Shown: one piece after another, positions 1 to 64,000 of the stretch
Position numbering within the stretch: the first letter of the stretch is position 1
How the letters are laid out: each line of letters opens with the position of its first letter
NCBI RefSeq assembly: GCF_042453785.1
Contig: NC_091663.1
Location: 34,770,001-34,834,000, forward strand
Direction: 5' to 3'
Length of the DNA: 64,000 nt
From: Malus domestica
Taxonomy: Eukaryota > Streptophyta > Magnoliopsida > Rosales > Rosaceae
Made by a program: the position numbers and the translations under genes
Notes under the pieces: model-generated
Told to the model about the DNA's origin: nothing
The model's input: only the letters and a program-made list of their open reading frames with translations
The model's database searches: none

Positions 1-374
1 GATTTTTTTAAGTATGATTTTAAAGTTGATTGTTGGAGTTGAAGTAAGTATTTAGTCGCGTGCCATTCTGTCGTGTTCAATTGTAGAATGATAATTTAGT
101 CAGTAACTTTTTCAAACTCGAAGTTTTAGAAAGTTTCTTTTCACGCAATGGATCCTAGAAAAACCTATAATTTACTCCGCCTTACTAATTGCAATTCTTC
201 CAATAAAATAATGATATACTCATGATTTACCGTTTGTACTCACGTTTTCAATCACGTAAAAAGAAAAGATACATCCGATATTACATTAACAGTCTCTCAA
301 GTCCAGAAACAGCACCAATAATTTGTGCATAGAAATTACCAAAATATAAAATATATAACAATTTTGCATGGTGG

Positions 375-377
<3 letters not shown>

Positions 378-429
<52 letters not shown>
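378..429. repeat. (TA)n microsatellite
   Basis: About 26 uninterrupted TA units. The 1-1206 stretch holds no gene I can support; the short frames in it have no family resemblance. Confidence 0.95.
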
Positions 430-430
<1 letters not shown>

Positions 431-770
431 GAATGAGAAACGTAGGGATGAGCTCAACATTTCCTATGAGAGCGTGCATTTATTTCTGCGTTCCTAATTT
501 CACAGTCCACACAGAGACTTTCACACAAAGTCCAAGCCAGCCACGACAAAATACACCACAAAGACTCTTTGCAAAAGACAAAATTCTATCTGTTTGAGAA
601 ATGGGATGCCTATTTTATTAGAGAGAAGGCTAATCATACGAGAAAACTACAAAAAGAAGTCTATTAAAAAGAAAAAAAAATGGAATTTCTGGGTTTTGAG
701 GCTCTGTGGTCAAAACCACAATTTCTTATGCACACGCCTCCTTTTGTTTCTCGAAAATATTGGCATATGT

Positions 771-979
771 CAGTTTGATCACGTTATTTGTTAGTGATTT
801 TTAAGTTTTTTACAATTATGAAGACCGTATAAGAGCGGTGGAATACAAGTATTGAAATATATGAAGTTTTAAGAAATGATAGTTTGATCATGTCATTCGT
901 AAGTAATTTTTAAGTTTTTTATTACTATGAGAACCGAATACGAACGATGAAACTCAAAATATTAAAATATAGGAAATTT
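771..979. repeat. Degenerate tandem duplication of about 100 bp
   Basis: Two diverged copies lie head to tail, about 771-869 and 880-979. Both contain a gtttgatca start, a tttttaagtttttta core and an aaaatata/gaaatata end. No coding content is evident. Confidence 0.7.
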
Positions 980-1206
980 GTAAGAGTCCTAAATCTTACA
1001 TTGGTTGATTGAGGAATTTTGCATTATATGTTTAGTTACTCCTTTTATTATCGATTACTCGTAAACTAGATGGAGGATTACTCCAAACCTATAACCTAAT
1101 TGTCAATTTCCTTTATGAACTATCCTTTTAGCTATTTTACCCCGATGAACTCGATATAATCGGCCAATTCAAGACTTTCGTCAATTTTACAAATGTCCAT
1201 TACAAC

Positions 1207-1964
1207 CAAGGGTGGATTCACTCATGTATGCGGTGGTCCCAGGACCACTCGAAAGCTCGAAGAATCGTCTGTGAGGACCTTTCGAGGACCATCCAACAAT
1301 CTAAGCACGTGTTGAGAGAGAAGATCACCATGGATGTGCAGATGTTGTGCAATAGAAACTTTAAACCAAGAAAAAAAATCCAATTTTAGACGAAGAAACA
1401 CATGGCTCTGCTGTTCTTGGACCTTGGTAGAAGAAAGACTTTCTCTCTCTATATTTCATGTGACCAACTCCTCATTTTTCTCTTTTGTTTTTTTAATTAT
1501 TGTCCAATCAGATTGTACCACTTAGTATTTAATTAATAAAGATATGGTATACTACTCAAATAATACTTTTTATATCATAGGTTTGACACTGTTAGTTTTT
1601 TTAATTCACTATAAATTCATAAGATGTCTGAAAAAAAATTTGTAACGTACTACGAACTCATAGTCACTTAAACTTTCATCGCATACCATCAAATTCACTA
1701 CTAAAGTAAAAATTATGATATTTTAGTATGCCATATGTTAAATAATATACCTAATTAAAATAATAAACTCAAATTATCAATACAATTATAGTTTTAGACG
1801 CTTATTTATTAGGCATATAATAAATTTAATTAAATTCACCTAATATACCTAAATCCTTATTTAGACCTCATTTAAGTACATAAGCGCTAGGCCTCGACTC
1901 GCCGCTCAACTAATGTCTAATGTATTATGAACCACCCGATATTGAAATTATGAATTCGCCATTG
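1207..1964. mobile_element. hAT-type non-autonomous element (MITE)
   Basis: An 8-bp target-site duplication, ATTACAAC, lies at 1199-1206 and 1965-1972. The ends are imperfect inverted repeats, CAAGGGTGGATTCA on the left and CAATGGCGAATTCA on the right strand complement. An 8-bp duplication with these short ends is typical of hAT elements. The 758-bp body has no transposase frame, so it would need a transposase supplied elsewhere. Confidence 0.8.
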
Positions 1965-2216
1965 ATTACAACCTCTCATTTATATTTATGAGAATTGTCT
2001 TCTAAATGACATGACCGGTCCAGCTAAAAATTTTATCTTGTTTCTCACTCTTTAAAAGGAGAAAAGGCTCACCAAACCCAACCCTTCTCTTTCCCTTTAA
2101 AACAGGGGGTCTAGTTCCTTCTCATCTTTCACTTTCTCTGTTGGCCAAGTTGATAATTCCTGCCCTGATGTTTTTTTCACAGGAATTGAAAACTGAATAA
2201 AGAGGAAGTGAAGTTG

Positions 2217-2252
2217 ATGGATGGAATGCAAAACCCACTAAGCAAAAGGTGA
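2217..2252 (+). other. Candidate upstream ORF in the FLZ leader
   Basis: An 11-codon frame starting at an ATG about 690 bases before the FLZ start. It ends at a TGA overlapping a possible splice donor (AAAAG|GTGAAT). Whether it is in the mature leader depends on unseen 5' splicing. It could lower translation of the main frame; this is inference. Confidence 0.3.
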
Positions 2253-2592
2253 ATTTTTTTTTTCTGAGAGAGAGATAGAGAGAACTTCTTTTGCTGCAAA
2301 TCGCAGAGCTGCTCTCTTCTTATATTTCCCTGCCAAGATCACATGGCATGCATGCCCTTTGTTATGATGGGAATTTAAGTCCTAATTTTGTTCCAATCCC
2401 CCAAAAAAATAACTCCAACTGAAAAAAATCCCCACTTCAATTTTTTTTTTTTTTTTAAGCTTTCAGCCATGGAGGCCACTGAGATTTAGCAAAAACCCAT
2501 TTCACATTTTCCCCTCTGAGATTCTTCCCTTTCTTCCTTTTTCTTCCTTGAAAATAAAAAAGACCCTTTAATTTACTCTACTTTTCAAACTC

Positions 2593-2880
2593 AAAGTGAT
2601 TTTTGAGGCAGACGTTTGTTTCATAGCCGAATTATTGACCTAGTGAAGTAAGTACTAAGTTCTCATATGTGCTTTCTTTGTTGTTGCTATAGTATCTCTC
2701 ATGGCAATCTTGGATTAATTTTGCTCTACTTTTGATGCTCAAAAGTGCTTTTGAGCGACGTTCGTTCCATAGCCGGACTATTAGGGTAAGTTCCCAAATA
2801 CCGCTTTTCGAATATTGTTACCATCTCTCATGCATATCTCGGATTAATTTTTTTTTTTTTTCCCTACTTTGCGGTGATTG
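2593..2880 (+). repeat. Tandem duplication in the FLZ 5' region
   Basis: Two diverged copies of about 140 bp, 2593-2741 and 2742-2880. Each starts AAAGTG, then has CATAGCCG followed by A/GACTATT-like sequence, a GTAAGT donor-like site, a tATCTCTCATG block and GGATTAATTTT. Each copy thus carries its own possible splice donor shortly upstream of the start codon. Confidence 0.7.
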
Positions 2881-2908
2881 ATTTGATCATTCACTATAGA
2901 GCCAAGTA

Positions 2909-4225
2909 ATGCTGAGGAACAGATCCAGAGCAGTGGCCAGCAAGCAACCTCTAATGGCGGATTCTCAACCATCTCCAACTCAAAAGAACTACTCAAACAT
3001 CCCATCTTTTTTCGATTCTCCAAGGTTCAGAGCCTTCACAATAAAGGGCAGTTCTGAAAACGATCCAAATTTTATCAGCCCAACTTCAATTCTTGACACT
3101 ACCAGGCCATTTGCTTTCGGAAAAAACCCGTTTTCGGGTGATCAAATCCAACCCAGAACCCCAAAAACTCAATCCGGAAACAAACCCTTATGGGAAAAAT
3201 CTGAGGCCAAAGGCATTGGCCTTGCTATGCTTCAAACACTAAAAGATGAAAACTTTGAAGACAAACATTCAAAAACCAGTAACCGTAAGGTCCTGTTTGG
3301 CACTAAGCTCAGAGTTCAAATCCCCAAGACTGAGAATTCCCAGTTTTCAGAAACTGGGTCTGTTAACTCAGGCACCCAAACAGAGAACCCGAATTCGGGT
3401 TCGAATTCGGGTTCATGGAGTGGTTGCGTGAGTGAGAGAAGTGAAATGGAGCTTTCTGAGGATTATACTTGTGTGATTTCTCGTGGGGCGAATCCGAGAA
3501 CGACTCACATATTTGATAACTGCATTGTGGAAAGTTACCATACTTTGTCAGATCAGTCGAGCTCGTGTTCTGCGAATTTTCTTAGCTTTTGTTACACATG
3601 CAAGAAGAACCTTGAGCAGAAGATTGACATATACATTTACAGGTTCGTTTCAATGGCCCCTTTCTTCCTCAGATGATTACTTTGAAACTGTTTTTGTAGC
3701 AAATACTTTTGTCCATAAGAGCTTTTGTAAGTTTTTTATTAAAAGCACTTGTATGTGCTTTTTCTTAAAAGAATATCCTAGAACACACTTCTACGACCTA
3801 CTACGATGTTTATAAGTTTTTCTGTCTAGCGTAATCAGAAGTGCTTTGATCGTCAAAAAACACTTTTAGCTTTTCTAAAAGACGTCTCAAACAGGTTCTT
3901 AGTCAATTATTAGAAGTTTCATGTTTGAAGACGAAGTTATTGGATTGCATGCTTCTCTTAATCATCACAAAAACGTGTATATACAGCTTATTGTTTGTTT
4001 AGTGTTTCTAATTCTACTTTTGATGAAACGTTTATAGCCGTTGTGTGTATCCTACCCTTAACTCATTTTTTCGATTGTTTTATTTAAATAACGATTCATT
4101 GTCTGTTTAATGTCTCGTGTAGAGGTGAGAAGGCTTTTTGCAGTCGAGAATGCCGCAACCAAGAAATGCTCTTGGATGAAGTTGGGAGCACAGAACTTGA
4201 TGATACATTTAGGGGTTGTTCTTGA
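2909..4225 (+). CDS. FCS-like zinc finger (FLZ, DUF581) protein
   Basis: Two exons, 2909-3642 and 4123-4225, give 278 residues. The intron starts GT at 3643 and ends AG at 4122, and the split codon is Arg245. The FLZ domain spans the junction: Cys228-x2-Cys231 in exon 1, then Phe250-Cys251-Ser252 and Cys255 in exon 2, completing the C2-C2 zinc site with the family's FCS motif. The N-terminal half is low complexity with a FFDSPRFRAF block, as in larger family members. Plant FLZ proteins are known adaptors that bind SnRK1 kinase subunits in sugar and stress signalling; that role here is by family. The start is the first ATG of the open frame. Translation without splicing would add a spurious tail ending at 3676. 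Intron 1 carries a small repeat. Confidence 0.9.
3707..3905. repeat. AAGTGCTT-type small inverted-repeat element in the FLZ intron
   Basis: Contains repeated AAGCACTT/AAGTGCTT-like words in both orientations and an end reading ctcaaacaggttctt. The same word family appears at 30570-30785, 41380-41424/42137-42250 and 56260-56327/63055-63150. No target-site duplication was resolved. Confidence 0.5.
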
Positions 4226-5190
4226 ATGATTGATTAAACAGACCAAAAATGTTTGGTTTTACTATTTAAGTTTTGTATTTGCCTTTTTTTACCCTCTCCG
4301 CTGCAGATAGAGATAAGAGAGGATGAGATTTGTAAGTTTGTAGAGTTTTGATTTTATTTAATTAATAACTTATTTGATTTGTCTTTGCTACTCTTCTGTT
4401 TAAGTGAAACTTGCATGCAATCGAGATGCTAATTCCTCATAACTATCACGAGTTGTTATGTATTTGAACATGTTTACCTGACATCGGGTGATATACTTGA
4501 AATATCGACGTCCCGATTATATGTAAAATTTGCTCCTCCCCACCTGCTTTGGATGGAAGACTCAAAACCTGCCCAAACTTTTGTTTTTTCCAATCAATCA
4601 TGCTATTTAAAACTGTACAATATACAGAGTTGAGACTTGAGATCTTCTCCGATCTTATTGTCTGAAAGGCAAAGGACCAGCAAAATTCGGACTACTTAAA
4701 TTAAAACTGGCAGTTTCCGTTAACTCATTCTGATAGCCCACCTCACATAAACTAGGAATCCATGTTCTTTCTCTTTTGAACGGTCCAAATTCGTTAACCC
4801 TTAGACTTTAAACAATGAGGTCCTCTCATCTCCAATAAACACATCAGAATAATTAATAAGTGTCGACATTTTGATCGGATAAAGTTAAAATAAATAGAGA
4901 AGAAATGGATCCAAAGTTGCAGACCAATATTATACTTTACTCGATGGCCCGGATAATTAAATATCGGTAGCAGTTGAGAACTATGCAAATTGCAGAAGGT
5001 AGTCCCAAATATCGAAACTTTTACTATCATTTTTATTATATTAGTTTGCCCTATCATTACCAACTTCTCTGCTTGCAGCATCCATCATACCATGATGGTA
5101 TACAAATTGAGAGATTCTGCTGTGTATCCGGGATATCATATTTTTCCGTCGTCTATGATCATGTGGGGATGTATTAAATGAGAGGTATAT
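4226..5190. other. Intergenic, no gene seen
   Basis: AT-rich 3' flank of the FLZ gene. Short frames on both strands lack family features. The transcript end of the FLZ gene probably lies within the first few hundred bases. Confidence 0.6.
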
Positions 5191-5191
5191 C

Positions 5192-5555
5192 TTCGATTGC
5201 ACAACATAAGTTCTTGTGTGAGTAAGCAAAACTTGTGATGGATGTATAAGTACAGAAATTACGTTGTACATCTGAAGATATATCCTCCTTGTATCAACAA
5301 ACTTATGGTGGATGCATGGTGGGTGGATACAGTATATCTTAGGTAGTTAGGTTACACAATAGATTCTCGGTGTAAATGAGCAAAGCTAACGACGGATGTA
5401 TAAATGAAGAGATTATAGTGTATTCGATAAAATATCTTCTTATATCTATCTCTATTATCACGAGATTAAAGTATAGAATAAAGATAAAAACAATAGAGTA
5501 TGTCCTCAGTTGCAAGACAGAATCTCTTCGCATGAGTGAGCAAAGCTAATGACGA
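5192..5555. repeat. Degenerate three-copy tandem repeat, spacing about 155 bp
   Basis: A block with gtgagtaagcaaa, then a gatggatgtataa word, recurs near 5192-5268, 5346-5425 and 5502-5555 (gtaaatgagcaaagctaa, gagtgagcaaagctaa). The copies are diverged and no protein frame follows the period. Confidence 0.6.
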
Positions 5556-6104
5556 GGCCAAGTTACCAAGAAAAGCCAAAAGCACTTTGAAGATGTGATG
5601 AGGGTAGGGGTAAAAGAAGACTAGTTTAGGCCAAAGGGGTGCTTAAAGGGATCGAAAAAAAAGGATGGCTGTCTGTCAAATTTGGCTTTGGCAGTCATCC
5701 CTTTCTTCTGTTCACATTCCACGCCTATACCACAGTGAAAAATTGGACCACAGAGCAGCAATGATTGGAGTGAAAAAAACTGGGAAAAGGAAAAAGAACA
5801 CTCAGTTGCAATAATTCAGAGAAGCAAATTGCATACAAATTATCGAGAAGGGAAATGATAAACACGCTTTCTCCTTTCACACCTTGGATTGGATCAATAA
5901 ACCAAGACAAAAAATAATAAAAAACAAGTGTGCATGATGATAGAAGGGGTACTGCTATCACTCCCCTATTGAAAAACTATCATGAAACGAGAGACTCTAA
6001 AGTGGCCGCACATCATACATTGAAACACGTAACATGTTTAAGATACCGCCCACCTAGGCATCCTTGTTTCACGTAAGTCACTTTTCTAATACTCAAATAC
6101 TCTG

Positions 6105-6261
6105 TGGAAGTTTTAACGAAAAACCCGCAGTATTGTTCACTTTAATGAAAAACCACATTTTTATACTAAAAAGTCAAACCTGATACTATTTACTTTACCC
6201 TTTATTTTGTTCTTATCGTTAAAACTCAAAATTTTTAAGCCCTTTTCATTAATTTTCCTTT
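6105..6261. repeat. Small dispersed repeat (TTTTAACGAAAAA family)
   Basis: About 155 bp starting gaagttttaacgaaaaa and ending tttttcattaattttc. Related copies lie at about 42682-42780, 42781-42930 (inverted), 44109-44262, 44270-44423 (inverted) and 63580-63740. It is a high-copy MITE-like family judging by recurrence inside this one window. Confidence 0.65.
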
Positions 6262-6659
6262 AACTCTCTGTCCAGCAAAAATGTCCGTATGGGGCTCGAA
6301 AGCAGCGGGTTGTGACACGGGCAGCTGTACCCAAAATCTCTCCGAAGAACTGCCAAAATCTCTCCGAAGACAATCCTTCGGACTGAAATTTTGTGTGAAC
6401 AGTGTCAAGTTTCAAATTCTCATAGCAACAAAACATCACTAACTCGCAGATTCAAACCCTTGAATCTGTACGAATCAGTGAGCGCAGTAATAAGCTTTCG
6501 AACAACAAAGCACATAAAAACTGTAAAGATAAATAATGTAAACTTCCATAAAATTAAAGTACGGATCTGAAAGACGAAGATAAGCAAGCTAGCATCGAAG
6601 TTTAAATTAGACAACAGAAGAACAGACTCAACATTGAAATTTAAGTAGACGATATACAT

Positions 6660-7320
6660 GGCGACCACATATTTGTCCGACTCTACAATACTCCACCCGA
6701 CAAAGACAATTGTCCGATCGATGGAATCCCCGGTACACAAGACAAAGAGAGATTTTCCACATATCATCCATTCCTCAACACAAGTGATGATATACTGGAA
6801 CTGCATTTGCCTTCACCAAGGAACCATCATACGCGTAAGGGACTACATCATGAACTGCTAACGAAAACACCTCCGGAATACTTTCCCAACTTGCACGCTG
6901 CTTCACACGCATTAAGAAGATATTAGTTACAACTGCAACAAACTATAGAAGAATAGTTGGGAAGCAAAACAATGGAAGGGAACCTGGAAAACAGATTTAT
7001 TACCTTGTTGATGGCAGGGCGAGATTAACAACCTCCATGGATGAAAACGATGTGAAGACCACAACCGGCACAATTCATTTACAAGAACAACTCAGGACAT
7101 CTTACAGGACAGAACCACAGATTGACCAACCCTAAAGACCTGAAGAAGCAATGAAGCAGAAGTACGAATGAACAATCACTCCCCCTTCCCTCTTTTCTTT
7201 CTTAAAAAACAGAAAAGATGGTGAAGGGGGCGGAACACCCTTTGATAAGAGTGTAGTTAAAGGGGTTAGATTGTTATCAGAAGTAAAGAACGTTACGTTG
7301 AGTATGAAGGCAAACAAGGC
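6660..7320 (-). ncRNA. Possible spliced transcript of unknown type
   Basis: On the minus strand several exon-like signals occur: CTTCTTCAG then an exon of about 130 bp with an ATG (near 7038) and a donor ACAAG|GTAATAAAT, then an acceptor GTGAAGCAG followed by another exon-like block around 6895. Joined, the longest frame from that ATG is only about two dozen codons. It could be a distal 3' untranslated part of the upstream minus-strand PNRC-like gene, a non-coding RNA, or chance. Confidence 0.2.
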
Positions 7321-7673
7321 TATAACAGCAAAGGCAGAGAGTTTAATGAAAGAAGATTACCTAAGCAGCTATTGGGACAATGCTGAACTACGGAACAAAG
7401 AGACTAACCGATGTTAGACTATTTATACGGACACTAACTCTAAATCTTAAGGAAGCAAAGACGCAATGCAGAAGAAAAACGAAACCTATAGAAACCAACA
7501 GAGCTCTTATGGACAGATCCCTACACATTATACAGTATACATACAAAAAACGAAACGAGACACCTAAACCTAACTCTAAAAGGGTTAACAAGAATTAGCG
7601 AACTTGTGAGGGGATTACATTAGAACATTCAAGTCTAATGTAGTTTCCCTCTGCTTTCATATGTAATGACGAG

Positions 7674-7968
7674 TTGCACAATCCCTCCCATTCCAGAAAG
7701 CTGGCAACCATCCGCTTCAAAAGTACACGCCTTGTACCACTATTTCCCTTCTGCTTCCTTAAAATTTCAGTTAAGTTCCACGTCGAAAATCCCATATCAC
7801 ACATTCAATGTCAGTTTTTCCCAACATTCATCTCCCGCATTCCAAAGTGCAGACAACATCCGCTTCGATAGTACAAGCCTACCACTATTTCCTTCTGCTT
7901 CCTTAAAAATTCGGTCAGTTCCAACCATGCCGAAAATCCCGTATTACACGTACCATGCCAATTTCTAC
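7674..7968. repeat. Tandem duplication of about 148 bp
   Basis: Copies at 7674-7818 and 7819-7968 share cattCCA, accatccgcttc/acatccgcttcga, the word ttctgcttccttaaaa and cgaaaatccc. Both strands stay open across it, so the frames there look like coding but are explained by base composition and the repeat. Confidence 0.75.
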
Positions 7969-8179
7969 GAACAAACCATTCATCTCCCAATACCAACTCC
8001 ACATCCAACATCCAGAGATCGTTAACCCACCACAACCATGACTTTAACTTGTAGCACCACCACAGAAAACTAAACACACTCATCACAACCCCCAAGACTA
8101 CCAAGTCTACCAACCAATTTATTCATTCTATAAACAATCTAAACCCTATTTACAGGAGCCTTAGTGCTCCATCCGCCAT

Positions 8180-8815
8180 TCATTCATCGTCAACATCGAG
8201 ATTCAGAATGCGACGCAGAGTCTTGGTCGCGGAGTCAGCGTTGTCAAAGAGATCCCTAGCAGCAGACCCACCATGCTCCCTAGTTGGGGATGCAGGTGCA
8301 GACTTGGCAATTGGGTGGTGCATTTCGCTGTCAGCGGGCGACTTGGGCAATTCGAGCGACACGGTTCTCTTGGGACGGATTGAAAACTTGGGGATTGGCA
8401 ACGAACTCGGTGGGGGAGAGTTGGAGTAAGCCGGGCCGGCCCAGAGCTCAGAAAATGAAAAACTTCCATTGAAGTGCTTGCCTTTCTTCGAGTTTTTGAC
8501 ATTGATAGCAATTGGGGTGCTTTTACTCAGTGTCCTGCTATCGGACTGTGAAACTGGACTAGGTGTATGCGTCTTGTTTGGACTAGGTGCAGTTATCCTA
8601 GGAGAAGGAGAAGCAGAGCATGCTCTCTGTTTGGATACAGGAGTAGAGCAAGCCTTGGACGGGGTAGGGAGCATACCTGACCCGGATTGGAAAGTCCGGC
8701 AATTGATCCCTCGGAAGCCCTTGGACGGCGACGGGCCGACTCTGCCCGGGCCGTGTGACTTCCCCCGGCTGTAGTACTGGTTCTTATGCTGCGCCACAAC
8801 ATGAAGAGTCTCCAT
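8180..8815 (-). CDS. PNRC-like proline-rich protein
   Basis: A single exon of 211 residues. I take the ATG at 8815, which gives a METLHVV N-terminus; the frame stays open slightly upstream but without ATG. The protein is basic and rich in Ser and Pro. The key block is at about residues 119-144: SFSELWAGPAYSNSPPPSSL followed by PIPKF, which matches the PNRC family pattern of a proline-rich segment ending in a short hydrophobic motif. In animals such motifs bind the decapping factor DCP1; a role in mRNA decay or nuclear regulation here is only inferred. The C-terminus (184-211) is acidic with a conserved-looking TLRRILNLD helix. The minus-strand leader lies at 8816-9360. Family assignment is moderately sure; function is not. 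Confidence 0.75.
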   Translation of the reverse strand: METLHVVAQHKNQYYSRGKSHGPGRVGPSPSKGFRGINCRTFQSGSGMLPTPSKACSTPVSKQRACSASPSPRITAPSPNKTHTPSPVSQSDSRTLSKSTPIAINVKNSKKGKHFNGSFSFSELWAGPAYSNSPPPSSLPIPKFSIRPKRTVSLELPKSPADSEMHHPIAKSAPASPTREHGGSAARDLFDNADSATKTLRRILNLDVDDE

Positions 8816-9360
8816 TACCAAAGATTCAGTGAGTCAAAGAGTATAACTCGGCCGAGTCAGTCCGATTTTCAGAGCAAACGACTAGATCCACTTCTACAAC
8901 TCAGCCCCAGGGCTCAAAATGCTCAAAGATTACAAATTTACGGTAATAATCGCACGGAAAGTCAGTCCAATCGAAGACCCAGATCCGGATCAGATTCAGA
9001 TCAGAAAAATCACCTATTTCTCTGTAAATCAAATTATCAAAACGGAAAATTAGATTCAAGAACGGCGTAAAAACGATTACCCAACACACGAAAAACACAA
9101 CCCATGAAAATTAAACATTCAAAACGAAGACCCATGATTATTTTCTCGAGAAAGTGATGGAAAATTACCAAATCGAGCGAGAAAATTCTCACTTGGACCA
9201 GAGGCAGTAATCACCTCTCCTTCTTTGCTCTGCTACTGGTTCTCGCGCACTGATTTTTTGGGGATCGGAATGAAATGGGGAATTGAGCCCCGGAGAGGAG
9301 AGAGAGGAAGAAGGAGAGAAGAAGAAAGCACAAATCTGAAATGACTATCTACAGTTCTTG
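8816..9360 (-). promoter_or_regulatory. Leader and proximal promoter of the PNRC-like gene
   Basis: Read on the minus strand it contains a CT-rich tract at about 9290-9330, common in plant 5' leaders, and no ATG-initiated long frame. A 5' untranslated intron is possible; the exact transcription start cannot be seen. Confidence 0.4.
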
Positions 9361-11914
9361 TATTGTATATAAGAAATGTACAGTACAACTGTCTTGTTAA
9401 CATAGTTAAACAAGTGGGTCTGGCTTTCGTTGGATTTACGGGAGCCGAGTTGTCTGTTTACTATTATACCCTAAGCAATTTCCCTTTTGGGCGAACAAGG
9501 ATCGTGTGTGATTATGCAAATCCTAAATTGGAACTTACGTAATCACTTAGTATTACGATATAGTAATATTTTGTTACATTAATAAGTGAAATGTCTTAGA
9601 TTCAATTCTCGGCAAGACGAATTTGAACTATATTAATGCTTATTATATTATGAGGTTAATCACCCCTTCTCTTTAATGTATATAATATTGTTTATTCAAA
9701 AAAAAAATGGAACTTATGTCGTAGCTTCAAGCATAATCCTCATCCTCAAATTATATATATTCATCGTATATCGTGTGATTATAAATTATTTTAAATAATT
9801 TTATTTAAAATTAAACATTAATAATATCTGATAAAAATTAATCGCATAATGTACAAAAGACACAATTTAAGATTTTTTAGAATTCTCACAAAATAAAATC
9901 TGAAGAGGATCCACATTCCACAATTGACTAGAGGAACAAAGATTGGTCACTAAAAATAGTTTTATTTATTTATTGTCCTATCGGTCTTATTACGTCCCTC
10001 TTGATAGGATTGATGGTTCGAAACATGTGTTTATGTAAAAAATGAAAGTGTTGTAGTTGATGTCTTGTCAAACTTGTGTTCGAAGGTAAAGTTGCTTTGA
10101 GGATTCTCAAGATAAAGCAGATTCTCTGTCCTCCTATTTTTTGTATTTTTCTATACTTTTTTATTTTGTGTGATCACGGTTAAGTTATGTCAACATTATA
10201 TATTATTATTATTTTTTATCTTATTATTTTTATAAAAAAATAATATAAAATGTTGACGTGGTTTAACCGTGACCACACAAATAAAAGAGCACAGAAAGTG
10301 AGAGGGCAGAGAATCTGCTTCCTTCTCAAGATTGCTTCTTTGATGGTCACTTGCTTATGAGATTATTGTGAGATTATTGTGCTGAAGTTACTGCATTTGA
10401 ACATTTATCAGCAGTACAACTTTGGACGCTAACTTCATTTAAGTGCAGAAGATGCTTAGTTACACGTATATGTAAACAATGCGAGTAGTTGACTTAGTTT
10501 TTTTTATCATAATCTTTTTTGTTCCTTACTCTTAAACAATACACTCTTAATATTGAGAATGTTAGAGTCACCCAAATCAAATATCCTATGTCTTTGAAAA
10601 AATCAAGTATAGTACGAATTTTTACTTGTGAAACAAACACAACCTATCAATCTATCAATCTTCTTTTTATGGCCATGTATAAATTAGAATGTATTTTCTC
10701 CTAAATTCATGCAAATAAATAAATAAATATATCAATTTGTTGTGGATACCATTGCTTTAAAGGGTCTTTTGTATGTCAGATGCAAGGGGTTTAGGAACTT
10801 AACGATGGAACGGGACTCCAGGCTAGTGATTCAGGCGGTGCCCACCTCAAAACAATTGTGGATGATATTAGATGGCTAGCCTCTGATTTTCATTGCAAAA
10901 GGCAGAACCATATCTTCAAAGAAGCAAACTTTGTGGCTTACATATTAGCTCACTTTGACTTTACTGTAGCGAACTAATATTTTTGGCATTATTGTTTACT
11001 GATTTCGGCCATGAAGAGTTTTAAATTTTTATTTTATTTTTGAACAAGAGAGCTTTAAATTTGATTGTATGGAGACGGTTATATTCGAGATTTCAAATTT
11101 TAATTAAATCTCTTTATTTATTTAAAAAAAAAACCTATATTAAAAAACACAATAAAAACCGATGAGTGATGAGGGCATTTTGGGGAACCTGGATAATTAT
11201 GAATGAAAAAGGTCGGACCCACGAGAGTCTTGCAATAGAATGGGTGGCTAAAATATCGGGTACAAAAAGATAAAGTAAATTAAAAGATAAATAAAAAGAG
11301 TTGTTGGAGGCTTTTTGATTTCTTGTGTAGTGGGTTTGGCAACCTACACGTGTCCATCTTTTTGGGTCGGTCACATAAAGTCACGATTGAAGGCATTTTG
11401 CTCTCCAACTTTAGTAGCATCTATTTTATTATTAAATTATAACTTTAATCTTTTAAGCTATTATGACTTTATTTATTTATTTTTCATATGATTTAATTGA
11501 AATTTTTAATCTTTTACATATATTCTCGTATTAAAAAGGTGAATTGTCATTGGTACTTAAAAATTTTCATTATAAGATGAACAAAAATATATATGGATTA
11601 AGAAAAATAAAAAATAAAAAAATATTTTACAATCAGAAAACCGTATCCAAGCACTAGTCTGCGCTCATTAGACTATAAAAACTTAGCGAGCTGAAACATT
11701 TGAACAGTTAAAGAAAGGGAAATCAACTTAGACCCGTTAGTAACGACAAGTAAAAGCGGATCGGGGGTTTTCGTCTTTTTCCCAACGAATAAATCCCAAA
11801 GTGGGGATCTTTGCTTCGGCGGGTAGGTTTCAAAAGTGAAGCTCCCAAGAAAACATTCCTAAATTACCAAAGTTACCCTTTGAATAATTATAAATGTGAT
11901 ACAATAATTAAAAT
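9361..11914. other. Intergenic with small repeats
   Basis: No gene seen. The stretch at about 9585-9700 has an ttcaattctcggcaa word resembling a Pol III B box plus an A-rich end, so a tRNA-derived SINE remnant is possible. A foldback is listed separately. Confidence 0.5.
10096..10345. mobile_element. Foldback MITE-like element
   Basis: A left arm (about 10096-10200: gaggattctcaagat, gcagattctctg, gatcacggttaa, tgtcaacatt) is mirrored by a right arm (about 10240-10345: aatgttgacgtgg, ttaaccgtgacc, cagagaatctgc, tctcaagattgc). The centre is AT-rich. The arms are about 100 bp each and imperfect. I did not resolve a target-site duplication. Confidence 0.7.
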
Positions 11915-11987
11915 GGGGATGTAGCTCAGATGGTAGAGCGCTCGCTTAGCATGCGAGAGGTATGGGGATCGATACCCCACTTCTCCA
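11915..11987 (+). tRNA. tRNA-Ala (anticodon AGC)
   Basis: 73 nt. The 5' GGGGATG pairs with 3' CTTCTCC apart from one T-T mismatch and a G-T pair, and A73 is the discriminator. The D arm reads GCTC..GAGC. The anticodon stem CTCGC/GCGAG encloses TTAGCAT with anticodon AGC. The T stem TGGGG/CCCCA encloses ATCGATA. It is followed directly by TTTTT, a Pol III terminator. There is no intron and CCA is not encoded, as usual in nuclear plant genes. The acceptor mismatch is the only sign it may be less than optimal. Confidence 0.96.
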
Positions 11988-13137
11988 TTTTTGTTTTTAT
12001 TCCCTTGCCAATTGGCATGCATTATACGACACCGTTTCTTCAGATAGTGAAAAGTCAATCATGTCACCCTCAAACCAAGACTCAACAATGCTAGTTTTGA
12101 GGTCAACAGGGTCATAAAAGTCAAATGAAATTAATTTTTTTAACTTTGGGTCCATTTTAATCAAGTGTAAACAAAAGATGGCATAATCCTTCCATAATTC
12201 CTTTACACTTAATTGTAGTGGTAGGTAACAAACAAGACATGTTCCTTTTAAATATCTTGTCTTTTTTTTTTTTAAATTAAATATATTGTCCTTTAAACCG
12301 ATCTTTGGTACATCTTAGTTATTCATCGTGTATTGTGCGGTCAAAAATCATTTGACTTTTTTTATTTAAAATTAAACACAAATAATATCTAACAAAAACT
12401 GGTCGCACAATGTATGATAAACGCGATTAGAATGTGGGGATCAAAGTGGATCCGGAGAGGATCATCTTCCACAATCTTTGTCCATTTTTTTCTCTGGTGT
12501 TGGTCTTATATTAATTTTACTAATTAAAATACAGTTTTAATAATACCCTTGTGGTTATGTTTTAAATTCAATTTGAAAACAAATACTTTAATTCAAGAAT
12601 GGTTTAAAGGTTACCACTAAAGGAGGGACATATGGCTAAGTCTCACAATGAACTAGCGCTAATGTGGTTCAAATTCACATTTACGATAATCGAACCTAAG
12701 ACCTATCACTTACAAATAAAAAGGAATATCACTCTACCATAATACAAAGTGGCTTAACCAAGTTTAAATACTTTTAAATGACTTTCACTATTTTGGATGG
12801 AGAGATAACTTGTAACTAAGATTGATAAAAAAAAATTGTATGTGTTTTTGTTTATACAAATAATAATGGGTAACGAAATGATATCAGATGTAACTACAAG
12901 AGTAAATCCTCTTAACCACGAAAGTGATATTAAGGGTTCTTTAGTGGGCTAAAAATTGGATTCAAACAATCCATTTGGGATCTATGTTTAATCTACAACA
13001 ACATGGGCATTTTAGGGCCCAATTTTTACAACTTGCTGCAAATTCCCTCATTAAATTATTACTTTTGCAATTTAGCTGCAAGAAGCAAACTGTGAACAAA
13101 GTTGAATCCAAATTCTTCTTCAACTTCTTCGCTGCAG
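11988..13137. other. Intergenic, no gene seen
   Basis: AT-rich spacer. The words near 12300-12480 (Tcatcgtgtattgtgcggtc, a gtggatccggagaggatc block) resemble those at 9760-9920, suggesting a diverged dispersed repeat. Confidence 0.4.
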
Positions 13138-13166
13138 AAAAAAAAAAAAAAAAAAAAAAAAAAAAC
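13138..13166. repeat. Poly-A tract upstream of the HSP20-like gene
   Basis: Roughly 28 A residues (TTTT on the minus strand) immediately before the ATG at 13176. It falls within the expected leader of the disrupted gene. Confidence 0.9.
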
Positions 13167-13380
13167 CAGTAACCCATGAAGAAGAAAGTCCACCCTTCGT
13201 CCCAAAAGCGTAATACGTTATACGACGTCGTGACATCCTCTTCCACGCCGCCAAAGAAGCTCGGAAGACTCCCCCACCTGTTCGCCAGCGTCCTCGAGCT
13301 CCCCTTCCACTCAAACGCCGACGTTTCCATCCAAGAAACCTCTGACTCTTGCATTTTCTCCGTCTCCATGCCCACGCATG

Positions 13381-13599
13381 TATTAAGGGTAAAAATGTAA
13401 TACAGTTAGTAATATAGTTAGGTAGTTAGTATTTGGTTAAAGTGGTTAGAATTTCTATATAAACAGTATGTGTAATCTTCATTTGATTAGTTAATATACA
13501 AATCCTATTTCTCTTTCTAATATCTCTGTGTTCATCATTCTCTTCATCCATTGTTCTTGATTTTCCTTTCAATTCCCAACCATTGCAATGTAGTTAACA
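13381..13599 (+). repeat. 5' LTR (219 bp)
   Basis: Contains TTTCTATATAAACAG, a TATA box about 75 bases in, which should drive transcription into the interior. It is identical to the 3' LTR by eye. Confidence 0.92.
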
Positions 13600-14199
13600 T
13601 GGTATCAGAGCCACCAGGTTTACGCCATTGATTCTGGTGGTTCCGTATTTTCTTTTAGATTTCTTTTTCTAGTTTTATTTTCTCTTCAGATTTTCTTGAA
13701 TTTTTCGTCTAAGTTCTTTGGTGTTTCCTTCTTCTCTCTGATCCCTGAACCAGAGAAGGAAGCAGAATCAAGTTCTTACTCAGTTTTTTGTGGATGCGAA
13801 TCGACTGAAAAACGTCGTCACTGACCTCGTTGATTTCAACTGGGTTTTGGTCGGTAACAACAAGAATTTGGTCGGAGCTGGAGTTGTAGGGGTCGGATTC
13901 TCGACTTCTTGGCGGTTGATTGTGCTCTTGAGAGGCGAGGAAGGCAAGATTGACCAGGCGAAAAGAACGACGTCAATGCCGTGATAATCTTTTCCAGCTG
14001 CAGCGGTTAAGCTGCGAGACTCAAAATCTGGGTCGCGTGTTTGGTGGATTTCGAAAGGACGAACAAGTTGAGACTTGGAGTTGGGCAATGAAAAAGAAAT
14101 GGGATTTTGCCCTAAAACGAGACAAGATATCCGAGCCGTACTCTCGCCGAGATGCGAGTCCTTCTCTCTGATCCTCAAGATCTAGCTGTGCAGCACGCA

Positions 14200-14490
14200 C
14201 CCCGTCTTCTTCCGACCGAAGCATTGCACGGACTCGATAGCTGAGGCCGCCATGGTGTTGCTCTCTAGGGTTTGGGGTCTTCTTCGTCGTCCCCCGCCAC
14301 TATCGCCCCACCGACCTCGGCGACTCCATCTCTTTCAACGATCCCACGCTATCCTCCTCCTGGTTCTCCGTACACAGATTGCGCAGTGGCGTTGTTGTTA
14401 GGGATTTTGTTTTGGTCCAGGTGTTTCCCAAAATCTTCTGCTTCTTGTTCGCTGCAGTCCAGGTATTTGACGAATTGCCCAGCTCAGAAT
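14200..14490 (+). other. Possible captured gene fragment inside the LTR element
   Basis: GC-rich relative to the LTRs, with GTGTTGCTCTCTAGGG, codon-like texture and a GTCCAG|GTGTTT-like junction. One frame stays open for about 85 codons from 14272 and another overlaps it. I do not recognise the product. It may be host sequence picked up by the element or simply its own leader. Confidence 0.25.
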
Positions 14491-14954
14491 TTTCATGTGA
14501 ATGTTAAATCTTTCAGCCACTTTTTCTGAATTTCAAGATTCTTCATTTCAAGATCACTGTTCGTGATATTTGGGATATTTGGATTCAAGAATATTGGTTA
14601 TTGCTAGATTGTGCAATTTGTATGATGGTGTCCAGTTCTATCTCTGCTTCATTGAAATTCTGCTCTGTTTCTCTTGTTGGGTTTGATGTTTATGCAAATC
14701 TTGATATGTTTGGAGAAATGGGTATGGATTCTTGGGTTTGATTGCTACTAATATCTTTAGGGTGTTCATTGTCGAATTACTCAGGAAGTTTGCAATATCC
14801 AATTATTGTCTCTCTGTTTCACTGATTTTCTGCAATTATGTTGAGGAGTTTGTGCAGTAATTTTCTCTTATCTCAGCCTATAATGTCGAGTCTAACCAAC
14901 TCAGTTGTTAGTATGAATCTACAGTAAGTCCAGTTATACGATGAAGTTTGAAGA

Positions 14955-15240
14955 AGTTGTAAACGGTAAATCCCACGAAGGTTAATTCCGTGTTTTGAGT
15001 AGGTAAATCCCACGAAGGGTAATCCTACATAGATGTTGATTTTCAGTTGTTGAAATTGTGAAGGCCGATGCCATTGTTCGAAGTACTTGTTTTTTGATAA
15101 AATCCACAAAGGGCGATCCCGTGGTACTATAGTTAAGGTCGATGCCACACTATAGTTTGTTAATTTTCTGTTTTAAAGGCCGATGCCAATGTTAAATAAA
15201 GTTGATGACGGTAAATCCCACGAAGGGTAATCCCGCAAGG
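14955..15240 (+). repeat. Interspersed short repeat in the LTR interior
   Basis: The words AATCCCACGAAGG(G)TAATCC (about 14964, 15004, 15211) and AAGGCCGATGCCA (about 15060, 15176; variant at 15134) alternate. They lie in untranslated interior and are not in a protein frame. Confidence 0.7.
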
Positions 15241-15838
15241 AATTGTTATAACCGGCATGAGGGTGTGTTACAACTTTATAAGAGGCTATTCTTAATTTGC
15301 CCACTCGAAATGTATTAGGGGAACTGATAGATTGGAGACTGTTTCTTCAAGCAAGAAGCTTTCTGTGGATTGTTGTCAGTACAACAGTGAGACAATGGGG
15401 CTAATTCGGAGGAAAAGATTGAAAAGATTGAGGTCAGGATTCTAGCAATTTGCAAACTCACAAGTGGCTGAACAAGAAAGATGTTACTTGAAAAGCCAAC
15501 ATTTAGAGAAATCGGCTCATATGGAAAATTTTAATGGCCTTACTCAGGATTGTATTACATCGACAAGGGCGAAACTTTAAAAAGCCAACAGTCTAGAAAA
15601 CCAGGAACAGAAGAAAGTTCTCGTCGCCATGTTCAGAAGAAAGTTTGAAGCAGTAGATTTCCCCAATCGAAAATGGTGTCCTGAGATGTGATTTCATCAA
15701 AAACAGCCTTTCAAGTTTCAAGTGATTGCAAGACTGCAGATGATTCAACTCTGTGTTCTGTTTTCTGATTTCATAACAGTGATTGCAGTTGTTCTTCCAA
15801 TCTCAAACTGGGTTACCCCAGTTGAGATTGAGGGGGAG

Positions 15839-16057
15839 TATTAAGGGTAAAAATGTAATACAGTTAGTAATATAGTTAGGTAGTTAGTATTTGGTTAAAG
15901 TGGTTAGAATTTCTATATAAACAGTATGTGTAATCTTCATTTGATTAGTTAATATACAAATCCTATTTCTCTTTCTAATATCTCTGTGTTCATCATTCTC
16001 TTCATCCATTGTTCTTGATTTTCCTTTCAATTCCCAACCATTGCAATGTAGTTAACA
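15839..16057 (+). repeat. 3' LTR (219 bp)
   Basis: Same length and, by eye, same sequence as 13381-13599; preceded by the polypurine tract at about 15824-15838. Confidence 0.92.
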
Positions 16058-16602
16058 GCATGTGCCGTCGCCCGCCACCCAACGAATAACTGGCGACCAC
16101 GCTGCTGTCCGGGCTTACACGATAGAGATTTATCCCGGAGTGACAAAGACTGTGATAAGGAAAACGGACGGTAGTGATTTGTGGTGGTTGGACGGAGGAG
16201 TGGTGGACGATCTTGATCTCTGGAGGTATCGGCTGCCGGCTTCGACGAGACCGGAGTTGGCCAGGACTACGTGTACTGGGGAAAAGCTGGTTGTAACAGT
16301 TCCGACGAAGAGGAGGTTTTGGGTGAAGAAAATGGGAGGCTAATTCTTGTGCAATAATTAATATTTCTCTTTCAAGTTGGAATATCTTGCTATAATAATG
16401 CATATGAACGTTTCGAGATCAATTTTTCAAAATTATTTGTTATTTGCTACAATATGTTTTGCATATATATGAATATTGTAATATTCATGTGTGATGAGTT
16501 TCAAAATTATCTTCATGCATGCTTGTGGAGACATGAAGTTAATCATAGTATGAATAGTAGGCTCTGTAGAGGCGTATCTTAAATCTCTCATATACTGAGT
16601 GG

Positions 16603-16693
16603 AAAGAAGTTGAGCCCTGCATGATGGTGTGGGTTCAAACTCCGTCGACGGCTAATCTAACAAAATATATCATTTGACAAAAAAAAAAAAAAC
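16603..16693 (+). mobile_element. Short 5'-truncated retroposon (SINE/LINE tail)
   Basis: A 91-bp insert is flanked by an exact 22-bp direct duplication (16581-16602 and 16694-16715) and ends in a poly-A tract of about 14 A. It contains GGGTTCAAACTCC, which looks like a tRNA-type B box. Long duplications plus an A tail are the mark of LINE-driven target-primed integration, and the missing head suggests 5' truncation of a SINE. Confidence 0.85.
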
Positions 16694-16715
16694 AAATCTC
16701 TCATATACTGAGTGG

Positions 16716-18030
16716 TTTCAATATTGAATTAATTAAGGCTTTTTGTATATAAGCGATAAATAGAAGATAATATTGATATTAATTGATGGTAAATTACTGA
16801 ATTGTATCTAAAATTTTGACAGGCTCATCACCTAAGCAAGAAGGCAAAAATAGACGTAGAGAAAAACAATTGAGGGTCAATTTACAGTAGGAGTAATATT
16901 ATTTTGAGTAAGTGTACAAAATTAATACTATTGCGAATGCGCCCTTTAATATACTTACAACTCCACATCTTTTAGACGTATTATTTTTTTGTATTTAAAT
17001 AAAACAATTATATTATTTTCTTTTCTCACAATAGTCTTTGAAACTCACTTTCATAGTCAGAAACGCTTGAAGCATCGTTTTGAATGAAGAAAAATTAGAC
17101 CAATGTTATTACGCTATACAAAAACTTGGTTAATTTACACTCTAATTACGTCGGGTTGTTCATGTGCTTCGTTACATTTGCCTATGGTAAGTTCATGAAC
17201 ACATTCATCTTTATCTTTTGATTCAATTTTCTTTGGATTGATGCTGGTGGATCGATATTAAAAAGGTATTATCATCAAAAGGTTTCTATTTTTATTACAT
17301 AGTGGTGCTATCTACACATTGTTTGTACTTTTAACACATATATTATTAATTTTTATTCTTTAATTATCTTTAATTTATTCAATTTGACACAAAAAATTAA
17401 GAAACATGCGTATAAAATAAAAAAAAAGGTATGTATAAATATCACCCACTCACAAAATATGGATGCGATTGCTATGAAAGTTGTAGACCCTAAACCCACC
17501 TTGTGCAAGCCAAGCCCTTAGAAAATGACTTATCCTTTCTTGTTGAATTGACAAAGGAATACAAAATGTGGCCGTTTCCTTTGTAAACTAGGCTAAATCT
17601 TGGGAGGAGAAAAGGAAAAATAGACTTCCACTGATTTCATGTTCCAAGAAAATTCTCTCTTCTGCATCACATTTTAACTTTTTCTTGGATGCCAATTATT
17701 TATGATAAAGTAAATGGAACTATCAACTTTGTGTCATTGAACACTTTCACTCGAGATCTTGGAAATATTTGTATGCAAAGCCAAAATTTCAAATTCCAAA
17801 TCCAAAATTTTAAACACTAAACAATTAAGATTAGGTCAAGAGCGCAATTTCATCTCCTAAGATGAAATAAATTATATTTCTTTGAAGTGACAATCAAAAC
17901 TAAATACACTCTTACTGGTGATGTGATTGTGTCTTGAGACTGTTCAAATCGGTGCCCGACTGTGTCATCCATAACACTCGACTGTTGTAACTCACATCGT
18001 GTAAGAGTTGCCCTAACTAACTTATCGAGG
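16716..18030. other. Intergenic, no gene seen
   Basis: AT-rich spacer upstream of the LEA gene, with A/T runs and no supported frame. The minus-strand frame at 17850-18164 has no family resemblance. Confidence 0.5.
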
Positions 18031-18039
18031 CCAATTATA

Positions 18040-18048
18040 ACACGTGTC
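18040..18048 (+). promoter_or_regulatory. Candidate ABA-response element
   Basis: ACACGTGTC, a G-box/ABRE core, lies about 340 bases before the LEA start codon. ABREs are the usual control sites of seed LEA genes; use here is inferred. An (AT)n run at about 18267-18286 lies closer to the start. Confidence 0.5.
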
Positions 18049-18381
18049 AAAGTTCTTATAATGGTTGTATAAAGACGTACACCGACCCAAGTCCAAGTGT
18101 CGCCGGAGATTCTGTTCAACATGAAACATGGCGTCCACCTGTGAGCTATATCCAAAACCTTCATTCTCCATCCGCCACCTGTATACTTGAAGAATCCTGC
18201 CGTTCAGTTCTCACTTATCCCAATCCGTACTCATACATATTCATCCTTCCTCAACAAATTTCATATATATATATATATATATATAGTTAAATATTTTGCT
18301 TAATTTGGAACGTACATTATATTGCACTACTTGTAAAATAATATTCTAAGTAACCTAATCTGTCATATTCAAGCCCAAAAC

Positions 18382-20220
18382 ATGAGCCAGGGACAGCCAC
18401 AAAGACGCCGACCGGACCAGTCCGAGGTTCAGGAACCCATAAAATACGGAGACGTCTTCAATGTCTCCGGCGAATTGGCTGACAGGCCCGTCGCGCCACG
18501 CGATGCCGCCACTGCCCAAGCTGCTGAAAACCTAGTCCTTGGAGAGAATCCGAGGGGTGGCCCAGCTGCTGTCATGCAGTCGGCAGCTACGTACAACGAG
18601 CGCTTTGGCCTTGTTGGCCACCTTGACTCCACTAAAGTCGCCCGAGAGGAAGGCGTCACCGTTACTGAAACAATTAATCCCGATGGCAACCGGGTTGTCA
18701 CTGAAAAAGTTGCTGGACAGGTATATATTTTTCTATTTCAATTTGTATTATTGTTACAAGTTATTTTCGTTTGTTCTAGTTCCAACGTAAAACCGTATTG
18801 GTTACATAGAAAGGAGTCTTACTTCGTAAGCACATAAAGAGCACATGTCACACGTCATTTTATATGTATCACGATCAAACATGCATGTTGCGGGATTCTC
18901 ACATATAATAGTAGAAGTTAACCTGCTCTGATACGATAATCACAAAAAGTCGAGTATTAAGAGTAACTCAACTCTTTTTGTATATCTAATTGTCGATATA
19001 AAACTAATTAGGGATATTGACAATAACTAAAACTCTTTATAAGTACATGTAATTTCTCTAATTTCCCATCGGATCTCAACAGATAAGTTAGCAATTTTTT
19101 CTTTAACTTTGTACATATGTTATCTTCAGATATTTTACATGTTGTGTTTATTTTCTGTCTCACACTATATTTTAAGAATATAAGAATTGGAACATCTAAT
19201 TGATAGTGAACGTTGTTGGCTTCAAAAAACAAAGTGAGCGCTTATGTATATGTATATGACTGTATGTATTGGTTACCTTCGTTTGAAGGTTGTGGCCCAA
19301 TATGTGGAGCCACCGGTGCCAATGGCATCTCCAGGAGGAGCGCTTGATCGAGATGCTATTACAATTGGTGAAACGCTGGAGGCCAGTGCTCTGACGGCAG
19401 GAGACAAACCAATTGAACAAAGCGACGCCGCTGCAATACAAGCTGCTGAAATGAGAGCCACTGGACGCAATGAGATAGCACCCGGAGGTGTGGCGGGTGT
19501 AGCTCAGTATGCAGCCTCTGTTAACCCGCGCGACGTCAATAAAACGAAACTTGGTGACGTGTTAGAGGTCTTAACCTCCATGAAAGAATCGCAAAATTGA
19601 AGAACACAGAGAAGCTTAGAGGGAAGAAAGAAAGTATTTCTGAGAAAATCCCAACAGTTATTACAACTCAATCTTATCTAATACAAGGAAAATAATATTC
19701 TATATGGTCAGTTCAACATACAATGGCTTATATCCTAAGCTACTGCTGATATGGCAGTTTTAATGACCTGGCACATATTCAATACACCTGGGCATATATA
19801 TCCAATACTCCCCCTCAATCTTAGCTGGGATAGGCCAGCTTAAGATTGAAACAATGATGAAGAAAAGCTGGACCATGAAGACCTTTGCTGAGAACATCAG
19901 CAACCTGGTCTTTTGTTGAAACATATTGAATCACCAAGTCTCCTTTTTATATCCAATAAGAGGTACAAATTAACATTTAATTTGGTACATCAGTAATTAT
20001 GTTTAACATTCTAGGGTGTTTAATCAATTTCGTTTTTCTTTTCGTGAAAATAATGCAGGATACAACTGAGAAGTTGCCTGCGGACAAACCTGTGACTAGA
20101 GAGGATGCAAAGGCGGTGATAGGAGCAGAGATACGGAACAGTACAAATATGGCCACCACTCCAGCCGGAGTTGCTGAATCGCAGGCGGCAGCTGCTGGGC
20201 TTAACCAGAATGGGGAATAA
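18382..20220 (+). CDS. LEA protein, seed maturation protein (SMP, D-34) family
   Basis: Three exons, 18382-18720, 19289-19567 and 20059-20220, all meeting in phase 0 at GT-AG sites, give 259 residues, the usual family size. There are three SMP units: residues about 17-75 (PIKYGDVFNVSGELADRPVA, then an AATAQAAEN helix), about 125-190 (DAITIGETLEA..DKPIEQSDAAAIQAAEMRATG) and about 207-259 (KPVTREDAKAVIGAEIRNS). The protein is Ala/Gly-rich, hydrophilic and without signal peptide. SMP proteins accumulate in drying seeds and protect cellular contents against dehydration; that is family knowledge. Unspliced translations stop early in both introns. Intron 2 contains an antisense Copia remnant but the splice sites are intact, so the gene is likely functional. 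Confidence 0.93.
19580..19940 (-). mobile_element. Copia retrotransposon 3' remnant in LEA intron 2, antisense
   Basis: Minus-strand reading from 19940 gives the last 39 codons of a Copia polyprotein RNase H region (VSTKDQVADVLSKGLHGPAF is part of it), ending at TAA 19823-19821. A polypurine tract (AGATTGAGGGGGAG) follows, then an LTR starting TATTGG at 19807 and running to about 19580. The remainder of the element is missing, so it is 5'-truncated. Confidence 0.85.
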
Positions 20221-23200
20221 ACTTATTACTACTATTTCAATATTGTACATATATGCATGCATGTTAAAGTTCGGGGGTAAGAATATGGGTTGAAAGTTTT
20301 CTGTGTGGATAAGTCGCGGTTACTTCTGTTGTACTACTACGTTTCTACAAGAATGTAATAATAAAAAAATCAACCTTGTAATGTAAATACCTCGTTTAAT
20401 GTCAACATGTTTCTCTTGTTTTGTTAGAAATGTTAAACTTTATGATGTTATGCTGGTAAAATGCAATCAAAGCCAATTTGACTAATTGTCATATTTGACG
20501 GTGCAGATTGTTATAATCAACTTTGATTATGTCTGTATTGTGAGACGTGATTTTTATCAGAATATATATTATTGGGTAGTATATTATTGTAGTCAACTGC
20601 ACGTCTACGTTGAGCTAAGGCACAAAACTGAAGTTCAAGACTAGTGGCACAAGAGTGAGACACTCTGTGGGGTGTAGCAGCAAGTAGATGAATCCTTTAA
20701 AATAAAACCAAATAATTTAGAAGGAATAATACTAATAATTGTACTCTTGTTTGAGGAAGTTTCTCTTGCTGTTGCCCGTTACATATGGCTTAGTTGGCTG
20801 TTGGTATTTGGCTTCGGCAACATAATTTGATCCAGCAGACATCCACGGTATCACTAAGATCTCAAGATCATGTATGCCAAAAGAACCTCCACCGAAATTG
20901 ATTCTATTGTAATCTTCTTGTGTTTCCCTCCTTGCTTCGCACAATCCTTTAAGTCAGTGGAATGAGAGAAACGTTATGATAGGTATATACTGACACGGTG
21001 GTTTTTTGAGATTTCTTTTACATGCCACTGTATTATTAACACGATAACTCACGGTTAAAATATATATTCGTGTCACTGTCATACGTAAGTTATTCTCTAA
21101 TAAAAGAGATCATGCATGTATAAATTATTCGTGTCAAATAGGCTTAGTTTATTATGTACTCTGGCTTACTTATAATATCCTGATGACCACCACACCTCAT
21201 AAGGTCAGAATGCAGAAAGGAAAAGGAAAGAGGGGTTCATATCAATTATTTTGACTCGAATTATATTTAACCCAATTAACTGACAGAAGTAAGAATATGT
21301 GTTGACGGAAAATGAATATATATAAGAAAAGTAACTGCAGTTAAATCTAATAAATATTAGGTAACATGCAGTAAATTCTGAATTTGATCGTCATTGTAAC
21401 TTAATTTTATCCATATATGAATAATAAACCCTAGTAGGGTCTATGGTATTCCTCGGGGAACTCTGAAATTAAAGACATGAGATTTGGAGAAGTTTAAGCA
21501 AGTGGTCAGTTATCCTAATTGTGGAAGCGAAGCCATTTATGGTTATTAAACAAACAAAATGTCAAATATTTACATTTCGGGTAAAATAATAATCTACACA
21601 TGTAAAGCTAGGGAAATCAAAATTTTAAACCGAATTCTGTAAAACACATGACATGGTTGGAAATAATTAAATTATTATTTAAGTGTTGATAAACATACTT
21701 ATTATTTATTTGTCACACATCATATAATTTATAAATTCAATTTGAAAAGTCGATCTACTTAGCATTACTTTTAACTAAATTAAAAAAAAAATTAAAAAGT
21801 GACCACTGACCGGCCAACTAATGTAACACTAATAGTTAACTTTTTACTAGTGATCGTGTACAAACCTCAGGTGATGTTGATCATTCATACACGGCTAGTT
21901 TTGTTTTCTGGCAGTGCAATGTCCTTCTCTCCTGTTGAAAAAATGGTGAAAGTATTTCTTTTTTAGACACAACTTTTCTGTGTTGCATGCATCTATCATC
22001 ATGGATCTTCATGCTCAGGCCACGGATAGCAGGTTGCACATTGTACCGACCGTCGAAAGAGAAGCTAATAATTCATATGGATATTGACAAGAGGAAAGAG
22101 CTAGCTAGATTTCTTCTTGTTCGTAAAAAGGGGTTAAATGTAAATTGCTACCAGAAAAATGGCGGATAGGGTTTTGGAACACGAATTTACGCAATACAGT
22201 AGTTGGTTCTGTGACTCAATGTGTCACCCACCATGTGCATGGTGTCTGCCCTATTTTGAGATTTGGTTTGAAGTTAGACCATTCGTTACACCCATATGTG
22301 AGTCCGTACCCCCCGATTTCCCTCCTTAAAATCCTCAACTTCACTCAATATTTTTCTTCAAACTTAGCACAAAAACTAATTAAATAATTAATTATAACAT
22401 CACAAGCCTTTTCTTAGCAAGAATTCCGTTCAATTGTAAGCAAAAATGAGATAAAAAGATCTCGTAGGGATACTATATTTATCTTATGAGACCTCCGTAT
22501 TCTAGGACCAAAAAGGGAGAAACAATGAAATATACAAGAAAATATATATAAGGTTTTATATGATGAATACATGGTCCTTTCGATGATCTTATACTTCGCT
22601 CGTTTTTGCTACAGTCCTTACTAATATTATACAACTACAAAAGAGTTCGCCCAAACAATGTTATCCCACTTGCATGCAAATTTGAATTTTCTCGATCATT
22701 AAATTAGTGGAGTTTAGAACATTTGAACATTGCATGTATATTTAGAATATACATATTATACGTTACATGTTCACATCGAAAGAACATTACTACACGATAA
22801 AGGGGCAGAGAAAGAAAAAAGATAATTGACAAATGAGGCTGTGTTGCAGGAAAGTTTACTACAAAAATGGGACCCCGTAATATGAGAGGTCCTAATTGGA
22901 AGATCAAAAAAGTGATAAGGAAATCCAAGCGTTGTTGATCAATCTCTTTCTTCCTCAAGTAGCTGATCTGCGTTATCTCAACTTGAAACAGATAATTTCT
23001 CCCATCCCATGATGTGAAAGCTCCTCAATTTTCAATACATGCCACCTAGTACTCCTCCATCCTCCTCAAATACATCTGTCACAATTTCATGTTGTTTATA
23101 TGCTACGAAAGAATTACAGTATCAACGGCGAAATGATTGATATTAATTATATATATAACAAATAAGTACACATACTATAACTTGAAACGTAAGATGATAG

Positions 23201-23590
23201 CATCACAGTCACAACAACAAATTTAATCCATTTTCGATGCAAGAAAAACATGAACCGAAACTACTGCTAAAATGTACTTAATAAAAGGAGAGAGGAAGCT
23301 GGGGAAGTACGACAAGCGAAGGTTTTACGTGAACTCTATAAGAAATTACTAAAATTTTCATTTTACTTTTTGACGGTTTAACAGATGGCTCGTGGTTTGA
23401 TATGAATCTAATGGTTTCATGATACAAATGGAAACACATTAAAAAATACTCATCGCTTCACTTATATTATGACACGTGTCGTACCGACTTGTGTTCTAAT
23501 TACATGAAAAAATTTCTCCAAGCTTATAGAGTCTTCTTACGGCTGTCCAGTCGCCGCTTTGAACCCAAACTACAAGTTACATCACCACCA
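20221..23590. other. Intergenic between LEA and OVATE genes
   Basis: The LEA 3' flank has a likely poly-A signal AATAATAAAA near 20357. The rest is AT-rich with no supported gene, apart from the orphan frame at 20732-20944. Confidence 0.5.
20732..20944 (-). pseudogene. Orphan coding-like fragment, not recognised
   Basis: A minus-strand frame of 70 codons ending in TAG, with balanced composition unlike its AT-rich surroundings: FGGGSFGIHDLEILVIPWMS and AEAKYQQPTKPYV. It could be the last exon of an unseen gene or a gene relic. I cannot name a family, and no upstream exon was found. Confidence 0.3.
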
Positions 23591-23600
23591 AGGCACCAAC

Positions 23601-23610
23601 TATATATAAA
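23601..23610 (+). promoter_or_regulatory. TATA box of the OVATE family gene
   Basis: TATATATAAA, 73 bases before the start codon, followed by a CTCTCTCTCC tract typical of plant leaders. Confidence 0.7.
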
Positions 23611-23682
23611 GACTTCACACAATGTTCTCACACACGCTTTCTCTCTCTCTCCTCTGCAGTCACTTCTAAATTGTGAGAAAAA

Positions 23683-24423
23683 ATGCAAAACACACTGGGA
23701 AGAAACCTAAATCTCTGCTTCACAAAGATCCGACGGCCACCAATGAGTACAACCCTAGATGACAACGATCACAGCCGTCCATTACCAACCTCCACCGCCA
23801 CCGCCACCGCATCCACATCAACGTCCATGATTAAAAACTTCAACTCCCTCTACGACGACAAATCCACGCTGTTCGACTCCACCACCACCACCTCAAAATC
23901 CCTCAGCTCTTCCCTCCTCTCCACCCCCGACGACTACTCCGACACCGATGCCCCTGCCCCCGACTTTGCCACCGCCTTTGCCTCCCGACGCTTCTTCTTC
24001 TCCTCTCCCGGCCTCTCCAACTCCATTGTCGACCAATCGTCATTCGCCGCCACCTCATCATCCTCCAAAACATCAACCTCCGAGACCGAAGTCCGCAAGC
24101 TCTTCATCAACCACAGCGTGGCGGTCCCCACATTTTCCCCCGATCCATATCGGGACTTCCTGCGGTCCATGCAGGAGATGGTGGAGGCGCGTGAGAGAAC
24201 GCCAGATTCGGAGGACGTGAAGAAGAAGTCCAACTGGGAGTTTTTGCATGAGCTCCTCCTGTGCTATCTTGCGCTGAACCCTAAGAGCACTCACAAGTTT
24301 ATTATCGGCGCTTTCGCCGATCTTCTCGTCAGCCTCATGCCATCTCCCTGCGGAGGCGCCCGCATTGAATTAGAACCGGAGTTCACCGCTGGCGTTTGCG
24401 AGGTTTCACGCCGCCCGCATTGA
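23683..24423 (+). CDS. OVATE family protein
   Basis: A single exon of 246 residues. The N-terminus has an LNLCFTKIRRP block seen in one OVATE subgroup, followed by a long Ser/Thr-rich linker with Thr-Ala and Ser runs. The OVATE domain (DUF623) is at about residues 144-217: SVAVPTFSPDPYRDFLRSMQ, EMVEAR, a WEFLHELLLCYLALNPKSTH block and a hydrophobic ADLLVSLM end. Known members are plant transcriptional repressors that interact with homeodomain proteins and shape organs and fruit; the role here is by family. The last seven codons are altered by a 55-bp tandem duplication that shifts the frame, so the protein ends SRRPH where the unduplicated form would end SRCV. This lies beyond the conserved domain, and function is probably kept. 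Confidence 0.92.
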   Translation: MQNTLGRNLNLCFTKIRRPPMSTTLDDNDHSRPLPTSTATATASTSTSMIKNFNSLYDDKSTLFDSTTTTSKSLSSSLLSTPDDYSDTDAPAPDFATAFASRRFFFSSPGLSNSIVDQSSFAATSSSSKTSTSETEVRKLFINHSVAVPTFSPDPYRDFLRSMQEMVEARERTPDSEDVKKKSNWEFLHELLLCYLALNPKSTHKFIIGAFADLLVSLMPSPCGGARIELEPEFTAGVCEVSRRPH

Positions 24424-24465
24424 ATTAGAACCGGAGTTCACCGCCGGCGTTTGTGAGGTTTCACG
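24358..24465 (+). repeat. 55-bp tandem duplication at the OVATE 3' end
   Basis: Copy 1 begins at 24358 and copy 2 at 24413, both GCCCGCATTGAATTAG. They differ at about two positions (CGCTGG/CGCCGG, TGCGAG/TGTGAG). The period of 55 is not a multiple of three and moves the stop codon into copy 2 (TGA 24421-24423). Confidence 0.95.
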
Positions 24466-27400
24466 GTGCGTCTAGTTAGTAATTAAACGGTTATAATATT
24501 GACTTCATTATTTGTCAATATTTAGTAGAAATTAAAAAATATCTGAATTTGTTATTATGTATAATATTTAAGTCGATCGGTCCATCTTTTTTTTGTTGTT
24601 TTCAATCACAACGACAAATCTTATTGAATCTTGTCCCTCATTTTCTTCTTCTCCAGTATCTGGCCCTTGTCCTTGTTTCTAGGCTTAGCTGTTTTTAGCT
24701 GTATATATGACCGACTGGTTGTAAAATTTTATCCAAAAGGGAACTGGAAGTGGGACACTAAATCGACAATAAACCGTCAAGCATGATCTAGTATTATTTT
24801 TAATGTTGAGATTAGTCCAACAATGAACCATATAAGATGATGAATAAGAATAGGCTATAGCATGGGTTTGAACTCTGTGATGTACCCAAAAATTTACATT
24901 TCAATTGTATGTTTTGATTAAGTGCAATGTTAGGGAAACTGTCTATTTAAATTATATTTTGTAAACTATAAGATATAGTTGTTAATAAATAAATTATTAC
25001 TTAAGTATTGATTAACATGCTTATTATCACATCATTAAATTGGTTTGGTTTTCTTTATTAAATTGTCAAATATTTTAATATTTTAGATCTAAACTAATAC
25101 AATATTGTGGCTAATATACATTTGGTCCTTACAGACCGTCCAAATGAAGACATTAGGAGAGCAGGACTGATTTGATTAAATGTTTGAAGCTAGTTAGTTC
25201 AACTTCCATGTGTATATTTCCGAGTTGTTAGGAAAATGAATTTTGGCACATGACCATTGCCTAATTTTCTCACCAAAAATCTATAACATTGACTAGTTAG
25301 TTTATATATATATTTTTTTGTTGTTTTATTAATCTAAACCAGCATATGTCTACGTGTTTCAATAAAAACAGCAAAATTTGGTTTTGTAAAATTACATTAT
25401 TGGCCATCAATTTTTTTTAATGTGATACAAGACTACACAGTCTTTTCATTATTATTTGGTTGACAAAAAAGATTTTATTAATAAATAGTTTAGACAATAA
25501 AAATAAACAATAAAGTTTTTTTTTCTTTATTTATTTATTCAATTTAGACGACAAAAATATGCGCAAATTGCACCAAGAGTATATAACACTATATAAAGTA
25601 CTACATCCAATTATTGTTGAAAGCTAATGATAAAGTTAAACTTCTTGGGAAATGTGGATCATGGTCCAACTTAGACATGTGGATACAGAGTTACAGTGGT
25701 ACTCACTATTCACCAAGTTCAACATCTTACACACCTTCAGTTGAAGGTGTGACAATGAGAGTTCATGTGTTCAACCTATAAAGCCTGCAAGCCTGCTTCC
25801 AGTACTTTTTTGGCTAGCTATGGCTATTAGGTTAAGTTGGCCTCTCTGTGTGTATATGGCAGCACGTTAGTAGAAAATAGCATTGCACTTAACTTGTATC
25901 CATATAAAAGCATGTGCTGAGGGGGCCGACTGCTTCTCTTTTTGCCTTTTGTGGTATGCATAGACGCAACCGTGCATGTTCAAGTCCAACTACTTTGGCT
26001 CCATGCTGCACCCTCCATATAATTAATGAAATAGAGAGATTGGTTTTATAACAATTAAAATGAATTTTACTTTATAACGTAGCGTGATAAAAAATAAAAA
26101 AAAAGCATTCAACGATAACCTTAAGGCACAAGAAAAATTGGAATTTACATGAAAATTTGAAAAAAAGTGAAAGTATTTAATTAAATAATATGAAAGATTA
26201 CGAACCCTAGACTTTATAAGAGATGCATATACAGTGCCTCGTAGCCCTAGACTTTCAACAAGTACAAATAGATAACCAACTCGGAAAGTAACAAAACGAC
26301 ATGCAGTGGAGCACGATATTTAAAAGTCTAAATGTCAAGGCGTAGTTATGAGCAGCGTTTCTTCTTCAAAACGAGAAGTCATGAACCCAACGTAGATATC
26401 AAAACGCAAATACGCAAAGTTTAGATTTTGTTATTGAATTTGAGCATTTCAATATAATTTCGGATCCACTCCATCATCTAATCTAATTTACATGTTGGCA
26501 AATGTGTTTTAACTCTAAAACAAGTCGACCAGAGAAGTATGTCTCCCCTTACAGTAGAGTTTGAAAAGAGTGATTTTACTTTCTAAAACATTTTGTTAAA
26601 GACAAACAAACATGTCATTGCTATCATTTATACTTGTTTAGGATAAGCATGTGTTAGGTAATTTTTGAAGAAAAAGCATCTGTATTATAAAATATGTAAA
26701 CATTTGTCCATTGGTGGAAGGTTCCCGAGTAGAGTAGAGAGGAGCCAGATCCAAGTTTAGTCCCCATCACCTTATATAACTGCTGGCTAACATTTCTTAA
26801 TATTGATCTGCTTTGATGTGGACTCACACTTCACGTTTAAGCAACATGATCCCTTTTTCTCATAAATCCATTAATTCCCACAAAGTAAAATAAGAAAGAG
26901 ATGATTTCTGCATTCTCATTTCCATAAAAACTTTTCCTTTTATACACTAATATTTCTAATGTTTGAACTGAACAACTGACGGAGAATCAAGAGATAAAAA
27001 ACGAGAGAAAAAATTCAACCAAAAGAAAAGAGAGAAAATTTGTGAGAAGAGAAAAATAAATTTAAAACACTTCCTTTTTAGCCTTCCTAAATTAAGAATC
27101 CAATGTAAACTTCAAATTGGGTAAAGCCATAAGACCCAATACATGAGTGAAGATTTTGAACTCCATGATTTTCACAAACGATTAATGCAAAATATGTAAA
27201 ATACGTACATTGATAATTAGTCATCAAAGCTATCTACAATATTTATATTGAGCGATCCCTAGCTGAGCCTTCAATACGAAGGAAATCAGGTTTTTCTATA
27301 GCCTTGCTTGCACGTTAAAACCCTACTACTAATTTTCATTCGTGTAAACCTTAGATGAGTATGTGCACTATTATAGGCAATCGAGAGGACCCATTTCCTA

Positions 27401-29790
27401 ATGAAGTCTATAATTAATTATCACCCATCACAATAACAAAATAGATAACCAAATATCATAATTTAACTAATAGGATTGCTTCCAAAATAATATTCATTAA
27501 ACCGAATATATCACAAATCATATAAGCCACACTAAATATTGAAATACTCTTCCATCCAACACAAACCACAAAAGGAGGTCCGTACTCGAACTTCTAACTT
27601 TTAAAGAGCAAATCCTCTGTTCGCCCACGGTTTCATACTCAATCAGAAGTTAATCCTTAATTAAGAACATTATGAACTCTAATCACGAAGTCTAATTGGC
27701 AGTAACTGATGCTGATTTAGGGGGTGGGGGTGGGGATTAAATTAATTAAACGATGCATCTGGAGACAAATTATATGAATAAGAGAGGGGGTGCAGACTCA
27801 GAGGTGGGTTTGTTTGATTGGCAAAGTCTTGAGAATTTCTTTGCATTCAAACAAATTATTGTAAATCGATAAAAAAAAAATCTTCTAAGCGCAGAAAGAA
27901 ATCAGGGAATCTTGTTTTTGTCTCTCTTTTTTTTACCTCAATGTTTCTGCCCAAATATCTTTGTTTATGCTTCAACTTGAAGGATGAGGACAGACGAGAT
28001 GCATCGTATTATTATTATTTGTTCGCTCAAAATTGGTGAGGTCAACAAAAATCAGAATGGTTGTGTGTCAATTCTTGATAGGCTCAGGCTTTAGAATAAT
28101 AAGAACTAAACAATGATGTTTAAGTGATTCACCCCTCAAACTGACAACGTAAATTGAATTTCTCGTAGATTTTGAATTAGAGGTTATAAATAGCGCTCAA
28201 ATTAATACTATCTCTTTTCTCTCAATTTGTCCGACTTGTTATAAAGAGTATTCATCCTCTTTGTATAGGCACTCAATGAGCTACAAGTCCCAAGATTCAG
28301 GCTTTCTCTACCTTTGCATTTAATGCACCGAATACGTAGACTTGACGTGTTAGCTGCCCCTTGATTCTTTACAGCACGTGACAACGAAGTGACATCCATT
28401 CAGGTTTACTTGCATGCTTTCTTGGGACAACGCACAACGCATATCGAGCGCCTTGCTCGGCTCTAAAGTTGGTGAATCTGCACCCAAGCGCCCTATATGT
28501 CAACCTTTTATGTTCCTTTTTAGGGTTCCGTTCACTTGGATAGACGCCACATGACTAGAGTTGACGTTTGAGTAGGCATGTTCCTATGTCCTGGGACTTC
28601 ATGCTATAAAGTTGTCAGTACATCAACTTGCTCTCGATGGTCGGAAAGTACTTTTTGAGAAAGCATTTAGCCTCATTGCTGATAGACAATCTAGACCACC
28701 AAACAATCTTTTGTAGCGCTCGGAATTGTCCTCCTAATCTTGTCAGGTCTTGGCCTCTTTCTTTGGGCATGTATTCCTTGGACCAATGTTCTTTGGGCAT
28801 GTGCTCCTTGGGCCGGTTGAGGTCGGAAAGGACCCCGTGTTAACATAGTATCATTATCATTATCGCCACTCACTGTTGAATTTATTATTAAGAACTGAGA
28901 TTAAAACATTACAAGCACATCAATTTATTCTCCACTTTTGATATCAAAATTTAAAGTATATTGCACTTACTACCTTTCCAAAAAAGAATTGTTGTAAACC
29001 AACGGGGTTTGTAACCCAGTTGGCTAAGAGCAGCTAACCCTATTGGATTGGAATGGACAAGACTCATTACCAATCTCGTCTAGAGAAGAGAAACTCTCTT
29101 GTAACCAAATGCACTATGCAGCAAGCATCTTTTGGAAGGGTTGGGAACTTTACGAATACATGCAAGTATGCCGCCAAGACTATTTTAGTTGCAAGAAAAT
29201 CTCTCCAACCCAGCAACCAGCAAACGAACATAATAGTAATGAGTTTTTTTTTTTTTTTTTTGGGGCCGAGCCAGAATATAGAAAATTTTAGGGCCACGCC
29301 GTGCCCACTGATTTTATGTTAAGGGCTTCAGATGTCTTCAAGATAGACCAGGACTCTTACCACGGTGATCCAACATACATAAACAACAGCTATAAAACGA
29401 ACAGCGTACTACAGACCAAGGTCAAACCCAAGCCAAAGGCCGCCCTTACGGGCATCCCTGTTTCAATTCTCATCGTATGACCAGCCACGTGATAAGAGAG
29501 ATCAGATAATTGACGCATACAACCAATTATATGGCGGTTTCATGAAGATTAAATTACCAAGGACGGCAAAAATGCAAGGGAGATAAGAAAAACAAGAAAC
29601 GGAGCATTTGAGAATAGCTAGAACACCTTCGCTATGGAAATTAGTGAACTTACAATTAACGAAAACATGACTCCGGTTTAAATAAGAAAATAAATCCAAG
29701 AAACAAATCCAAAATGGCATTTTCAGAATTCAAAAACATTCTCAGATATACTCAAGAAGCAAAAATTTCTCAAGCTAACATGTAAACATA
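24466..29790. other. Long gene-free spacer
   Basis: 5.3 kb of AT-rich DNA with no supported gene. A G-rich run lies at about 27720-27735. A block at 28500-28873 is more GC-rich with internal repeats of GGGCATGT..CCTTGG and a TTAACATAGTATCATTATC junction recalling an LTR end plus primer site, so a decayed retroelement is possible. A long T run sits at 29245-29262. Confidence 0.45.
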
Positions 29791-29829
29791 CACAAAGAGC
29801 TTAAGAAATGGAAAATGCGAAGGCAGACT

Positions 29830-31155
<1,326 letters not shown>

Positions 31156-31238
31156 GGCTAGGGTTTCGGATCTTGAAGCTTTTGGAGCAGCTCTACGCCT
31201 CTGTGTGTGTGCCGTGAAGACGGAAGCGAAGCAGAGCG

Positions 31239-31328
31239 AAACCCTAAAAATGGGCGCCGTGGGTTTTGTAAATGATTTTATATACCCACCAATTGTGGGT
31301 CTGGGCCAATGTAAATATTTTAAGCCCA
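31239..31328 (-). promoter_or_regulatory. Telo-box and site II elements of RPS18
   Basis: AAACCCTAA at 31239-31247 (a second AAACCCTA is on the minus strand just before the ATG), TGGGCC at 31302-31307 and AGCCCA (TGGGCT on the gene strand) at 31323-31328. Telo-box plus TGGGCY is the known signature of plant ribosomal protein promoters. Confidence 0.75.
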
Positions 31329-32082
31329 TTTCATATTTCATTGTCGTTTTTTTTCTTCTCAAGCTCAGTTGAACTAAGGCTACGACTTATTGCAGACGTG
31401 AGTTATGTTAGTTAATTCGGGTAGCATGTCCATCCTCTTGATTATGGGATACGGTGGCATCCCGGTCTATTAACACAATGTTACTTATTGATCTCACTCA
31501 ACATGACTGTGTTATTAGACAAGGACGTTACTATGGTTGTGTACTTAGTCAAAATCAATCTTTCTCCTTGATCACAAAATTGAAATTCATTTTCCACGTA
31601 AATTAAAGTAATTTAAAATATTATTTTGTATAAAAGATAGCTTGTTCCATAAGGGTTTTTGTTAATCAGGTTTTTTTTCTTAATAGAAGTAATATATTAT
31701 CATAAACTAATCTTGATTATAAGAATAAAGATTCAAACTCGAGTGCACAAAAAGAGACACGAGAAAGGACGAAGAGGAGAAAAAATGTGTACCAAGATAC
31801 TCACTACATATCACTATTGGTTTGAAGAATTTTTCATCAGAGCCAATGTTACCACATTAATGTTTAATTAGTTATACATAATCATGTGTCACGTCGCGTG
31901 AATAATTGAAATGACCGCATACAACCGGTGGCGCCAAAGAATCTCTCATTACTACAAGTTTTTACTAATAATACCAACAAAAGCAAACTTCAACAATGCA
32001 TCGCAAGAGATCTATACAAAAATGATAGGCTGGTTTTTCAGGGTTGAGGCAACGCATGTTTTGATAATACAATGAAGACCAA
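31329..32082. other. Spacer between two minus-strand genes
   Basis: AT-rich; no gene or clear repeat seen. Confidence 0.4.
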
Positions 32083-32160
32083 ACAACAACAAAACCTTAC
32101 CCCGCTATATGGCATCGGTTGTATGATTCCTCGAACGTCACTGCACTCAGAGGCCAAAAA
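32083..32160. mobile_element. Possible SINE tail remnant
   Basis: CAACAACAAAACCTTACCCC then GGCATCGGTTGTATGATTCC resembles the 3' part of plant Au-type SINEs (a CAA run, then CCTTATCCCACTAAGTGGGG, then TCGGCTATATGAATCC). It is clearly diverged and lies in the probable 3' untranslated region of the PHD/GNAT gene. Confidence 0.4.
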
Positions 32161-32555
32161 TTATACAACCCACCAAAGGGAACTTTTATCCTGCCACTGC
32201 CCAAATGCCATAAAATGCTTAAAAAAAATGGGAGTGATTGATGAACACCCTTTCGCAGCTTCTGCACAGTTCTCCAAAATCGAGCCATTGATTTATTCAA
32301 TCCAGTGGCTAGAAAAAACTAGAGGCGTGCAGAAGGTGAAAAGAGGCGTGCATGAATCATTTCCCAAAAAAACCTATATATTTACTCCCAAGTTCTCCGT
32401 AAGTCGAAGGAACCAAAAACTGTTGCTTTCTAACAAGCGATAAAAACAGTTTTCAACCCTTTGCCAAAATACTTCTGCTACTCTTTCGGTTGGAGACTCT
32501 GCTGTTACCAAAAAGCCTCCTGCCTTTACTTCTGTCAGTGTCTCGAGATAAGATA

Positions 32556-40550
<7,995 letters not shown>

Positions 40551-41030
40551 CTCTCACCGTACACCTTAATCCCAGAAAACCCACTTCAGCTTTGAACTTA
40601 ATTACACAAACCCAACAGCTAGAAAGCTTCTCTCTCAAGAACTAACCCTACCCTGTAACCAAAAATTAAAGAAAATATTTATTTAAAAATATATACATAC
40701 ATAGATATATGAAATCAGTGATGTCTTTGAACGTGTACGGACTGACCAGATCACCAACCGCGACAATGGGTTGAAGAAGGCCCCAGTCAATGCAAGCAGA
40801 GACACAGGAGATATTCTGATGCCTCCCTCACGAGCACGTGCGCGGCACGTAATCCAGTAGCTTCAGCGATTCAGCCATGGTGCTTTGTGAAATTGGGAAA
40901 GGAATTGAAGGAGTTCAACGGGAGGAAGAAGAAGAGAGACGGACACAGAGGGGGGAGAGAGAGAGAGAGAGAGAGTTGTTGATTGAGACAGGAAGCCTTG
41001 GGGCTTGCAAGGTTTAAGACAAAAGCTTTC
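40551..41030 (-). promoter_or_regulatory. Leader and promoter of the PHD/GNAT gene
   Basis: A CT-dinucleotide tract (GA on the plus strand, about 40957-40976) marks the probable leader. Upstream of it are long T and A runs. A leader intron between about 40815 and 40620 is possible. Confidence 0.4.
40828..40878 (-). other. Candidate upstream ORF of the PHD/GNAT gene
   Basis: On the minus strand, ACCATGGCT is a good start context and opens a 16-codon frame (MAESLKLLDYVPRTCS) ending TGA, about 330 bases before the main ATG. It may be an upstream ORF that limits translation, or part of an alternative first exon. Confidence 0.4.
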
Positions 41031-41159
41031 CCTTGCTTTTTTTTTTTTTTTTTTTAATTTTATTTTTGCGGGGGATTTTGTGGTTTTCCCTCCATAAATT
41101 ACATCCCAATTGGAAAATTGCTTTTTTATTTTTTATTTTTGGTGGGATAGATTTTTTTT

Positions 41160-43203
41160 TTTTTTTTTGTCACATGGCCGTAAGTCCTTTTCGCATAGGA
41201 CCTTTTTCTATTAATTAATTAATATCTACATGATCAAAATGTTTTTTTTGTCTCCTTAAAAATATCAGAAAAAAAAAAACATGAATCGCTTATGAGTCAA
41301 ACCTTGTTGTTCAAAAGGAGGGATGTTCAATTGTTAATTCATGGAGTATTATATCAATTTACATAAAATATTTTTTGGTTCGAAAAGTACTTGAAGTGCT
41401 TAAGTGCTTCCTACAAGTTTCTTAGGCCATCTCCAACCAAAGGGTCCATAGGGCCAGAGGGTCAAAAATAACCCGAAAACCGTCTCCAACCAAGTGCTAA
41501 GCCAGAGGGCTCTGGAATCTGGGAGGGCTGGAGGGCTGGCTGCATGCAGCCAGCCAGCCCGAGGCTAGCCTTTTTTTTTTAATGTTTTGTTATTTCTATC
41601 GGTTATAGCCGACATGAATACATTATATTACTTAATATAAATGTATTACTGTCGGTTATAACCGACAGTAATACATTTATACTAAATAAATTTCTTAAGA
41701 AAAAATTCAAATGCAACGGCTAGTAGCCGTTGCATTTGATTTTTTTTTTATAGTTTTATTATTATTTTTTATTTACAAATTTTTTTATATAACTTCTATT
41801 TTTTCCTATAACTTTATTTTACAAAATTTGTTTCATATTTTTTTAAAATTCCATTTTTTCCTATAACTTCTATTTCACAAAATTTATTTCATTTTATTTT
41901 AAGTTGTAGTTTTTAAATAATAAATTATGTTTGGCCTTATGGCCCTCTGACCCTCGGTTGGAGACGGTTTTTTGTGACAGGGCTAAAACGAGCAATTTGG
42001 CCCTCTGGCCCTCGGTTGGAAACGGAGGCAAATATGGTCATGTACTGTTCATTAAAATATTAATATCTTTGAGGATCTTGGAGGGCCAGAGGGCTAAAAC
42101 GAGCCATCTGGCTGCCATCGGTTGGAGATGGCCTTACATGCTTCTTATAGGAAGCACTTCAAGTGCTTTTCAAGAATTTATTTATATTTTTACTAAGGAT
42201 TGGTTTAAAAATATTTTCACAAAAAACGCTTAAAATACACTTCTAAACAAGCTCTTAATTATCTTTCTTTTGAGTTATGCTCCTTTGTTTGAAGATTTGA
42301 AGTAACTTTTGAGATCTTACTAATTGGTCAAATTATATTAAATGGATTTTAATCTGTTATTATTAGCCTTAAACGTTAATGTTTTTAGCACTTCTTTTCT
42401 TGATTTTATTTGATTTATTCAATTTAAAAGTTGTATAAATAAATAATGATTGCATGGAGAGAGAAAAGAGAGTGCACAAATAATGAAACTAACAAAATAC
42501 ATCCATGCATCTACCATGCAAAATAAAAAGGCAACTAGGTCTCCATTTGAGAATGTTTACGTAGAAAACCCACGATCGCTTTTATCAGAAACACATTGAA
42601 TACTCATGCAACATAATAACACAATTACGCCTAAATATTTCTAACTTTTTATGTCAAATGTTGTCGATACGTTTTTTTTATGGGAATTTTAACGAAAATT
42701 TTTTGGTACTGTTTACTTTATGTTGTCCTTATCGTTAAAACTCAAAGTTTTCAAGTCTTTTTCATTAATTTTTTTATAGGAAAATTAATTAAAAGGGCTT
42801 GAAAACTTTGAGTTTTAACGATAAGAATAAAATAAAGGGTAAAGTGAATAGTACTAAGATTGACTTTTTAGTGTAAAAATGTAATTTTTCATTAAAATGA
42901 ACAGTACCAAGAACTTTTGGTTAAATTTCCCTTTGTTTATCATGTGAAGCACTTTTAGCCATGCACGTAGTTACCAAGTTGGACGTTCATGCTCATCAGC
43001 TTAAGCATGAGACATGACATTCAGGAGAACCATGTACAATTGTACTAAAGCCAGTAAATAAATGGTGGTGCTATTTACACACCTCTGTTTATCTCTCATG
43101 CATTTTTTGTTAATTTATGTCTTTTGATCAGTTTGATTCACTGATCCGAGAGTTGAAAATTTAAAAATGTGTGAAAGATAAAAAAAGGTAGTGTGGATAG
43201 CAC
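41160..43203 (+). repeat. Segmental duplication, copy A
   Basis: Begins after a T run with cacatggccgtaag. It matches 56040-56327 plus 63055-64000 in the same orientation, apart from copy-specific insertions. Shared landmarks are catgaatcgcttatgagtca, aaccttgttgttcaaaagga, the AAGTGCTT block and agcacttttagccatgcac. Confidence 0.85.
41425..42133. mobile_element. 709-bp PIF/Harbinger-type MITE rich in palindromes
   Basis: TTA duplications lie at 41422-41424 and 42134-42136. The ends are GGCCATCTCCAACC and its exact inverse GGTTGGAGATGGCC. A second inverted pair, ACCGTCTCCAACC (about 41478) and GGTTGGAGACGGT (about 41957), sits inside. Hairpins: GGCTGGCTGCATGCAGCCAG near 41535-41560, a paired tcggttatagccga/gtcggttataaccgac set at 41598-41670, and a 31-base near-palindrome centred near 41724 (arms CAAATGCAACGGC). 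A 3-bp TTA duplication fits PIF/Harbinger. Copy B of the duplication lacks it. Confidence 0.88.
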
Positions 43204-43344
43204 CAGTGGCGGATTCAAGAAAAATATTTCGGGGGTCACATGTAAAAGTTTACAAACATTTCTTAAACATATAATAACCTTAAAAATTAAACCATAGTTC
43301 CATCATTCAAAACTTATCGAACAAATAACAATACAAGTTAAAAT

Positions 43345-43591
43345 AGTTCCCAACGCGTTTTCATATTTTGAAAATGTCGCATTATAGCTTCATTGTCAAT
43401 GGAAGAAAGAAAATTGCTCTCAATATAAACCACCATGATATCACTCAACCATTGATCTCCCATTCGGTTACGCAATAGTCTTCACAATATTTATAGCAGA
43501 ACAAGCTCTCTCCACTAAAATAGTACAGTAGCAACAGGTAGAACCAAAGCCAATGCAATTAGCAAATACACATGATTATGTACTCTATTCC
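43345..43591 (-). pseudogene. hAT transposase C-terminal relic, duplicate copy
   Basis: The same relic as 44840-45079 in the first tandem unit, with an added frameshift/stop at the VERA motif region. It ends at the ATTCC target site (43587-43591) next to the long-LTR start. Confidence 0.8.
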
Positions 43592-44056
43592 TAACACACC
43601 CCGACCCGGGATGTCCATTAGGACTCCAAATCAAGCTGTGTTGGCCGACACCTGGAATGTGACGAAGCCATAAAGTGTAATGATGTGGAAGATGTGAATA
43701 AATTTAAACCTAAAAGTGCATACGTACAAGAGTGTGCGGTGAGTTGGTATGAGCCCATTTCATACGTGATGACAGAGCATAAGTACAATACAGTAAAATA
43801 AGGTGAGAATTATACCATTGATGGTAATTGTCTACTCCAAGATTTGCCAGTAATTCTCGTCGGTACGAAAACTCTGCTACTAGAACCTGGAGGGGCAAAA
43901 AATAAGGGTGAGTGGGTCTAAAAATAAAGTTTTAATAAAAACCTTTTGAAAACGTTATAACCCCTCGTCGTAAAACCTGTATAATTTTCAGAAAATAATA
44001 CTACATAAGTACAAAAACGAATGCGTGAGTGCAGTGAAAATAGAAGCATGCCATGC
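43592..44056 (-). repeat. Truncated copy of the long LTR terminus
   Basis: The first 465 bp (plus-strand order) of the long LTR, starting TAACACACCCCGACCCGGG, copied by the tandem duplication. Confidence 0.9.
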
Positions 44057-44839
44057 TATCACTTTTTCTAACTTTTTAGGTCAAATGTTGTCGATACATT
44101 TTATTTATGGGAACTTTAACGAAAAAATTTCGGTACTGTTTACTTTAACGAAAAACCACATTTTTACACTAAAAAGTCAATCCTGGTACCATTCACTTTA
44201 ACCTTTATTTTGTCTTTATCGTTAAAACTTAAAGTTTTCAAGCATTTTTCATTAATTTTCTTTTTTTTTATAGGAAAATTAATGAAAATAGCTTGAAAAC
44301 TTTGAGTTTTAACGATAGGAATAAAATAAAGGGTAAAGTGAATAGTACTAAGATTGACTTTTTAGTGTAAAAATGTAATTTTTCATTAAAGTGAACAGTA
44401 CCAAGAGTTTTTCGTTAAATTTCCTTTTGTTTATCCTGTGAAGCACTTTTAGCCATGCACGTAGTTACCAAGTTGGACGTTCATGCTCATCAGCATAAGC
44501 ATGAGGCATGACATGCAGGAGAACCATGTACAATTGTACTAAAGCCAGTAAATAAATAGTGGTGCTATTTACACACCTCTGTTTATCTCTCATGCATTTT
44601 TTGTTAATTTATGTCTTTTGATCATTTTGATCCACTGATCCGAGAGTCGAAAATTTTAAAATGTGTGAAAGATAAAAAAGGTAGTGTGGATAGCACCAGT
44701 GGCGAATTCAGGAAAAATATTTCGGGGGGTTACATGTAAAAGTTTACAAACATTTCTTAGACATATAATAACCTTAAAAATTAAACCATGGTTCCATCAT
44801 TCAAAACTTATCGAACAAATAACAATACAAGTTACAATA

Positions 44840-45079
44840 GTTCCCGACGCGTTTTCATATTTTGAAAATGTCGCATTATAGCTTCATTGTCAATGGAAGA
44901 AAGAAAATTGCTCTCAATATAAACCATCATGATATCACTCAATCATTGATCTCACATTCGGTTACGCAATATAGTCTTCACAATATTTATAGCGGAACAA
45001 ACTCTCTCCACTAAAGCAGTAGCAATTGGTAGAACCAAAGCCACAATTAGCAAATACACATCATTATGTACTCTATTCA
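44840..45079 (-). pseudogene. hAT transposase C-terminal dimerisation relic
   Basis: Minus-strand reading gives a hydrophobic YLLIALALVLPIATALVERV stretch followed by CSAINIVKT and a Arg-Asn-Arg-Met end. This is the conserved end (VERAFSAM-like motif) of the TTF-zinc-finger type hAT transposases. It is continuous in frame with the fragment at 54589-54205 once the retroelement between them is ignored. Stops follow shortly after. Confidence 0.82.
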
Positions 45080-46181
45080 TGACACACCCTGACCCGGGAT
45101 GTCCATTAGGACTCTAAATCGAGCTGTGTTGGCTGACACCTAGAATGTGACGAAGCCATAAAGTGTAGTGATGTGGAAGATGTGAATAAATTTAAACCTA
45201 AAAGTGCCTATGCATAAGAGTGTGTGGTGAGCTAGTATGAGCTCATTTCACACGTGATGACAGAGCATAAGTACAACACAGTAAAATAGGGTGAGAATTA
45301 TACCATTGATGGTAATTGTCTAACCCAAGATTTGCCAGTAATCCACGTCGGTACGAAAACTCTGCTACTAGAACCTGGAGGGGCGAAAAATAAAGGTGAG
45401 TGGATCTGAAAATAAAGTTTTAATAAAAACCTTTTGAAAACGTTATAACCCCTCGCCTTAAAACCTGTATAATTTTCAGAAAATAATGCTACATAAGTAC
45501 GAAAACGAACACGTGAGTGCAGTGAAAATAGAAGCATGTCATGCCAAAATATCTCAGCAATAATAAGTGTAAGCCAGTTGTGAAACCAATATAAAATAGT
45601 ATGTCAGTCGGAGTCACCTAACGTGACTTGTACGACTGAACCTGTAGCTCATCAGTCTAGGCTAGCACACGCGTCGAAGTCACCTAGTGTGACCTATACG
45701 ACAGGCTGGGTATAAATATGTACTCTCAAGTGCTACGATCACGTGAAAGTTGTGCGATAAATCGCGGGTCACTTACGAGTCGGAACCCCTATTATGGTTT
45801 GGACGACAGGCTGGCACCAAACTTGGATCAAAGGTGAGCATGCGGTGCGGGAGGTGAACAATCACGTGAATGTTGGCCTTAGCCCTGGGCGGGAGCACTA
45901 ATACCGGGGTGCAGTCGTGATGAGCTCTAAATAAACGTGTGCATACCAATGCAATACAACCCATTCAATCACATAATACTCACCTGAAACTTACCTAAGT
46001 CTTCTCAGTATCACACAATACAATCACAATTGTAACAATGCAATATTTAAAAAGTAACTACTTGCCTCCATAGGATTATTTGACATAACCACAAATCTCA
46101 TCATAATGCAATATATATAACACATTTAAATCATGGCATGTTATGCATAAACAATTTAAAACATTTCTGGAAAACTGCAAG

Positions 46182-46222
<41 letters not shown>

Positions 46223-47586
46223 ATAAAAAGGAAAAAGACCCACTCACCTGAGGTATGCGCTACAACTCCCTAGCACGAATATTGAGGTATCACGAACGAT
46301 CGATGCCTAGAACAATTATCAATCACGTCTCAGAATTATTATAAATAGTACATGTAACTTACATATCCTATTCGAGAAGATCCGTATGTCGGATTCCCGA
46401 TTTGTAAGTTACTGATTTCCTCAAATATTATGTAATATAACGTATCAAAGTTTGGTGACGATCTAACAGTTGAATCGTCCATTGCTATAATAATCAAGCA
46501 GCGGACCTTAATGGAACTAGGTTCAAACGACGGAAATTTGTCAATCGAACTTCACGTATAGAATTAGAGAATCAAATTTAGCCTAGGGAGATCAGGGAAT
46601 GTCTTGGCCCAGGCACCGCCGTACACGGCGGTTGGCGGCCCCGAGTCGCTGAAAAAATCAATTATTTCTAAAAATACTCAAACTTCACATAAATGAATAT
46701 CTCAGTGAGTAGAGCAAGTTTTATACATATGGTCAAGTCCAATTTGGTCGGGAAATGCCTCAATTTCACTAAAACCCATTGAAACCCTAGAAATGGGTGA
46801 ACCTCGATTTTTCCTGTCCAGTGCTCCAACATCCCAAATCTTGTTTGGGTCTTGTTAATGGGCTAAAAAAAAGCTGGAGGATGGTAGTGGTCGACGAAGG
46901 GGCTTGCAGAAACGACGGATTTCGCCGCCATGGCTCGGGACATCCACGACACAAGTTCGTCAGGAAACAAGGCCAATTCCTCTCGAATTTAGGTGGAAAA
47001 CCAAAGAGGGAGTAACGTAATGATGATTGGTGAGGGTAGATTCTCTAAATTTGTCGGAAATTTGATGAATTTCGCCTGAAAAATCAACCGGGTCAAGTAG
47101 GGATGTCGGGTCAAGGGGGAACCGGTTCGGTTCCCCTCCTTCTTCTCTTTCATGCATTCCCTCCTTTCTCTCTTCTCTGATTGGTCACCATCTCATCTCT
47201 TTTTTTCTTCTGATTCCCTCATATTTCCCTCATTTCTCTCTTTTAACTATCATCTTCACCACCCATCTTTTCTTCCTTTTAATCTGGGCCACACACTTGG
47301 CTTTCCAGATTTTGCACCAAAAATATGAAGCTTTCTTGAAATTAGTTAATTTACTAAAATGCCCCCAAATTTAAACGTTAATATCTCATTCGTTATAACT
47401 CTAAATTGCATTCTATTTGCCCCCACACATCCGTAGCAATGAGTACTAGGATACGCCAAGAAAACGAACCTTACGTGACCTGACAAAATGGTCAACAAAA
47501 GTCAACGTCTTTGCCTCGAAGGGTATTTCCGTAAATTCACATTTAAAATTTATAAAGATTGTAATTTTTTGGTACGAGTCATTACA
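45080..47586 (-). repeat. 3' LTR of the LARD-like element (2507 bp)
   Basis: Aligns along its whole length with 51803-54199, with many substitutions and indels. It contains a (GT)n run at 46184-46220 where the partner has a mixed TA/CA run. Starts TGTAATGAC on the minus strand. Confidence 0.9.
46184..46220. repeat. (GT)n microsatellite
   Basis: About 18 GT units inside the left LTR. Confidence 0.95.
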
Positions 47587-50500
47587 ATCTACCCTCTTTA
47601 AGAAAATTTCATCCCCGAAATTTAAAATAACTTGCTAAATGTAAAATACTTGAAAATAGGGAGAAAATATGTATGTAAATACATACACAAGGAAGAAATC
47701 GAGTTAGAGTGGCTGCATAAAAAAGAATGTCATTCCATCGCGATCAGATTGCAATTATTCCTCTTTCATGCCTCCAAGCTCATACATTCTTCATTCCTCG
47801 ATAGTATAGTAGTGTAATACCCGTATAAACCGTAAGGTTGAAAACACCAATTATTATGTAATAACATAAGGAAAACAAAATATACATATAATAAAATATC
47901 AAATATATATATATATAAACGTACGTATATATATATATATATAAACGTACGATTTAAATACTTGTATTGAGTTTAAAACCAAGAGTGGAAATAACTCACC
48001 CAAAATTTGTAATGGCAAAATACCCATATAAATAAAATAATATTGTAGAAAAATATTTTCATGAAAAATAAAAACCCAACATTTAAGCCATTGATATTAC
48101 AATTTGCAGCATGTAATGCCGATAACTCATCGTTGTCTCAATAAGCTAGTGAGAAGTTCCTGAGGATGCCAAAATATTGTTTTGCTCCTCATGTGCGAAT
48201 ATGCCTAGATCGTTCGATTCCTGCCTCGATCACGATATCGTACTATCCTAGAAAGTACCAAACCAGTTGCTAGAAGTGTTTCGATGTCCACGTTCCCACA
48301 ACAATAAGACTCTGGAGTGAAACAATGGAAATATACGTAGAAACGAACACATATTGCGAAAAGCTTCCTTGGTGACTAATCACTAGAGTTGTTCTCCAAA
48401 TCAAAGGTTATAAGATCTGAAAGCTTAAATTAGAGAAACCATATCTCTGACGACATTCTTCGAATGACAGTTGCAGTTTTGAGCCACACTTGAAAATTAA
48501 CGCCACAATCGCCAAGCTTATAACCTACGTTCATACTTTCACCAATATCATGCTGAAATACAACTCAATCTTTAAAGCCGCTTGGAATTTTTTCTTGGTA
48601 AGTCTGGTAAACTCGCAAGAAGATTATACTCCAATGGTTACTACTAGCATCGATATGAAACTGCTGCACACATCTTCTGAGTCGACCTATCGTGAATTCC
48701 CCACTGATTGAGTGAGAAACCATGTTGAGAAGGCTAAAAGAACACTCAAGGATTTGAGAGTCAAAACAAGTTCATCAAATTTAAAGTTCAAAATATCTAG
48801 ATTGATTGTCTACCATCACATTACAAAAACAACTTCCGGAATATTCAATCACCAATGGTAACGATCCATTCAACGGAGTATTTGACGGGTGATTGAAGAA
48901 TTAATGATCACAACTAGATTTCAATATCCGAGCAATTCTTCTGAACAGTCTACCTGTCTTCGAAATAATACGAACTGCAGTACAGTAGACACGTACCCAA
49001 AGTTGACTAGAATGTATTTCCAGCACAAAGGAGTGACTATGGAGTCATAGTTAGAAAAGATGTTGATCAAAATACCAGAAAATCTGATAAATTCAAGAAT
49101 GGGTAATTTTACCAAGTGGTCTAAAATGTAGTCCCTCTGAACCAATGAAAAATGGGTTGACTTGTCAAATCGATATATAAACATCGAAACACCATCATAA
49201 TCTCCACATGTACAAGATACCTCGTACTAGGAGTTTATGGTGATATTTCCCATTTGCATTTAGATACAAAAAGTGATTTAACCATTCAAACGATTTCTTG
49301 ATGGGGTAGAGGTAACATCACATCGATACTCATGAACTTCAACTAGAATGGGATAAGGAAGACTTAAAATGTTTAAGGGTAGGACCAACTCTTACTACGG
49401 TGCTTAATAATTACGTTTGCATAACTAGGATGATTCACAATAGTGCAATCATAGACGTTGATTTAGTTCTTCCAATGTTGCTGTCAGAAACTTAGCTCTT
49501 TGCAACAGTAAGTGAAATTGGGAAGTTCTAACGTTAATAAAGATTTTGGACATATTTCTTCACAGAGAAGTACCATTCGGTTTTCAGATGAAAATGACAA
49601 CTGCTGACTCTAGGTCATATGTATGATGGTTCATTTTGAACAGTTATACCGTTGGGAAATGTAAGCGATAATCCATCATACTACCTCTACACAATTGAAA
49701 TATCCAAGGAACACGTCATCATGGATTTCCAAAATGATCAATGTCATCAAAAAGTGTAAAGTGATGGTGAGGTGAGAACAATAGTTCGGTTGTCAGAAAC
49801 TTTATCCATAATTAACACCCCAAGCTTAACTAATTTATATTGGTCGATAATGAGGAAAAACACTATAGCCGAAAATCGCTAACCAATTGTCAATAAACTC
49901 GACAAGACTAAGGATATCTTAAATCTCACAACACTTTGTGAGAATTTCAACATTTTTCCTCTAAAACCTTTTTTGGAAGAAGGAAAGAATATTGTCCGCG
50001 AAGATCACGTCTCCCGAGATAAGTACTAATCTAAACAAAACTAATGTTTGAGAAATTTGGTCTCATTGCTGAAACTTATGAGAAAATCGTTGAAAAGACT
50101 ACTACGAAGTCGCCAAGTTATGGAAGAAAACTCGAGTTACAAAAGGTGGGTTGGCTAGATCATCAACTCGAAGTAGGGGACAACAGTTTGTAGTCGTCAC
50201 CTGAGGAAGTTGCTAAAATCTAGGTATGATCCTAAGGTTCGAAGTTCCTGGCTAAAGGGCTTGGTTGAATAAATTTCTAATCGGTAAGCTTTAGTAACTA
50301 AGTTCTTCCAAACGGTAGGAGTTGCTCGAAAAGACGCAAGGAAAGTAGTGTAGTATGAGAATGTGGATCGATGATAATATCTCAGGTAAGACTTTGGAAT
50401 ATGACGCCTGAATGTACGACCTCAAAACGTACCATAGTACTTCCTCTCACTATGCCATATGCTAATAGGTCTTCACTGCTTTCCCGATACTTAATTCACT

Positions 50501-51802
50501 CTAATAATGAGAAATTAACTCGTACTTCGCTTTTGCAGTTTGCCTCTCGTACTTCGCTTTTACAGTTTGCCTGTAGAAGTGATCGAAAAAATGGCTAGTT
50601 GAAAAGGTTATGTTTATCTATATAAGTGATAAGGTAAAAACAACTATGAGCTTACTATCCTAATACAAAGCTTGCTCTTAACTTTCCGAGATTTAGTTTC
50701 TTCGGCTGCAGCAATCACTGTTAATCAGTCTATTAGTCGCGCGCTAATTAATGGATTTATGACATTTTGATATTATTCGTTACCCTGAAACTGTGAACCG
50801 ACATTCTAGTATAAAGGTATCAATCCCAGATACCAGCACATGTGTCCAGTATTAGAAATCATACCGTTCGAATACTGGTTGACAGTTCCTGGATATCGGA
50901 CAATATCGTCAATTAGTAGCGCCATCATAAGCTGATTACAAACTAGAGCCCACTCAAGTGGGTGGTTTTTGGACGATTGATAAGGAACTGGTCTTGTAAG
51001 GGGGTTCCATAATTGTAGGGGAAATACTCATTACTTCAATGATTTTATACTAATCATAGGTATACCAACTCGTATTTTGGTGCCTATACTCATCGAAATG
51101 ACGAGTACATCACCAAAAGAAATTTAGAAACTCGTATTGGTTAAGATGTCCCAAAGTCGGAAAGAATAATTTACTAATAATCTACTTTAGAACGGGCTTA
51201 AACGGAAATTGATCTTTCTCCTAAAGATCTGAAATGATAATTAGTGCGTTTAAGAATATTAGTACTATCGGGGACTAAAGTGACTGTCCCCTAGATGTTT
51301 CTTTCGTTAAGTGCTACCACTTTAGCACCAGGTTGTTGCTCAAAACAATTTTTTTTTTTTGAATCTTGTCGAAGTAAACTTCGTAAGAATCCTAATAAAT
51401 GGTATGCTAAAAGGTATTGCCAAGGAATCAAAATTAGTTCTGGTTTCCTATCTTGAAAAGATTGATAATGATGGCTTGAAAATAATGATGGGATTGATTT
51501 ATAGTTCCCTGGTGATACACCGTTATCGATACATTAGTCCTGCTTTAGGGCCATCAACTTGTCTCAAACCTACATCTTTCCTTAGTAGGGAAGTTCTTCG
51601 CTTTAAGCCTAAAAGCGTTCACCAAAGTGACCTTCTAAAATGTCGACAAGTCAACAAAACGGCCCAAAACTTAGGAAAAGTTAACACATTTTTTGTATTC
51701 GACAAGGTGGCAAGATTCGAACATTAGGCTCAAGAACTGAGAATGCTTACATCACGTGTGTGATGAACGCAATATTGCCCAACTTATGCTCTGATACCAA
51801 AC
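47587..51802 (-). other. Interior of the LARD-like element, no gene recognised
   Basis: 4.2 kb with only short frames on either strand. The longest (51359-51727, plus) is antisense to the element and has no family features. Two copies of a taTATATAAACGTACG word lie at 47905-47950. Confidence 0.6.
51783..51801 (-). other. Primer binding site of the LARD-like element
   Basis: TTTGGTATCAGAGCATAAG on the minus strand; TGGTATCAGAGC is complementary to the 3' end of initiator tRNA-Met. Confidence 0.85.
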
Positions 51803-54199
51803 TAACACACCCTGACCCGGGATGTCCACTAGGACTCCGAATCAAGTTATGTTGGCTAACACCTGGAAGGTGACGAAGCCATAAAGTGTAGTGATGTAGA
51901 AGATATGAATAAATTTAAACCTAAAAGTGCCTAAGTACAAGAGTGCGCGGTGAGCGGGTATGAACCCATTTCACACGTGATGACAAAGTATAAGTACAAT
52001 ACAGTAAAATAGGGTAAGAATTATACCATTGATGGTAATCGTCTACCCCAAGATTTGTCAATAATCATTGTCGGTACGAAAACTTTGCTACTAGAACCTG
52101 GAGGGGCGAAAAACATGTGTGAGTTGGCTTAAAAATAAAAGTTTTAATAAAAACCTTTTGAAAACTTTATAACCCCTCGCCTTAAAACCTATATAATTTC
52201 CAGAAAATAATACTGCATAAGTACAAAAATGAATGCATGAGTGCAGTGAAAATAGAAGCATGCCATGCCACAATATCTCAGCAATAATAAGTGTAAGGCA
52301 GGTGTGAAACCAATATAAAATAGTATGCCAGTCAGAGTCACCTAACGTGACCTGTACGACTGGACCTATAACTCATCAATCTAGGCTAGCACACGAGGCG
52401 GAGTCACCTAGTGTGACCTATATGACAGGCTGGGTATAAATATGTACTCTCAAGTGCTACGATCACGTGAAAGCTATGCAATAAATTATGGGTCACCTAC
52501 GAGTCGGAACCACCTATTGTGGTATGTACGACAGGCTGGTACCAGACTTGGATCAAAGGTGAGCGTGCGGTGCGGGAGGTGAACAATCATGTGAAAGCTG
52601 GCCTTAGCCCTGGGCGGGAGCACAAATACCGGGGTGCAGCCGTGATGAGCTCTAAATAAACGTTTGCATACCAATGCAATAAAACACATTCAATCACATA
52701 ATACTCACATGAAGCTTACCTGAGTCTCCGCATCATCACATAATACAATCTACAAGTGTAACAATGCAATATTTAAAAAGTAACTACTTGCCTCCGTAGG
52801 ATTATTTGACATAACCACAAATCTCATCATAATGCAATATCTAAATATAAGACATTTAAATCATGGCATGCTATGCACAATCAATTTAAAACATTTCTGG
52901 AAAACCGCAAGGTATATATGTGTATATATATGTATATATATACACACACACACACTATAAAAAGGAAAATGACCTACTCACTTGAGGTCCACGCTACAAC
53001 TCCCTAGCACGAATATCAAGACGTCACGAATGATTGGCGCCTAGAACAATTATCAATCACGTCGCAGAATTCTTATAAATAGAACATGTAACTTACATAT
53101 CCTATTCGGGAAGATTCATACGTTAGATTCCCGATCTGTAAGTTTCTAATATCCTCAAATATTATGTACTATAACATATCAAAGTTTGGTAATGATCCAA
53201 CGGTTGAATCGTCGATTGCTATAATAATCAAACGGCGAACCTTAATGGAACTAGTTCAAACGATGGAAATTTGTCAATCAAACTTTACGTACAGAATTTG
53301 AGAATCAAATTTAGCCTAGGGAGGTCAGGGGATGTCTCGACCCACGCGTCGTCGTACACTATGGTTGGTCGCCCTGACTCGTAGTGGTCAAGTCTAATTT
53401 GGCCGGGAAATGCCTCAATTTCACTAAAACCCGTCAAAACCCTAGAAATAGGTGAATCTCGATTATTCCTCTCCGGTGCTCTGATGTCCCAAATCTTGTT
53501 TGGGTCTTATTACTAGGCTCAAGATGAGCTGGAGGATGGTAGTGGTCGACGGATGGGCTTGCAGAAACAACAGATTTCATCGCTGTGGCTCGGGACACCC
53601 ACGAAGCAAGTTTGTTGGGAAACAGGGCTAATTCCTCTCAAATTTAGGTGGAAAACCGAAGAGGGAGTAATGTAATGATGATTGGTGAGGGTGGATTCTC
53701 TCAATTCATCGAAAATTTGACGAATTTCGCCTAAAAAATCAACCGGGTTGAGCAGGGTTGTTGGGTCAAGGGGGAACTGGTCAGGTTCCTCTCCTTCTTC
53801 TCCTCCTTCCATTCCTTCATTTCTTTCTTCTCTAATTGGTCACCCTCTCATCTCTCATTTTATGATTCCCTCACCTCTCCCTCCTTTCTCTTATTTAACT
53901 ATCATCTCCACCACCCATCTTTTCTTCCTTTTAATATTGGCCACACACATGGCTTTCCAGATTTTGCTTCAAAAATCTGGAGCCTTCTCGAAATTAGTTA
54001 ATTTACTAAAATGCCCCCAACTTTAAACGTTAATATCTCATTCATTATAACTCCAAATTACATTCTATTTGCGCCACGCGTCCGTAGCGACAAGTACTAC
54101 GAGGATACGCCAAGAAAACGAACCTTACATGACATGACAAAAAGGTTAACAAAAGTCAACGTCTTTGCCTCGAAGAGCATTTGGGGACGGGTTGTTACA
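51803..54199 (-). repeat. 5' LTR of the LARD-like element (2397 bp)
   Basis: Minus-strand start TGTAACAACCCGTCCCC and end GGGTGTGTTA. Divergence from its partner is visible in every line compared, so the insertion is old relative to the element at 13381. Confidence 0.9.
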
Positions 54200-54204
54200 A
54201 TTCC

Positions 54205-54589
54205 TCCCTGTCTCCACCTTTTTTTTTTTTTTTTTGCAAAGGCTATCAATTCCTTTCAATTGAGAAAATTCACTACTTGAATACATACAAAGAATATAAT
54301 GCCCAACTTGATCTTCAAGTGCCAAGAGTTGATAAGTAGTAAATTCATTCGGATAAAATTGAGCAAAACAAATTAGCTTTTGTTCATCAAAAGCCGAGAA
54401 TAAATCATCCGGGCTCAAACTTGCAAAACAAAGACGCAACTTTGTATTTACCTCATCAAAGCAACTATTTAATTCCACAAGTTGCTTATCAACAATAGCA
54501 ACAAAGAGCTCCACATGATAATGATGGAAGTTTGTGATTCTTTGAGCTCCACGCCGTGATCTCCCTCGAGTAACATATCCATCATCCAT
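54205..54589 (-). pseudogene. hAT transposase relic, larger part
   Basis: The minus-strand frame starts MDDGYVTRGRSRRGAQ, then ITNFHHYHVELFVAIVDKQL, a VELNSCFDEVNTKL block, LSPDDLFSAFDEQK and FYPNEFT, ending in a poly-Lys stretch (the T run at 54221-54235) and KVETGRN. This matches the C-terminal half of TTF-type zinc finger (MYM-type 1-like) hAT transposases. It stops at the ATTCC target site; the rest of the domain lies beyond the retroelement at 44840-45079. Confidence 0.88.
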
Positions 54590-54883
54590 GCGTTTATTTT
54601 TTTGGCTCTTGGTGTTTATTTTTTTTATTAAACTAAGGGTCTAAAATTATGTCGTTTTGACAAAGTAATATTTATTAAAAAAAATAAAATAAGAAGAGCC
54701 ACTCTTACAATTGAAGGGCATATATGAAGCCAATTCCAATATTCAAAGAGGCACCACCCAAGTTATCTATGGACATTCATCGAAGTTTAGAGGGTCAGCA
54801 CTCAAGTTATTCAAGAACATTCACTGAAGTTCGAGGGATTAGCTGACCCCTTGCCCCTCAATGCATCCGCCTTTGGATAGCAC

Positions 54884-56020
54884 CACCCTATATAAATCGT
54901 CAAGAAAACAAGCCACATTCGTATGAGCTTTTAATTGAAGCATTAGATTAGGAAGTATTTGTTAATCAATATACTTGAGTTTATTCCAATTTTTTGGGGT
55001 TTAGCCCTTTTTTATCATCAAATAATACAAAATTCTAAGTATCATAATACACGAATTTCGAACTTTGATGTAATTGACATAACTCACGTATGTATTGACT
55101 ACTACGTCACTCCAATTTTAGGTACGTATTCCACATAACACGTTATGAATTCGATTCTTGACACTGATGACTCACACAATGATAATCAGAAAATGCTAAA
55201 ATGTTTATGTGAGCTTTCCTGGCTCCCAAAAAATGAATTATCATGATAGAGCCACCAACTAGTTTCTTTAGAAAAGAAAAAAAAAAAAGAGCGAAGGACA
55301 TTGGAAACTTGTGTTCCTAACTTGACCGGAAGAGTTGTGAGTTTGTTTACGTTTGGGTCGACAGCGATTTACCAAAATCGGTTGGATCATGTCCTGTTAT
55401 ATGCGAGCTTCTAGGGGGTTAGGAGTGGACCAATTGATTCTGTCACCCACCAACCAAAAGGGCAAAGCATAATTAGTAAAGTAAATACGATAAGCTTTGT
55501 GTGAATTAAGGACATTCACATCATGGTTAAGGTAAGTAATCCTTTCTGTTTGGCCGGACATGGGAAGTAATCCTTCGAGATTAAGATAAAATGGTAAGTG
55601 GTTCAATGAAATAGTCATGCCCTTAATTACATAGCAAATGAATAAATGAATGGATTATGGAAAGAAAAATAGTGACATCACTGACATTTTTATTTACTTG
55701 AAATCAAAAGAAATTAAGCTGTTTATTGTGTGGTTTAGCCGAACTCCTCCTTATTTTAGTGTAAAAATATCGATACACTTAAAAATAAAATAAAAAGACA
55801 TCAAAAAATGAAAAAGATAATAATTAAGCATTGACTACTCTGTAATCATTCTAATTCATCATTGTTCTTGTATTGAACGTGGATTCCATTGTGAGACTTA
55901 CGAACTTTTTTATTTCATATGTGCTGGTAAACGCAATGAAACTCATAAGGAAATTCAAGTAGAGGATTATCCAGCTTGGTCATGCACTCTCACAAAGAAA
56001 CAAACCCTGCTGTATTTGTT
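54884..56020. other. Right flank of the hAT insertion, no gene seen
   Basis: AT-rich; short frames only. It ends in a T run at about 56022-56040, after which copy B of the segmental duplication begins. Confidence 0.5.
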
Positions 56021-57148
56021 TGTTTTTTTTTTTTTTTTTTCACATGGCCCTAAGTGCTTTTCTCAAAAGATCTTTTTCTATTAATTAATTCATAGCAACA
56101 TGGTCAAATATGTTTTTTTTTTCTCTTTTAAAATATCAGAAATATAAAAAAAACATGAATCGCTTATGAGTCAAACCTTGTTGTTCAAAAGGAGGGATGT
56201 TCAATTTTAATTTATGGAGTATTATGTTGTGTATCAATTTACAGAAAATGTTTTTTGGTTCAAAAAGTACTTGAAGTGTTGAAGTGTTTTCTGCAAGTTT
56301 CTTGCAGGCTTCTTATAGAAAGCACTTTGTTTATACCATATTTAGGGCCTCGTATTTAGACCTCGTATAAATACTCGGGGGACTTAAATGTAATTATGTA
56401 ATAAATGAAGGGGCAAATATGTAATTAGGGGATGAGCCCTTATTCTATAAAAGGGTCTCCTCACCCTCACAAACCGGAAGTCACTCCTGGCTAGAGCAAA
56501 GCTCTCACACTCTCTCCCTCACTTCTCAGAGAAATACAATACAATCAGTGTGGACGTAGCCCAAACATTGGGATGAACCACGATACATCTTGTGTCATTT
56601 ACATTACTTGCAGATTCACGGCCAGATTTATGTTGTTCCAAGTAGGGCTGGGCACGGGCCGGGCCGAACCTAAGTTTGTAGGAACCTGACATTACCCGAA
56701 ACGGGCCGGGACGGGGCGGGGATTGGATTTTCTTGTATAGGAACCGGACATTACCCGGCCTGGTTAAAACGGGCCGGTTCGGGCCGGGTCCACGGGTACC
56801 CTTTTTTTTTTTTTAACTGCACTGCACAGTTTGAAAACTGCACAGTTTGCAATTTGCAACTGCACAATCACAATGACACTGCATTTATGCAGATTTTGCA
56901 CAAATTCACCATTATTCACATCTAATCTAAATACAAAGTCTAATATCCAAGTTCATAAATTAAATTTTAACAATACATCCAAAATAACAATATTACATCG
57001 TCCTCCAACATCTAAAAATGAAATCCACATACACAATATCCGAAAGTCCAAGACATCCAAATTCCAAAAATCAAATAATCCCAGAATAGTTAGCTCAGTC
57101 TTGCTCCTCAAAGAATGTATGCTCGATCTACATAAAACCAAACTGCAC

Positions 57149-57545
57149 ATAAATCAAAACTGCACATGTATAAATCAAAACTGCACATGTATAAATCAAA
57201 ACTGCACATATATAAAAACTGCACATATAAGTAAAACAAAACACACATACACACACATACACACACAGAGAGAACATACACACACACACACAGAACATAC
57301 ACATATACACACACAGAACATACACACATACACACATACACACACACACGCACAGAGAACATACACACACACGCACAGAGAACATACACACACACAGAGA
57401 ACATACACACACACAGAACATACACACATACACACACATACACACACATAACATACACACATACACACATACACACACAGAACATACACACATACACACA
57501 CACACACGCACAGAGAACATACACACGCACAGAGAACATGTGAGC
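57149..57545. repeat. CA-rich minisatellite array
   Basis: About four 20-base units with AAAACTGCACAT (57149-57235), followed by about 300 bases built of ACACACATAC and CACAGAGAACATAC words. It stays open in several frames on both strands, which produces spurious Cys/Val- and Thr/His-rich frames. Confidence 0.95.
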
Positions 57546-58261
57546 CATCGGTTGAAAGCTTCTAAACATAAGAGCTACAAACTGAACATGTGTGCAGGAC
57601 CATCAACTATCAGTACAAACCAAGAAGCTTAGGAAAAGCTATAACATAATCTTAACACCTCTGTCAACAACTTACTATTCGGTTTGTATAAATAAGTTAA
57701 TGTGATCCAGAGTTGTTCAATAAAGATCTCCTAGCTACTTGTATGAATAAAACAAAGACAACTTATCTCCAAACAACAACTCCGCCATGGCATGTTCATA
57801 TTTAAGCAAGTTAGTTTGAGCCAGAAACAAGATTCTCACTGAATATGAATGAAATACAATCAGTTCTTCTATCAAACAGTATTTATATATGTACACTGTA
57901 ATAGCTAAACGATAAGTTGTAATAATATTTTTTCAATTCTTCATTCCAAAAAATCCTTGCAGACTGCAGGTGATTAGTCTACAACCCATGAAAAACTGGA
58001 ACAGAATCCCAAGAACAATAACTGTGAAATCAAGATGCTGGCTTGTATATCAAGCTTTTTAAGTTTGTATTTTGTACCTCCACCGGTGAACTAAAACTAT
58101 ATCTCTTAAGACAAATCCTAACAGGCCCGCCTGTGATGATTTCACTAACTCTAGGTAACTAGAGAGTTTTGTTAATTCCATCAAAACCCAGAACAGTCTA
58201 GATATACTACAGACTGAGATATTATTCAGAGCAGAGCACAATGTTAAGAGCAGAAACTAAC

Positions 58262-58359
58262 CCGAACAAGTTAAGGCAGCCATATATTTCCAAGATTATA
58301 CCAACTATTGGCCACCGAACGAAAAGGAAAAAGAGACCAAGAAGAAAAGATACAGAGCC
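58262..58359 (-). pseudogene. Captured exon resembling vesicle transport protein GOT1
   Basis: A 98-nt minus-strand exon between a clean acceptor (TTTCCTGCAG) and donor (G|GTTAGTTTC). It encodes GSVSFLLGLFFLFVRWPIVG followed by IILEIYGCLNLFG. That resembles the third membrane segment region of GOT1/SFT2 family proteins (a G-x-ISFGxGFF..xWPxxGMxxExYGF pattern), which act in ER-Golgi transport. Flanking exon-like pieces exist on the same strand (58890-59000 leader-like, ending CTCACAG|GTAAAA) but no complete gene. It is therefore a gene fragment carried by the hAT element. Confidence 0.7.
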
Positions 58360-59910
58360 CTGCAGGAAAAAAATCAACATTAGATCTAACTCATAATAGA
58401 TAAGTTATATTTGTTCAACACAATGTAGATATCCAGTTCTTCCTCATTAAAAAATGCATAATCAGTTAGTATTCAAAGCTCATCAATGCTTAATTTTGTA
58501 AATAAATTAAGGGACAACAAATCAGATTGTCGCTAGACTCACTACTGCATTCCCCCAAACAACTAATGGCTATGTTAAACATCACATTACACAGATAGAC
58601 TCACGCAACCTATCTCACACCCAAAGGGCAAGATTCAATTGGTTTTTAGTTTTTACCTGTGAGACAGAGACTGAGTACCAGATTCAAATCCTTAAAAAAT
58701 GCTGGCACTAATCACATAAAATTGACTTAAAAACACAACAGGTGATTCAAAATCAGAGAACTCGAAATGCAGAAAAACAACTAAATCAAACTCGACCCAC
58801 ATAATATTTAGGAATTTAACACCGGAAATAAAGCAGAGAACTCGAAATGCAGATCAGTTATATACACAAAGGTTGGTTTTTACCTGTGAGACTGAGAGAT
58901 AAGTGACAAATCGAGAAGATGGGTGGTGGGGTTACTGGGTTCTGTAAGTTTGGGATGCCGTCGAAGTTGTTAGGCTGTCGTGGTGGTCGCCAGGACCGTC
59001 GTGATGTCGGGGTGGTGGAGGGGAAGGAACGATTCACAGACGGCGAGAGAGACTGAGACTCGAGTGAGAGATTAGAGAGTGACAGAGTCGAATTCGATAG
59101 GACAAGGAAACCTAAAACGAACGGTTAAGATTGGATAGAGATATGATCTTCAATCTCGTCCGTACATTCTAATTACAAACGGGCCGGTCCGGGTACCCGT
59201 TTTTTAATATGTTTGGAACCGGCCCGAACTGAAAATGTCTACGGCCCGGCCCAGCCCGCCCTTTTCTGTTTTACAAAATTAGGACCCGGCCCGTACCCGC
59301 CCCGAACCTCTATTACCCGCCCCGACCTGCGGTTCCTGTACCCGTTTGCCCACCCCTAGTTCCAAGACTTCCGGTTTTGTGCATCAACATTTGGCGCCGT
59401 CTGTGGGAAATCGACACGAAAAGTTACGTCGGTTCTCTTTCAATCTTTTATCACACCACCGTGAAACCTTCACAATCTTCCCCGTGTATCTGCAAAAAGA
59501 ACCCAGAAAAAAACTCATCCCTTAAACACTCCTCAGATCTCTCTCTTTCTAAGAATATCACAAACTCCATATTCCCTGCTCCTCCTCAAACGCCTATCTT
59601 GCTGTTCTCCATAACCCAAAACCCTCACTCATGCCGTTTGCTTTCTCTCCTCTCCCCTTCCCCTCCATTCTTCTCACAACCCAAAACACTCAATCATGGC
59701 GGAGAGTGTGGGCTTCCTCAGTCCCTGGCTCTGCTCATATCCCTAGCTCTGCTCATATCCTTCTCTGTCCATGACAATTGGCTCAATCCTAGAAGCCACA
59801 ACAACTTAGCAAAACCGCATGCGCTGAGAGATCTTCAATTCCGCTCTCCGCCCTGCACTGAGAGATCTCCAATTCTCCAACCACCAAAACGATTGAAACG
59901 AAACGTGTAA

Positions 59911-60286
59911 CAATGTCGACGACCAAATGGAAGAGAATTCGAATTCAGATTCGAAACTGATGAAGCGCAGAAGCGACAGCAATTGAGATCTCGTGCAGGA
60001 GAATGGCGGCTCGGACGCGGCCGACACTCACGATCAACTTGTCCAGACGGTCATGGAGCTCAAATTGCAGAACGAAATCATGAAGTCTCAGTTCAAAGGA
60101 TTTTGGGATTCTCAATCGTCGGAGCCGAGCGAGAAGGAAGGCGGCGAATCGGAGGAGGTGAAGCAGCTGCGTCAAATGATTGAATCATTGAATGTGGAGC
60201 TTCTGGAAGAAAAGCAAACGCGAGCTGCGGCGGAAGTGGCTCTGAAGCATCTTCAGGAATCGCACTCAGAAGCAGATTCCATTTGG
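59911..60286 (+). pseudogene. Captured fragment of a coiled-coil protein gene
   Basis: The frame reads VDDQMEENSNSDSKLMKRRS, an in-frame TGA at about 59975, then LVQENGGSDAADTHDQLVQT, a VMELKLQNEIMKSQF heptad block and VKQLRQMIESLNVELLEEKQ followed by TRAAAEVALKHLQ. The heptad pattern and charge are those of a plant coiled-coil (golgin or myosin-like) protein. I cannot name the parent gene. The in-frame stop and lack of a remainder mark it as a fragment. Confidence 0.65.
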
Positions 60287-60514
60287 TCTCTCACACCTCA
60301 CGGCAGTGCAGTCGTCGATTCAAATCAACCAACTTCCCACTTTTAGCTTCTACTCGTCGTTTCAAATCATCTTCCATTTGACGAAATCGCAGTAAAGGTC
60401 GTCGCTTTTTGGGGTTTTGGGTCAGTATTCAGGAAACCCAGTTCGAATTTGGATCGGGAAAGGTCTGTCGAATCGCAGATCCGTTTGCGGCCAGTTCGAA
60501 TTTGGATCGGGGAA

Positions 60515-60718
60515 GATGAGAAGCTAAAGAATTTTCTGAGGTGAAGAGTGCAGGTTCCTGAGTGGGGGATCAATGCTCTGCACTTTAAGCCAGGTGGGAT
60601 CAATTCGTTCATTCAGGTCACCAATCTAAAGGACATGCCTAAAAGGGAGCTCAGGTTTGTTTCCAACCAGATCCTATCTCTGTTTCAGGAAGACTATCAT
60701 GAAATGGTTGCAAGAAAG
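60515..60718 (+). pseudogene. Captured patellin (CRAL-TRIO/Sec14) fragment
   Basis: The frame reads DEKLKNFLR, a TGA where relatives have Trp, then RVQVPEWGINALHFKPGGIN, SFIQVTNLKDMPKRELRF and SNQILSLFQEDYHEMVARK. This is the start of the Sec14 lipid-binding domain of plant patellins, which work in membrane trafficking and cell plate formation. The match stops after ARK, at what would be an exon end, and unrelated sequence follows. No intron remains between the two adjoining blocks, consistent with capture through RNA. Confidence 0.75.
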
Positions 60719-61061
60719 TTGCTTTTTGACTTTATGGGTTCGCCGAGGTTTATGACGGGGAGCCGCGGAGAACTGGAGAAGAACATTGGGGAGATTCCAA
60801 GTGTTTATAAACGGGAAATGATCAACTGTGCTCCATGCAGTGGCCGGGAAAGAACGAGTAGAGCAGCAAGAGTCGTCCGTCGACGAGCCGTGGTGCTTCT
60901 GCTGCCGTTTAAAACCACTTGAAGCTACTTTTGCTTTTGTCGACCACCAATGCCCACACTTTCATCATGCAGGTTCCCATTTTCTGAAAAACAAAAGCAA
61001 AAAAGCAGAAAGAAAAGCAGAAAAAAAGGAGAAAAAGCAGAAAGCCCTACCTCATGAATGA
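60719..61061 (+). other. Coding-like stretch of unknown origin in the LTR element
   Basis: Two overlapping open frames (SPRFMTGSRGELEKNIGEIP in one, DEPWCFCCRLKPLEATFAF in the other) and a later Lys/Glu run. They may be further captured pieces. I do not recognise them. Confidence 0.3.
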
Positions 61062-61356
61062 TGCTCACATGGTTCAAACTTTCCGGCCCTGGCAAAACAC
61101 TATGTAAAGGGAAAGATTTTTCATTTACAAGACTTTGCTCTGCTAGAGCACATGGTGACACTGCAAAAGCAAGAAATAAACATTCCACCAGAATAATGTA
61201 ATTTATTTTTATTATCTTTCGGAAACATCTGTATAAACCTCATCAAAGGGTAATATGTATAAACTCCATCAGAGGGTAAAAAAAAAAAAAAAAAAAAAAA
61301 GCCCAAAATAAATGGGCTGGCATGTTGTGGAGGGCGAAGGCCCATAAGCCCAAAAT

Positions 61357-62065
61357 TATCACCAACCAGGTGACCAAAAGTACGCCCAGTACTCCACAAT
61401 TATTCGGAAACCTGCCTCTATTATCACCAACCATGTGACCAAAAGTACGCCCAATACTCCAAAATTATTCGGCAATCTGCCGCTATTACCACCAACCAGG
61501 TGATGAAATATACAACCCGTACTCTAATATCATTTGGCAACTAGACATTCATGCCACCAACCAGGTGATGAAATGTACAACCCGTACTCTAATATCATTT
61601 GGCAACTAGCCATTCATGCCACCAACCAGGTGATGAAATGTACAACCCATACTCTCATTTATGCCACCAACCAGGTGATCAAAAGTACGTCCAGTACTCC
61701 AAATTATACATGAGCATTACTCATGTCATTCATACATAAACATTCATGAGCATCACTCATGACAATCATACATAAACATTCATGACCATCATTCATGTCA
61801 ACATTCATGAGCATCACTCATGTTAACATTCATGAGCATCACTCATGATAACATCCATGAGCATCACTCATGTCAATCAACATAAACATTCATGAGCATC
61901 ACTCATGTCAATCAGCTTCAAAAGCTTCATTTACAGAGCTCTAGCTTCAAAAGCCTCATTTACAGAGCTTTAGCTTCAAAAGCTTCATTTACAATAGCTC
62001 TAGCTTCAAAAGCTTCATTTACAGAGCTCTAGCTTCAAAGCTTCACTTGCAAAGCTTCACCTACA
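61357..62065 (+). repeat. Three successive minisatellites in the LTR interior
   Basis: 61357-61700: about six units of roughly 65 bp starting CACCAACCAGGTGA and containing GTAC..CAGTACTC or CCGTACTC. 61708-61915: units built on CATGAGCATCACTCATG, itself an imperfect palindrome. 61918-62065: about five units of roughly 30 bp built on AGCTTCAAAAGCTTCATTTA. None follows a reading frame. Confidence 0.95.
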
Positions 62066-62164
62066 AAGCTTCAATACAGGGTATACGAGTACCGCCTCCG
62101 AACAACCGACACTTCAGCCCATACATGGATTCAATTTGAAGTCTCCAGCCAACAGACTCTATTG

Positions 62165-62500
62165 GCCGAAGACTTGGGGGACTACATTATGTACCATATA
62201 TTGGGCCTCAATTGGGCCTCAACCGGGCCTCATGAAAAATACTTGAGGGATTTAGCCCATTACTTATGTATTGAGGAGCGAACTCTTATTCTATAAAAGG
62301 GACTTCCTCACTTTCATTAGAGAGCACCCATTCTTCATGTACTGAGGAACGAGCCCTTATTTTATAAAAGGGACTCCCTCACCACCATTAGAGGGCATCG
62401 CCGCCTACTGAGCAACCGACTCGCCACGAGCATCAACTCTAGCCCATCATTCATGTATTGAGGAGCGATCCCTTATTTTATAAAAGGGACTCCCTCACAT
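62165..62500 (+). repeat. Degenerate LTR start and repeated TATA modules before the 3' LTR
   Basis: GAAGACTTGGGGGACTAC is followed at about 62183 by attatgtaccatatattggg, a diverged match to the true 3' LTR junction at 62702-62740. Three modules with CCCTTATTTTATAAAAGGGA (near 62283, 62351, 62469) then repeat the LTR's own TATA region. Confidence 0.75.
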
Positions 62501-62716
62501 TCAAACGCAGCAAGCTGAGCCAACCAAGGCAACATAAGCCACGAGCCGAGCAGCCGAGCAGCGTGTGCTACTTCTGGATGAGCATCATTTCACTTTGAGC
62601 ACCGCCTCATATCGGGCATCAGTTCAAGACAACGTCTAGTTACTTCGGCCCACACATGGACTAAATTTCAAGTCTCCAGCCAAAAGACTCTCTTGACTGA
62701 AGACTTGGGGGACTAC

Positions 62717-63054
62717 TGTTTATACCATATTTAGGGCCTCGTATTTAGACCTCGTATAAATACTCGGGGAACTTAAATGTAATTATGTAATAAATGAAGG
62801 GGCCAATATGTAATTAGGGGAGGAGCCCTTATTTTATAAAAGGGCATCCTCACCCTCACAAACCGGAAGTCACTCCTGGCTAGAGCAAAGCTCTCACACT
62901 CTCTCCCTCACTTCTCAGAGAAATACAATACAATCAGTGTGGACGTAGCCCAAACATTGGGGTGAACCACGATACATCTTGTGTCATTTACATTACTTGC
63001 AGATTCACGGCCAGATTTATGTTGTTCCAAGACTTCCGGTTTTGTGCATCAACA
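62717..63054 (+). repeat. 3' LTR (338 bp) of the gene-carrying element
   Basis: Starts TGTTTATACC after a purine tract and ends CATCAACA. It contains TTATTTTATAAAAGGGC, a TATA region. It is almost identical to the 5' LTR once the hAT element is taken out. Confidence 0.93.
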
Positions 63055-64000
63055 CACTTCAAGCGCTTTTCAATAATTCACTTGCATTTTCACTAAGGAT
63101 TGATTTAAAAATATTTTCACTAAAAGTGCTTAAAATGCACTTCTAAACAAGCCCTTAATTATCTTTCTTTTAAGTTTTACTCCTTTGTATTGAAGATTTG
63201 AAGTAACTTTTGAGATCTTACTAATTGGTCAAATTATATGAAATGGATTTTAGCCTGTTATTATTAGCCTTAAACGTTAATGTTTTTAGCACTTCTTATC
63301 TTGATTTTTATTTGATTTATTCAATTTAAAAGTTGTATAAATAAATAATGATTGCATGGAGAGAGAAAAGAGAGTGCGCATATAATGAAACTAACAAAAT
63401 ACGTCCATGCATCTACCATGCAAAATAAAAAGGCAAGTAGGTCTTCCATTTGAGAATGTTTACGTAGAAACCCCACGATCGCTTTTATTAGAAACACATT
63501 GAATACTCATGCAACATAACACAAACACGCATAAATATTTTTAACTTTTTATGTCAAATATTGTCGGATACGTTTTTTTTAGGGAACTTTAACGTAAAGC
63601 TTTTTGTATTGTTCATTTTAACAAAAAATCATATTTTTATACTAAAACGTCAATCTTGGTACTATTCACTTTACCTTTTATTTTGTCTTTATCGTTAAAA
63701 CTCAAAGTTTTCAATCTTTTTTCATTAATTTTTTTATTTTAATCTTGTAAAGCACTTTTAGCCATGCACGTAATTCCCAAGGTGGACGTTTATGCTCATC
63801 AGCATGAGCATGAGGCATGACATGAAGAATAACTATGTACAATTGTAGTAAAGCCAGTAAATAAATGATGGTGCTATCCACATACCTCTGTTTATCTCTC
63901 ACGTATTTTTTGTTAATTTTTGTCTTTGGATCCTCTTGATTCATTGATCCGAGAGTCGAAAATTAAAAAAATGTGTGAAAAGTAAAAAAGGTAATGTGGA

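Follow-up and report, generated by a model that had tools for sequence, protein, structure and literature searches.

Has the HSP20-like gene at this locus of Malus domestica been lost to a recent retrotransposon insertion, as an earlier note on the same DNA had proposed, and what is the element that interrupts it? In the window, by which we mean the whole 64-kb stretch of DNA analysed (37.5% GC, zero N), a 2,677-bp LTR element spans 13381-16057, inside a copy of the HSP20-like gene. The reading that we favour, with a probability of roughly 0.82, is that a copia-derived, non-autonomous element carrying a scrap of uS9 inserted into an HSP20-like copy whose tail had probably already been shifted, leaving an allele that is very probably nonfunctional.

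The element and the reading frame that it interrupts

The two parts of the gene, the target-site duplication (TSD) and the structural features of the element, including a PBS-like primer binding site and a polypurine tract (PPT), are arranged as follows.

13176..13380, + strand: 5' portion of the HSP20-like coding sequence, comprising 68 codons plus base 1 of codon 69; TSD copy 1 is included
13376..13380, + strand: TSD copy 1, GCATG
13381..13599, + strand: 5' LTR, 219 bp, TATTAAGG...TTAACA, with TATATAAA at 13456; 219/219 identical to 15839-16057
13600..13611, + strand: PBS-like primer binding site, TGGTATCAGAGC, abutting the end of the 5' LTR
15830..15838, + strand: PPT, GAGGGGGAG, abutting the start of the 3' LTR
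15839..16057, + strand: 3' LTR, 219 bp, with TATATAAA at 15914
16058..16062, + strand: TSD copy 2, GCATG
16063..16343, + strand: 3' portion of the HSP20-like coding sequence, with the shifted tail TKRRFWVKKMGG* at its end

Joined at a single GCATG, the flanks give 486 nt, or 161 codons in which the sole stop is the terminal one; the remaining five frames hold 9, 5, 2, 3 and 1 stops. The insertion point falls after base 1 of codon 69, and both the coordinates given earlier and the frame kept across GCATG are correct. A run of 28 A residues (13138-13165) precedes the start codon by ten bases.

With paired direct LTRs, TSD, PBS and PPT all present, the element is an LTR retrotransposon. The 219-bp LTR pair is the longest exact direct repeat of the window (the runner-up is 115 bp), and one common G precedes both LTRs in addition to the 219/219 identity; thus the identical LTRs and the GCATG duplication at both edges that had been described are indeed there. 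Since the PBS follows the 5' LTR and the PPT precedes the 3' LTR, the element is on the + strand, which agrees with the claim that it is oriented as the gene. We take the PBS to be of the initiator Met tRNA type. Both LTR copies start with TA and end with CA; ends of the form TG...CA are usual, not strictly required, and because the remaining features of an LTR retrotransposon are all present we take TA...CA as a one-base variant. An assembly artefact or mis-joined haplotype would have to place a perfect TSD, PBS and PPT exactly and let the frame continue across the site, and we consider this extremely improbable. There is no second copy of the element within the 64-kb window, the LTR pattern had 0 matches in viral contigs, and among the matches listed in a literature search there is no report of this element or of an RPS16-carrying apple element.

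The closest homologue of the joined protein is continuous through the insertion site. This sequence, P0001 from Malus sylvestris (162 aa), is 96% identical over its full length; it is annotated as a protein, and its cluster has 10 members. As P0001 runs unbroken through the site, at least one Malus genome has an empty allele, and P0001 provides the empty-site allele with an uninterrupted protein that had been predicted. We considered the possibility that P0001 is instead a gene model in which one intron takes out the insertion, and rejected it: single splices of the GT/GC-AG and AT-AC types were tested with the first intron base at 13330-13799 and the last at 15000-16119, and none of them gives the sequence of P0001 at the site. 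Used as a protein query, the 74-aa truncated reading returned one candidate, P0006, which is not the truncated form; the insertion was found in no other proteome by this search.

The label ‘HSP20-like’ finds support in remote homology. The joined protein matched 0 Pfam families, and Pfam HSP20 (PF00011) was found in 4/58 homologues (best 0.00022). When 58 of the 87 homologues were built into a profile and compared with the PDB at E up to 10, 10 of the 11 matches were small heat shock proteins, the best being an 18.1 kDa class I heat shock protein (E 0.0043). We worked with two alignments: A1, of the joined protein and 11/87 homologues, and A2, of 58/87 homologues picked by no fixed rule but with an eye to length and diversity, from which P0006 was excluded.

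Origin and contents of the element

The sequence between the LTRs contains four further features.

14203..14253, - strand: antisense start of a uS9/RPS16 coding sequence, MAASAIESVQCFGRKKT, from phmmer against the PDB
14266..14273, - strand: AAACCCTA motif, 12 bases upstream of the uS9 start
14954..15235, + strand: internal repeats, D2 (37-nt, three copies, 68-100% alike) and D7 (23-nt, three copies)
15799..15825, + strand: likely relic of the C-terminus of a Ty1/copia pol, NLKLGYPS*; compare NLKLAYPS*, which ends the fragment at 19821-19943 minus

The element has 21 internal stop-to-stop ORFs of at least 50 aa, and none of the 20 that were scanned against Pfam (14982-15149 minus was left out) reached the cut-off or gave a pol domain. 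The few matches below the cut-off, for example SAYSvFN (E 0.0092, 16.2 of 25 bits), are taken as chance. With LTRs, TSD, PBS and PPT present and no gag or pol domain in the scanned ORFs, the description of the element as non-autonomous holds.

In the Ty1/copia superfamily the integrase precedes the reverse transcriptase in pol. A fragment at 19804-19943 minus, which lies beyond two seed-maturation-protein (SMP) ORFs (18337-18837 and 19238-19600), resembles a copia pol C-terminus with a PPT, and by its motif we presume it to be the end of copia pol. The stretch 19821-19943 minus reads QVADVLSKGLHGPAFLHHCFNLKLAYPS* and is followed by the same PPT as that of the element; element and fragment are 84% identical over 45 bp and have NLKL[GA]YPS* in common. 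Because NLKLGYPS* and the PPT match the end of this copia-pol-like fragment, we regard the element as a probable copia derivative, one that would have arisen from a Ty1/copia element by loss of gag and nearly all of pol. As it is without a pol domain, we file it at most as a copia derivative and not as a copia element.

The same bases can form a hairpin.

15798..15830, + strand: hairpin extending to the first PPT base, RNA fold z -3.58, with 1/200 shuffles as good

This fold was computed on the stretch 15795-15842. The same bases of the fragment at 19804-19943 minus also fold (z -2.28, 5/200 shuffles as good), and read side by side the two hairpins have two stem pairs changed on both sides; two sequences, partly coding, are too few to show selection on the RNA.

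The antisense feature at 14203..14253 is a piece of a host gene. phmmer with MAASAIESVQCFGRKKT gave four PDB matches, of which the top three are uS9 in 40S chains (best E 0.0048) and the fourth is Mdm2 (E 1.3). We take AAACCCTA upstream of the uS9 start to be akin to the telo-box of plant ribosomal-protein genes. The element thus likely took up part of a host uS9/RPS16 gene, antisense to itself, as judged from the sequence, and with this one short uS9 piece it has host gene sequence inside its LTRs, as gene-carrying LTR elements do. Two more candidate captured genes, at 13742-13984 and 14241-14507, are unsupported, as the PDB gave nothing better than E 1.3 and 0.63, respectively.

Several known systems resemble this element in part. 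Bs1 of maize and other gene-carrying LTR elements also have a piece of a host gene inside, according to excerpts of PMC7264820 and PMC13317346, but the uS9 piece of the apple element is antisense, whereas captured pieces in retrotransposons are mostly sense in the excerpted part of the review (PMC7264820). A second group, the TRIM retrotransposons, includes elements reported by Antonius-Klemola et al. (2006) to be polymorphic between apple varieties; the apple element is like TRIMs in its short LTRs, in that no coding capacity was found, and in a TSD of 4-6 bp. In contrast, TRIM elements are smaller than 1,500 bp in the text available of PMC4717578, and this one has 2,677 bp and was seen as one copy in the 64-kb window. 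The redTE element upstream of MdMYB1 shares identical LTRs, a 5-bp TSD and the apple host with it; redTE is, however, gypsy-like, with 4,097 bp and LTRs of 1,274 bp, and lies upstream of its gene with a reported effect (PMC6445120, in part), while the element studied here is a probable copia derivative, in coding sequence, and without known effect.

The gene copy before the insertion

The window copy and P0001 both end in TKRRFWVKKMGG, whereas 57/87 homologues have a C-terminal [VIG]Q, and over the same bases the window DNA (16230-16400) still encodes a family-type tail, EEEVLGEENGRLILVQ*, in a different frame. The simplest reading of these sequences is a small frameshifting deletion in the common ancestor of the window copy and P0001, before the insertion. 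The gene had been called ‘otherwise intact’; the 161-codon frame is indeed open, but its C-terminus is shifted with respect to the family, in P0001 as well.

A copy with the family-type tail exists in P0002 (Malus baccata, 79%). The apple genome underwent a duplication, and P0002 shares its Malus baccata contig (40,492,859 bp) with P0089, which is paralogous to the IDM1-like gene next door, while P0088, a 98% match of that neighbour, lies on a Malus baccata contig of 37,455,759 bp. Because one contig carries both P0002 and P0089 and another carries P0088, the arrangement suggests that P0002 and P0089 form the partner block from the genome duplication. From the shared shifted tail and the fuller copy in P0002, it follows that the insertion probably struck a duplicate that was already changing.

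These observations raise a stronger possibility, that the copy was a dead pseudogene before the insertion, with a frame open by chance, so that the insertion was without consequence. The shifted tail common to P0001 and the window copy would fit such a history, as would an odd variant in M. domestica, P0006 (116 aa), that is without a middle part, and the six substitutions and one indel that separate the window copy from P0001. The window copy also deviates from its relatives at G30 (R in 9/10), C59 (F in 7/9) and Y87 (H in 7/9), and at all three positions P0001 sides with most of the ten other relatives against the window copy. However, the 161-codon frame is entirely open, and P0001 is annotated as a protein with a 10-member cluster. 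On balance we regard a dead copy as the less probable case, although one to be taken seriously.

The neighbour of this gene copy at 32556-40553 minus is an IDM1-like PHD/TDBD gene (increased DNA methylation 1 family), which consists of two ORFs that are probably one gene and whose coding sequence holds 120-bp and 171-bp tandem repeats; the best relative of its PHD protein (37656-40553) is from Malus baccata (98%). IDM1 acts with the HSP20-like proteins IDM2/IDM3, and we considered a link between the HSP20-like gene and the IDM1-like gene 16-24 kb away, but dropped it, as there is no evidence of IDM2/IDM3 identity. Elsewhere in the window are a tRNA-Ala (AGC) at 11914-11988 on the + strand, detected by ARAGORN and Rfam, and an AC-rich simple repeat of ∼290 bp (57241-57531) with several frames open. 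Long diverged direct repeats occur at 42716-45544, 45082-54182 and 56328-63031, among them 1,351 bp at 93%, 1,579 bp at 88% and 315 bp at 97.8% between 56328 and 62717; these may be LTR elements of greater age or repeats of another kind.

Consequences and age of the insertion

On the favoured reading, the non-autonomous, copia-derived element would have been copied in trans by proteins of a related autonomous element, and its antisense scrap of uS9/RPS16 would have been captured by template switching. The element would have landed in codon 69 of an HSP20-like gene copy, one of several, whose tail was probably already out of frame, truncating the frame to 74 aa with a probable loss of function, while a probable duplicate elsewhere keeps the family-type tail.

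As read, the occupied allele runs through 68 codons of the gene, one Val codon to which gene and LTR both contribute, and five LTR codons before a stop (74 aa). Since the frame is cut at this point, before 5/8 strands of the predicted alpha-crystallin-like fold, the occupied allele very probably makes no working protein. The earlier note had also proposed that the promoter of the element could drive a truncated transcript of the downstream half. This is possible as RNA, but a protein from it is unlikely, since the 3' half has a single in-frame Met, at residue 159 of 161. If the transcript from the 3' LTR is assumed to start 30 bases past its TATA, the first AUG (16046) opens one codon and the second (16060, partly TSD) is out of the gene frame and gives 9 residues; with this start there is no usable in-frame AUG, and we rejected a downstream-half protein.

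The claim that the gene was lost goes too far in one respect, since the edges of the element could in principle be spliced in frame. The last G of TSD copy 1 and the first T of the LTR form a potential GT donor, and the LTR-final CA with the first G of TSD copy 2 forms a potential CAG acceptor. Removal of the 2,679 nt from GT through AG leaves an open 162-aa frame with one added His, and thus a product computed to be without internal stop, so that the gene might survive in part with the element spliced out as a chance intron. There is precedent for such an outcome. ONSEN, a copia retrotransposon, resembles the apple element as an LTR element in an exon whose ends are possibly used as splice sites, and intronisation of a full-length exonic ONSEN copy in Arabidopsis is reported from cDNA (PMC12112155, in the text available), whereas splicing of the apple element is possible from sequence alone. 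In other eukaryotes, introners take splice sites from TSDs (PMC9860276, in part). Yet the exonic ONSEN copies mostly gave element-gene transcripts that had alternative ends, not full removal, in the same portion of PMC12112155. At the apple locus itself transcription would have to traverse two LTRs that likely carry 3' end signals. The 29 bases that precede the acceptor AG are just 55% pyrimidine, and the donor, CAT|GTATTA, does not match the plant consensus at -1, +4 and +5. It is because the donor is weak by that consensus that we rate removal as a chance intron as unlikely.

This geometry can be stated as a rule, by our own reasoning: a T...CA element at a 5-bp duplication of the form GNNNG would make an edge GT...AG, and its splicing would leave three bases and keep the frame. 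With bases equal and independent, GNNNG sites are expected at 1 in 16. That the present insertion is a ready-made intron caught early, and that such insertions are milder in exons and a steady source of plant introns, strikes us as unlikely.

Returning to the truncating insertion that we favour, we estimated its age from the LTRs. We took substitution rates of 1.3e-8, 7e-9, 4e-9 and 2.5e-9 per site and year, at which zero differences in 219 bp correspond to 95% upper ages of 0.53, 0.98, 1.71 and 2.74 My, respectively. The insertion had been described as very recent; recent it is, but the identical LTRs allow an age of up to about 0.5-2.7 My, which far exceeds that of cultivars. In excerpts of PMC6445120, the LTR elements of one apple cultivar genome have a mean insertion time of 0.8 My, ∼31.9% of the intact ones are absent from Golden Delicious, and 12.05% of those insertions are in genes, which account for 22.22% of the genome. 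In a 13-accession apple pan-genome, TEs formed 71.31% of presence/absence variants, with coding sequence the rarest site (PMC10651928, as excerpted). From these published data it is plausible that the insertion is polymorphic between cultivars, and the insertion allele is usable as a presence/absence marker in a fruit tree.

The event is ordinary in kind, one more young retrotransposon allele; what is new is the antisense uS9 piece, together with element ends whose splice geometry would keep the frame. The antisense piece, if present in many copies, could yield small RNAs directed at a ribosomal protein gene, and which exonic LTR insertions stay spliceable is something that the GNNNG rule predicts in a simple, countable way.
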